The position numbers and the translations under genes are program-made. A stretch of 64,000 nt of DNA from Massospora cicadina. Lineage: Eukaryota; Entomophthoromycota; Entomophthoromycetes; Entomophthorales; Entomophthoraceae. Of the stretch, positions 1 through 64,000 are shown one piece after another; positions within the stretch are counted from its first letter, which is position 1; the number at the start of each line of letters is the position of its first letter. The notes beneath the pieces were generated by a model. That model had not been told where the DNA came from, did no database searches, and saw only the letters and a program-made list of their open reading frames with translations. The stretch spans positions 177,342-241,341 of the forward strand of contig JAKSZP010006633.1 in the NCBI GenBank assembly GCA_022478985.1, in the 5' to 3' direction.

Positions 1-1165
1 ATGCCATTCCTTGTATATATAATTTCGAAAAGTCATAGTGAGCCATCATATTGTTAAGCAAAAACCACTGCAGTGAGATAAGAAATATAATATTCCCCAT
101 CCTTTTGACATCATGTCATCTAATAATGTGCTTAATGATTGATTTTCTATACTATGTAAGGATACAACAGGCAGGTGTTTTTAATTGATTTTAACTGTAA
201 ACTGAAAATCCATAGTAGATCCAAGTGTTTTAGAAGTTGATTAGCTTCTACACATCATTCTTGACAGTAAAAAGAAACCAAAATTTACAGAGAATATGGT
301 AGGGCTTTCATTAAGTATTAAAACGAATACTCTAGTGTTGCCGCCATCACATTACCTGTAGCACCATGTTAAGAAGTATTTTTAAAAATGAGATTTAGAA
401 ATAAAAGGCTAATATGCTCCTTGATCGGTTATTGTTTACTGACTGTAGTTGCCACCAACTGAATACTAAGATCATTGGCTATAAGTAATTGTGAATAGCC
501 ATAAGTTGTCCAAAAATAATTGTCATGAGCTGAAAAACAAATTTGTCTTACACAAAGGAGCGTGAGCATTAGAACAAGTGAAATACCTAGTACAAGTGTC
601 CAGTTGCAACACCAAGGTACAAGGCCTGCACAACCTGCAGGATGATATGATTTTCTGTAGCTACAGTAGTATAGGACAAATAAACCTTTAGTTAACCTAC
701 TAGAATATGAACTTTGTAGATTAATAATCATGGTCAATTTCATTAAGTTGTTGAGGAAGCAAACACTTTTTTATATATAACTTCCAGATCTTTTAGCTTT
801 AACCTTTTTTCTTTGAAAAAATTGTTACTATATTACTGCCATCCATGTATATGACAAAGAAAGGACTTTATATAATGGTTAACAAGTGTCAGACTTCTGA
901 CATATTCACATAAACAGGATTTACACGGTGCTCTACTAGGTTGCTCTACTAAAGATTCTTCATGGTAGATATTTCAAGCTCATTTAGATCAATTTTGGGT
1001 TGACACAATTTTTTGATAGACTTTCAAAGATACTAAGTATTGAAGCCAAGTATGTGGTTAAATTTGTGTAATTTGACTAAAGTAAGTCCATTGGTGAATA
1101 GTTTGGTTGATACTAATATAAAATAAAAAAGTATAGCAGTAAGAAGGATTTATTCAAGCAACGCT
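1..1165. other. AT-rich flank, no gene recognised
   Basis: Left flank of element G. The sequence is AT-rich with stops in all frames. The longest open stretch is 104 codons on the minus strand (429-743), with one hydrophobic segment near its middle, no recognisable domain and no conserved neighbour. I treat it as chance. No RNA gene or repeat was recognised. Confidence 0.5.
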
Positions 1166-2366
1166 TGTTAGTCATGGTCAGATTAATAGCCACTGACAGA
1201 GGTTCAACACATGGAAGAAAAAGATTGTTGATTGCCCTTAACAGAGAAACCCAGTGCACATCTGTCATGGGACTTTGTGATAATCCCAGATATCTTGTTA
1301 ATTATCTTATTACCCATAAAACTAAGGCTTGTAAAACGAGACTAGAGGATTATGACGTTATTTTAGTATGGTAGGGTTACACTTGCTACTAGAAGATGAC
1401 AGTAAGAAAAGAAGCCTGATCACCCACAATACAGCCACAGGATATAAGGTTACAAGCTACCTCTAAGAGCTGGTTTATATGAGATGGGCGGGAGGTGAGG
1501 GTTCCATATAATTTTTTGATTTGTTAGTTTTTAAAGAAAAGCTGAATTCTCACCTATAGGCTTACTTTTAATTGAAGTTATGTTTGTCTTTTGTGTAACT
1601 CCAGCTTAGTGAGAACAGGATCTTCAAATTTTAATAAAGATCAAGTTAAACTATAAAACTAATTTTTTTGATAGCTCTTTATAAGAAAAGGTAAAACAGA
1701 TAACCCAACACCCTACAATTAGCTTGATGCTAGGTTTTAAGTTGATCTGAGGAGGGAAAAAAGCTACAAGCTAAATTTTTAAGATATGAATAGTTGCTGA
1801 CTTCAAGTAATGTGGAAAACGGTTTGAACACCAATTTTCCAATTTAAGTATTAAAAAGCTCATTTACCAATTCCCCATAACAACATTTTGGCATAGACTT
1901 GCACTATTATTGGAATTTTGGTTAAGTTTCTAATGTTAAATTTATTTTTGATAAATTTGGATTTTTTTTGCTGAGTTTAATCCCCATCTTTGATCTTTTC
2001 TTCCTTGACTGATTGCACGGATTTGAATTACTATAGGTAGATTTTCCTTTTGTGTCTCCCAATTATGCCACCTTTTATGGACGAGGAATGGTGGTTGTTA
2101 AGTTCAATTCACTAAAACTTATAAGTCTACACAGAGTTGTCTGATTTTTCTGTAGTAAGCTGTATATATTGATCTAGGGGGTTTAAGAGTAGTTTGTGGA
2201 AAGATTACATGGGAGTTAAGGTTTGGCTGCAGCTACCCATATCTCTTCCAGGGTATGCCCTAAGTCAGAGATCTTAGTAGGGTAAGGTCTTGGACTTTTC
2301 CCCTTATTAGTCCTGAAAGGGCGCAGTACCCGGTCCTAATTGCTGGGTGAAGCCAAGGGCCTTACA
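1166..2366 (-). repeat. 3' LTR of element G
   Basis: About 1.2 kb, colinear with 13216-14132 followed by 26864-27142. The best-matching blocks are around 1560-1660 versus 13600-13690, and 2225-2366 versus 26998-27142. The end is fixed by the minus-strand TGTAAGGCCC start directly after a polypurine tract. The outer edge (1166) is set by length and a TG dinucleotide only, so it may be off by tens of bases. Confidence 0.75.
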
Positions 2367-2378
2367 TTACCTTTCCCC
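2367..2378 (-). other. Polypurine tract of G
   Basis: On the minus strand GGGGAAAGGTAA lies directly before the TGTAAGG start of the 3' LTR. This is the position of the plus-strand primer in LTR elements and it fixes G's orientation. Confidence 0.75.
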
Positions 2379-2739
2379 AAAAAGTATAGGGCTTATCACT
2401 CTTCTTTAGCGTTGTCAAAATTATATTCTTGTGCGGGTAGAGAGTTTAATGGCAACAATGGTAGCCTTCTTGGTGGGGCAGGTGATGGCTCCTTTAATTG
2501 TCCGTTTGAAACTCTGATATCAAATATTGGCAGGTTTGCAATCCTTTAAAGGAATTACCTAGCCTATATGATGGATTCTCTTTCCACAGTAATAAGTAAT
2601 GCAAGCTGCGGTTGACTCTATAGAGTTCATGGTCCTCTTAACTTCACAAATTTTGGCTCACCCTCCACCATAATAGGCTTTATCTATATAGGCTTTTTCT
2701 TTAAGAAGATAGGGAGGAGGCATGAAAGGAGTTGTGGAT

Positions 2740-4120
2740 CTTTCAGTGGATGGGCAATTCATGATGGAAAGACTCATTATTCAATAACTTAGAGTTAGGA
2801 AAAACTGTTTTCTTGTAAGCCAGATTATGCTAAGGCACTTTGAGGTGAGAATACATCGTACCATCATGATCAACCTTACTACATGGTAGTATGGGGCCGC
2901 ACAGAGTTTTTCTTTTACAAAAATTTCTCTTGGAACCATTAATTTATTCGTTTAACTGCTATTGTACCTAATGGTGCATCTTCTGGATCTGCTAATGAAG
3001 GTGTCTATATTTGGTATATTTCTGCTAATTTTGGCACCAAGGATGAAGGCGGAATTTATAACAAAGCTAGCATACATTGGTGATACCCCTCTGGACGCTT
3101 GTAGGAAATTATTAGACATAAATGAGCCAAAGGAAGGTCTGCTGCCCACGTGTCATGTGTGTCAGTAGTATAATAGTGAAGATATTGCTTCAAGGACTAG
3201 TTAGCTAATTCAGTTTGGACTTCTGAATAAAATGGTATTCTGATGACCTGCAAGATTTGATTAAGCATGTAACACAAGAACTTCCAAATTCATGTAAAAT
3301 ATGACTTTCTATCATTAAATACTTTCTCAATTAACCCAAACAAAAAAACTTGGGACACAAACAGAAGCGCTATATCTTCTTCTAATATAGTTTCAAACGT
3401 GGGATGAAGACAGCATCTTTTAAAGTAATTTATTACCATGATTGCATTATACCGCTAGGACACTGGAAATTCCACTATAAAGTCCATTTTAATTTCGTTC
3501 CATGGACCCTCTGCTTATTGGAGGGGGTGTAGGAAATAACTTTGACATGTTTTGCTAGTTTGGAGCGGGCACAGTTTATATAGCTCTTAAGCCACACGAG
3601 GAAATCTTTTATAAGCCTTTTTTAATTTTCTCAAAGTTTAAAAGGGTGATACAAATCTCACGCCTTGGTGTTATGGTTGGCGAGTCATGATGTTCCCTTA
3701 AAACGTGAGGATGGAGGGCATTTAAACCCATACTTTGTCCTAAAAAATTAACCTATGCTTTTTGGGAATACCATCTAGATGGTGCATTACCAGAAACAAT
3801 TATAGTCATAAGGTCACGACCCTCAACATCAGCTGCTTGCATAACCAGCACTTTATCCAAAAGAAACTCCTCTTCAATGGTGGTATTTGAGCAGAAGCGT
3901 TTAGCTCTATTCAAATACATACTCATAGCAGGGGTAATCTTTTTGGGTGGTTTGGAATTATGGGGTTTGGATTTTGAATGTGGAGTGGAAGGAGCTACTG
4001 CAGCAATAAATGTGGAAGAAGGAGATATCTTTTCTCAAGGAAATTACTGTAACTAGTTCAGAGTCGCCAATATACTCAGACCACAAGGAGACTTTGTGAC
4101 TAAGAATGTCTGGCAAGATA
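2740..4120 (-). pseudogene. Integrase region of element G (degenerate)
   Basis: Broken integrase reading right to left. At 4091-4115 the frame gives LPDILSHKV, the end of the RNase H/connection region. Next comes a zinc-binding-like HH...C stretch near 3540-3720 (with EHHDSPT), then PWNEIKMDFIVEF at about 3465-3510, the typical start of a Ty3 integrase core. SNNFLQASRGVSPMY near 3060-3120 matches the family's conserved region before the C-terminus, and APYYHVVRLI near 2870 resembles the GPY/F module. Several stops and frame changes are present, so it is not functional. In integrases of this family the core joins element cDNA to host DNA. The right edge is cut exactly by element H. No chromodomain was recognised. 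Confidence 0.72.
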
Positions 4121-5227
4121 TGTGTGATTTGCTAAAAGTTTTGGGCTAATTTCAGCTGGTTTGACCTAAGCTTAGATTTTACTGTAGATTAATTTTAAAG
4201 TACAGTGATAATTGTATGAAGACTTTATACAGTTAATTTTCTTACATTTTAAATGTATTAAAATTCAATTGAGTGATCACCGCTAGACAGGTGTTGACGC
4301 TTTTCCTTCTAGTAGCTTGAAAGCACCTCTAAACAAGTAAAACTCTCCCTAGAACTCCTAAACAAGAGCACAAGATCACAATATGAACAACAAGGTAACC
4401 CTTTTTTTCCAAATTTTTAACATAAGAGATCTTGTAATTTTGATACCTTGAGAGCAAATATAAACAAAGGAAGGCTTTTATATACTATAAAAAAAGCAAT
4501 ATACAAAAATTGTATAAAAGTCTAAATATTTAATGAGTTAAAGAAGTTTGTTTATATTAAAACAAAAAGGAGTTTATAGAGGCAATTCGGTGTTCAACTC
4601 TTCCATTTGAGCCCCAATGGGAACGGCATCCATTGTCAATGACTTTAGCCCAAAGGAGTCATATAATACAATATTTACGTCATTTTCCTAGTTAGAATCT
4701 GCCTCATATTTGATTTAAACCCCTCTTGGTTTGTATTCCAAGATAGCATATCCCAACGCCTTTAACCAGCCTCAGCTGATTAAGTTTAAAAGGCTAGAAA
4801 TCTTCTTGGATAATAGGACCATCTAAAACAAATAGCAGTTTTCATTACTTCAGGAAAATCAGTATCTTGATTTCAAATAAAGCGTTGTCTTTGCTTCAGA
4901 AACTGCCAAAAACTATCCTATCAAATGAAAACAAACCCTGATTAATCCACGCAAGAAACTATGTTCTTAATATATAAACAAGCAATCACAATCTTAGCAA
5001 ATATTGCCAGGGAACATTTCCAATCAAACATAATCATCTGCCAGAATAATACTGAAGATAAATATTACATTATTAGAAAAAATAACCCAAATACCAGTTT
5101 TCAATCAGTCATAACTCCAACATCTTCTATATGTTTTATTTATTATAAGATATCCCGGCGGAATAAACAGATATGTTGCTATAATCTATTAAATATGGAT
5201 GATGATAGTATTCCAAAACCCAGCACA
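4121..5227 (-). repeat. 3' LTR of element H
   Basis: Colinear with 7942-9018. The strongest anchors are CGCTAGACAGGTG (4281 and 8091) and the stretch with CAACTCTTCC and CCCCAATGG at 4594-4625 and 8400-8427. It ends ...AACCCAGCACA before a pyrimidine run (minus-strand PPT). The left edge is accurate to about 10 bp. Confidence 0.8.
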
Positions 5228-5236
5228 TCCCCCAGA
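5228..5236 (-). other. Polypurine tract of H
   Basis: On the minus strand CTGGGGGA runs directly into the LTR start TGTGCTGGG. Position and composition fit a PPT. Confidence 0.65.
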
Positions 5237-5339
5237 TTGACCATATTATCCAGCAGAGAAAGATTAAAAAAGGCAGATGCCGCTTTGATCCGTGGCATGA
5301 GACAGACAGCATAACTAAAACTTATTTCAGCAAAGCTGA

Positions 5340-5830
5340 ATCTTTTTTCCTTTGCTTACTTCGTTTTCTCATGGCCAAGCTCAACAGAGTGTTTAATTAT
5401 CCTCTTCTCATTCTCATGTTCACTGCCATTTCACACGAGCACAAACTCACAGCTACACGCCACAAGAGAGTCAATTGGCCAATGTTGCTGATGATGAACT
5501 CCTGAACGCCTGTTCTCCCCCAGATTGGGGCTCTAACAGCTGAACGCCTTGCTAGAATTACCTGATTAATATCATCAATAAGTTCCTGAGGCCTGCTTTC
5601 CCCCGGTAAGGGTTCTCTCAAACTAACAAGGTTGGATCCCAGAGTTCTCTTTCTTGACTCTTACCAACAACAACAATAGACCCAGTTTTAACAAGAACTA
5701 GTCCTAACAAATATCCACCCACACCATGTCTCCTACGTTTCCACCATAGAACATGCCCTTTTTCTCTGCAATAAATGAATGGAAACACCACCCAATCCAC
5801 AAAAATCGCAGCAGAAATAAAATCATTACT
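5340..5830 (-). other. Coding-like segment in H, unassigned
   Basis: A visibly less AT-rich block than its surroundings. Two open frames on the minus strand overlap by 4 bases (5618-5800 and 5397-5621), rich in Trp, Arg and Gly, which reads like one frameshifted protein. Short traits: a WWKRRRHGVGG stretch and an ENPYRGK-like stretch in an alternative frame. I do not recognise a family. It lies downstream of gag in H, where pol would normally be, so it may be a pol remnant, a captured host fragment, or an accidental ORF. Confidence 0.3.
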
Positions 5831-6463
5831 TTTTTATATCTTAAATTGCTATTTATATTAAAAGGACTTATCCTATAAATAAAAGATTTAAATAATTATA
5901 TCCTTTATATTTTTCCTTTAAAGTTTATATGATTTCTTTTTTCTTTTTTCTTAAAACCAACACTTTAAGTACTTACTGTGGAACCTAAATACTATATGAC
6001 TATTGCTAATTTTTTATCATACAGGCATGGTGCCAACTTGGAAATAATTGTGAATGGAACCAACCAGAAGGCATTCAATAAGGCTTGCCAACACCTTTAC
6101 CTGGTCCTATCTTAATTCTTTCATAAGAGAATCGTGCTCAATTACTCCATCATTCTGGTAATCTGATTTTAGCGCCAATTGCCAGTTCCTTAGGAACAGA
6201 TTGATCATTTCCCTCATTGATTGAGTATCAGCATCACGTGACATGCCTAACGTTTAAATTAATTCCAACGCCATCTCTCTGTAATTGATTTCTTAATTTT
6301 GTGGATTGAAATGGAAACGTTAAGATCATAAAGCTTTGACTTGATCAACTTTTCTTTGTTCTCAGTAATTCATGCATTTTATATTGTTTGACAAGTGTAA
6401 GGGTGACGAACTTTTCTATAAACTTTAGGTTGAAACTTCTCGCCTTAGCTTATGTGGCAACAT

Positions 6464-6739
6464 TTATAATTGGAACAATATTAGATATAAGAATCCTCTC
6501 AGTGTTCTTTTACATATAAATTTTCTATAACATCCATCTGAGAAGATATATGATGGAATATTAATTGCAAAGCTAGATTTTATTGTATCTAAAATGTCAA
6601 TTTTCCTTTTAAATCTTGCATAGGTTCCTTCAATTGAGGCAAGACAAAATTGCATTCTTTTTTGGAATATTCTACCAACATTAAGCACAAAGTGTCCAGT
6701 TGCACCACATACATGACAGTAGTTTTGATATTTGTCCAT
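6464..6739 (-). pseudogene. Gag zinc-knuckle fragment of element H
   Basis: A 91-codon minus-strand frame starts MDKYQNYCHVCGATGHFVLN, a CX2CX4HX4 nucleocapsid knuckle whose last cysteine position reads Val. Such knuckles bind the element RNA during packaging. The rest of the frame (basic, KRK and FKRK patches) is compatible with gag but has no other identified motif. It lies between H's LTRs in minus orientation, matching the PBS and PPT. The upstream capsid part is too decayed to delimit. Confidence 0.6.
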
Positions 6740-7922
6740 CTATTTTAATCATTAGGTACCTTCACTTTTAAAATTGATTCTAAGAATTTTTTAGTCTTTT
6801 TTGTTTCTACTTGGCTTAAAGTTCCATATTCTTGCCATAAGATTCATATGTAATTTGATCCTCATCATCAGAAAATTTTTGGGAGTATGATTAGGCACTA
6901 AGCGTTGAACCTAACAATTTCATATACTCTACAATCTATGAAGTAGAAAATGAGTTGCCAGCACCAATTCCATAGCTTGATTCTAGTAACTTTCAGGCCT
7001 TAATGCAGTTTGGATGGCAAAACAAGAATTAAAATTTGACAGAACTTTTGCTCCCAACAGGAATTGCTCTCTGGAAGAAAATGTTTGATGAAAGCAGAAA
7101 AGGTTTCATTCTTCCTAGAATGTTTTCTTATGATATCCTTCTTGCAACTAGTAATCAGTTATGGGCTTTCAAACTTGTTAATGATTGTTCTTTTGGCATC
7201 TTTGTAAAACCAATTATCCCCATTGAGGTGAAGCAAACCAGATTTTGCCAATTGGTGTCTAGGCCCTATATAAAACTAACTGCTTTCTGTCAGTTACGTT
7301 ATTAAACATCATCCTTTTGAATAAATAGAAAAAACTGAAGCGTTTTCTAGCTAAAAAAAGATTTTTTGGTGTATTTTAGAATTCTTTGGTCACTTTTTTA
7401 GATGGGAGGTACTCGCCTAAATACCCTTCCAACAATTGGTGTATTCTTAGGAGTCATCTGAAAAAGTAACAAAGTCTTAGGAATTACTTTTAGGTCTGTA
7501 CTTTTTAAGCGGAACTTTCCCCATTTGATTTGATTTCAGCTCTATCTGCCTCCATTTAGGCACAATTTCACTTATTTACTTGAGGTCTTGCAACTGCTTA
7601 AGAATTTGCATTACACCATTCTGAACCCAGAGGAGTCATTCTTGTCTTCTTCCTAGGTTTCTTCAGAAAAATCCTTATTTTTAATGCTAAGTCTCCTTAT
7701 TCTTCAAAGATTTGGTTTTTTACAAAGATCATTATTGACCTTTATAACCTGCTCTATTTTTTCTCAGCTTAAAACACTCGTTCTTTCAAGGTGTCAGATT
7801 GTATTTTGGCACTGAATTCAGAATAACATTGTTCACCATCTCTATTTCCGTCCACATTCCAAAGTTCATTTTAAAGAAATATTCCTGTTATTTAATATTT
7901 ATTTGGCCCAAACATAAACTAA

Positions 7923-7939
7923 CCCTGTATTGATCACCA
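7923..7939 (-). other. Primer-binding site of H
   Basis: Minus strand TGGTGATCAATACAGGG, two bases after the LTR end. It matches the PBS consensus TGGTGCTCACTACAGGG of elements B, C, D and F with a few mismatches, and fixes the inner edge of the 5' LTR. Confidence 0.72.
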
Positions 7940-7941
7940 AA

Positions 7942-9018
7942 TGTAAACTATTTGGCTTTACTAAACAATATCAAGTGTACTAAAGTTAATGCTTTTTAGA
8001 TACCTAAAGGTACTGTGATAACTGTATCAGGACATTCATCTATTTGAGCGCTTTACAAGCAACGGTATTAACTTTGATTAGATTTTCACCCGCTAGACAG
8101 GTGCTGCCACTTTTCCTTTGGGTACTTTAAGGCAAATCTGTACAAGAGAACTCTCTCTACAAAACTTACACAGGAGTACTGGAATACAATCTGAGCAAAA
8201 AGGAAACTTTCCCCTACACTTTTTTCACAAGAGATATTGAGATATTGAGATTTTTATAGCAAATATAAACAAAAGAAAACTATCCTTATACTTCTAATCT
8301 GAAGGCTTATACCAAATTTATATTTGATCTATATATCTAATGAACTTGACAAGTCTTCTTTGCAAAAATAATCAATTGCTTAAATATTAAATCTGGCACT
8401 CAACTCTTCCAATGTCGCCCCAATGGAAACGGCATATTGCTGCTGAATATATCCATAAGGGTCTTTCTAAAATGATGGATAATTAATTCTCTTAGTCTGA
8501 TTATGCGTTGACTATATCAAGACCCTCCTGAAATTAGAGTCCAAAACAGCATATCCAACTCCTTTATTTACCCCAGAGTATAAACTTTCTAAAGCTAGAG
8601 ACTTTCATAGGTAATGAGACCATCACACTATTATATAAGGATGCATTACTTCAGGCTAACACATAATATACTGAAAAAACAAGTGATGCTTCAGCAACTG
8701 CCAAAAAATCTTATCAATTGGTAACAAAGCATTGCTTGATCTGCGCACAAGAGTTAGTGATTAAATTTATAAACAACAATAAAAATCTTTAAAGCAATAT
8801 TAGGATCATTCAATGAAACGTATAATCTCTGTCCAAATTGAATCCAGTGAGTTAGATTAACACAATATAATGTAAAAAGACAAAAAATAGTTATTAACTA
8901 GTGATAGCTCTGACATCCACTATAGGCTTTCAGAGTATAAATCAAACCCTAGCGGACTAAAAATATTCAGGTATAATCTATTAAAACTGGAAGATGTGAG
9001 AATTTAAAAATCCCAACA
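7942..9018 (-). repeat. 5' LTR of element H
   Basis: Begins TGTAAAC (plus) next to the PBS and ends ...AAATCCCAACA at the junction with G's RNase H. It is 1077 bp, clearly diverged from the left LTR, so the insertion is not recent. Confidence 0.8.
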
Positions 9019-10533
9019 GGATTCCTTGACAGACACATATATAAATTAGAAGCTCATGCGGTCAAAATGAGTTCTTGTTTGTCTGTGGGTGAACTTATGT
9101 GTCATATTTTGATAAATGAGTGTTTTGTGGTTAGTGCGCACCACTACTGTGTGCTTGGCACCTTTTAAGAGATACCACAATGCATCTGATAGCAAGCAAT
9201 GGCAGCCAATTGCTTATCATATAGCCTATAAACGCTTAGTTATGCTAAAATTTCTTGAGCGACAAGCCACGTGATATTCTCTCTCCTCATGTTTTTAAAC
9301 AAGAAGGTACCCAAAGCAACGCCAAAAATGTCACATGCCATAATAAAAGGACTTTAATTATCAATGTGACACAAAACATGAGTTTTGTTGAGAACTTCTT
9401 TCTTTTGCTATAAGATTTTCTGCATTCTGTGGTCCAACAAATAACATTCCTAACTGTGAGGGGGCATAAAGGAGATATTGAGCTGGAGATGCACGTGAAA
9501 ATTAAATAAAAAAGCTGACTATCTCAGGATAAATATGAAGTTGTTTCTGGTCACAGGAGTAGGCCAAGATTGAATAGCAGCCAGTTCTGAAGGCCCAAAA
9601 GCATAATTAATAATGATTACCAGATTCCTAAGAAACTGCTTCATATTTGTAGAAATCACATTTGGACGTCTTAACAAATATTCCAGCCTTATAAAGGTGT
9701 TCAACAACGTCCATTTAATCCATTAAGCGTTGTTCAGCATTGGGATAGTTAATAAAATGTCACCACCATATGACATTGCATAGGAGATCTAAAATTCCCC
9801 AAAGCATTGTCAATGCTACGCTGGAAAACTACTGGAGCGTTTTTAATCTAAAAGCCTAACCCTAAACTGTTCAATTACATAATGCATATGAATAGTCGTT
9901 AATCATTCCTGTCTTCACTTCACCTATGTTTTAAGGAACTGCTATCCAGGTCAGGTTTAATAAGACTTAGACTTGGATATGGATGGATAACCGTAGCTTT
10001 TAAAGGGAGAGTAATTGGATTAGTTATAGTGACGTTATTCAGGTGTCACAAGTCTATACTAGGTCACAGTTTATCATAAGGTTTCTATCTGAGATAATGA
10101 GGATGATATATGGATTCTTTTCTTAATTCATCCACCCCTTAACATGTTATAGTCAAACAAACCCTTAGGGGATTTATCCTCTGGTGCAATGTATGAGTAA
10201 AGCAGGCAGATGGTTCTAATGGGTTACATTGTCAACTGTAGGTTCAGGTCAACTCAGGGCGTTGAGAAAGAAAAATGACATATCTAAAATTAAAACACAT
10301 TTTATAAGGTTCCTGGATCTGAGGAATAATGGGACGGCCAGATACAGCGTCTGAGATGGGTACTCTGCTGCTGTTTTCCTGCGTTATTGTTCCTAAAAAT
10401 TGGTAGTAATGGAATTACCCCAGAGTAGGTATGTGTGGTGAACGACAGCATGTTTTTAAGTTAATTCTTTATAAAGAGAATGCACAACCAGCCAAATCGC
10501 AAGATCACTGAATACAGTAACTTTGGGATAGCT
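9019..10533 (-). pseudogene. RT and RNase H region of element G (degenerate)
   Basis: Minus-strand pol fragment. Near 9760-9850 there is RT wording (GFRLKNAPVVFQ-like, then ALGNF), followed at 9519-9707 by the RT-to-RNase H linker with ELAAIQSWPTP. RNase H with HTVVVRTNHKTLIYQ at about 9110-9160 follows, then FIYVSVKES at the left edge. Many stops. The left edge is cut by element H and the right edge by RP1, whose target duplication begins at 10534. RT/RNase H copy the element RNA into DNA. This copy is dead. Confidence 0.7.
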
Positions 10534-10549
10534 GAGAATGATAAACAAA
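10534..10549 (+). repeat. Target-site duplication of RP1, left copy
   Basis: GAGAATGATAAACAAA, repeated with one mismatch at 12452-12467 directly after the poly(A) end of RP1. Confidence 0.85.
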
Positions 10550-10638
10550 TCTTTCTTTGCTTCAATACCCATTTGAAGCTAAATTTGGATTTTAAAAAAA
10601 TACAAAAAACAACCGCTCAATCGAGCTAAAACTTACCA

Positions 10639-12369
10639 ATGTCAATGCAATTGACGCCTGCTGCCCCAGTTTAGGGTGGTGGTGCGCCGCCATCTGGCAT
10701 CTTTCAGCCTCCTCCAAAGCGCACTCAGGCTGGCTCTGCTAGCCCTCCCAACGCTATCAGGCGTTATGTCCCCCCTAAGGACTTGGTCCACCACCTCGCC
10801 AGCTCTCAGGTGGTGCTCCAGAGCCCTTTGGTGCTCCCACAGAGCAATTTGCGTTTCAGCCTCTGGGTCAAATATGGGAATCTATTCTCTTACACAAGCG
10901 CGGCCATCATTGAGATGGCTATGATTGTTTTCAAACCTGCCTGCTATATTGACTTCCACCCCTTTAAGGGTAATTTGACCTCGTCTTCTGCTCTGAAGCT
11001 GATGCAGCGCAGCAGCCAAGCTGTAATTAGTTTATAAAAAATTCCTTTGCCCAACATTCGCACCCAGCTCCTGAATGAGGCCACTTTGGTGGTCCAGTTC
11101 GCCAGGTTTCCCTCTTTCTTTTCCCCTGAACGCCTCCACCACAAGCTCATGGAGGGTTTGGCCATTTATGGTGCAGACCCCATGTTGCAGTTTGTGGTTC
11201 CCAATGAGGAGGATTGGTTGGCAGGGCCTTGCGCCTTTGCAATGATCCACCCATTTCATCACGACTCTCACCTTGTGTTTCCCCCTGTACCGTGATCAGA
11301 TCCGCCCCTGATCACCCATTCTGGGCATGCATTGAAAGCAGCTGCGCCATTTGCCCCTTGTGCTTTGAGCTTGATCACTCGAAGTGTAAGTGCCCCACAG
11401 TTGCCACTTCTGCCGCATCTGCTGCTTAGGGCTTGAGCGCCACCCCAAAAGTGCCTAGCCCCAATTTTTTGAATAGGTATTGATCCTCCCACCCCCAACG
11501 GTGGGGAATTCTGGCGCTGCTTCCAAAGCGGCAGCCAATCAAAATTTAAGAAATTTTAATCTTTTTGAAAATTTAACTGGATTATGGAATCCTGAGTCAA
11601 AGGCTGAACCAGCTTCAGCTGAGCTGCCATGGTCAACAGCATGTGGCCAATAAGCTCCAGCAACAGCCCAAACATATGGCTGGCCCACTGCTGGCCAAAT
11701 CAATCCATTCGAAGCTCTCAAAGGGATTGTTGAGGTTGAACGGCTGTGCCATGTGAAACCTTATTTTGCTTTAGAGGAGTTCTTCGTTGACCCTCCCAAA
11801 TTGCGTTCCTGCCATTTTTGTCTAAGAACGGGTTTCCCATTTATAAAAATATTAATGATATGGCAGTTGTGGCTGCAGCTGCCCCAGCCAACACCCTCCT
11901 CTACCAGCAACTCCATGGGGCAATAAACCCTCTTTGTCAATAATATTCCTATCCCAAATTTTCCTCATGATTTTGAGGAAGATGCAAAGTATGAAATTGA
12001 GGAGCTTGCTTTTGGTGCAAGCCGCACTTGAATCATTTCAGCAAAAACTTCTCTTTGTGACCCCAATTATCCCAAACCCGCTGGCGCATCAAGTCATATA
12101 CTTGTGTGCCAGCTATCATCATTTTTGCTGAGCATCAACTTGCTCAATATGTGGAGGCAATGGAAATCGCCAGCCTCATTAACAAAGAAGACCCCCAACT
12201 ATACCTCCATATGCCCTTTTCGTTGATGCTCTCACCCTCAATGCTTTCCACCATGTTCCGCCAGCTAAAGAAGGCGCTGTATAAAAGTTTCCCCAAAGCC
12301 TCCTCGCCATCTGACTTGGCTTCCTTAGCTGATAACCTAGGGGCCATATTAGGAATTTTTTATTTATGA
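10639..12369 (+). pseudogene. RP1 ORF: CCHC zinc-knuckle protein, function unknown
   Basis: Frame begins MSMQLTPAAP at 10639 and stays in one frame to 11293 apart from a TAG near 10672 and a TAA near 11035, then shifts. Parts in order: Pro/Ser-rich N-terminus; a conserved globular part (10783-11290; VQFARFPSFF, FVVPNEEDW, FAMIHPFHHD); CX2CX4HX4C knuckle CPLCFELDHSKCKC at 11352-11393; a poorly preserved middle; and a C-terminal part (12106-12369; AEHQLAQYVEAM, PKASSPSDLASLADN). Total about 575 codons. The same protein parts recur in RP2-RP5, so it was a real coding family. By analogy with LINE ORF1 it may bind RNA (inference). I do not recognise the globular domain. Confidence 0.7.
11352..11393 (+). 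other. CCHC zinc knuckle in RP1
   Basis: Reads C-PL-C-FELD-H-SKCK-C, an intact CX2CX4HX4C spacing. The same site is decayed in RP3 (31283-31324: second Cys to Tyr, His to Tyr, last Cys to Phe) and RP5 (50864-50905: His to Tyr, last Cys to Ala). Confidence 0.8.
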
Positions 12370-12451
12370 TAATCCCTTTTCTTGACCCACTTGCAAATAA
12401 AGATGCGTGGCGGCTCCCCCTTTTTGGATGGGCACCACTAGTAGTAAAAAA

Positions 12452-12467
12452 GAGAATGATATACAAA
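12452..12467 (+). repeat. Target-site duplication of RP1, right copy
   Basis: GAGAATGATATACAAA, one mismatch to 10534-10549. Confidence 0.85.
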
Positions 12468-12519
12468 CTCGTTTTCATGTTTTCTGAACTTGAGAGGTTT
12501 GTAAAGTGGTAGTGTGACC

Positions 12520-12665
12520 ATATGGATGCGGAAGGCACCCATAACATGACGCTTTAGTAACTGGAAGATCCAAAGCTTGCACAAGCTTCAGGTCAATACA
12601 ACTTCCTTTTAAACCGTTGTCAACCAGGGTTTTAATTTGAATTCCTGCTGCGCAAATTACCCTAC
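12520..12665 (-). pseudogene. Retropepsin fragment of element G
   Basis: Minus-strand frame reads KTLVDNGLKGSCIDLKLVQA then LDLPVTKA. It aligns with the Ty3 protease active-site region, in which a hydrophobic pair precedes D-T/S-G and is followed by a small-residue loop and SKL. Here the catalytic triplet is DNG, so the middle residue is changed. It lies just right of RP1, whose insertion separates it from RT. Confidence 0.62.
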
Positions 12666-13197
12666 AAAGATAAATATGAAGTAAGGGTTCTAAATCCTAT
12701 TTACTTTGGTGAGAGAACAAACACGAGTTTCTGGTATTTCAACCCCAAGGAGCTTTTGTATCCGCTTGTATAAATGTATGTACTGAGTAGGTATTTCTGC
12801 TGCTCAAGCATAGGATAAAGAATCTTTCTTTGGATCTGATGAGAGCCGCATCCTTGGTAGATCCTCAGAAATATCTTTCTCTGGCGCTGAATTTTCAATC
12901 TGGGCTACTAAGGAGATTCGATGTGAAGATATAGCTGGCTAGGATCTATTTGGATGGCCAAATGTCCCAATCGCGCTTAAGTGATATGTTATTTCTCACA
13001 CTCCTCTTCTTCATAGTCCTAATCCACATCTTATGCATCACTATTCACTTACTCATTATCTTCCTCTACCTCCTCTTCAATCACTGGTTTAAAGACTTGT
13101 GGAGGATGATACACATGTATAGGAGATATCCTGGGTAAACACTTTCAAGGTTAACAGGCTTTGTGTTTCCCAATAATAGATAAAATCGTAAGGACCT
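12666..13197 (-). other. Residual 5' internal region of G
   Basis: Between the protease fragment and the PBS candidate. Only short open frames, no capsid or zinc-knuckle motif recognised. A normal gag would need about 1 kb more, so a deletion here is likely. Confidence 0.4.
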
Positions 13198-13215
13198 CCT
13201 CTAAACAATGTGCCA
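13198..13215 (-). other. Candidate primer-binding site of G
   Basis: Minus strand TGGCACATTGTTTAGAGG directly abuts an LTR end reading ...CCGCACA. It differs from the PBS shared by the other elements, in line with G being a different clade. Based on position and the leading TGG only. Confidence 0.4.
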
Positions 13216-14132
13216 TGTGCGGATCTTAACAGTAAGCATTGATATGGGTTGATTCTGGGAAAGAGGAGTTGGTAGGCAGCATTTATTAAAGTTCAATATG
13301 TACCACGGGCAAAGGTTGTTTTAAAGAAAGAAAACAATCTTTAGTCTTAAAGGTCTGTTCCCAAACCAAAAAGGATTTGAAACATAACGTAACTAAGGAA
13401 ATGTAGATGATTTTAGAGTTAATATGAGTGCGTGCCAAGATAAAACTGGATTGGTAGTGTGAGTACTTCAGCGCATATAATAATAGGCAAATACTACTCA
13501 ATTACGCCTCATCTGGATTCAGAGATTAGGAATGAAGATGGTTCATAGTTATTTTTGGAGTTGTTACGTTCTTAAATGGGATTAACTCTCGCTTAAAAGC
13601 TTCCTTTTAATTGAATAATAGGTGAGACTATTGTGTAACTTCACCTTAGTGAGAACAGGAGCCTCAATTTTGATAAAAAGTTTAATTTTTTAAAAAAAGT
13701 AAAGGTTTTTAGGAAAATTTTCATGAAGATATTAACACAGATAACTTAAAGACTTACCTTTATCAGGGTGTTGGGTTTAAGATTGTGCTTAGGAGAAGGA
13801 GGTACTAAATAATATTTAGATACTAGGGAATGATTGCTGATTTTAAATACTGATTACCATATAAACCCTGTTTACAATTCAATTATTGGTAATCATTGCC
13901 TAAATTTTTTCACAATGCAACAATATTGGCAAAGCTTCCGGTTTATTTTTGGGTTGTTTTGATGAGACTTAGATGTACAACTTCATTTTTACAATTATTG
14001 TTTTTGGTGCTGTGTTTGATCCCCGCTTTTTGTCCTTCCCCTTTTTCTTCTTGCCCAAATTTGATTTAACTATAAATATTTTCCCTCACAGGTTAACTCC
14101 TGATTAAGCCGTCTTTTGGGACTAGGAATGGC
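13216..14132 (-). repeat. 5' LTR of G, part 1 (up to insertion B)
   Basis: Colinear with 1166 to about 2090 of the left LTR (anchors TTTTAATTGAA and TTAGTGAGAACAGGA). It breaks off at the AGGAATGG motif shared with 2082-2090, where element B begins. The sequence resumes at 26864. Confidence 0.75.
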
Positions 14133-14599
14133 CTCTCACATGCCAGTTCTCTTAACTGTAGCTTGAGTTCAATAGAGGTCTTGAAACTGTAAGATAGCAA
14201 GAAGTCAAAAAATATGAAAAGATGGGGCGAAATAGATTAGTTTATTGAGTTATAAAGCGTCAATACTATAAGATGTGAGGGGGAGTAATGATAAGAGACC
14301 TTCATGGCCCTGTACAATCATGATCTTTATCAGTCTTACAAATCGGCAGTTTGGTCAAAACCCTTTTTGTTTTGAAACATCCTCATGACTGCAGTGGCGG
14401 GTGTCATGCATCTTGAGGTTTGCAAAGTGAGGATGAAATCCCTGAAGGAATCTCCACCAACTCTCATGCACGTGATTCTTCCTGATCAAAACTCTCATTG
14501 GTGCTTTCAGGGCCATGTTTCAACTACAATGACCCGAGAATTGACTTATTAAGGTTTATCAGGAGAAGGGTTTTGACTAGCTAAGCTTCTCAAAACCCA
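14133..14599 (-). repeat. 3' LTR of element B
   Basis: Homologous to 26406-26863; anchors are CTTAACTGTAGC (14151 and 26429), the TTTTGA-GAC(A)TCCT block, and CATGATTCTTCCTGAT (near 14470 and 26735). The right end is set by TGGGTTTTGAG (minus) after the PPT. Confidence 0.78.
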
Positions 14600-14612
14600 A
14601 TAACCCTCCTCA
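14600..14612 (-). other. Polypurine tract of B
   Basis: Minus strand TGAGGAGGGTTAT directly precedes the LTR start TGGGTTTTG, the same arrangement as in element A (GAGGGGTAT then TG). Confidence 0.7.
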
Positions 14613-14639
14613 AGATCCTGTCAGAGGTGGTATAGGGTT

Positions 14640-15690
14640 GAAGGAATCAGCCTTGTACTCAGTTCATCATTTTCCTATGATTGACATCAAAAATGGAGTA
14701 CTATGAGTCCATCTTATGAATGACCCTATGAGGTCCAGACCAAGGATGTTGAGATTGTTTGCTCAACCTCAGGGTTGATTATGATAAAAGAAAATGAGGT
14801 CACATAATTAAAAAATGGGCAAGTAGGGTCGGCTGACATTAAATTGAATTTTCCCATTTCTATGGTGGTGAAAATGCTTGCATAGCTAGAGCTTGAAGCC
14901 AGACAATTTCATCAGCTAAGGCCCTCATGGTTGTATCAGGGTTCTCAGGCAAAGATATTGAGCAGGGCTGAAAGCTGTTTGGTTAATGAGGAACACACTT
15001 ATATGAAGCTTGAGGTGGATACATTTTGATGATTTGGTGATTGCTTATCTAATAAGCAAGAAAGGTGCTGGGTATGTAATGGTTATAAGCAGATGGGTTG
15101 GAGGTGCCATCTTCTGCAAAATGAGAGAGGTTTCCATTAGCATGTCCCACACCCATTGATCGAAGGGTTGTAAAAGGCATTTAAAATGTAATTTGTTACA
15201 ATAAGTGAAGTTAGTTTTTGGATTACCTGCGAGGTAAAGCATAGCCCATTGTACAAAACTAAGGTTTGTGTACATCCATACTAGGTGAAAACGGATCTTA
15301 TGAGGAATAAGCTGTGGATTTTGCGAGGGAAGTGGCGATTTAAATTTCTTTGACTCGTTTAGTCAAATGGTCAATGACTAAGAGAATATACTTATGCCAT
15401 GTAACCCTGTGGGCAGAGGGAACACTACATCAAGCTATTGGCATTAAAGGGACCTGACGGGTCCATGACTAAGTGCTGATACTAGGGACTGGCCCATTCC
15501 TTGGATAGGAAAGTAATACAAGCATTTAGAACTTCTTAGATGGTCTTAATTATTAGGTCCCAGTAGCGTCGTTTCTTCAGCCATTCATGGTTCTTTTTCA
15601 CTGCCCCATGTCTCACAGTCATATGCTATTTTAGGATAACATCAGTTTGGGAAGAAGGGCTGACACAAGGGAGTCATTTCTTAATTTTTT
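14640..15690 (-). pseudogene. Integrase of element B (degenerate)
   Basis: Minus-strand remnants: YILLVIDHLTKRVKEI near 15345-15395 carries the first catalytic Asp. The second site reads LYNG near 15230, so that Asp is Tyr. The third, Glu-bearing segment is frameshifted (near 15110). A GPY-like end comes near 14730. H2C2 wording lies near 15550-15620. Many stops. It lies between RNase H and the 3' LTR as expected for Ty3 order. Confidence 0.65.
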
Positions 15691-16236
15691 TCTTATAACA
15701 CATTAAGTATATAATTTGAATATCCTGGGTCTTTTTTCAGAACTTGTCCTGGATCACAAGAGGCTCCAACTCCCATTGATTGGGCTAGACAAATAGATCA
15801 TACAGTTGGTCTTCACTCGGGTTAGGGAAGGATTTTAGCCTCCTCAAAAGACTATTGGCGCTCTGATGAATCGCTCCAACACTATGGACAATGGTAAAAT
15901 TGTAGTTATGTAGCCTTAGGGCCCATCTGACTAGCCGGCAATCTGGGTCCTTCATATGCTGCAGCCATCTGAGTGAATACTGGTCAGTGATAATGTTGAA
16001 AAGGTTACCATATAGGTAGGTCTTAAATGCTTAATCACCAATAAAATGGCTAGGCACTCGCGCTCATTACTGCCATAATTCCATTCAGCCTTCTTCAGGG
16101 TCTTGCTAAAGTAAGCACATTTGATTGATCTGATATTTATAGTGCTGAGCTAGTATGGATCTAATGGCGATTCCACTAGCATTAGTAAATAATAATAAAG
16201 GTTGATCAATGTGAGGATAATTTAATTAGTTTTAGA
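15691..16236 (-). pseudogene. RNase H region of element B
   Basis: LFTNASGIAIRSILAQ near 16150-16200 matches the RNase H start, with the usual Asp read as Asn. FNIITDQYSLRWLQHMKD near 15960-16015 and VRWALRLHNYNF near 15895-15940 match the later part. Stops interrupt it. Confidence 0.68.
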
Positions 16237-17211
16237 TCAAAGAGTTTTACTAAGCGCATTAAAATCTTGCACTTGTTCAGGCCACCACTTGAAAGGCACA
16301 TTCTTCTGTAATAGGTAGACCAGTGGCTTGGCCAAGTCAGCAAACTGAAGAATGAACTGATGGTAATAGCCCACCATACCAAGGAATACTTGAATTTCTC
16401 TAAGGCTCTGAGGGCGCGACATCTTCTAGATGCTATCAACTTTATCTGGGGGGATGGATACCATCTTTGAGACCAGTGTCTGAGGAGCTCCATTTCAAAT
16501 TAAAGAAAAGCGCTTTGACAGCTTAAGCTTTACTGAAGCCTTTATCATATGGTTGAAGACCTTCTAGGGGTGTTTCACATGACCATTGAAGGTTCACAAG
16601 CAGTGATATTGTTAAGGGTACTTAATACACAGTATAGTTTCAAGTTTTTCAGTATTTCATTCATGAACGTTGAAAAGTGGGTGGGCGCATTACATCGTCC
16701 CTGAGGCATCCTCACTGAATCAAATAGAACCTCTTTGGCTATAATCACAAATTTGGATTAATCTTTTAGGGGTAACTCTACTTGCCAATACCCGCTTGTA
16801 AGATCCATAGTGGAGAAGTATTGAAGCCTGGCAAGCAAGCAGAGAGATTCTCAATCTTGGGCAAGGGATAAATGTACTTATTAGTAATGAATTAAAGCTG
16901 TTGATAGTCCATCACTGCATGATGGCTGCCATACTTCTTCCAAACTAATAGGAGGGGTAGGGCCAAGGACTATGCAAAGGACCTAATAGCCTGACTTCAA
17001 GTAGTTGCTTAATCTCGTCAGCCACCTAAGCCTCTTCAACCTTACTTATCCAGTGGGAATGGAACTGAATGGGTGGAGCGTACCCAATCTTTACGTGATG
17101 CAGGAAACCACTCATTTTTCCAAGATTATTCGTAGAGGTTGAAGAGAGGTTCCTACTTTCCTCCAATAATTTCTTAACCTGGATTTGTTTCTCAATAATG
17201 AACTCTTGCAC
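16237..17211 (-). pseudogene. Reverse transcriptase of element B
   Basis: The thumb/linker part is the clearest (16237-16422): IQVFLGMVGYYHQFI, then FADLAKPL, then a PFKW...Q motif, all typical of Ty3 RT. Fingers and palm lie rightwards (to about 17211) with many stops. The YxDD catalytic box is not readable near 16590-16640. It was primed from the PBS at 26388-26405. Confidence 0.7.
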
Positions 17212-18249
17212 AATACAGGTCCTTACTAGAGCTACTGATGGTGACGTTTAAAATCCAGGATCTATAATCTTCCAAAGTTGCAGATGTCATTGATGTCCTT
17301 TACAGGAAGGAGGAGATAATAAGCGGCTGGAGTATAAGGGACCACTATCCTATATCTGTCAGTAATGTTAGCCAATAACACCAAGATGGATCCAACATAA
17401 GCGAGATCTAAGGTTCTGGACAGGTCAAGATCTCCTTAATGTATGAGTTATCCAGCCCCAAGCTTTAAGCTGTTTTCTGGAGAGTTTTATGATATGGACA
17501 GTGATATGACGATACCTGGGACTTTGGAGGTATAGTAATCCTCTTAGGTAAATAGATTGGCATGATTTTGTGCCAATCTACAACAGGAGGGGTATTCATA
17601 TGCATGAACCCCTTACATGATACTTGAGTTAAATAATCAGGCCTTCACTCTCCAACAGGCAAGCCTGATCTTTGACCTTTAACATGGTGTCATTTGAGGT
17701 TTCTAAGTCCAGGGGTTTGGTTTCCTAGAGGAATAAGAATCCCCTATCATAGAGCACGACATCCAAATAATTATTAAAGAAACTGCGTTTCTAGAATAAG
17801 GTCATAGCATAAGTTGTCTAATGCAATGGTGGGGGTATTCACCTAAAGCTTCTTAAAGCGAAGGGGAAGAGAGGAATAGTAACAAATGGATTGAGTGTAT
17901 GTGGCCCCTCCATGACATATTCCATGTAATGGGGAAAGTCTGGAGCAATTTTGATGCATTTCATTAATAGAGACGAAATGACATTCTCAAGGAACCACTT
18001 CCAACATTAATGTGGAAATTTTTGTGGACGAAAATGTCAATGTGAGTGACTAAGCTCCTGAAAAAAACAGGGATAGAATGAGGAACATGTGAGATTCATC
18101 TGAATAAGAGTAAGCAGTATCATGTTTTTTAGTAAAAACAGGTACTAGATCATCCTTTGGTATGACAGAAATAGGCTCAATTTAGGTCACTTAACATTCT
18201 TTGGGCAGTACAGAAATTGAAGCTTGAAACGCCTCATCCTTTATGCTGA

Positions 18250-18431
18250 TGGCCCTTTTCATGATTCATTAGCAAGTTTCTTCCAACAAGTCTTAAAGCT
18301 ATGACAGAGTTTATTGCAGAAGGAGTATCAAGGTTGGGGATTCCTCTGGTTCTTGACAATATGGGCCCAAGGGTGACTGGAAGAGGCTGATGTTGTTGAC
18401 TTGGGATGCAAGATAGAAGCGGAGATTTCAT
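18250..18431 (-). pseudogene. Retropepsin of element B
   Basis: Minus-strand frame contains IPNLDTPSAINSVIALRLV, aligned with the protease active site; the third residue of the D-T-G triplet (18321-18329) is Pro. A basic/Pro-rich linker precedes it. Inactive by inspection. Confidence 0.6.
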
Positions 18432-19891
18432 TATGTGACTCTTTATTCTCTAGATTCAGGTAAAGCTATTCTTCTAACTGATCTTGTTCATTTGGACCTC
18501 AGTATAAGATCACAATGTGGAAATGACAGCAGTGATGGCATCATCCATGGTAATAAAATTAGTGATCACTAAAGGTTGCGTTTAGCCATAGAGTAGGCTG
18601 GTGAACTCCATATGAATTTCTTCTTTCTTTAACCGAATGTCCATGGATTCCTGATTCTGATTGGGCAAGGACTGGTTGCTTCGAATTCCTAGATTAAGGT
18701 GGTAAGGACTTGTTCCCAGGTATGACAATTTTAATATGAGGAGTCATAATCTCCCAGGAGGTACTATTTGAAAATGAAGTAATGTGCTTTACCTCCTGCT
18801 AGTCTATGGATTTATCTATCAGGTTTATCAAAATATTCATAAATGAGACAATACTTTTCTGCTTTGGGATAAGCTTCCTCTTAACCATAGGCTTAAATTT
18901 AGTCACAAGAGGGTTGTAAAATAGTATTGATGCCAAGAACCTGTGAAGGCTCAAAAGAACTCAGTTTCAACATAGTCACTAGGGCTCTGTTGATAAAAAC
19001 GTCATATTCATCCCTCCTAAAACTTTAGAATGTTATCCCAACTTTTGTTTAAAGAACTAATGGAGGCTTTATTAGAATCTTCTCATTTAGTGCTTGGATC
19101 TCATTACGCTGGAGGAGCAGTTGACTCTCAAAGCTGACCAAACCGGTGTCAAACCTGAGGCAGGTTTAGCAAGTTAAGTGAAGCGAACAATGATGAGCTT
19201 AGTGAAAGCACTCAGTTACCCCAATTCATCCAACATGGCCTAAATAAAAACTTTTGGATCAAGAGGCACTTCGTCTACTCAGAGCTTGCAGCCGTGGCTA
19301 TATTGAACATTTGACCTTATAAAGCATCAAGAACCATAACCATGTATTGTTTCCAGGGGTCATTAGGATTTCCAGATGTAGGCACCATAGGACTGGAAGG
19401 TTATTGTGGCCCATAGGGAACTTCAGACCCCTGTCACCTGAGGCCCTTTTAGCCCTACTTACAGAAGCAATATAGTGGGTAGCACCTGGGTGTGTTAATG
19501 GAGGGTATGCACAAGTTCTTTTACTTGTTCGAGGCACTGGTGCTAGGCAGTCTTGGGAGCTACATACATTGACAAAGCTTAACCTTGATGGTAACCCAAG
19601 ATTTCATTATCTAACATGTCGATCTTACTATGAGCAATACTAACTAGGAAACAGTTACAGACAATAGCCTCTTAATTGTTGTGGACTAAGGAAGAGACCG
19701 CTTTATAAAAGTTGACAATAAAAAAATTAGGGTTTGAGTTAGCTCAAGTTGTCATGATACTTCATGGTAGTGCAACCCGAATATTGTAGGAGGTGGTGCA
19801 TTACCAGATGGACAAAACTTCAGAGATAGTATTTTTTAATGCCAAGTCTCCTGATGGCTGCATAGCAAGGTATAATTTCTCACATTTTAGA
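18432..19891 (-). pseudogene. Gag remnant of element B, 3' part
   Basis: Minus-strand region upstream of the protease with short fragments only. No zinc knuckle could be read with confidence. The remaining 5' part lies at 26083-26387, on the other side of element A. Confidence 0.4.
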
Positions 19892-20518
19892 TGTTAGATT
19901 TCTACCCAAATGGCAGATTTGGATGTGTCAGATGTCAGGAATCAAACCCCAAACCAACAAGCCCAAACTTCTGTCTGGGACAATCCCCGACAAATGTTGA
20001 CAATTATCAAAGTTGGAGATCAATCCCAATTTGATCTTAAAGCCCAAACTTCTGTTGGGGACAATCCCCAACAAGAGTCAACTATTATCAAAGTTGAAGA
20101 TCAACCCCAACTAACACAGTTGAATCATGCTCCTTTTGAGCTACCCAACCTCAGGGTTCAAACCTGAGCTATGAGACAAGAGTGAGAAATTCAACTGAGA
20201 TATTTTGGCTTTTACCAAATCCTCAATTCGTTCGTTTTATTAGATCTAGGCTTGGGCTGCTTAGACTTCCCTGAAACACATCCCCAATTACCTAATATAG
20301 CTGGTATTAAGCTACCAAACTTTATGCTTTCTCTCCTTTTCACAATTTTAAGTTAAAAATTGATATATTTTATTAGGAATTGACTATACAAAACTATTGT
20401 CTGGAAGAAAACTTCTCGACCAAGAGAAGAAAAAACAAGCAATATAACACCCTAAAACTTTGGGCCCCCTGGCCTCAAAATATTGAAGGAAATGAGATAT
20501 TACACCATGTTCCCAACA
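19892..20518 (+). repeat. 5' LTR of element A
   Basis: 627 bp, aligned along its whole length with 25450-26082 (anchors ATTAGATCTAGGCTTGGGCT, CTCTCCTTTTCACAATTTTA). It contains an 81-bp tandem duplication (19959-20120). Several pyrimidine/purine transitions separate it from the 3' LTR, indicating an old insertion. Confidence 0.92.
19959..20120 (+). repeat. 81-bp tandem duplication in 5' LTR of A
   Basis: Two imperfect units, each starting AAGCCCAAACTTCTGT and continuing GGGACAATCCCC, ACAATTATCAAAGTTGGAGATCA-like. The same two-unit structure with the same spacing occurs at 25521-25682, so it predates this insertion. Repeated units in the U3 part of LTRs often carry promoter or enhancer sites (general knowledge, not shown here). 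Confidence 0.85.
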
Positions 20519-20522
20519 AAGC

Positions 20523-20540
20523 TGGTGCTCCCTGCCAGGT
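20523..20540 (+). other. Primer-binding site of A
   Basis: TGGTGCTCCCTGCCAGGT, four bases after the LTR end. The first eight bases match the PBS of B, C, D, F and H; the rest is diverged. Confidence 0.72.
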
Positions 20541-20584
20541 ACACCCCAAGTTCATGGTGAAATATAACAATTAAAAACCCAAAT

Positions 20585-21600
20585 ATGAACAATAACAATC
20601 CAGCGTATGATCTCATTTTAGACAAAGAACGCCTTAAACTCTTGGATAATTTCCCCGCTATGATGCTCAGGATGGAGCAACGAATTCTCACCTTTGAGCA
20701 ACACCAACTCAAACTTTGAGATGTGACTACAGAGCTCAAAAGCAAAATTTGGTATCTATCCCCTCTTGTTGCCACCATATCAGCCCATCGTGCCACCCAC
20801 AATCAGGTAGACTCAATAATTGAGGATAACAACACCTTACAAAATAAAGTGGACGCCCTCCATCCTTACGACATGTCTAGCAATAACAGTTCCCCTTTAG
20901 GTTAAAATGGTCCCCCTATGTCAAAAACGTTGTTCAACCTTTATCCCCCCAGTGGCATGTACAAACCATCGTTCAAAAGAGAAGTATGTCCCAGGGGAAG
21001 GGAGCATCTTTTCTCTCTTATTTTGTTATGAAAATTCTATGGAAGGAGCCACTGACATCCAGCAACTCAAACCTAATTAAATGTCTTGGTTGCATGGCTC
21101 AATACATTATGGTCCCCATCTGATGCATTGCCACACTTGGACTGATGCCAAGACTGCCTTGCTTTGTGAATTCTGGAGCGACTTAACTTTAACCAACCAA
21201 AAACAGACCTTTATGGGTATTAGCCTTTAATCTGGGGAAATATCATCAAATTCGCCCACCATTTTTACCTTAAGGCACAAACTCTAGTTGTAGGGAATTA
21301 TTGTACATTAGACGATGCCATCACTGCTGCATTGTCAGGATTTATAATATGCCTAATATAGTACTTTATCTTAAAGCTGTGGTCTAGCTTTACATCCCTC
21401 CTCCATATTAAAGAGGCTTTATTGGAAATTCTGGCCAAACTACATAAGCCTGTTGGACCACCTCATTTTCACACTAATAAGCTCAGTCCTAAGTATTGAC
21501 CGTTACACCCCCCAATTCGCCTAAACCTGAATTATACTGCTTTCATTGCAGAAGAAACACTCACACTGTAGCTTACTGCCGCATCCTTCAACTTAAGTCA
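20585..21600 (+). pseudogene. Gag of element A
   Basis: ATG at 20585 opens MNNNNPAYDLILDKERLKLL, with an early stop near 20718 and later frameshifts. A capsid-like part follows (GMYKPSFK; ENSMEGATD; HGSIHYGPHLMHCHTW) and aligns with element F gag at 49302-49535. It ends in a zinc knuckle C-FH-C-RRNT-H-TVAY-C at 21538-21579, an intact CX2CX4HX4C. Gag packages the RNA into particles. The knuckle is in a different frame from the start codon, showing at least one frameshift. Confidence 0.78.
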
Positions 21601-21642
21601 GCAAAAGATCAGTCAGTATAGGGTAAAAGGCTCCCTATACTG

Positions 21643-22520
21643 ATGATCAAACAAGTGCCTCAAGACCCTTGTTCTAGCTCTAGCTCTATCCTCAGCACTT
21701 CAGCTTGTTTTGTGTTAGCTGCCCCTGCAGAAGTTGACGTACCCTTTTCTATTCAAGGAAATAAACACCTCCCACTCTCTTACTTTTATGTTGGTCAATT
21801 ACCCCATAAAACTTTTACAGTCAAATCTTCTATAGAAATTCAAGCGCTGGCAGAAAAAACTTTCAAACGCATTGAACAGCCCAAGCTTGGCTACAGCAGA
21901 ATCCTCCACTTGCATCATTGCAAATCCCTACCAACAATCTACAAGCTGCTAATTCCAGTTCAGATCTTCAGTGGTTTGAGTCAAGGTAGTCATACATAAG
22001 GTTAAAGTCATGGCATTAATAAATACCAGTTCACAAGGTAACATAAAATCCTCAAAACTTATCCAAAAGATAAAAATGGTTCCAGAATTGATCCATGAGG
22101 CTGAATATGGAACAGCAGGTAGTCAGTCTACTAAGGCGATTGGAGCGTATTCTACATTACCCCTTTAATTCAGGAAACACTTAATTACTACCCCCATAAT
22201 CACACTAGAAAACAAAATTATGATTATTAATTGGGGTCCAAATGATGCGAGAGTTTAACTGCATCACCAACCACACGGAAAAATACCTATCACTACTAGG
22301 GTATTAGATTCCATTGTATTTCAACTCCCCATCAAAAATAAAGAAGCCCCTGTAAACGGACATGCTTATTCAAATACCCATCCTCCATTTGCAAAATTGA
22401 GTATCAAGTCTTAGGGGGAAAAACTAAGTTACCCCTCAGAGGCTGTGGATTCCAAAGAGGGGATCCCTCCATATACCCCTATTCTATTATAATACCCTCA
22501 GGCTCACAAGTTATTGTAGA
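21643..22520 (+). pseudogene. Protease region of element A
   Basis: Open from 21643 to 21999 and then broken. The active-site segment at 22010-22060 reads MALINTSSQGNI: the catalytic Asp is Asn and the Gly is Ser (22022-22030), both explained by G-to-A changes. It is located between the zinc knuckle and RT as in Ty3. Inactive. Confidence 0.68.
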
Positions 22521-22985
22521 TATTGGGATTCAGATTTTTACCTCTCCTGGTCAAATTTTGGAGCTTAGTGGACATCCAAACCCTTCCATCAAGGAAGCGT
22601 TGATCTTCTCAGGGATTTTGGATCCTGTCTACAGGAAATCTATTTCTATTCTATTAAGGAATTCAACACTATAACTCTCCAAGTCCCACGCATGCCCCTA
22701 TCACTTATGTAAAACTATGTCCCATTAAGAGTATTACCAATGTAGATTGTTTTGGATCATTATAGGATTTAGGATTCTATCTCCCACCCACCATAGCTTT
22801 GGTTGACAGTAGAATTGGTGATAATCTTACCCTTAATAAATGCCAAGATGTCAAAACCTCCACAAGGAATATGGCGATATTTTTTCCTTGGGACCAAGTG
22901 ACTATGGAAAAATGTCTAGGTAATACATTAAATTAAAACTGAGGATTACCCTCAATTTAAATCCTGACCATATTGAAAATCCAAA

Positions 22986-23640
22986 GTGGAGGAAGAACAA
23001 GTGGCCTTAAAGTTACAGCAATTGGTGGAGTCAGGGTTACTTGTACCTTCCAAAAGCCCATGGGCCTTCCAACTCTTATTAATTCAGAAAAAGGATGGTG
23101 GTCACTGGGTTGTTGTGGATTATCACCGCCTTAACTCTATATTTTGCAAAGATGGTTACCCTCTGCCAAGTATAGACAGCTCTTTACGCTTAATGTTGGG
23201 GTCCCACTATCTATCAGCTATGGATCTCGCCAGTGGATACTGGCAAGTAGATCTGTCCCCAGAAGATTGGGCAAAATGTGCTTTTATCACAAGTGAAGGA
23301 CTATTTGAGCTTACTTGAATGCCTCAGGGTTTATTTAATGACCTTGCTACCTTCCAACGCACTATGGATGGACTACTAGGCGATTTAAAACTTCCTTTAT
23401 ACTAGTTTATCTTGATGATATTACCGTTTTTTCAAGAACCTTTACTGAACATCTAGATCACCTCATGCAATTCTTTCATCAGTTATGGCAATTGTCATTA
23501 AAAACAAAGCTGTTGAAATGCTCTTTCTTCCAGAGTGATAGATTTTTTAAGTCATAAGGTCAGTAAAGCTAGAATATCCCCGATGGATGATAAGGTCTTG
23601 GCTATTGCTAAGATGACCCCCTAAATCCCTACAATATGTA
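22986..23640 (+). pseudogene. Reverse transcriptase of element A
   Basis: A 110-codon intact stretch (22986-23318) carries the fingers and palm: SGLLVPSKSPWAF, DGYPLPSID, LSAMDLASGYWQVDL, KCAFITSEGLFE. After a stop at 23319 comes MPQGLF, then a frameshift, then VYLDDITVFSRT, with the YLDD box at 23408-23419 intact. It copies element RNA into cDNA. Broken only by point stops and small frameshifts, so it is the most readable RT on the plus strand. Confidence 0.85.
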
Positions 23641-24300
23641 CTAGTTTTCCTAGGAATGGTGGTCTATTATTTTCAATTTATCCCCCAACTTGCCAACACC
23701 TCTGAACCTCTTGTATATTTATTAAAAAAGGATACCCTTCCAGTGGAAAGAAGAGCAACAGCAGGCCTTTGACCTATTATGCATCTCTCTCTCCAACTCT
23801 CCAGTACTTATAAATCCCAACTTTGATAAACCCTTTCTCCTTTTTGCCAATGATAGTGATATAGCCATCGGAGCCATCCTATTGCAGCATAATGAAAACT
23901 TGGTAGACCATCCTATCGCCTACTATAGAAAAAATTTTAACCAGAGCTGAACGCAACTATAGTGTTACGGAATGCAAATACTTGGTCCTATTTTTGGCTA
24001 TCAAGCATTTCTGACCTTATCTATATGAGAAACACTTCACTATAATTACTGAACATGATTTCCTGCAATAACTACAGCAAATAAAGAACCCCAACGGTAG
24101 GTTAGCCTGATGGGCGTTAAAACTTCAAAACTACAACTTTTCCATCATCCATCAACCTGTGCCCATACACCAAAATGAAGATTGCCTATCCTGGCTGCCC
24201 ATATTAACTATAAGTGCCCCTGAGGATGATCTACTTTATGACCTCCTGACTCAGCTGCACTTATGGAAAGATGAATACCCAACCTTTCAAAAGGAACTAG
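23641..24300 (+). pseudogene. RNase H region of element A
   Basis: FLLFANDSDIAIGAILLQH near 23843-23895 marks the RNase H start, followed by RAERNYSVTECKYLVLFLAI (23946-24005), EKHFTIITEHDFLQ and WALKLQNYNFSIIHQ (to about 24150). Frameshifts separate the pieces. Confidence 0.75.
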
Positions 24301-25434
24301 CAAATTAATTGGCAGATCCTCAAGTCAAAAATGGTCAACTGTGCATACTTATGTCTCTAAAATGGGTGCCCTATGTGCAACCTTCAGAGCGAACTGACGT
24401 CATATTGTAGGGACATTGGCAAGTCAGCCGCAGAGGAGTTTGTAAAAAACTTATAAGTGGCTCAATACTCAATGTTACTGGGAAAGAATGATTGTTAAAA
24501 GCCATGATGTATTGGAGTCTTGCCTGGTATGCCAAAGCCAAGCTGGACCTAATCCCTTGTTACAACATCCAGTGGCTCACCCTGTGAACCCTTCCAAACT
24601 ATTAGCATTATTGTTGTGGGACCTCTCCCTCAAGCCTCTAATGGTCACCAGTTCCTGCTCCTGTCTATGGATCATTTAAATAAGTGGATTGAAGCTGTAT
24701 CGCTACCTTCCACTTCAGAAAAAGCTACCGCCACCTTATTATATAATTGGATTATCACCCAGCATGGATGCCCTCACAATATACTCTCTGATAATGGGCA
24801 AAATTTCCAATAATCACTGGTGAATGATTTAGCCAAGCTGATGGGATCCACCCAGGTATTTTCCACTCCCTACCATCCTGTCACTAATGGAATGGTGGAG
24901 CAGGCGAATGGTACCCTAATGGCCACTATTTGTAAAATGGCCACAACTGACCCTCTGCACTGGCCCCAACATTAGCCTAGCGCAATTCTGGCCTATCAAA
25001 TAAGCTACCACCAAATCATTAAAATGTCTCTCTTCCAGGCTTTGTATGGACGAAATTCCCAGTTGTCCTACAGAGTGCAGGCCAAGTTATATCAGGCTTC
25101 CCTCAATGCCCCTGAAGTTACTATGCAAAGCATTGCCAATGAAATCATCCAACTCCAAGCTCTAGATTCTGAGAACTTATCAGCTACTACCGGTAGAGTA
25201 ACTAACTAATTTAATGATAAGCATAACCTCCTGCGCTCCTTCCAGCTGGGTTACCTAGTTCTTTTCTAACATAGTCATCCTAAAGTTCAACACAATAGAT
25301 TGGAAACAACTGGTTGGGGCCTTACAAGGTCATTTATAAGTGGGGCAATGAACACTCCATCATAGAGGTCATTCATGCTACAGTAGTAAGCTGCATCCAT
25401 AGTAGCTTCTTCCATCTGTTTTCCCCTGCGCCAA
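24301..25434 (+). pseudogene. Integrase of element A
   Basis: H2C2 remnants (GHWQVSRRGV near 24412; CLVCQSQ near 24520), then the core: LLLSMDHLNKWIEAV with the first Asp (24655-24700), ILSDNGQNF with the second (24780-24810), and NGMVEQANGTL with Glu (24890-24920). All three catalytic acids are readable, though a stop lies at 24811. A GPY/F-type end, GPYKVIYKWGN, is at 25315-25350. No chromodomain seen. It inserts cDNA into host DNA; this copy is dead. Confidence 0.82.
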
Positions 25435-25435
25435 G

Positions 25436-25449
25436 ATCTAGAGGGGTAT
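25436..25449 (+). other. Polypurine tract of A
   Basis: ATCTAGAGGGGTAT ends where the 3' LTR begins (TGTCAGG). Composition and position fit a PPT. Confidence 0.75.
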
Positions 25450-26082
25450 TGTCAGGATTCCTATCTGAACAGCAGATATGGACGTGTCAAATGTCAGGTT
25501 TTCATCCTGAATTGACCAAAAAGCCCAAACTTCTGTCAGGGACAATCCCCAACAAAACTTGACAATTATTGAAGTTGGAGATCAATATTGATTCAATCAA
25601 AAAGCCCAAACTTCTGTTGGGGACAATCCCTGATGAAAGTTGACCATTGTCAAAGTTGGAGCTCAACCCCAACCAACATGGTTAAATCATGCTCCCTCAG
25701 AGCTACCCAACCTCAGGATTCAAACCTGAGCCTTGAGACAAGCATGAGAAATTTAACCAAGATAATTGGGCTTTTACCAAATCTCTGATTCAATAATTTT
25801 ATTAGATCTAGGCTTGGGCTGCTTAGTCTTCCCCCAAAACACCTCCTCAATTACCCTTATATAGCTGGTATTAAGCTAATAAACTTTACGCTTACTCTCC
25901 TTTTCACAATTTTACGTTATAAGTTCTATATTTTCATTAGGAATTGCCTCTAGAATTCGTATCTTGAAATAGACTTCTCGACCAATAGAAGCAATAAACA
26001 GGCAATCCAACACCCTGAAACTTCAGGTACTCTGGCCTCAGAATATTGAGGGATATGAGGTATTACACCAGTGGTCCTAACA
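25450..26082 (+). repeat. 3' LTR of element A
   Basis: 633 bp, partner of 19892-20518, with the same internal 81-bp tandem duplication (units starting 25521 and 25602). Confidence 0.92.
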
Positions 26083-26387
26083 ATGGAAGGCACTGAAGAG
26101 GAATGGGAGCATTTGGAGCATCTTCTAATGAGTAGATATCATTTAATAGTTGCTAATATTTTCGTTGAGGTTCTCATCTTAGAGTTGATAGTGATCTCTA
26201 TCAATGGATGGTAGGGTAAACATGAAGGTGGCCCAAAACTCTATGCTTTTATGCTAGATAGTAGGTACCTCATACTGAAAGGTATCACCTTATCATGTTA
26301 CACTTCTTGAACAATCAGCAGTTGGTTTACCTGAATTTCATTGTTCACCATTTTTCTTGATAGACGTTATCACTTGCACAGCTTGAA
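26083..26387 (-). pseudogene. 5' internal part of element B
   Basis: Leader/gag start of B, cut off from the rest by A. No motif is readable. It joins 19891 once A is removed. Confidence 0.45.
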
Positions 26388-26405
26388 GCCCCCTGTAGTG
26401 ATACA
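26388..26405 (-). other. Primer-binding site of B
   Basis: Minus strand TGTATCACTACAGGGGGC, matching D's TGGTGCTCGCTACAGGGGGC with a few substitutions, directly inside B's 5' LTR. Confidence 0.72.
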
Positions 26406-26863
26406 CGCTTACGTTGGCTAATAGTTATCTTAACTGTAGCCTGATTTTGAAAATGGCTTGAAACTGTAAACTAAAATAGAGGTAAAATAATATGGGGGAG
26501 AAATAGGATACTCTATTGAGCTAAAAAGCATTATTATTTCTAGGATGTGGGGACGTGGTGCCTAGGGGACCTTCAAGCCCTGTATGATCAGGACCTTTTA
26601 AAGTCTTATGGATTAGCCATCTGGACGCCCTCATTGTTTTGAGACGTCCTTATGACCACAATGGTGAATGTAACGCCTCTCAAGGTTTTGAAAGCGGGAT
26701 GAGATTCCTGAAGATAGTTCCATTGATTATATGCACATGATTCTTCCTGATTAAAATTACCATTAATGCCTAAGGACAGGTATTATTTGTAATATCTTGA
26801 AGTCAACTTATTGAGGCACAATTTATGAGAAGAAATTTCGACTCACTCATCAACTCATTTCTA
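26406..26863 (-). repeat. 5' LTR of element B
   Basis: Partner of 14133-14599. It ends where G's LTR sequence resumes (matches 2100-2366 of the left LTR of G). Confidence 0.78.
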
Positions 26864-27142
26864 ATAGGGCCTTTTTGTTAATTTTAATATTTTATTATTT
26901 ACACAGAGTTATTTTGTTTTTTGCATATAGTGCTCTACAGATGTAAAGACTATGGGGGTTTATGATTAGGTTGGTGAGAAATGAATGGGAGGCAAGGAGG
27001 GCTGCAGCTACCAATATCTCATATAAAGTATGCCTTAAGTCAGAGATCTGGGAGAGTAACAGGGCCTTAGGCTCCAATCCTATTAGTCCTGAAAGGATGC
27101 ATTACCTGGTCCTGCCTGATAGCTGGAGCTAAGGGCCTTACA
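26864..27142 (-). repeat. 5' LTR of G, part 2
   Basis: Continues the LTR interrupted at 14132. Anchors to 2130-2366: ACACAGAGTT, GGCTGCAGCTACC, TATTAGTCCTGAAAGG, AAGGGCCTTACA. This two-part match is the proof that B lies inside G. Confidence 0.82.
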
Positions 27143-28101
27143 TTAGCAGTGGGACCCCTTTACAGGCTTTATTTTATTACACAGTATTAGATGTTATTTG
27201 ATAAATGATTAAAACTGTGAAGTTTTTGTTAAGGAAATTTAATACAGTAAAAGTTCTATATATCTAATATTTTACCATTAGAAAGGTGCTAGTTATTGTA
27301 ACTGGCAATGGTGGATGAGCTTTAACTAAGTTTTAATTGGTATGGAAATGGAACATTATTATTTTTACTGATTTATTCTTTTAACACTGAAAGCTAACCC
27401 AGTAAAATTTGGATTATATGTTTCATCTGACTTTTTATAGTAACAAATTGGATGGATTCTCGCACCACTTTCAAACAGTAGTAGCAGGTTTTCTGAATAC
27501 TCTTTTGAAAGCATCAGAATTTGATGATGGGATCAATTCCTTTTTTCTTTTTTCCATTTAAATATCTATAGTCTGCAATAATTCTAAAATTTCTTTTTAT
27601 TTTAGGTTGACATGAATGTCAAATTCTTATTCTTGGAGGCTTCTAGTGAGCCACATATTTAGTGAAGAAATTACGCTTGTTGCTCTTAGATAAAAACTCT
27701 TAAATTTCCAAACATACCAGGGCAATTTTTAGCTACTGTAGCTCTTAAGAAATGTTATTAATAATGAATTTAGATTATAAATTAGGCTTGGGGTTAGGAG
27801 GCTAGACAAAAAGGGACATCAGCAACCCCTCTCTCATCTAGGGTTGTCCTAGATCAAATATCTGGAGAGAGGCAAAGCCTCAATGTTAGTATCCCTCTTA
27901 GTCCTAAAGGAATGTAATGTTAGCTTAGCTTAGCTTAATAGCAGGAACCAATGACATTACAATTAATTATTTATAGAATAAGGTTCAAAAATGAAAGGTC
28001 AAAAGCCTCAGACAAATAAATTAAAACATTTTTTTGTTTTTCAAACAATAGTTAAAACAACAGTAGTTTTATATGTGAGGAACACAACAGAAAAATTGTA
28101 T
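27143..28101. other. Flank with a G-type LTR end fragment
   Basis: No gene. At about 27780-27966 the sequence again resembles the terminal 190 bp of G's LTR (GGTTAGGAGGCTAGAC..., ATCTGGAGAGAGG, TTAGTCCTAAAGGAATG, ending GACATTACA). It may be the end of an old solo LTR whose left part is no longer recognisable. Confidence 0.5.
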
Positions 28102-28117
28102 CTAAAGATCTCTGTTT
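28102..28117 (-). repeat. Target-site duplication of SINE, left copy
   Basis: CTAAAGATCTCTGTTT, two mismatches to 28412-28427. Confidence 0.8.
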
Positions 28118-28411
28118 GTATTTTTATTTAATTGAAGCAAGCCAACCAGTAGACAGACATTACCAAAAGAGAGAGAGAAAGAAAACATTGACATGAAACT
28201 TGATCTGGGTCAACTTCACCAAAAAAATTTTCCACCTTAGATCGGGACTTAAATTTTTGTAGTTACGTCATGAGTAAGGTTTTTGTGTTTTTAGACCACT
28301 AACCGCCAATAGCTTCCTTCAGCTGGCACCCTGATTGATGTGTGAAGGGTGAAAATTGAACCCGCAACCTTCAGACTGGTAGCTGTATGCCCTACCAACT
28401 GGCCTTTCACC
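28118..28411 (-). mobile_element. tRNA-derived SINE with TSDs
   Basis: 294-bp unit on the minus strand. The 5' head starts GGGTGAAAGGCCAGTTGG and has a pol III A box (AGGCCAGTTGG, about 28393-28404) and a B box (GGTTCAATTTT, 28352-28362) at tRNA-like spacing. It is not a functional tRNA: the T arm is truncated and its stem does not pair. A unique body of about 200 bp follows, then a TC-rich run, then GGTAATGTCTGTC and an A-rich tail (AATTAAATAAAAATAC). TSDs of 16 bp (14/16) flank it. SINEs are transcribed by pol III and mobilised by LINE enzymes. The 3' motif is shared with RP5. Confidence 0.85.
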
Positions 28412-28427
28412 CTAAATATCTCTCTTT
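28412..28427 (-). repeat. Target-site duplication of SINE, right copy
   Basis: CTAAATATCTCTCTTT next to the tRNA-like head. Confidence 0.8.
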
Positions 28428-28439
28428 TTACATTAAACA

Positions 28440-30248
28440 CTTCTCAATCAAAATTAGACATATTCAATAGTAAGTTTACAACTATTGCTATCCCATTGAA
28501 TTTAGTTCCTGAAGATCTTCTAATCTGACGCTTAATTCTCATGCATGGGATGGAGGTAAGCCTCCTCCTAGCTACTTTTCTCCGCTCCAAAAGAGCTTTT
28601 AAGCTGGGTTTAAGCCAACTAATCCCACCAGTCGTTTTATCCCCCTTAGGACCTAGCTGAGCATCTTATGCACTCCCAGATGGTGTTTAGAAGTTCCATG
28701 GTGCTCTCCTAGAGCAATTTGCCCTGATGTCTTTGGTTCAAGTATAGAAACTCTTTCATTGAGTGAGTGCCTCCATAATTGGGAGTTGCACAAGTGGTGT
28801 AAAGTACTTTCAAATAAATATAACTCAGCTTCAGTAGCATTTTGCTCTGTGATTCTCTAGCGAAGACTAGGTCCTGAGTGCGGCAATGATGCCATAAAAG
28901 ATATAAAAATACATCAGTTACAACTTAATAACTCAGTTGCCAGTCGCTGCCTATCTGGTGGTTCAGTTTGTTAGGTTTCCCAATTATCACCTTTGAACAG
29001 CTCTGCTATGTACTCTGGGAGGTATTAGCTGGTTATGGCGCTTATTCCATCATCTGATTTGTGGTTCTCAATAGACGTAGTCGCCTCAAAGGACTTTTTC
29101 CTTTGTGACTATCCACCCCTTCCATAGGGATACTCAATATGCAGATACCCCATAATAATTCCTTCCATCATAACTATCCAAATTTCTTAGATCAAAAAGG
29201 CGATTCTCTTTTCCTCTTTTTGTTTAAATTTTTCATATTAAAGGAATAATTTCCTTCTCATGATACCATAGCATTTGCTTCTCTTCCCTCTGGTATTGGC
29301 CCCACTGCCAAACTATCTGGATTCTTTGAGTTAAGTTAGATTGTCCTTCCCCTACTTAAAACGCTGCACCCGCTCCTCAAACTGGAAAGGCTAAAAAATC
29401 CAATCTTTGAAAACAAACTTGGAAAATTTTTGCTCAATTTCCTGCCAGATTACTTTGTCAACCTTCATGTGCTAACCATTCATGCCACAATTTAATTGAC
29501 TTTTATAGCTGGCCCATGTTTACCCATTTCAAACAAATCAGAATTTTTCAAATGGGGTGATTAATATTGATCCTATTACCTAAATCTAGATTTTGACAGT
29601 CCAGGTTTATTTAGCCTCCTAAGTCTGATCCTCAGCGTTGATTCCACACTTTGGAAAAGCTTTACTACCCATTAGACTAACTATCAATATGTTGCTATAA
29701 TGGCCTCTGCTCATCAATGTTCCTCTTTTCCAAGTCATTCACACGTCCATGGAGCCTCTTCTCAATTGCTATCTTATAAAAGTCCCAGCTGACTTCTTTG
29801 AGGAAGCTCAGAATAAAATTGATGAACTTACGTTTTCTTGGAGCTGAGGATGCACCAATTTAGAAAACATCTTTTTTTCTATCTCAACTTATTCTAAAAT
29901 CATCACCAGAAAGATAGCTTTTCTTATGAGATAGAACTTTTTTAAACTTATGAGTTCCACCTTGCCCAGTACGTTGCAGCATTCTGATTTTCTATGCATC
30001 CTAGATAAAGCAAATTAGCTTTTCTTACCTTCTTCCCATGCCGCTGATTCCCCCAAACCCATTCTGTCCGCTCTCTTGTGTGCCCTTAAGTCCACATTGG
30101 ACAGAAATCCCTCTTAACCAATTTTTAAGTAATATTGGTTGCTAAAACAAAACTGCCATGGAACTGTATTGTGGTATATATCATTTATGATTGTACACTT
30201 AAAGAAACGCATGGTCCCCCATATTTGGGTACAAGTATTACTAAAAAA
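28440..30248 (+). mobile_element. RP2: old copy of the RP retroposon
   Basis: Follows RP1 from about its codon 1 region (CCCCCTTAGGACCTAG at 28640; GGTGCTCTCCTAGAGCAATTTGC at 28700) through the globular part (28960-29140) to the C-terminal part (29960-30110; CTTGCCCAGTACGTTGC). It ends with the family 3' terminus GCATGGTCCCCCAT...TACTAAAAAA at about 30209-30248. Stops in every frame; the zinc knuckle is unreadable. The start is uncertain by about 60 bp and no TSD was identified. It lies directly behind the SINE. Confidence 0.72.
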
Positions 30249-30800
30249 CAGAAAAATGCCTCTTAAAACCTATGACCTTTGAAGGCATGTACTTAATGTA
30301 AGCTCAATATTAGAAATTCGTAGGAGCAGAAAAATCATCTTTTTAAGGATGCTATCTATGTTTGCACTTTAGACAAAATTTTGCTTTATTAAAATAGATT
30401 TAATTATAAAGAAACTTTTTGCGTTCTAGAGATAATATTTGTATAAATATTGTATATGTAATTGAGTGCAAATTCAATTTTGGATACTTGAGGAGCTCTT
30501 TTTTATTTGCTATAAGCAGCATTCATGCTTTTCTGTTTTAAACTACCTTTTAGTAATTTAAAATATTTATAGTTAAGTTATATAAACTTTATTTTGTAGT
30601 CAGTTTTTCTATACTATTAGTATAGTAATATTCTTATCTCTTTTAAAAACTCTATTGCTACCAATATGAATTATGTAATTTATGTAATATTTTATTATTC
30701 ATATCAAACTTAATCTTAACATCTTACAACTTTATTCTGGTGGTTTGTATAATATAAACAAAAGTTATTTAAGTAATTTTTAAATCACACTTAAGCTTAA
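30249..30800. other. AT-rich spacer, nothing recognised
   Basis: Between RP2 and RP3. Very AT-rich; no ORF, RNA gene or repeat recognised. Confidence 0.5.
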
Positions 30801-32311
30801 AGCTTTAGGCGTGAGTATGAACTTTACCCTATGCAAGTACAGTCATCACTGAGATGCCTCATGCGGTCTTTAATCCAATATGTCTAATTGAAATTATTCC
30901 CTTCATGGGGTACTTTGACCTTGGCTTCGCTTGTGAAGCCCACGCCATGGTCGCGGCAATAATGTTGCTAGGCTAAAAAGGTACGCCTATCCCCACCACT
31001 CTCACTCAACTGTGAGCAAACCCATACTGGTAGTTTTTATGCAGGTTGCCAACTACCATCCATGAGCTTTTCCACCATGAGCACTTGGAGAGTTTGGCCA
31101 CTTATAGTTCCAAAAAAGTCCTGCAATTTGTGGTTTCATTAGGGCCAGCTGCTTGCTGGGCATCACGACTTTGCAATGATCCACCCATTTAAAAGTCATA
31201 CTCACAATTCAATTACCCTGCACTGTGATAAGCTTTGCCTAATACTATCCATTCTGCTTACATAGAGAACTTCCGCACTATCTGCCCCTTCTACTTTGGC
31301 TTAGACTACACAAAGCATAAGTTTCCAACTTCACTGCTGCTGCTACCTCTGGCCCTCCTACCTCCAGCATCCCACTGCCACCGCGTGGTAAAGTTTTAAC
31401 CTAACCTTAACCCTTCTGCCCCCTAACCTTGGTGGGCACAGCTTCTCCTGCGCCAGCCAATAATTTCAGAAAATTTTAACTGTAAAGTAGCAAATGTTTG
31501 CTTGGGACTAGTTTATTTCCTTGTCTGTGGTTAGTGGGCCAAGTGCTCTCACCCATCTGATCATCAAAATTGCTGGCAATATTTTACTCGTCTTCTGCCA
31601 TTTAGATCTCTTTAATGGTTAAATGATGAGCAACCTTATTCTATCAATACTGTTTACATTGGACAATTATTAAATCTGCCCTGACCCTGTTTCCCAGTGA
31701 TGCTTCCACCCTTGCAAGAGCTTTTCCAAATACAAGTCCTCCATCCTTCTCCATCAAAGCAGCCGCTGCACCTTTCACATTCTATGATTAGCCGTCCATG
31801 TGGTCACTGAGACACTATTGAAACTAAAATTCCTGTCCCAGTTTCCCATATGACTTTCATAATAGACCATGGACAAAATCAAAGTGCTTTCATATGCTGG
31901 GAGGCATTCCTGTATAGATTCAGTTAAGTCATATATGTTTTCCCCACTACCCTTAATCCCGCTATAAATTTAAATGTTTTGCTTATGTGCCTCTTAAAAG
32001 TTATTCCAAGTCTCAGCTTTCCCAGTACGTCAAGGCACTGCACACTGCATGCTTTTTGAATAGGAAAATCCAACATCCTTCAACATTCTGCCCCATTCTG
32101 TTTATTCATCAACTCATACTTTTCTTCTCTCACTTGTTTTATCAGATACTCACCAGATAAATATTTACCAACCATCTTCATCATCTGTTATATCTTCTCA
32201 GGCTTGTTGCTGTGGAACCATGTAAATAATTATAAAAAGTTTAATTTGGCTCTTACAAATAAAAAAGCGTTTTCGCCCTTCACTTGGGTTAGGTCCTTAT
32301 AGTACAAAAAA
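30801..32311 (+). mobile_element. RP3: 5'-truncated copy of the RP retroposon
   Basis: Homology to RP1 starts near RP1 position 10866 and runs to the 3' end: CTGCAATTTGTGGTTTC near 31127, CATCACGACTTTGCAATGATCCACCCATTT at 31165-31192, the former zinc knuckle at 31283-31324, and the 3' terminus with AAATAAAAAAGCG and ...TATAGTACAAAAAA at 32300-32311. The flanks TTAAGCTTAA (30791-30800) and TTAATCTTGA (after 32311) could be a decayed TSD. 5' truncation with an intact poly(A) end is typical of LINE-type copying. Confidence 0.72.
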
Positions 32312-35300
32312 TTAATCTTGAGTTATATAAATAGATATGCATAATGTATATATTCAGCACTAGGAGATCCCAACCTGATGGGGAGATAATGACCTACCAT
32401 ATGATTCTATAAAATTAGTAACATAAAACAATTGATGACAGTATTAAGTTTTTTTACTAAAATAACGCTGATTTGATTGCTTGGTTTTTTTAGTGCATTA
32501 ACAAATAATGCAGATACCAGATAAGATCTTTTTATTTTATTTTGCACTAGTAGCATCAGTAGAAATTTGATTTATCAAGAAGTTATTCATTACTAATGAT
32601 GCATACTTGTAATGATATTTCTCTGTCTTAATGAATTCTTAGATGCTTAACTTTCTAGAAGTAAGTCTAATTATGCAATACTATCCATTTTATTTAATTT
32701 TCTTCACGTTTGGTATAAAATATGACAGATATTTGTTATGTATATTGATAGGCTTTAAAATATAATAAATCCAAGTGAATTTATTGTAACTATTAGGGGA
32801 AGACAATTAAGTTATGGTTGCAATCTGACAGTTCTGAAGGATAACCTTATTGGCCAAGCATCCAGGAGAAGTAAGGCTCTAAAAACTTTAGTTGCTGAGG
32901 GGTAAGCCATCTTAGCAGGGTCATGAAAATGGCCGTGAATTGCGCCATTATCCTGATAATGCTTATAAAAGTGGTAGTTGCATAACATGAAAAAGATAAA
33001 TGTTTTAATTAAAAGTTTACTTAAACAAAATAGGCCAGTATCCTCATAGATGAATATAATAATCTTAATAAATAGGGTGGCTTTGTTAGCTGGGAGAGAT
33101 GTTTTTGGGCGCAGCAAATACTTTCTATTTTCAGGTTATCCTAAGTTTACTCTTGAGAGGAAAGGGTCAGATCAAGAAATTGGCTTAAATATTGGGGTTA
33201 GGAGGAGTAATTTGACGCGCAATGATTAGCTGCTACCAAAACCAGCTTATTAGAATTTTTGATAAAGTCTTTTGTTTGAGACGCGCTTCATCCTAGGAGT
33301 TTTGGTGTTTTGATTGGCAGAGGAAGAATAGGCTGAAAAATAATTTTTTGAAATATTATAAATGGAAAATTTAAATTAGGCTTAGCAAATTAAAATTTAC
33401 GCATAAATAAATAATTTTATCATAAAAAACAAAAATTTAAGGATGCAAAATATGTGAAGATTGGTGGTAAATTTAGGATTCAGGAAATTTTAGGATAATG
33501 GGCAGCAGTATGGTAAACTTATCTGGGTGCAATTTTTACCAATTTGCCGTTGTAGTCAAAAAATATCTCTAATAAGAGGACACAACTACCAAAATAAGTA
33601 ACTTAGGGTAGTGAGGATGGGAGTGATTATTTTATTTTGGAAAAACTAGAAGATTCCTTATTGTTTATTGCCTTTGTGATTAGCCTTACCAATTCTATAA
33701 GTTTTTTAAATAACTTCCTGTAACACAGCTTGAATCAGCAAAGTTTATTTTGGCTCAATAGGATACTTACCTTTATAATAACCTATGTTAGTTTACATGT
33801 TTAAAGTAGTAGACAAAAAGACATTTCAATGGTGAGTTTATATAAGTAATATGATAATCCAAAATCTACATTGTCTACTTGACTTTTTTGAAGAGGAGTT
33901 GATATCTAACACTATAAATTTTTCTATATAAGTTAAACCATATTGCAAATTAATAATAGGGGTGTTCTACATACAAATATAGAGCAGAAGCATCAATAAA
34001 GACAGATTTTTGGAAATTCTACAAAGCTCCTAGGACTCTACTCTGCTAATTAATTAAGATATGTGGATGATTAGTAGTGATGAATGATCAACTTTAATAA
34101 TTACAAGTAAAAATAAAGCTATACCTTACTTAGTTTAGGACTTTGTGATGCTGATATGACTTTAAAGGATTTCTTGTAAGAGATGCAGCCAGCTGTTAAT
34201 GGAAGACAACTTGACCCCATAAGGTTGTGAGAATTCTTTATTAACTATTAATGCCTTTACCTACTTGGATGCCTAGAATTGAAACTCCACCTCTAATATT
34301 CATAGGGCCATGTATGACTTATTAAAGAGTTAAAACTGCTGTCATAGATGCACATTTTGATAGGCTTTATAGCAATAATGACCCCAAAAGATTGGAATTA
34401 TACTGAAAAAATATAACTGTAAATTAGTGATTATAGCAATATTTTAGGATGTATCAAGCGCAATTTGAAGGTTTAAACAAATTGCCTGTAAACCTATTTT
34501 CTCTTTGTCATGGTCTCAAACTTTAAAGTTCCAAGCTAATGTCATTAGCCAAATGGATACAAAGCTAAAAGAAAGTAGACAACTTTTTAGAAAATCACAA
34601 TATTATAATATTAAACAATAAGCTGAAGTCTAACAAGAAATAAAATACTTTTTTAAATCAAATATAATTCGCTTAAAGGTAGAGTACTTAAATCTGGGAG
34701 CTTGGACAGATGGACCCAAGCAATAGCTGATATAAGGAAGGTTATCACCTAGAGTTTTAATTTGAAGTTGACTTGTGTGTTTCATCATTTAGTATCTTTA
34801 CTACATTTATAAAACTAATTAGATAAAAAATACTCCAAACTTAATATTAAGAAATAAAATTAATTTTTTTATCTTTTTATTGTTGGTTTTTATTTTAATT
34901 CATTTTATTGTATGAGTGAAATGGAAGATCTCCATTAATTTATCATATTATTCTTAAAACTATGGTATAAATATAATTACACTATGTGGTTATTAAGTTT
35001 TTAAGCATGGTTTAGTTAGTATTTTATAATAAAAAATAAGCCAAAGATTCTCAATATTTACCCATAATTAGTCATTGGTACATCAGGCTATACATCAAGC
35101 CATATATGAAGAGTAGAAGAGTAACTTTCACAAAATTATTACAGCACCAAAAATTAGTAACAATTTCCTACTTGATGTCAAATTTATGATACTTAATTTT
35201 CCCTATTAGCTTCTAGTCTCAGATATCTCTGTACATAAGAAAACAGAAAGCCATAAAACTGACTATGGTGCTCACTACAGAGCAAAGTTGTAAATCTATA

Positions 35301-36962
35301 GTTATCAACACCTATAGTTTTTATAGAAGCATGACATATAGTGAATATAAGCAGTATCTGTTTTAGATTATCATAATGCAACTCTTGTAAACCGCTAGTG
35401 CCAGAAAAAGGTGTATTTTGTATAAAGGCATGAATTTAAGTGCATTGTACTGATTTTAAGTCTTACATTAATTTAGTTTTGAACATTAATTGAAAGGATA
35501 AAATAGCTAACGCTAATTTTTGGGTGGACCCACCAATAAAGAGGTATAAATTTGCTATGAGAAATCAAGGATTAACTTCAAAACTTTAAAAGTATAATTT
35601 ACTTAATACTTAAGTCTAAGTATTTATGGAAAACAATTTGGTAAAATATAAATTCTTATAGTCCTTAAAGTGAAAAAAATTTACTCTTAAATTTAATTTG
35701 TAGCACTTGAAAATTAAGCTACCATAGAAATGATTCTGGTTATTTACACCAATTTGAAAGATCAAGGATAGAAGACTAAGCGCAATAGACGCAACAGTTC
35801 AGCTTTAGAAAGCCTAAGATTTAATTCAAGACTATTTTCAATACTGGAGCAGAACATTTTCAGTTTTTAAGAATGTATTGAGAAGAGCATGTATGGTGCA
35901 AGTTATTAAAAATATTTTTCCACGTTCAAATATACATGACTTGTGTAGGCTTAGGAAATTCTAAGTGACAGTTTGCGCCTGGGTTGTAATGGGCTAAAGT
36001 TAAGGATGGATTTTTAAAACTTATTAGCAACCAAACTATACAGAAAATGAACAGCTTTTACTCATAAAAAAAGGTGGAACTTATTCTATAACTAAGAGGA
36101 TTGTTAATAATTTAAGTCATATTATGTCTTGTAATAAAGGGACTAAAATTACCTACTATATCAGTGGAGCTTTTCCACTTTTTTGAAAAAGTATACAGTT
36201 CTTCAGATGCATATAGCACTTGTACTCAAGCACTGAAACTTTTGAAGAAAATTATGGAAACCTTACATAACGTCCTGAAAGGTATAAGGGAAATTAAGGA
36301 TTTTTAATCACTCACTAAAAAACTTGAAAAGCTTTCCATGATACTTAGGAAAGTAGTAAGAAACAAGCGAAAAAATATGTAGCTATTTAAATGATAACTT
36401 CACAAGAAATTTAAGCGCAAAAGGTTAAAAAGACGAAGCAGCTTTTAATTTTTCTATAAATATAGCTACAAACAATAGCTTTTAGCAATATAACACTTTT
36501 GGGACTATAAGTTGGCCCAAAATGTATTTTAAAAGCAAGGATACCCAAGAAGACAAAGCCCCAGTGATTGAGAAAACCTATATATGTAGTTTTACGGCGC
36601 TGTAACTGACCTTTAAGGCTTCAGGTCCATGGACCTGCTGAATAATTTCAAAATAGAATCTATTTGGCTTCGCCACTTAACCTACTTGGGTAATGGTTTC
36701 CATTTAAGAAGGCAATAAGATTATCATAAACAATTTTAAAGATATTAAAATAATAATCAAATTAAGCTCAAATCAATATCTAGATGCTAGAACTATTTGA
36801 TTATAAAAACAGAAGACGCTTTAACAGAAAAACTTTTAGAAAGGTTATAATAAAGCTAAGGTTAGGATTCAGCATGTTACGTCCTGGATTCCCAAGACAC
36901 TGGTGCCCTATTCAATATAAAGTCTCTTAGCTTATTTTGGATGCTTAATTTTTGCCCAAAGT
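32312..36962. other. 4.6 kb AT-rich region, no gene recognised
   Basis: Stops are dense in all frames. The longest frame is 101 codons on the minus strand (32812-33117) without a recognisable domain. A slightly less AT-rich block at 33180-33330 did not match anything else in the window convincingly. It may be host intergenic DNA or very old repeats. Confidence 0.45.
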
Positions 36963-37478
36963 TGGAATTCAGGCAGAATAGAATATAATCTATTGACCAG
37001 TTTACATAGGAGCAAATTCACACTGATGAAACGGAAAGGTAATATGATGCTCGCCATTACTCAAACAATTATAATAAAATAAAAAAAGGAAGCAGAAAGC
37101 TAAAATAACAATAGACTTTTTTATCTATGACAAAGTTCACTACCATTTTATCCTAGAAATTTCTAATGTAGAGTCCATTATGGGTTACTAAAAAGCTCCT
37201 TCCCCCTCCTTTTCTTCTCCTTTTTCACTTATCTCTTTGGCATACTTTCTGCTCCATCTAGTTATATACTCATCTTCTTCAATTTTCTTTATACTCCTCT
37301 CTTCATTCAATGTTTCAGAAGAATTCCCATATTCAGCTTAGGTCAGATCGCTTATTGTCAACCAAGTCCAATCTTACTAAATCATAAAATCCTCTCATCT
37401 TGATTTCAGCAGATAACTGATGAATTTTTAATCGATAATCTAGGCTTAACATCAATTCATATATATGTATTTCTAACA
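36963..37478 (-). repeat. 3' LTR of element C
   Basis: 516 bp, aligned with 44568-45091 (anchors ACACTGATG(C/A)AACGGAAAGG, AGGAAGCAGAAAGCT, AAATCCTCTCATCT). Ends ...TTCTAACA before the PPT. Confidence 0.85.
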
Positions 37479-37490
37479 TCTTCCCCCTTG
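37479..37490 (-). other. Polypurine tract of C
   Basis: Minus strand CAAGGGGGAAGA then TGTTAGAA, the LTR start. Confidence 0.78.
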
Positions 37491-38835
37491 ACTAAGTGAT
37501 AAGTCTTTGGTGTAGATTAATCCATCTTTTTCTCATGAAGTACTCACACTCACCAAGGCAACTCCACGTGCGCCCTGCTACATTTTTCCTGTGAGTGTGG
37601 AATAATAGAGTTATGGCCATTCCTGACCATAAGTCACTTCCTGAGTTTCTGATAGCCTTAGCTCTGATGATGTACTGTAGGTGGATGCCGCAACCGCCCC
37701 AAATCAAGAGGAGCTCCTCCCAAAATTTATTGCCTAACTAACGTTGTGGTGCACCTTTTTTGTGAACTCAAGGCGCAGTTGTGCTGAGGTGGTAAGCAGA
37801 CCAGAGGCCCTTCATTCTCTGAAGCGACGCAGTCTTGGCAGATGGCTATATACATTTAATAATACCACCTAAACCAGGCATCATCCAGAGGGACTGTCAG
37901 ACTGCTGGATGTTATGTTTCATGTGATGAATGGCAGTCTGCTGGGAAGGGGAAATACCCCGCGTTCTAACCAAATTTCGCTTGTTAATGGTGAGCTTTAA
38001 AGAAACTGACTCTACTACGTGCAGTCTGGGGTGTCCACCAATTTTCAGGCCCTGAATTACAAAAATCTGAGACAATAACTCCCATTGATGGCGCTCATTG
38101 TGAACATAGTTTTTTTCCACTAGCAGACGAATTGGGTTCTGTGATAGGACGCATTTGAGTGGCAATTGAGTGGCCTGTCAGCCGGCTTTTTTGGTGCACG
38201 CTTCTCTTCCTCATGCCTATCCTAGCTAGATGACTTACTCATGGATTTCCTAGCGTTCAGAGCGTCATTCTCCGCTTGATCTAGCACCCACCTCTTCTTC
38301 CAGTGGCCACTTTATCTATATCCCCCCTAAAAAGGCATTTTCTCCTCTTCTGAGACCAACAGCGGATGTGATTGCAGGCCTTGCTTCTGATAGCTCAAGA
38401 ATGGATACATTTCAATCACCTGGTTGCTCATCCTCCTCCACACCTTTCACCATGAATGCATTATCTGATCTCTTCTAGCAGTTTATCTTCGGAGAGCCGT
38501 CCCCCTCTTGCTCACGTTTCATCCCCCATTCTGCTACCAACCCCATTCCAACCAACACCACAGCCGCCTCCCCCTCCGCCAACCCCAAAGGCCTAGCGAG
38601 GATGTCCATCTGCGAGTGTCAGAAGAAAAAGAAGCATTCTTCTGTCAATCAAAGCGCAAGTCTAACCAAGGGAAGCAGAGGCAATAAATTCAAACTTGAG
38701 GCATCCCCAAGTGGTGGACTTATATTTGGTTTACTTTATATCAAATCGCGTTATCCGCTTATCACATATCTACATATATACATTTTGCTTTTGCTTTTGT
38801 GTTTTTTTGTTTTTTTTAAAATAATCATGCCCTCT
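37491..38835 (+). other. Insertion X in element C, coding-like, unidentified
   Basis: In element D the pol stop lies about 30 bp from the LTR; in C an extra 1.3 kb lies there, so it is inserted sequence. It is GC-richer than its surroundings. On the plus strand it has coding-like pieces: a frame with VMAIPDHKSLPEFLIALAL near 37610-37735, pieces near 37890-38160, and a Pro/Ser/Thr-rich then basic part (38230-38730; SSSSTPF, KKKKHSSVNQS). A T-rich stretch follows at 38770-38825. The pentamer TAAGT occurs at both edges (37492-37496, 38838-38842). No family recognised. It could be a truncated LINE, a captured gene or an unknown retroposon. Confidence 0.4.
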
Positions 38836-39888
38836 ATTAAGTATATGCTCAAAGGAACTTAGCATGCTTATGGTTGATAATCAACCTAGTCACCAGGTCT
38901 TAAATCGTGTAGCCATCAACCCCCATTTTCTCTATTATCTCAAAGTTCCAATACATATGCTAGATAACTTATTCCGTCATCTAAAACTGTGATTATTGTG
39001 GAACTGGACACTCTCCTATATGACAAACTGCACAAAACTGCTACACCAACGTAGATTGAATTATGATGCTAATCGATTTTAACTAGGCTAATTGAATATG
39101 CTTCAGTCTGAACTTTGATTAACATGGATGTCAAAGTTGCAGAATGCTTTGAGGATCTATTCTACCAGCATCCTCTATACAGAAGTAGAGTAGTGCTTAG
39201 GGCTGTGTGCGTCCTGTAAAGAAACTGGAAGTGACAATTTACAGTCACTGAGTGATAGCTAACGTTATAGGTTAATAATGCGTTGGGAAGGAGGGTGTTC
39301 CAGTTTGACATTATATCCATTGCAAACTTCCTAAGTATATTCAATAGGGCTCTGTAGACCAGCTCAACAGTTCCATTGGACTCAGGATGGTGCGGGGCTA
39401 TTAGAACCCTATGGATGGCATTATTTCATTCATCTTAAAGAAGATATGTGAGGAGAAGTTGGTTTTGTTGTTGATGAGAGTGAACTAAAGACAGCCATTC
39501 CTTTGAATGATGCATATAATCATGAATTTTGCATTGGTGACCAGACCCAAATCCCTTATCATGTGGGATCCACCACTTTGTTAGATGACCTATCACTACC
39601 AGGATGTAAATGGAGAGATTTGCGCCCATAATAAGGTCCCCTATGACATCAATGGACACCTTGTGTAATGCAAATGAGGGTTTAACTAGCCGTAAAAGAC
39701 TTCTGGCAGAAGGGATTCTTTAATTAACATTGGTGACAACGGTAAATTGTTTTCTGGATTTCAAAGTGCATGCTTTTTTCAAAAAAAAATGCAGTCGCAG
39801 GAACTTTAACGTTTTGCATAACCCCATGACATACAAATAGTGAGTGCCTAGGATAATGCTTGGTTGGGAAGAGGGGTTTTGGAAACAC
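38836..39888 (-). pseudogene. Integrase and pol C-terminus of element C
   Basis: Right to left: zinc-binding end CHQC at about 39730; core with DVIGDLIMG and ILVVIGHLTKWW (39590-39650; the first catalytic Asp reads Gly); then ALLTYNVSYHS near 39255-39290; and the C-terminal module FEIIEKMGVDGYTI...INHKHA at 38860-38965, matching D's FEVIEKTGADAYTI at 56685-56790. Multiple stops. It is separated from RNase H by RP4. Confidence 0.75.
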
Positions 39889-39898
39889 AATGTAACAC
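39889..39898 (+). repeat. Target-site duplication of RP4, left copy
   Basis: AATGTAACAC, identical to 40340-40349. Confidence 0.85.
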
Positions 39899-40339
39899 CG
39901 CCAAGTGCAAGCCGCACTTGAATTGATGCAGTAAAACTTCACTTTTTAACTCCAATTATCCTGAAAACCCACCGGCGCATCAAGACTTTCACTTATGTGC
40001 CAGCTCTCATCACTTTCGCTGAGCATCAACTTGCTCAATACGTTGAGGCGATGGACACTGCTGGCCTCATAGATGAAGAAAACACACAACTATACTTCCT
40101 TATGCCCCATGTCGCTGATGCTCCCACCACGATGCTGTCTGCCATGGTCCACCAGCTAAAGTGGGTGCTGGACAAAAGTCTCCCCAAAGCTTCCTCACCT
40201 TCTGATATGGCTTCCTAAGCTGTTAGCTGAGGTGCCATATTAGGAATTTTTATTTCTAATAATCTCTTTGTTTGGTTCATTTGCAAATAAAGATGCATGG
40301 TGACTCCCCCTTTTTAGTTGAGTACCACTAGTGCAAAAA
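39899..40339 (+). mobile_element. RP4: 5'-truncated RP retroposon in element C
   Basis: 441 bp between perfect 10-bp target duplications. It starts in the middle of the family (aligned to RP1 12016 onward, shared GTGCAAGCCGCACTTGAAT) and ends with ACCACTAGTGCAAAAAA. The coding frame 39997-40218 gives AEHQLAQYVEAMDTAGLID and KASSPSDMAS, matching RP1 and the RP5 C-terminus; AATAAA is at about 40286. It is a textbook truncated, poly(A)-tailed insertion in opposite orientation to C, and diverged enough from RP1 to be a separate event. Confidence 0.88.
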
Positions 40340-40349
40340 AATGTAACAC
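40340..40349 (+). repeat. Target-site duplication of RP4, right copy
   Basis: AATGTAACAC directly after the A-tail. Confidence 0.85.
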
Positions 40350-41116
40350 TATCAATCTGCTTGTAAATCGCACCATTTTTTCTTATACTAACAGCCCTCA
40401 TCCCATTTTCTGCCAGATAACTAGAGGTGTTTTGTAGTTGTTCTTGCCAGTAAGATTTTTTATAAGTTAATTTAACTAGATACGTCATTATAGCAATCTT
40501 TGGTAGCCGTGATAAACAGTCAGAATTCTGATGCTTCACAACATGGTATACTTTATTTAGAATTGTAGGCTTGAAGCTTGTGAGTTCACCGTGTAAGTCG
40601 TTCCTACAGCTCCTAGAGATTTAGCAACCAATTAAAAAGTGTGGTCAGTCACAACTTTGAACTTACTCCATGAAGGTACACCCATAACTGTTTTTAGGCG
40701 TAAATTACAGCTAGGCAGTCCCAAAAACTCAGTGTAAATCCTATCATGGAAGTTCATACTTCTGATGCAATAGGTGACGTGATGCCACACCCCATCATCT
40801 TCTAACTGAGATAATACCGCCTTGATCGTGAAAAGGGAGGCATCCTTCTGGACTATGAACTCCTCCTCAAAATTTATACATTGAAACACCTGGGAGGTTA
40901 TCAACGCCATCCAGAGAGTGTTGAAGGAGCTCTGTCAAAGTTCCATACATTTAAACGTAGTTTCTTTTTTCAGAAGCTTGAAGTATGGGGCCCTGATAAA
41001 ACTAGAGTTGGGTTTAAAGCATCAGTAGTACCAGATCATGCTCAAAAACACCTCTATATCCCGTTTAGTACTGGGTTGGGCCATCTTAGATGTCTTCCGC
41101 CTTAGTTGGTTACATT
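40350..41116 (-). pseudogene. RNase H region of element C
   Basis: An open 92-codon frame (40632-40910) has FIVQKDASLFTIKAVLSQLE, the RNase H catalytic start with its Asp, followed by TYCIRSMNFHDRIY and FKVVTDHTF. The rest to 40350 continues as VYHGYQRLL-like fragments with stops. It matches D's RNase H at 58150-58290. Confidence 0.78.
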
Positions 41117-41900
41117 CTAAATTCCATTAGCATCTAACACAAACCCGCAAGATTCTAGTCGCTCTTTAAAGATGTGGCATTTGTGGGGGTTTGATTTTGG
41201 TGTTGGCCTCTGCAAGTTGGCGGAAAACATCCTCCTGATGATTTTGAAGCTCAAAAAGCGTCCAAAAAAAGACAAGGAGGTTGTCAAGGTACACAATGAT
41301 GCATGACAGCTTAAGATCACCCAGTTTAGTGTCCCTAGCCCACTGGAACTTATTGGGGCTTTAACAGCCCCTGTGCTATATGCATGTGCTGGAATAATCC
41401 CTTGGAAGTGATTATCGCACACTTTTCTTGTTCTGTCTCAGGCAACTTGAACTGCAGTACCCTGATTTTAGGTCCATTGCCAGTAAATAAAAAGCGCCAA
41501 CTAAGTGATATAGAGCAATCATTGATTTGGGGAAGCGGGTATAAATCTTTTTGGCGATATAGTTCATTTTTATGGTAGTCATTTACTACACAGTTAGTGC
41601 CATTTTTTTGATGATTGGGACGGGAGAAGTCCAGGTATCTCTGGGCAGCTACAGCATGCCCTGCTTCAAAGGCTTTCCCATTTCGTAATAAACCACCTCC
41701 TCTGCAACCCTCAAATGCCAATTCAACTGAAACCATATAGGAGGGTGGTCCTGAAGTCCAACTGATGGACAACGCCAGGAGCGCAGCCTAGATTATGGTC
41801 AGAGGATGTAAGAATCTCCTGATACTTTTTGAATAAGTTCATGGCTTGATCCTTCTGCTCTTTATACAGCCCCATTAGCATTTTTTAGTGAACCACCACC
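41117..41900 (-). pseudogene. Reverse transcriptase of element C
   Basis: 41350-41772 contains fingers (TWTSPVPIIKK), YPLPQIND-like and MDLKSGY-like pieces; 41117-41422 contains IIVYLDNLLVFF, in which the second Asp of the YxDD box is Asn (near 41288-41299), and FRQLAEANTKIKP as in D. Inactive by a catalytic change and by frameshifts. Confidence 0.78.
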
Positions 41901-42399
41901 ATTATACCGGCTGGCATACCAGGTGGAAGATGCAACTCATAAAGTGAACTAAATTCGTGAACCTGCAAGACCACATTGATGGGGTCAGATGCAGATATGC
42001 AACCACCTGGTGATGGAAGACCTTCAGCGGCCCTTTCTGCAGGTTGACTAACAACACTTTACCTCCCCATGTCCAGTTAATATGATGCCTAGGTCCATAT
42101 GGGGCTCAAGATGAGATTGCGGTGGGGCCCCAAACCTGCCTGTAGAGGCCCTTCAATATCTCTTTCAAACTCTGTCCCCACTATAGCTTGATGGCCAGAT
42201 GGGATTGTTATAGAGGCCGCAGATCAGAGTGGTAGCCCTAATACACAGATATTTGGTGAGAGAGAGCCCTAGTTTTATTTTAATCACATGAAGAAAATGG
42301 GATTATGCCATCACTGTATAAAAAAAATAAACATTCCCAGTGCGAGCAGAATTCTTCAGCATCCTGATTGATGTGAAATAAGCTGGGATCTTCTGTCTC

Positions 42400-42900
42400 A
42401 AGATCTCTAAATCTCCTCTGTAATATCTAATACTGTCCTGAAGTGCCGCATGAATGCAGCTCCTATCAGCATATTGTAATTGTGATTTGGCAACACAATA
42501 GCTGAATCAGGAATGACAATAGACACAAGCTGCAGAGTAACGCGCTATATGCCCCTTCCAAGACAGTACATTCCGCTCCAGCGGTCTTTTATACCAACTG
42601 GCGCTCCACATCAGGTTTCAACGGTAACTTATCTACCAGCTTGGTTGACACAATGTTACCCAGAGCGCCTGAGTCAATAATCACGCAAAACTTTGTTTTA
42701 CGCCGCAGAGCTATCAAAAACATACACTCAGAATAAGAAATCCCTTCATTATCTCATATGTGAATATCCAGGAAAGCTTTTACTCAAGGAACCACATAAT
42801 GCCCACTTTGAACTTGCGGTTTTCTAATTTGCTTCTACCAGAATGACAAAGTATATCCCTTTTTAGTGATGGTACATCAGAAGAGGGTCAGAGTTTTTCA
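42400..42900 (-). pseudogene. Protease region of element C
   Basis: Minus-strand frame reads FCVIIDSGALGNIVSTKLVD around 42640-42690; the active-site triplet at 42667-42675 is DSG, a variant also found in active retropepsins. It corresponds to D's IDMGAPVNIVSTKLM at 60070-60105. Stops nearby make the copy non-functional. Confidence 0.72.
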
Positions 42901-44540
42901 TATGAGGCTTTCTCTGATATCTGACAGGCATAGGGTTTTGGCATTTACTGATGGCCCTCCTCCACCGCAGCCTCTTTAGCCTAATTGCGGGTCAGCACTC
43001 TACGTCCTCAGCAGGTTTATTATATATCAATACGTCAGTGGGGTTACATGGTCCAGCAGTAAGCAATGCGTTGGGTTTTAGTAGGGGATTGAAATAAACA
43101 AGCTGAGGTAGAGGGTCCCGTCTCTACTCCACTTGATCTTTTCCCAAATCATACCAGTACAGCTTTCCAATGTGGACTTGTCATTTAATGGTGCAGATTA
43201 TTGTGATATGTATGGGATGACCTCAAGCATAATAAATCACTCCAAAAACATCCTGTATTTGAGTATCATTAAAAGGTAAGGGTGATGGTTGGGTGAAGAA
43301 TTATATTTCATCTGAGGATGAGGTGAAAAATATAGGATGGCCGAGATTTAGCTAGCAGATTAAAGGTCAACCATTGCAGCCCACTCGAAGAAGGTGGTCC
43401 ACCTGTGACTGTTGAAGGCTTCTGCTCCAGATATGATAAACTGAACCTGGCGGCTAGTTGGCGCAGGTAATTTACAAATTAAAGCAAAGGATATCACCTT
43501 GAAGAACCAGAGCTATCACGTTAGTAAGCTCTCAGTGTGGTTTCACCACCACAGTCATTGCAATCCCAACATCATTCTCAGATAACGTCCTCACCCCTAC
43601 TAAGACGTGCACTTCCAAATAAAAATGATCAGCAAGCTCCATCAGTGTTTCATTCTACTGAAACCCAATCGTCAGATTTTGGCTTTCTGTTGAGCCATTT
43701 TTCTCACCCCAAAAAGCACAACACCATATCCTTGTTTTCTTGATAGGTAACCAAACTGACCTTCAGCTAGCACTTAACCTGATTGTCATCCTTGACATCC
43801 AAGGTGGAGATCAGTAGCTTGGCCTTATGGCAGTCTGAAGCTTCTTTCACCGTGAACTCAAAGCGTTTAAGGACCTATAAATGTTTCCATCCTTATTGAA
43901 CAGGGGCAATTTGTCAATGCAAACACCCTCATCAAGTTTTTGGCTATGATATTTAAGGGTGACTTGGGGCACTTTTCATTGAACATATCTTAACTATGAC
44001 AAGTGGAGGACGCAGAAAGAAGGGCGGAACTCTGCTTGTCCACAGGATTAGTTGCAGTATGGGCTTCTTAATCCAAAAAAACAGTAAACATGGTAGGTTT
44101 TTCTTTTCGTGAGGCATAATTATCCCCTGAGCTTCTGCTATGGGTTAATTGATTCAAAACTGCCTTCTTGGTCGGCGAAATGCTCTTCTGTAATTATCGT
44201 TTTCATACCCACCACAGTGCTGCTGTATATACCAGCGCCCCTTTTTGCTCTTCAGCAACGTATTGAACTTTGGTAATAAGTAATAGCTTCCAATTCCTAA
44301 TCAACGCATTCAGCTACTCAACAATGTCATTGAGGAGGTCTGCTAGTTGTTCTGCCAGCCAAGGGTACATGGTTGTTCTAATACCTCTTTAAACTGATCC
44401 ATCAGAGCTTTATACTTGAGAATTAGCTTGTCATTGGTTCAGCATAATGTATCTAGATTGGTTGCAATCTGGACATATTGTGCTGACTCTGTAAGCTGGA
44501 ATAGTTTCTCATCATGCTAGCTGATTATGACATGGTTGAA
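42901..44540 (-). pseudogene. Gag region of element C
   Basis: Upstream of the protease and homologous in position to D's gag (60500-61590). The stretch around 43860-43925 aligns with 61370-61440 (TCAAA and ATGAATATTTC/ATGTTTCC context). The zinc knuckle is not clearly readable. Heavily broken. Confidence 0.55.
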
Positions 44541-44550
44541 TCAGTGAGCA

Positions 44551-44567
44551 CCCTGTAATGAGCACCA
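44551..44567 (-). other. Primer-binding site of C
   Basis: Minus strand TGGTGCTCATTACAGGG, adjacent to the 5' LTR; same primer consensus as B, D, F and H. Confidence 0.8.
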
Positions 44568-45091
44568 CTCTTTAAAATCCATAAAATGGGATATAAACCA
44601 CCAGAGAGTTTGCATAGGAGAAAATTTACACTGATGCAACGGAAAGGAAATACTATATCGTCATTACTCAAACAAGTATACTAAAATATAAAAAGGAAGC
44701 AGAAAGCTTCAATAACAATAATCCAATTATCCATATCAGAGTTTACTACCATTTAACCTAAAGATTTCCAATTTAGAATCCACTATGGGTTACAAACTAA
44801 AAAATCCCTCTCCATTCTTCATTTCCCCTCTTTTTCAGTCATCTCTTTGGCCACTTATCCAGTCCACCCACTCAGCTTTTCAACATATCCAATTTCCTTC
44901 ATACTTACCTCATCATTGGAAGTCAAGTTAGAATTCTAATATCCAGCCAAGTTCAGATTGCTTGTTGTCAAACCATATCATATCTAATTAAATTATTAAA
45001 TCCTCTCATCTCAATTCTGGGCAGATAACCAATGATCCTCCTTTCTATAAATTAGACTTTATAGACCAGTCATATAGACTATTTTCTGACA
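44568..45091 (-). repeat. 5' LTR of element C
   Basis: 524 bp, partner of 36963-37478; ends ...TTTTCTGACA. Confidence 0.83.
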
Positions 45092-48000
45092 ATAACAAAA
45101 TTATAAAATTTAATCACCAGGCTAGTTAGATAAAATATAAAATAATGGCGATTTTGTCTGCCATAACACCTTAAATATAGTTTATTGGTTTTATTTGTGG
45201 TCTTTTACTAAGGCTGCTATGACTTTTAAAATAATGCCATAAGTTTATATAAGTTTGTCATAAAAGTTAACTTCACCAATGGTAATACAAATGCCTAAAC
45301 AAACAGCTTTTTTTATGGTTAAGAAAAAAGTAAAACGTGTAAGTAGATAACATACACAGTGATGTCATTCTATACATATAACTACTTTAAAAAGACACCT
45401 ATGAAAAAGAGAAATAACTAATTTCTTGCAGTGGTTACTGCTGATTTTAAATTACTTTGAGCACTAGTAAAGTCAAATATAAGCTAGACTTGAACAAAAA
45501 ATTATATATATAAGATTATTGTGAAAAAATCTGTAAATATAGTTTTTACAACCTTTTTATTATGAATAATGGATAAGAACCATAAGCGCTAGCCAGTGCT
45601 TTTGGTTTAGCCACCAAGATGGGTTAGAAGTTAATATAGATATTGCACACCTGCAATATGTTTAAAGAGGACAAATTTTATCTTTTGCAAGGTTAAAAAA
45701 GTTATAATTACATTAATTTTGTACATTCTATAGATTGATTAAGATTGTAACCTGCTGGCAAAAGAGAAAGTAGAATTCAACAGATAAGATTTGGTGAATT
45801 TAAAAAAATCTTCATAAGAGCCTAAATGATAATAAGTTGTGCAAAAAGAAGTCCATTATTTAGACGTGATGTCCTTAATAAATTACAGGTTTAAGCATAT
45901 AAGTAGTCTAAAAGGAAGTATTCTTCTCTAAACCTAAGTGAACTCAATGTAGTCAGATTTTCTGAGACCTTTAAAGAGCCTGTGAGCTTTGCTTTTCCTT
46001 TTTGCTGCAGAAAAAGGACGAAACCTACTGGTCTTAATGGACAACCCTCTTAAATTAGATTGCTAAACTATTATATAAAACTTTAAGTTTGATTCTTTCT
46101 GGTATGGTTGGGTTGTTCCAGGTACTTTATTGCAATAAACCTGAAAAAGTGGCTACTTGATGGAGCTCTAACTACGAAAAAATCAGAAAATATGCTCTTA
46201 TCAGTATTTAGTAATGTTTAACTACTTGAGATGCCGCTTGGGCTCTAAAGAGGCCTTAGTACTTTTTCTAGCGCTATGGAGCATATTTATAAAAAACATT
46301 AAGCATGTTCTGAATCATAATTTTACATAAACTACATCATATTGTTGATATAGATTTTACAGGTTCATACTAAACATTCAAATGAGATATATGCTATTTA
46401 AAAGCTTTAAGAATGATGTAAAACAATACAAATGTACTAAAAAAAACAATACAAATGTTTTTGTTTTTCATAGAACTTTGAGCTGCTGAACACAATCTTT
46501 ACTCCAAAAAATATAGGCTCAGATAGGAAGCCTCAAGAAATTGTAATAATAAAGTGAACAGGTAGTATGTAAGATTTAAAAACCTGTTAAGGTTTTTTGG
46601 GATATTATATACAGGTTATTGTTCTTTTAGTGTACTTGGCGGCCGTCAAAATTTACCCAGGAACAAGGAATAAAAGTTAAGTGGCTAATGAAAACTATAA
46701 GATTTTCATATTTTAAAACTATTGGTTAGGGCGCATATACTGATTTACAAAGATATATAAAAACGAATATATAATGAAGTCAAAGATACTAGGCTTGAAC
46801 ATTACAAGCACAATTAGAGTTAGTGTGATTGATTTATCTTTAAAAAAGTATTTAAAGTGGTTGACATTGGGACAAATATACCACAACGAGAATTTTTTTT
46901 AGCCAGTACAGGTTTTTAACTTATATTGAACAAAACCTGCACTAGGGTGGAAGAAAGAATCACTCTGCCAGACTAACCACCCTTTTAATATCTTTACATG
47001 TCATTATAAAAGAATTCAGTTAAAGATGAACAACTCACTCACAGAGTAAGAAATTCCCTGCAGTCAATAGGGTTATAAAGAATTTAGAGGCATCTTGGGT
47101 TACACTCCAAGGTGGTGAAAAGAATGTGTCTCTATGATATCTTAGGAACATCAAAAAAACTTAGGTGATAGCTCTACAGATAGGCGGTACAACTACAGGG
47201 GTAAGATTTCAAGTAACCCATATGTCTGGAATTAAATACATAAACGTTAATGAATTGTCAAAGGTTTCCAGTCTCCACCTTCTAGACCTAAAAATTATGT
47301 TAAACAACCTTACTAGATTTTCTTAATTATGAAAATGAAATTATAAATGGACTAGGTGAAGTAGGACTTTAGAAAATTATTAAATAACTAGAGGTCTAAC
47401 TGAAACTTGTAGAAGTAGTTAGAAAAAATAACTTCTTTAGTTTAGGCCAGTTAAAGGGTGGTTATCAAGGCAGAGTAATCCCTGTTGTATTCTGGTCAAG
47501 TTTTGTTCAACACATGTTTGAAAACTGTTTTGCCTATAAAAATATCTTGGCGTGGTATATTTATCTCAAGGCTGACCCACCATGATTTCTTTTAGTTTAG
47601 GGAATTTAATAATAATAGTGTTGTTGAAACACACAAGCATGTTAGGCATTAGTATTTTTAAAGTGTGTCATGTCATAACTCTAGGAGAAGCTACTGTAAA
47701 TTATATAGGTGACATTGATTATGCCTAATATTAGTTTGCCTATTTAAAACGTTCTAACTTAGATAAGAGGTTTAATCTCACTAGATATTAACCATAGGCA
47801 CCTGTCAGTGGTTGTATGATTTAATTCAGCGATGGCTTCATAGTATATCACAATAGACAGAAGGTTGTTAACAAAAAAGAAGTCTCACCGGCAAAGGCAA
47901 GTTGAGGAGAGCTGGAAGACACTAATGGTAAGTCAAGTTAAGTTTTAATATATATAACATATGGAGAGGACCTATACTAGACTATCACCAATCCTGATGT

Positions 48001-48549
48001 AGACGATTAAAAGAAACTGCTGAAAAAGCCCTAAATACTTGGAAGTAAATATATTGCAAGGGAAAGAAAGATCGCTTGAATAAAGAAAAATGATATTTGT
48101 AGGCCTTGTTTGAGTCCTTCAATTTTTTAAAATATCTGAGTTCAAGATTGGTAATGTAATCTTTACCCTGATATTGCTTTAATTATTTTTTTAAGGAAAA
48201 GATTCTTTGAGAAATACCTTTATAGAATGAAAGAATGGTCAAAGGTAGCCCTTGTCTGCTACCAGTATAGTCTCTTAATTTATTTAAGGTAGGTTCAGAT
48301 AAGGGTAAAAATTAAATTTGTGGTGGAGTATAAGTTAAACTTTTAACAATACTGTCAGACAATTAAAGTGCACAACTTTTTAGTATGAATGCCCTGGCGC
48401 AAATTACTTTAAATATTACTATTAAATTTGAATATTCTTCTAGGCAAAGGTTTTTAGACCATAGTAATAATTTTACTCCTCATATTCCGCTAAAAACTAT
48501 CTTGAGATGAGGTGTTTGCTTAAACCACCGGTATAATAGGCAAACTGAC
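45092..48549. other. 3.5 kb AT-rich region, no gene recognised
   Basis: Dense stops in all frames, no ORF above 60 codons, no motif, RNA gene or repeat recognised. The start of element F's LTR is somewhere near the right end. Confidence 0.45.
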
Positions 48550-49128
48550 TTGGAAGTCTTGCCACATGCCAGCGAAAATTTTTCATAACTCCTAAGGGAA
48601 AGAAACCTTTTCATAAACCTGGAGAGGGTCCAGAGGAATGAGATAATTTGATCAACTAATCACTGCTTAGGATTTTCAGTAATTGGGTAAACTAACAATG
48701 TGTACAAGATGGCTGATTGGCAGAATTACATTAAAATGCTACCCCACAATTACGTCATCTGCAAGGTCAAATAAACTTTACTAAAACTCCAGTTTGCCAA
48801 GGTGAAAAGTTCTCAGGAGCATTGATGGGCTAATAGGTCATATATCCAAGTCAAGATATTCTATGCCTAACCTAAATTCCCTCAATTCTCACTATTAGCA
48901 TCGAAGGAGCACAGATGCTTAGAAGTAATAGCTTATTAATGGTTTTCTGTATGCTCCCCAGTTTTTTTATAATAACAAAAATTATTGAAAATTCCAAATC
49001 TGGTTTTGGTTTATTATACCCCCATTTAAATTTTATACAGCTGTTGAGAATTTAATACTTCTTTGACTTCTATATTGTTAAAATCCTATGCAACAGAACC
49101 AGCGAGCACATAGTGCCATGATTTAACA
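48550..49128 (+). repeat. 5' LTR of element F (start uncertain)
   Basis: Inferred from the PBS directly after ...ATGATTTAACA at 49128. No second copy is in the window, so the left edge cannot be fixed. Confidence 0.5.
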
Positions 49129-49130
49129 AG

Positions 49131-49148
49131 TGGTGCTCACTACAAGGA
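49131..49148 (+). other. Primer-binding site of F
   Basis: TGGTGCTCACTACAAGGA, two bases after the LTR end; 14 of the first 15 bases fit the consensus of the other elements. Confidence 0.8.
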
Positions 49149-49301
49149 CCCTGTACATCATTTTATAGCTTAAATGGAGGACATTCAATTGAGTAAACTT
49201 TCTACCCATAAGTTGGACTTGAAACAAGGATTGTTGCCCTTAAACAGCGACATCCAGCGCTCTATCACTCTTTAAAAAGCTCTAACAGTGCCCCTCTTCT
49301 A

Positions 49302-49797
49302 ATGCACATTTGGCTGCCCAATGTCCCCTATAAACCCCCATTTAAAGACAAGTTTACCTCAGAAGAGGGTAACATTGCTTCATTTGTATATATCTGCGAA
49401 TATTCCATGGAAGACGCAACTGAACAACAGAAGATCAAGCACATCCTACCTCTTTTGAGTTACATGGCCCAAGAGGTGATGGTTCATCATATGGACACTC
49501 TGAGTACATGGGCCAAGTTAAATAGGCGCTTTTAGCTGAATTCGGCTCAAAGCAGAGCTTAAGCAGGAAAAACAGGCCTTTATGTGCCTTAGTTTGTATG
49601 AAGGAGAACTGGTTACTGCCTTCGCTGATTGGTTCTACCTAGGCGCTAAGATGCTGTTATCATTTTACACATTATATGTTGATGACACTGTTGCTGCTAT
49701 GCTAACTGGTTTGGCTTCTCACTCTTCTTTAGCAATGTATAATCTCTCTGTGAAACACAACTTCCAGACAGTCTGCGACATAAAGGAGGCTCTGTTA
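49302..49797 (+). pseudogene. Gag of element F, first part
   Basis: 49302-49535 reads MHIWLPNVPYKPPFKDKF, then YICEYSMEDATEQQKIKH, aligned with element A gag (GMYKPSFK; YENSMEGATD). After a stop and a frameshift, 49582-49797 continues with SLYEGELVTAFADWFYLGAK and a Leu/Ala-rich segment ending DIKEALL, where RP5 is inserted. This is the capsid-like domain of Ty3 gag. The coding resumes at 51716. Confidence 0.75.
49783..49797 (-). repeat. Target-site duplication of RP5, left copy
   Basis: AAGGAGGCTCTGTTA, one mismatch to 51716-51730. Confidence 0.85.
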
Positions 49798-51715
49798 GTT
49801 TTAAATTTTATCTGAGGTATGTTGACCAGGGGACAGACATTACCAATTAAAAGCAATATAGCCCAAAATAAATGGGGCGACAAAACAAAAGAAATAAAAA
49901 AAACTCCAACCAGGCAGGGAGCGGAATACCGCTAACCCATCATGGCAGAAGGGGAGTGAGGGTCAGGCAGCCCTTCTGCAGGCTTAGCTTTCATTATATA
50001 ATCACAATGGTTGTAATGGCAGACTAATTCTGAGAATCAGGGCGTTGGGGCATCAGCATGATGGGGTTGAAGGAGGTTGAAATATTGGTTACTTACCTCA
50101 AGTTCAGCCTGGAAGACAGCCTCAACTAATTCTGAAACATGATTTTCAGCTTGAAGGTGGGCATCCAGGAGATGGCCAAAAAGCTATATCTTTCCAGGTG
50201 ACCTTAGAAGATGGGTTGAATTCTTCTAGTTTCGCAACATGAATAACCATGTAATTGGCTTCAGTGGCCAATTGGGTGATTCCTCCTGTGCTGCTTCATG
50301 GAAATCAAGGGGGAAGTCAATTTTACTCAGCGCTTGATGGAATTGATCAACTGATTGTGCCACTGATTTGTGCAGGAGTCAATGGGGAGAGGTCACAGCT
50401 GCTAAGGCAAGCTGGTGGTCACTTTGGTAGGGGATGGCATTGGGTTTAGGAGCAAAGCGTTTGGGTGAGAGGGTTTTGTCAAAAAAATAATTATAAAGTT
50501 CAGCCCATTCATAATCATCCATACCAAGACTTTCACCAGATTTCTTATTTGTTATAATTTTACTTGATTCATCAACCTCATCTAATAGGTTAAGTATTTT
50601 GATTCATGAGAATAGTGGAGGCCGAAATTGGGCGGGTGGTAGAAGGTGAATGGGTGGATGCTTGGGTGTGAATGGTGGTCCAAACCTGACTCTGAAAGGC
50701 TGGGTTGAATTTAAGTAGGTGGGTGTGGTCAAAGGTTTTGGTGGTGGAGTTTTCCCACTCTGGCACCGTGGGCTCATGTGGGGGCTGGTAGGGGGCAACT
50801 AAAGACCCCATTCTAACTCCACTGAAAAGTGTACAGAAGCCGCATCAGAGGAAGTTGCTTGGGGGCAGTTTTTTTAGAATAGTTGAACCCAAAACAAAGG
50901 GGACAAATTTGGTAACCATTACCAATGTGAGCCCAAAAGAAATGCTCTGGTGCTGCTGTGATGCAAGAATGGGTGAAATTGTTGGGCTATAATGAATTTA
51001 TGTGGGATTATGATGGCAGTGGCGCGAGGGGCAGCAAGGCTTTTTGAACTAGAAGGAACAGTGAAGTCGAGGTTGTGTTGAGTTCCATAAGTCAAAATCC
51101 CCACCAGCAACTGTTCATACAGAATTTGGGGTTGGGAGGTGTGAAGGGAGGGACGCAAAAAGACATTACCATTGTGGTGTCAGAAGGGAGGCAAGTACAG
51201 GTAGTAGGGTCAGGAGTGTTTTTGTAAAATTAGGGGAGTTGCAGCCGCTGTTGCAGCGTCCTCCTCTGTCTGGAAGCCTATGTCAAAATAGCCCTTAAAA
51301 GGGCGGAAATCAATAAAGCCAGCTGGTGTAAAGGAAGCAATGCTAGTTCAATTATTGATTTGTCAGCATATGGGAATAAATACTCATTGTTGGCATGGAG
51401 GCAAAATCAAATATGGGAACGGGGAAGGGCAAGAGGATGGGGCAAGAAGGGTGGATTCATGCAAGGTGGAGCGCTAAGTCCCATGGGGGGACAAATCAGC
51501 TGGAAGAGGTCAGTGGGCTAAATGAGCCCATCTGAACAATTTTCCCGCAGGGTGAAAAACGTTAGGTGGTGGAGAACCGCTGCCCCACACTGGAGCATCA
51601 GGCGGTGGATCTGAGAGAATCCTTTGGAAAATGGATGTGACCAGATGGCGGTGTTTTAAATAAACTTTTTAAGGAAATTTGCTTGAAAGTGAGATTGAGA
51701 GGAAAGAAAAAAGTC
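49798..51715 (-). mobile_element. RP5: full-length RP retroposon in F
   Basis: 1918 bp on the minus strand between 15-bp duplications (14/15). The 5' end (at 51715) aligns with RP1's 5' end (both start with a TTTC-rich leader followed by CAA/GCAAATTT-like sequence). Protein parts are in the same order: globular part (50919-51158: SQPQILYEQLLVGILTYG, DFTVPSS), decayed zinc knuckle at 50864-50905 (CPLCFGFNYSKK), long Pro/Ser/Thr-rich middle (50590-50811), C-terminal part near 50100-50160 (AENHVSELVEAV, HHADAPTP). The 3' UTR differs from RP1's and ends with GGTAATGTCTGTCCCCTGG and an A-rich tail. No RT. A different subfamily from RP1. Confidence 0.83.
50090..51640 (-). pseudogene. RP5 ORF: CCHC-type protein, divergent
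   Basis: Broken copy of the same ORF as in RP1. The globular part matches RP1 over about 60 residues, including the LTYGTQ.. versus IYGAD.. and FTVPSS versus FVVPNE segments. The knuckle keeps CPLC but its His is Tyr and the last Cys is Ala. The middle is strongly enriched in Pro, His and Thr. The function is unknown; an RNA-binding LINE ORF1-like role is only an inference. Confidence 0.62.
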
Positions 51716-51730
51716 AAGGAGGCTCTATTA
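51716..51730 (-). repeat. Target-site duplication of RP5, right copy
   Basis: AAGGAGGCTCTATTA; the F reading frame (KEALL) is repeated here and continues rightwards. Confidence 0.85.
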
Positions 51731-53450
51731 TATGTAGCCGATTTTCATACAGTTGAGACTACTTAAGGAGTTATGGCGAAACCTCAAGTCCTAACCAATG
51801 AGATTTTTAAATGAAGTCCATAGGACGGATGCTAAGGCGACCCCCATGAATCCACTTGCGCCTGTTTGCTCCTTAAACCTGCTCCTTCAGTGTGACTCAA
51901 ACCAGATATCCCACCAACCAATAAGTCTAAGACTCCCAATCCAACAATCAAATCACTCACACTAAAGCTCATGGAAGTTGTAAGTCTCCTCCAACTAAAG
52001 TGGTAGTTGCACTCCCTAAGGGCATCCCTGGCACCAAGAAAGGGCACGTTGCCAATACCTGTTGTAGAAAGATAGCAAACCACCCTGCCGTGCCCAGCTC
52101 TAACTTTCCTCATATCACTCCTCGACCTGCATAGATAACACCTGGTTGACAAATCTGAAAGGTTTTATGAGGATGTAGGACACTACGTCCTTGCCGCCCC
52201 AGTTGAGATAAAAATACTGGACCAGCTAAACCCTGAGAGAGTAAATAAGGCCTTGATAACTAATGACACCTACTTTAGCCAAGTCTGATATGCTCTGAGG
52301 TATTTATATTGCTTATGATGCTGTCCAGTTCTTCGCCTTGTTGATCCGCCCTATTCACAATATTATAATCAACAATCCATTAAAGATATTTACTTGAAAC
52401 TTAAAAATTTACTCTACTTTCCGTCTAAAGGAGGTTATCAGCTCTCCCCCTAATTTTGAGAGACTGTAACTCAAGTGGAAGTACTCGTCAACAAGGTACA
52501 GGTTTTGGACACCTTTGACACTGGTTCTACAATCAATGTAAACTCTTCCAAAATACCAAGAAGATAAAGTTGACGCCTAACTTAGAGGTACTCTCAAGAG
52601 TATGGAACTGCAGGTCCCGATGCACACGCGCTTTTGGGGCCTACTCCTCTTTACCTATCAGACTTGGAAAGCTTATCCTCACGGTACCTGCTGTGGCCTT
52701 GGAGAGCACTCATTATGATAAGCTTATTAGCACTCAATTCATGATTAAGTACAATGGAATCATCACCCTGAAACAGGATTACTCTCCCTTCTCAACTTTG
52801 AGGTTCATCTAGTTTTAAACAATAAGGAACCTATCAAAAAAGTATATTTCATCTTACCATCTAGTACTAAAAAAAAGAATACTTCATCTTGGTTGAGGAC
52901 CCATCATCTGCTCTATTGCTGCTCTACACAACATTTCAGCGCAATACAAAAAAGTTTTATGAGTCGGTTGATGCTTCAAAAGACATTTTTATTTTATGCT
53001 TCAGATGAAGTTAATTAAGTCCGGGGAACAACAAGTGATTGACACCAAAAATTACTTTGCAAATCCCCTGGAACATCCTATTCCACATTACAAGTATTGA
53101 TTAAACTAGTCATCTAGAGCCCCAAGTACTGCCTGGAGTGCTTTATCCTGCCTACCAGCGACCTTTTAATACTCTTCTGGGAAATCTTACCAAGAAGGGA
53201 TTTACTTTAAAAAGCACCAGGAGATAGGAAAAGGTCTGTAATTCATCTTGACAATATTGAAATTTTTACTGAATTGAGTCTATGTCAGAGATGAGCCTAG
53301 CTACTGATAAAATGCTATGTGCTCTTCCTGAAGTTCATATTTCAGATGAACTAAACTCAGGTGAGCTTGAAGAAGTTTACTCCTTGTTGGATTCATACAG
53401 TGACCTCTTATCTTTATCTGATCATGAAATTGGTCACATGAAGGATTGAA
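51731..53450 (+). pseudogene. Gag end and protease of element F
   Basis: Plus-strand continuation after RP5: frames with KPQVLTNEIFK, KLMEVVSLLQLKW, KSERFYEDVGHYVLAAPVEI. Then the protease active site LDTFDTGSTINVNSSKI at about 52508-52558, with an intact DTG triplet at 52517-52525. A second conserved part is at 52570-52812. Stops and frameshifts throughout. The minus-strand 106-codon ORF 51832-52152 overlaps and looks like a shadow. Confidence 0.62.
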
Positions 53451-54237
53451 GTTACACAAGTGATGTTAGTGATTCCAGTCCTAATCTATCTAAATTTAAC
53501 CGTAAGTCAAAGGTCAAAGAGCAACTAATGAAGATGGACCCAAAGCAACTTCTTGATGATAGGTTTCTATTTCCCTCTTAAAGCCCTTGGGCTTTTCCTT
53601 TATTACTCATTAAAAAGGAGAGTGGAAATAATTGGGTAGTTATCAACTTCCAAAAAATGACCACTCTCACTATAGATAGCCAATATCCCATTCTACTAGT
53701 CAATGATGGGCTTCAAAAATCTATGGATTTAAATTCTTATTAGCTATGGATCTAGCTAGCGGATACTAACAGATGGACCTCTCACCTCAAGATCAGGAGA
53801 ATTGCTCCCTTATTTGCAGTGAAGGTCTGTTTTAGCCTACCTGGTTACCCCAGGGGTTGTGCAATGTGCCCGCCTCATTACAACGTGTTGTGGAGCATAT
53901 CCTACGTGATCCTAAGCTGAGTTGCGTGATAATCTATCTTGTTGACATCACATTTTTTTAAAAAAAATAATGCGCATCTTACTCAAATAAAGGAAGTATT
54001 CCAGCGCTTTCGTGCATCTAACTTTATGTTAAAACTTTCCAATGTACCTTATTCCAATAGAGACTAAAATCTTTTGGCCATGTCATCTCACAAAAGGGAA
54101 TTCACCCCTTATAAGATAATATGTAAACCATATCCAGATGCCTCCGCCCCAAAACCAGCGAGATATCCAGGTCTTTCTCAGTATTATGTTATACTATCTT
54201 AAATTCATCCCCAAGTTCACTCTGCTCATAGAGTTTA
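53451..54237 (+). pseudogene. Reverse transcriptase of element F
   Basis: MDPKQLLDDRFLFPS and SPWAFPLLLIKKESG (53535-53625), then NNWVVINFQKM; later IIYLVDITFF near 53930-53960, where the first Asp of the YxDD box is Val; FQRFRASNFMLKLSN at about 54000-54045. Frameshifts separate the pieces. Confidence 0.75.
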
Positions 54238-54760
54238 TTGTTAGCCTATTGGCGAAAAATACTCATTTTTCTTGAGGGTGCTGAACAGAAATCTGCGTTT
54301 GAGACGTTAACTAATTGCTCTAAAAACGCTCCCTCTTACGCCACCCCAACTATGGTAAACTTTTCCTTCTGTTTACTGATGTCCTCTGATCATTCCATGG
54401 GAGATATCTTGGCCCAATTGGATGAAAACGGCGTGTATCAACCCATGTCATACTTCAGAATGATGTTGTCAAAGGCTCAAAGCAACTACAGACCAATTAG
54501 AAGGAGTGCAAGCTATCTTACTAGCCATGAAATACTACCTCTCCTTTCTGTATGGAACCACATTCACCGTGGTTACTGACCACGCCTCCATGGAATGACT
54601 CCAAATATGAAGAATCCAACTGGACGTTTGTATCATTGGGCCCTAAAGCTCCAACATTATGATATGAAGATTGAGCACTGGCGTGAGCTTATAATATGAT
54701 TGCCAATGGTTTGACTTGCTTACCTGTTCTTCATTTAAATAATAGTGAAGATGATAGGTT
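54238..54760 (+). pseudogene. RNase H region of element F
   Basis: 54238-54579 is open: FSFCLLMSSDHSMGDILAQL carries the RNase H start (expected Asp not in place), then GVYQPMSYFRMMLSKAQSNY. The alternative frame gives AILLAMKYYLSFLYG and FTVVTDHASM (54510-54590). Confidence 0.72.
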
Positions 54761-55515
54761 GCATGACCTCCTTATGGCCCCTGACGCCTAGGGCGATGAA
54801 GATGACCCCATTAAGAAAATGAAAGCAAGATACTCTTGCTTTACTAAGATAGAGAGCGAAAAGTTATACAAGCTGAAAGGGTTCAACTGGCCTCCTTTTC
54901 TTCTACCCTCATAATGAGTACATGCCATCCTATAAGGTTCACTCTACTTTAGGAACGGCGGGGTAAAAAAATTTTATGAGTGGTGTGAAGTTCCTAGGAT
55001 CACTCGCTTGATAACTATAACCTGCATGCTTAATTGGGACGAAGTTTTGTAGATTGATCCACAATTTTGCCAGTGGCTTATGGTACTCTGACTGTTCAGA
55101 AACTCAATAGGCAGATTAGAAATAGCCCCAACTCTTCTGGCCGATTTTTGGCATAATCTTTTCGAACATAATTAGGAACTTCTTCTAAGGCAGGTTTCAA
55201 TACAAGCTTTGCTTTCAGCTTGTCAACAATTATCCAAAGGAAAGACTCTGATAAAACCAGGAAAAGGATAAAATAAAATAACTTTTATTAACGGATATTT
55301 TATTGATAATCAGTTATTAGGCCAGGCGCTAGTATTTATAACTCTAGGGCATCTCCTGGCCACATTTGAGCACGCAGGTCAATAGATATTTTACCACCTC
55401 AGTTCATCCCTTGAACCGATATGATTGGGACCTAATCTTATATTTATTAGTGGCAAAATACTCTCAAAATTGGGAGGATTTCAGGGACAAAAATTGTGGT
55501 AAAAACATGCATTAT
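54761..55515 (+). pseudogene. Start of integrase of element F, cut by E
   Basis: Weak fragments: NGYFIDNQLLGQALVF and GHLLATFEHAG (55300-55370), possibly the His pair of the zinc-binding domain, then NCGKNMHYCP near 55490 as possible Cys pair. The core is missing; reading ends at E's LTR. Identification rests mainly on position. Confidence 0.45.
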
Positions 55516-56083
55516 TGTCCTATGATTTTCTTGATTTGAGTTTCATCATACTGGTGAAGAAACACACCTTCTGTGAAATTTTTGCATCGATTAAAGTAGA
55601 TGATATACCCCTAATTGGGACGTCGGCAGGCCTCTCTCTCAATAGCACTAGGTACTCCCTTTTTGGTGGTCCATGTGCAAGTGCTATCATGCTGATTACA
55701 CAATTTACATATTAATTTCACCATAGGGTGGTAAATTGATTGCTTTTTCATTCTTCTGATAGTCCATGAGATTTTTAAACGTTAACTTCAGGTCATTCCT
55801 GAACAATTAGGTATATTAGTTAGTTGATTATGTTCCTGATAATTAAAAACAATTGCTGAGGTTTGATACATAGATAATCAGCCATAATGTGCAAGTGTAT
55901 TCAGCCCAAGTTTATTTATAAAGTACTTGATTGAATTAACGTTGAGATATTTGGCCCAAACCAAGTATTTGCAATAGGCTTTAAGGTGAACGTTAAGGCA
56001 TTAGCTTGAGTATTGAAAGGATATTTATCCTGATCTGATGATTGTCAAAGGTTTATTCTTTAGTCAACCACCAGAATCTGACA
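55516..56083 (-). repeat. 3' LTR of element E (left edge uncertain)
   Basis: The right edge is fixed: minus strand GGGGGACT then TGTCAGATTCTGG, similar to D's TGTCACGATTCTG. The left edge is a TG at 55516, where element F stops. The partner LTR is outside the window. Confidence 0.6.
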
Positions 56084-56086
56084 AGT

Positions 56087-56091
56087 CCCCC
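56087..56091. repeat. Target-site duplication of D, left copy
   Basis: CCCCC before D's left LTR; CCCCC also follows D at 62179-62183. It lies in E's polypurine tract, so low complexity weakens it, but E's PPT is completed on both sides. Confidence 0.7.
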
Positions 56092-56651
56092 TGTTATGAA
56101 CTTGGCGGTCTTAATAGATACCCGGCGGATTTTGCACAGGGTTTGACCCACTGAGCAATCAGGACCAACAATATGATGATCGTTGTCTGCAAAACAACAG
56201 TATAAACTTAAAATAAATATGGAGCACTTGCTCCCACAACCTCTTTTTCTTAAATATACCTAATACTGCGGATTCTTCTCTATTTTGCTTTTTCTTAACT
56301 CACTCAACAACAAACTTCTTTTAATCGCCCATCTCGCTTATATTACAGCGGCTTGGACGATACCACTCTCATAGCTTAGACTATTCAGTTCCACCAATTC
56401 TCCTTGTTTTGGCTGGTTATTCTCTAATTTGATATTGCCCTAATTGTAGGCGATTTAATTTGTATTTGTCAAATGTCAACATCGCCTTATTTAGAGGCGA
56501 TCCAATAATAAAACCATTATATCCAATAAATTCCATTAATCTTAATATCACCTCATCTTGAGGCACTCAAATACTCAATCTGATGTCATTTTTAGCGGAT
56601 TGCGCCCTAGCTGTCCCATGATTATCATCCAGTCATATCAGAATCGTGACA
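56092..56651 (-). repeat. 3' LTR of element D
   Basis: 560 bp direct repeat of 61618-62178; long identical blocks include GATTTTGCACAGGGTTTGAC and CTGGTTATTCTCTAATTT. Confidence 0.95.
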
Positions 56652-56667
56652 TTACCCCCTCCTTGAC
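56652..56667 (-). other. Polypurine tract of D
   Basis: Minus strand GTCAAGGAGGGGGTAA directly before TGTCACG. Confidence 0.82.
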
Positions 56668-56681
56668 TGGACGTAAAATTC

Positions 56682-57900
56682 CTATTGCTTGTATGGTTGG
56701 AGGAACTCTTCGTGCACTTGGTTAATGATCCATCTACTTGCGGGATCCTTGATGGTATAAGCATCAGCCCCAGTTTTCTCTATAACTTCAAACGGGCCAG
56801 TCCAAATACTGGCCAGCTTGTGTCTCTGCCAGAATCCATTTTGGTCATGGAAGAGAACCATATCGCCATCTTTGAATGTCACTAGCCCGCTATGACGTAC
56901 CTGATTGGTGGCCTGATTCCTAATCTTCTTGGCTAAGCTGAAGGAATATGCTTTGGTTTGCAGTCTGATCATAATGTTTGTGAGGTTTGTCAAGTAGTGG
57001 AGGGTTCCATTCCACCATTGTCTTCTACACACAAACAAAGTAACGCCGGAAAGGCTTGATATCAGTTATACAGTAATTGGAAGGGACTCTTCCCCGTGGC
57101 AAAATTATAACTAATGTTATAGGCAAACACGGCAGTGGAAAGAAGAGAACTCCAATCAGAAGGGCGATCCGTTACTAATTTTTGTAGTATGTTCACCAAA
57201 GTTCTATTCACCCGTTTAACCATTCCATTAGACTCAGGGTGGTATAGGGTCATCAGAACTCTGCGGATACCCATAAGCTCATTCAGTTTGGGGAAGATGT
57301 GCGAAGTAAAGTTGGCTCTGTTATCAGTGAGAATGAACTGAGGGCATCCATGGCTCTGAATAATGCATTCCATAACAAACTTGGCCACTGTAACTGCTCC
57401 CAAATCCCGTATTGCCCTTGCCTCAACCCACCGGGTCAGGTGGTTGATAGCCACCAGAATGTACTTACACCAGTTAGCTCCTGTTGGCAAGGGACCAACA
57501 ACAATGATAGAGACTGTATGCCAAGCAAAATTAGGTTTCACCAACTGGTATGAAGTCTTATGGCGGAATGGCTTCTCCACTTGGCACTGATGTCAACAGG
57601 AAATGGTTTTGAGCACATCAAAGTTCATACTTTCCCAATAGTACCGAGGGCGCAACAACTCCATTGTCTTGCGCACCCCACCATGTCCAACTGCCTTGTG
57701 GGCGCTCATAATAATTCCTGGCCGTGCTGAGAGTCGCGGAAATTCACCATAGAATTGATAATCCTCTTATACAATTCTCCATTCTGTTAGAAGGTATTTG
57801 TTCACATTTCATCCAATGCTTTAATCACTTGGGGCGGTTCATCATTGTACTTCCCGCTGAGAATTTTGTCAAACATTGTATCACTTATATCTTCTGTAAC
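56682..57900 (-). pseudogene. Integrase of element D
   Basis: 57062-57580 is a 172-codon open frame with the core: first catalytic site ILVAINHLTRW (Asp read as Asn, 57443-57445), second ILTDNRANF (intact), third SNGMVKRVNRTL (Glu read as Lys), then FAYNISYNFATGKSPFQLL. After a stop, 56682-57038 gives the C-terminal GPFEVIEKTGADAYTI module ending FLQPYKQ 30 bp from the LTR. Zinc-binding HH/CC wording lies near 57590-57680. Both catalytic changes are G-to-A. It joins cDNA to host DNA when intact; this copy cannot. Confidence 0.85.
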
Positions 57901-58500
57901 TGCAATTGTTGGTAATCTTGATAAGCAATTGGCGTTTTGGTGCTTTGCTCCTGGGTGATGAAGAATTTTAAAGTTATAAGCTTGCAGCTTAAGAGCCCAT
58001 CAGGCTAGCCGCCCCTCAGACTCTTTCAAGTTTTGCAACTAGTGCAACGATGCATGACTCGTTACAACCTTAATTTTACTCCGTGCAAGTAGAAACAGAA
58101 CTGCTTATATGCATAAATTACCACTAAAAACTTTCACTTGGTTAAGGTGTAGTTTCATTCATGGCAATTCAAGCTACGACTGCAGTACCCCACCGGGTGC
58201 TCCTCTCCCTCATCGTCCTTCTGAGACAGGACCGCCCCAACAGCAGAAAGCGATGCATCTGTCTGCACTATAGATTCCTTATTAAATTTAGGGTAGCGTA
58301 ACACGGGCGCACTAATTAGCGCCATTCAAAGTGTATCAAAGGCACATTGGCGCTGTTCTGTCCATTTAAACGTAACATCCTCCTTTAGTAGCTCAAACAG
58401 TAGACCTCCAATGTAACTGGAATTGGGTATGAAGCGTCAGTAACAACCCACCATCCCCAAAAACACCTGAATGTCCCGTTTACTAACTGGCTTAGTCATC
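57901..58500 (-). pseudogene. RNase H region of element D
   Basis: ESIVQTDASLSAVGAVLSQK at 58220-58276 preserves the RNase H start with its Asp; HPVGYCSRSL-like and VTSHASLH-like pieces follow to about 58040, and an NANCLSRLPT-like end is near 57910-57940. Small frameshifts. Confidence 0.8.
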
Positions 58501-59340
58501 TTTTGGATAGCCTCTACCTTGGCGGGTTGGGTCTCAGCCCAGTTGCATCCACCACAAAACCGAGGTACTCTAACTGATCCTTGAAGAAATGACATTTCCG
58601 AGGCTTGATTTTGATATTGGCCTCAGCCAGTTGCCGAAATACCTCTTCCAAATGGGTAAGGTGTTCAGTGAATGTGCGAAAGAAGACATTAATATCATCA
58701 AGATACATGAGTACACATGAAAGCTTCAAATCGCCCAAAATGGTGTCCATTGCTCGTTGGAATGTAGCTGGGGCATTACATAGCCCTTGCGGCATCCAAA
58801 TTAGCTGGAAAAGCCGTTTGGATGTGATTATGGCGCATTTTTCTTGTTCTGCCGCTGGCAACTCAATTTTCCAATAGCTGGATATCAAGTCAATTGCCTA
58901 GAAGTAGTGGGCTCCATATAGCTGATCCAGCGCATCATCAATCCGCGGCAGAGGATATGAGTCTTTTTTGGTGACACCATTGAGCTTCTGGTAGTTGATT
59001 ACTACGCGGTTAGTACCATCCTTCCTTTTAACAATTAGGACAGGTGAAGCCCATGGACTCTTAGATGGTTCGAGCATTCCCTGCTCTAGCAGCTTGTCAA
59101 TCTCCTCAGTGACAACCTCTTAGTGGCCCTTGATTGGCGGATTGGCTGAGACCTAATGGGTGGACGATCCCCAGTGTCCAGTCTGTGAACCCCCTTGAGC
59201 GCACCCCAAATCATAATTGTCAGCCACAAAAACCTCTTTATTACTTGAAATAAAGCTTCCACCTGAGCCTTCTGATCTTTGGATAACCCAGATAATTTCT
59301 CCCGTGGTACAACCACCATTGCACCAAGATGCAGTTCGAT
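58501..59340 (-). pseudogene. Reverse transcriptase of element D
   Basis: 58514-58888 is a 124-codon open frame: YWKIELPAAEQEKCAII, WMPQGLCNAPATFQRAMD, LMYLDDINVFFRTF with an intact YLDD at 58694-58705, FRQLAEANIKIKPRKCHF, LEYLGFVVDATG. Fingers lie at 58900-59320 with several stops (DRPPIRSQPIRQ, EIDKL-like). Best-preserved catalytic RT box in the window. Confidence 0.87.
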
Positions 59341-60165
59341 GGGCAGACCAAATTCATCCAGAGAACTGAACTTATGAACCTTGGTGATCTCTTCAACCGG
59401 GGTCAGATGTAAATACGCTATAATCTGATGCCAGCGGATTTAAAATTGTCTGTTCTAAAGATTTGCTATCAATATCTTGATCTCCCCATGGCCCAGAAGA
59501 ATGATGCCTGGAGCCACATGGGGCTCAAGCCGCGATTGCTGATAAGGCCCAATGATCTCCCCATAGAGCCCAGCTGGCACTTACACCTCTAACTCAGTGT
59601 CTATTATTAATTGGTGTTCTGAGTGAATGGATATAGCTCCAGCTGCCCTAAGCGGTAACCTCTGATATTCATATAACTGATGGGGAAGGGCCCAAGTTTT
59701 CTTTTTTAATCGATGATAGCGCACTGGAATCACCCCATTACTGTAGGCAAGGTTGATTTGTCCCATATGCACTGAACCCTTTGACACTCCACTGGAGGTA
59801 AAATAAATCGGGATCTTCTGTCCCAAAATAGCGTGGGTCATTTCCATCATGTCAACGAAAGCCATAATGTTGCATAAAAGCAGTCCCAATCAACAGATTG
59901 TAGTTGCTATTTGGTAATACTACCGCCGGAGCTACCACAACAACAGATATGAACCACAAGGGAAGCGCGCTATACGCTCCTTCTGAGACTGTGGTTTCCG
60001 CCCCAGCAGTCCCATACACCATCTGATAGTCTATGTCAGGTTTTAAAGTTAACTTCGCCCATTAACTTAGTGGAGACAATGTTAACAGGAGCGCCCATAT
60101 CAATCATAGCTTGTACTCAGGTTTTGGCTACCACAATGTCACAGTAGGTGCACTCCAAGTAAGAT
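59341..60165 (-). pseudogene. Protease and linker of element D
   Basis: Active-site frame AMIDMGAPVNIVSTKLMG near 60060-60110: the triplet at 60093-60101 is DMG (middle Thr changed to Met). 59581-59889 is a 102-codon open frame downstream (GLLLCNIMAFVDMMEM, GVIPVRYHRLKKK), the protease-RT spacer also seen in C near 41940-42300. Non-functional. Confidence 0.7.
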
Positions 60166-61590
60166 GAATGCCAGCTATTTACTATGTGTACATTCAGTGG
60201 TTCACGTTTTCCCAGGAATTTATAATACTCACACCGACTGTAGAGTATTTTGTTATAATAGCATCCAATGGAAGGGCGACCTCTACTCCTCTTAAAGACA
60301 ATGCATATGCAAACAGTTCTAGCTGGTCTGACGGGCTTTGGTCAAACATTTGACAAGCGTAAGGCTTTGGATGCTCCAGAAACCTTGTGTCCGCCATTTC
60401 TTTGACTTGTATTTGAGACAGCACATTTACTCCACCAACTGACTGTTGGTAGAGGGAGCCATCTTCATACTTGAAGGCTTTTACTGCACTTAATACAGTA
60501 GCTTCAGGTGGGACATATGAATTTGAAATAGCGGAAGTAGAGAGTCCCATCTTTACTCCTCTCTGACTTTTCCCTGATAACTTTGATCTTGTTGTATGTA
60601 AGGGATCCGTTGATTAGGGCACCATTGTCCCATGTGCCCAGTGCGACCACAATTAAAAAACCTACTCCATAGGTCCTACATCTGTGCTTAATATAGGTTG
60701 GCTCACTTAGATGGGTATTCTGAAGATGATCAGCATAAACAGACCCACATTGGAAGAACGCCTGCTGTCAATCAGTGTATTTAGGGATAAAGCAGTAGTT
60801 GGTCAGTTGTCAATTGGCAGATATGGGATGGATCGTTGGACTGCGGTGAGTATCCTGGAAAAACTTGCACCAACTGATTTATTCCCCCCTCATAAAGAGG
60901 GTCAGAAACGGCGACAGTGTGAATCTGTTAAATGTTGGGCGGTGGGAAAGTGACAGCTAAGCGACGTACAAACTGAACAAGTTTAAGAAGAGGTACATTG
61001 GGCTCCAACAATGGGGCCATGACATTGAAAAGCTCAGGGTATGGCTTCATCGCAAAGGACATAGCAATGCATACATCAGCTGCAGATAAAATCCCTGCCC
61101 CAATCAACACATGGGCTTCCGCCATAAAATGCTCAGAAAATGTAGTGAGGGTCTCATTTCGCTGAAACCTAATGGTCAAGAACTCAGTTTTCCGCTGCAA
61201 CATATTTGCATTTCTGCTGAACAACCACAGCACCATCTTCTTAGCTTCTTGGTATGTAATGGAACGATCTGGAAGATAACAATTGACTTGATCAGCACTT
61301 CCAGCATTCAGGGTTGAGATCAACAGTTTTTCCCTTCGTCATTCTGAGGTTCCTTCAGTTGCAAGCTCAAATCATTGAAAGAACCCATGAATATTTCTAT
61401 CACGATCAAATGGCGGCAGATTTTCACTGAAAAGTTCCTGGAGCAGCTCATCTTGTTTTTTTAGCACAGTGTCCAATGCAAGTTTCAATTTCTCATATGC
61501 AATGGCCCTAGAATCTCATGCAGATTCCTTATCAAAGCAACCTGACTGTAACATAGCAGGCAACTTGGTTTTAATATTTATATAACTGAT
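60166..61590 (-). pseudogene. Gag of element D
   Basis: Capsid-like frame 60928-61323 (131 codons): TYQEAKKMVLWLFSRNA, LTIRFQRNETLTTFSEHF, PYPELFNVMAPLL. A zinc knuckle follows at 60619-60660, NCGRTGHMGQWC, where the first Cys position reads Phe. 60194-60550 is a second open frame (118 codons) between knuckle and protease. The gag start near the PBS is not defined. Confidence 0.75.
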
Positions 61591-61596
61591 CAATGG

Positions 61597-61616
61597 GCCC
61601 CCTGTAGCGAGCACCA
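61597..61616 (-). other. Primer-binding site of D
   Basis: Minus strand TGGTGCTCGCTACAGGGGGC, one base after the 5' LTR. Longest clear version of the shared PBS. Confidence 0.85.
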
Positions 61617-61617
61617 C

Positions 61618-62178
61618 TGTTATGAATTCGGCGGTATCAATAGATATGCCGGTGGATTTTGCACAGGGTTTGACCCACTGAGCAATTAGGACCAACGATA
61701 TGATTATCATTGTCCACGAAACAACAGTATAGACTTAAAATAAATATGGAGCACTTCGCTCCCACAACATCTTTTTATTATATATACCTAATACCGCGGA
61801 TTCTTCTCTATTTCGCTTTTTCTTAACTCACTCAACAACAACCTCCTCTTAATAGCCCATCTCGCTTATATTACAGCGGCTGGGATGATACCACTTTCAT
61901 AGCTTGGACTATTCAGTTCCACCTATTCTCCTCGTTTTGGCTGGTTATTCTCTAATTTTCTATTGCCCTAATTGTAGGCGATTTAATTTGTACCTGTCAA
62001 ATGTTGACATCACCTTATTTAGAGGTGATCCAATAATAAACCGTTATATCCAATAAAACACGTTAATCTCAATATCACCTTGTCTTGAGGCACTTGAATA
62101 CTCAATCTGATGTCATTTTTGGTGGATTGCGCCCTAGCTGTCCCATGAATATCATCCAGTCATATCAGAATCGTGACA
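61618..62178 (-). repeat. 5' LTR of element D
   Basis: 561 bp, partner of 56092-56651. An ATATATAC-type stretch near 61780 could be a TATA region but is not proven. Confidence 0.95.
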
Positions 62179-62190
62179 CCCCCGCTTGAC
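62179..62190 (-). other. Polypurine tract of E, right half, and TSD of D
   Basis: Minus strand GTCAAGCGGGGG continues, across D, into ACT and E's LTR start at 56083. The first five bases (62179-62183) are also D's right target duplication. Confidence 0.7.
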
Positions 62191-62231
62191 TCAAACATAA
62201 GCACTAAAATACCGATTAGACTTCATTGATT

Positions 62232-62395
62232 TTTATCATCAGCCTGTACACCCAATGAGCATGAGGTTGGGTCTTCTATTTGGTATCTTTGTGCCCAAAC
62301 GCCCAATGAGTCTAAATTATGTTCCTCTTATTGTTAATCTTGGCCTGAATGCCTGATGAGTCTGAAGTTGGATCCTCTCCCCATACTCAAGTGCA
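62232..62395 (+). repeat. Three imperfect tandem units in E's 3' UTR
   Basis: About 50-bp period; each unit has a core like CCCAATGAGTCTRARGTTGG followed by TCYTCT (near 62250, 62300 and 62350). It lies between E's pol end and its PPT, where C and D have no such sequence. Confidence 0.6.
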
Positions 62396-62423
62396 AACTA
62401 AAGGATTAATTAGGATAGAACTA

Positions 62424-62441
62424 TTATATATATATATATAT
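62424..62441. repeat. (TA)n microsatellite
   Basis: Perfect TA run of about nine units. Confidence 0.9.
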
Positions 62442-62481
62442 GTTCTTGTTTTTTTTGTTTTTTCCAACTTTTTCTGTCTTA

Positions 62482-63440
62482 ATTGGCCCATTTATTGAAC
62501 CTTCTTAAGAATTTTGCATGGACTTGGCTGTATATATGGCCAGTCCTAATATCCTTGGTTGTGTATATGTACTTAGATGTTTTCTCAATCACTTCAAATG
62601 GCCTGACCCAGATGTTATCTAACTTTTGCAATCAGCCTAATCCATGGGTGTTGCAAAATAGAACTTCATAGTTAACTCCAAATTTGGCCAGTGTGTAGCA
62701 CTCCCTATGTCCTTTTGATGTTGGGCCTTTTTTTCAGCAAAACTGTTATTGAAAACTTAAGCTTATAGTTTGACTAAAGCATCTAAAAGCTTCTTGATGT
62801 ACTGTGTATAAGTGTTTTCGCCAGGTTCCTTTAGGGCCAAATATAGCAGCATTGGTAGGGCCAGGTGTCATCCATATAAAACTTGAAACGAAGACATCCT
62901 GGTTGACAAATGTTAGAAGATATTGTAGGCGAATACTGCCAAACTTAGATAATTACTCCATTTAGATGGTTTTGCCAATGTTAATTTCTGGATAATGTTC
63001 ACCAATGTCCCATTTTCATGCTCAACAGTCCCATTAGTTTCAGGATGATAGGGAGCAGAAAGCACACCATTTACTCCCATAAATTGGTTAATCATGGCAA
63101 GGACATTGGCGGTAAAGTTGGTTCTGTTATCAGTCAGAATAATGTGAGGACATCCATGTTTGTGGATGATGTTTTCAAGGAAAAAATTGCAGTAGTTGCC
63201 ACTCCAGTTTCCCAAATTGCCTTGGCCTTGACCCATTTGGTCAAGTGGTCGATGGCTATGATTATGTACTTGGCATTTGTATTGTTTGTTGGAATTGGGA
63301 TGACAAAATTGATAGATACAGTGTTCCAGGCAAACTTGGGCCAAACTGAGATGGTAAGATGTGCTTTTTTAGAATGGTTTCTTGCCTTGGCACTCTGCAC
63401 AGCATTATAGCGTTCCTTGGATGTCAAACTACATTGACTC
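62482..63440 (-). pseudogene. Integrase and pol C-terminus of element E
   Basis: Two overlapping frames give the core: 63134-63427 contains IIIAIDHLTKWVKA (first Asp), 62913-63344 contains IILTDNRTNFTANV (second Asp) and NGTVEHENGTLVNIIQKL (Glu), then LAVFAYNIF. All three catalytic acids are present although a frameshift splits the core. The C-terminal module RPFEVIEKTSKYIYTTKD lies at 62540-62620, then FLRRFNKWAN and stop near 62483. Zinc-binding CQ..C wording lies near 63400-63480. Confidence 0.8.
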
Positions 63441-64000
63441 CCAATAACAGAATTTCTTCAGATGCTCTTTCACATTCTTGAATCTGCCATACCCTATGGC
63501 CTTATGCACCGCCATTATTAGGTCCTTTCAGGCCAAGGGTCTTGGAAAATATACTTTTGCAGTTGATGATCTTGTAAAGCATCCTGTTTTTGATGGTTGT
63601 ATTTTTCGTAGATCTGATAATATTATATAGACAGACTCAAGATTAACTAATTGCTCTTGGCTATTCAATTTCATAAACAACTCATCGGTGGACCAACTAA
63701 GTGTTGCAATGGTAGGTATTCAGTATAGGCAATTGGCATTTTGGTGTTTTGCCCCAGCACGATGCTTGAAGGTGTATCATAAGCTTGAAGCTTCAATGCC
63801 CAGCGGGCTAATTGGCCCTCAGGTTCAATTAAGTTGTTCAACCATCTTAGGGAAGCATGATTGGTAACAACTTTGAAATGAGTTCCATAAAGTTAGACCT
63901 GAAATTGCTTGCAAGCATATACTATGGCTAAGCATTCTCATTTCATCACCGTGTAGTTCCTTTCATGAAAATTCAAGGTCTGACTAGAAAAGGAAACTGG
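63441..64000 (-). pseudogene. RNase H end of element E, runs out of window
   Basis: Minus-strand counterpart of 57590-58170 in D: plus-strand anchors GGCAATTGGCATTTTGGTGTTTTGC (63730) versus GCAATTGGCGTTTTGGTGCTTTGC (57925), AAGCTTGAAGCTTCAATGCCCA versus AAGCTTGCAGCTTAAGAGCCCA, and CATGATTGGTAACAACTTT versus CATGACTCGTTACAACCTT. Continues beyond the window. Confidence 0.72.

Follow-up and report, generated by a model that had tools for sequence, protein, structure and literature searches.

ORF1-only RP retroposons in the Massospora cicadina genome: two families with 3' tails matching those of resident LINEs

RP elements are very probably non-autonomous, protein-coding non-LTR retroposons that encode only a LINE-type ORF1, carry 3' tails matched to those of resident LINEs and are mobilised by these LINEs in trans. 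RP1 is a full-length element of 1902 bp at positions 10550-12451 (plus strand) of the window, by which we mean the whole 64-kb stretch of DNA that was analysed. It is flanked by target-site duplications (TSDs) at 10534-10549 (GAGAATGATAAACAAA) and 12452-12467 (GAGAATGATATACAAA) on the plus strand, which agree at 15 of 16 positions. A second full-length element, RP5, spans 1918 bp on the minus strand (49798-51715) between 15-bp TSDs at 49783-49797 and 51716-51730 (14/15). Neither unit contains a reverse transcriptase (RT) or endonuclease (EN), and in these respects the first-pass annotation described both correctly. It had also taken RP1 and RP5 for two copies of one family, and this does not hold: their nucleotide identity is 47-49%, and between the ORFs of the two families identity is 45% (531 aligned codons).

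Five RP copies in the window (RP1 to RP5) are matched by the family HMM. RP2 (28430-30248, plus strand; HMM match 28623-30105; 5' end approximate) and RP3 (30587-32311, plus strand; HMM match 30779-32067) are more diverged and have LINE-B-like tails, a likeness judged by eye for RP2, which ends in ..CATGGTCCCCCATATTTGGGTACAAGTATTACTAAAAAA, and reflected in a tail score of 33 for RP3. The flanks of RP2 hold no convincing TSD, and the 5' end of RP3 was set from a weak one (13/14) that begins 6 nt beyond the tail. RP4 (39904-40339, plus strand) is a 5'-truncated RP1-family copy, 80% identical to RP1, with a 10-bp TSD, AATGTAACAC, at 39889-39898 and 40340-40349. At 52856-52870 (plus strand), an insertion of 15-20 nt consists of the LINE-B/RP1 tail terminus alone, ACCATCTAGTACTAAAAAA, inside a 20-bp TSD (18/20; 52836-52855 and 52871-52890). 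It is apparently an extremely 5'-truncated retroposition, since a terminus-only insertion is expected if reverse transcription begins at that end and then aborts.

The window also contains several decayed Ty3-like pieces (14000-26000, 37000-42000 and 54000-64000), most of them judged by eye from ORFs; examples are a minus-strand rve match at 57065-57592 (E 1e-6) and a minus-strand RVT_1 match at 58517-58897 (E 6e-25). Two 81-bp tandem repeats of 1.9 copies each (19959-20110 and 25517-25666) have similar units 5.5 kb apart, and probably sit in related elements.

The assembly that was searched comprises 1.47 Gb in 16,968 contigs. With RP1 DNA and a 259-aa piece as queries we sampled 38 RP1-family loci, of which L009, a duplicate of L003, was dropped. 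Full-length copies, 1885-1916 bp long and with the same two ends, occupy 27 of the 37 distinct loci; the remaining 10 start later, are interrupted or are missing an inner part. TSDs (score of at least 10) flank 30 of the 37, compared with 0/37 in a control that used another locus's 3' flank; the other seven fall below the threshold. The first eight copies show 85-88% pairwise identity in a star-like pattern. Two RP1 searches gave 10,633 and 43,604 first-look candidates, which are candidate counts, not copy numbers. Across the 27 full copies, C>T changes are found at 29% for CpG, 13% for CA and 7% for other C, which looks like methylation-driven decay.

The RP5 family has at least 41 matches (40 scored of 9,406 candidates), the others being 71-83% identical. 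Thirty loci were fetched, 23 of which reach the 3' end; 11 of these have TSDs and 12 fall below the threshold, with 0/23 in the control. Twenty loci cover the unit in one piece, at 1871-1982 bp. Inserts of ~0.8-0.9 kb lie within the unit in L060, L065 and L068, and no LINE-A ORF2 was found in them. RP loci are not in telomeric arrays; copies are interspersed with TSDs.

These samples bear on the proposal that the short form is the real element. The genome search recommended by the first-pass annotation showed that 27 of 37 RP1-family loci share one 5' end and a length of ~1.9 kb; full-length copies (1885-1916 bp, or 1871-1982 bp in the RP5 family) are too short to include an RT. Longer copies enclosing an ORF2 were not encountered in a search with LINE-A ORF2: similar sequence occurs in 5 of the 68 fetched RP loci (L019, L034, L040, L054 and L056), each time outside the RP unit.

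Alignment of the 27 full copies yields an RP1-family ORF of 565 codons. A stop stands at codon 566 in 25 of the 27, and no earlier codon has stops in more than eight. In RP1 itself the ORF (10639-12324, plus strand) is broken, with 8 stops and 10 gapped codons in the family frame, and the family HMM matches it in pieces at 10639-11286, 11277-11474, 11420-12079 and 11788-12324. The first-pass annotation had given RP1 an open zinc-knuckle ORF of ~575 codons and an 82-bp 3' UTR. The knuckle is confirmed; both lengths arose because RP1 has lost the family stop, and the family 3' UTR is ~125 bp.

The family ORF comprises, in order, a probable RRM, an RRM-like part, a CCHC knuckle, a linker and a C-terminal region. 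In RP1 the probable RRM lies at 10864-11083 (plus strand; approximately codons 76-148), and the knuckle, CPLCFELDHSKCKC, can be read directly at 11352-11393 (plus strand). Its spacing, C-x2-C-x4-H-x4-C, is common to RP1, the RP5 family and the resident element LINE-A. The C-terminal region is common to RP1 and RP5; in RP5-family loci the HMM matches it within 380-549. The family-majority ORF of RP5 contains two internal stops. Identity between the two families at codon positions 1, 2 and 3 is 0.557, 0.653 and 0.375 over the 531 codons, and 0.509, 0.621 and 0.342 over the 161 codons of the C-terminal part. This pattern shows that the protein, its C-terminal part included, was under selection, although some of the signal may date from a period as a LINE ORF1.

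The N-terminal domain is probably an RRM, judging by middling scores on a predicted structure: the model has a beta-alpha-beta-beta-alpha-beta unit (pLDDT ~51-80, in a whole model of low mean pLDDT, 51), and the Foldseek matches listed are nearly all RRM proteins, none of them at E 0.001 (VIA Z <8). Hence the globular domain that had been called unrecognised can probably be named, and it is the C-terminal region that still lacks a match. That region is modelled as helical at low confidence (mean pLDDT 45), and its best Foldseek E of 0.63, no clear match, carries no information on fold novelty. An AHH nuclease match to the C-terminus (E 0.16) was under the cut-off and was dropped. Pfam returned no family at E <= 10 for the 565-aa read-through and two pieces. 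A protein search with the RP ORF, limited to relatives that have 5-residue words in common with its first 500 residues, gave 0 of 7995 scored candidates at E <= 0.001.

In most RP1-family copies the frame is lost at two homopolymer runs, an A run near codon 135 and a C run before the knuckle, and many copies are short of one base in each. The first alignment of eight copies seemed to need two shared -1 shifts, which raised the possibility of programmed frameshifting. We rejected this explanation: the shifts fall in these runs of A and C, and copies whose runs are interrupted keep the frame, which we take as a sign of slippage or of errors in the assembly. Of 20 RP5-family copies, 12 have gained a base close to the second shift site, a difference likewise read as an indel. 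A functional frameshift site at the RP homopolymer runs could nevertheless exist.

The closest relative found for the RP ORF is ORF1 of LINE-A, a resident two-ORF element reached through three matches in a Pfam endonuclease search; its ORF2 includes EN, RT and a weak zf-RVT. Relatives of a LINE-A RT piece, at ~32-40% identity, occur in Leptobrachium, Lucifuga, Rhizopus and plants among the 120 of 3449 matches listed. Within LINE-A ORF1 the RP protein matches the knuckle (E 0.002) and a stretch resembling a second RRM (E 0.031), and the family HMM finds the same two parts in the same order (E 0.51 and E 2.2e-4, respectively; best of 20 shuffled controls, E 1.8). Identity is 27-30% in the matched stretches. 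The comparison used one LINE-A copy, which is broken, and ORF1 of that copy shows no similarity to the RP C-terminal region.

RP elements do not end in a long poly(A), as had been thought; their termini are fixed, being TACTAAAAAA or AATAAATTTAAA-like, and RP1-family copies end in ..TAGTACTAAAAAA. The RP1 tail (12396-12451, plus strand) includes AATAAA, a GTGG..CCAC hairpin and TAGTA[C]TAAAAAA. Its match is the 3' end of LINE-B. A search with zf-RVT gave at least 141 matches (150 scored of 7,268 candidates), and from these comes LINE-B (C6071), a single copy picked for its 1007-aa open frame, of which one tail was read. The first stop read in its zf-RVT frame is ~70 bp before ..CTCCCCCTTGGGTTGGGACCATCTAGTACTAAAAAA, which is the RP1-family end; it is this proximity that assigns the tail to LINE-B, with ~330 bp in between unread. 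The 37 RP1-family tails score a mean of 46.1 against the LINE-B tail (minimum 32), compared with at most 14.9 in 100 shuffles. Against LINE-A they show no match (12.5; 50 shuffles, mean 12.0 and maximum 12.6).

RP5-family tails resemble those of the LINE-A group instead, the RP5 tail scoring only 12 against that of LINE-B. The 23 RP5-family tails and eight LINE-A tails give a mean score of 28.0 (100 shuffles, mean 13.2 and maximum 14.2), and the best pair is identical in 40 of 47 columns. A second LINE of this group, in locus L034, has ORF2 pieces ~52-58% identical to those of LINE-A. Its tail is closer still, with a mean of 42.6 against RP5-family tails, compared with 31.3 for one LINE-A tail, and in a 29-nt core the median is 24 and the best 27 of 29 identical positions. 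The earlier suggestion that RP is an ORF1-only LINE derivative moved in trans is thus supported by ORF1 homology to the resident LINE-A and by tails in common with LINEs.

Two loci were considered as holding a two-ORF parent of RP and rejected. L034 has its LINE and a truncated RP1 on the same strand with the LINE's own tail between them, and in L056, also on one strand, an RP tail and ~370 bp separate ORF2 from the RP; with tails in between, we read LINE and RP as neighbours in both loci. Between the RP5-family copy and the LINE of L056, a stretch at ~1130-1400 (minus strand) looks by eye like a tRNA-headed SINE with a LINE-A-like tail and a possible TSD, TTAAATATAACTA; ARAGORN and Rfam (E <= 1) gave no match there.

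The tails can form hairpins, as predicted from their sequences, and the proposed stems differ by double changes between RP and LINE. Within the ungapped 29-nt core, the outer four positions pair in 30 of 32 cells for LINE-A (16-22 with slid partners) and in 79 of 92 for the RP5 family (18-48 with slid partners). Hairpin pair 3-27 is A-T in all eight LINE-A tails, and T-A in 21 of 23 RP5 tails and in the L034 LINE. Where LINE-B has the stem GATG:CATC, most RP1 tails have GTGG:CCAC: 22 of 33, the anchor having been located in 33 of the 37 tails. This count leans towards pairing because the 5' partner was chosen as best fit. RNAalifold support for the hairpins is weak: column shuffles were as good in 40 of 100 cases for RP1, 24 for RP1 with LINE-B, 1 for RP5, 10 for LINE-A and 4 for RP5 with LINE-A.

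We infer the following route of mobilisation. RP RNA would be translated, and the ORF1 protein would coat, probably in cis, the RNA from which it came. A partner LINE would supply the ORF2 protein, which would then bind the tail hairpin in trans, nick the target and prime reverse transcription; the partner would be LINE-B for RP1 and, for RP5, a LINE belonging to the LINE-A group. Such insertion would leave TSDs of ~10-22 bp and some 5'-truncated copies. Action on its own RNA is the most likely reason for which the ORF1 protein was kept. The evidence agrees with mobilisation in trans by LINEs that recognise a specific tail, which is the stringent mode described for zebrafish L2 LINEs (PMC4176376).

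How RP elements arose can be viewed in several ways. The chances are about even that a single old ORF1-only lineage diversified and, in the manner of SINEs, exchanged its 3' tail so as to follow one LINE or another. Homology between the RP1 and RP5 proteins runs the length of the ORF, C-terminus included, whereas the tails of the two are unrelated and each matches a different LINE; the more diverged RP2 and RP3 carry LINE-B-like tails. However, this history looks the same as separate origins until more LINE ORF1 sequences and a tree are at hand. A fuller version, to which we give slightly less than even odds, is an old, SINE-like lineage of protein-coding parasites in which a cis-acting ORF1 would be held under selection and swaps of the hairpin tail would change the copying enzyme.

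Somewhat less plausibly, the two families could have arisen separately by internal deletion, one from LINE-B and the other from a member of the LINE-A group, each keeping the 5' end, ORF1 and tail of its parent; RP1 may be such a derivative of LINE-B. The tails in common and the ORF1 homology agree with this, and HAL1 is described as having arisen independently several times in mammals (PMC5753468). However, ORF1 identity is only 27-30% when tails are identical in up to 40 of 47 columns, which argues that RP5 is no recent deletion of that LINE-A, and the C-terminal region common to RP1 and RP5 went undetected in LINE-A. A multicopy host gene with processed pseudocopies, whose protein has a host function, is very improbable: the missing RT, the conserved ORF and the lack of a homologue among the 7995 scored candidates would suit it, but not the LINE-type tails, the LINE ORF1 homology, the 43,604 first-look candidates (again not a copy number) or the existence of two families equal in size and anatomy. 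That RPs form no family of their own and are merely 5'-truncated or internally deleted artefacts of an ordinary two-ORF LINE is least credible of all despite the ORF1 homology to LINE-A, and is refuted for the sampled loci by the common 5' end in 27 of 37 and the uniform length, which recur in the second family.

Non-autonomous, LINE-mobilised retroposons of the kind we propose have parallels in several known systems. The ORF1 protein of mammalian L1 has a coiled coil and is not known to have a knuckle. HAL1, a non-autonomous LINE derivative of mammals, is described as encoding only ORF1p (PMC5753468). RP resembles it in encoding ORF1 and no ORF2, and to this extent the analogy drawn in the first-pass annotation is apt. 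However, the RP ORF1 combines a CCHC knuckle with a long C-terminus and is kin to LINE-A ORF1, and RP has a fixed LINE-type tail where HAL1 has poly(A), with different RP families going with different LINEs. The parallel with HAL1 is one of content, because recognition apparently depends on a specific tail, in the manner of LINE/SINE pairs.

Stringent LINEs such as zebrafish ZfL2 are reported to need a cognate stem-loop, and SINEs to pair with such LINEs (PMC4176376). RP is likewise non-autonomous and has a 3' tail in common with its partner LINE, but it is 1.9 kb long with a conserved 565-aa protein, whereas SINEs are short and non-coding. No Pol III head (tRNA, 5S or 7SL) was found in the window by ARAGORN (0) or by Rfam at gathering score (0), searches that a decayed head could escape. 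Unlike autonomous LINEs, RP has neither EN nor RT in the element.

HeT-A of Drosophila is described as a non-LTR element without an encoded RT (PMC5537684), which has a Gag protein and maintains telomeres (PMC3776773). RP is also non-LTR, protein-coding and without RT; unlike the telomeric HeT-A, it occurs as scattered copies that have TSDs and show 5' truncation. EKA genes of powdery mildew are reported to derive from ORF1 of the LINEs Satine and Kryze, with a CCHC-type domain, and EKA effectors are described there as having lost the half that bears this domain (PMC4641428). RP also consists of many copies derived from a LINE ORF1 with CCHC, but its knuckle is retained, and it forms a complete mobile unit flanked by TSDs.

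In the open-licence literature we noticed no ORF1-only LINE family outside mammals and Drosophila, a tentative negative, nor any element that combines a coding ORF with SINE-like tails suited to different LINEs. If a very abundant ORF1-only group has partner LINEs that can be identified, then parasites of LINEs can be protein-coding, and the pairing of tails predicts the LINE by which each RP is moved. RP is also a natural experiment on the role of ORF1p, whose retention when ORF2 is not kept points to a requirement in cis. The ingredients are known singly, in the ORF1-only HAL1, the RT-less HeT-A and the tail-sharing SINEs, and it is their combination that looks new: RP looks like SINE/LINE parasitism carried out by a protein-coding element, and not like the poly(A) type of HAL1.
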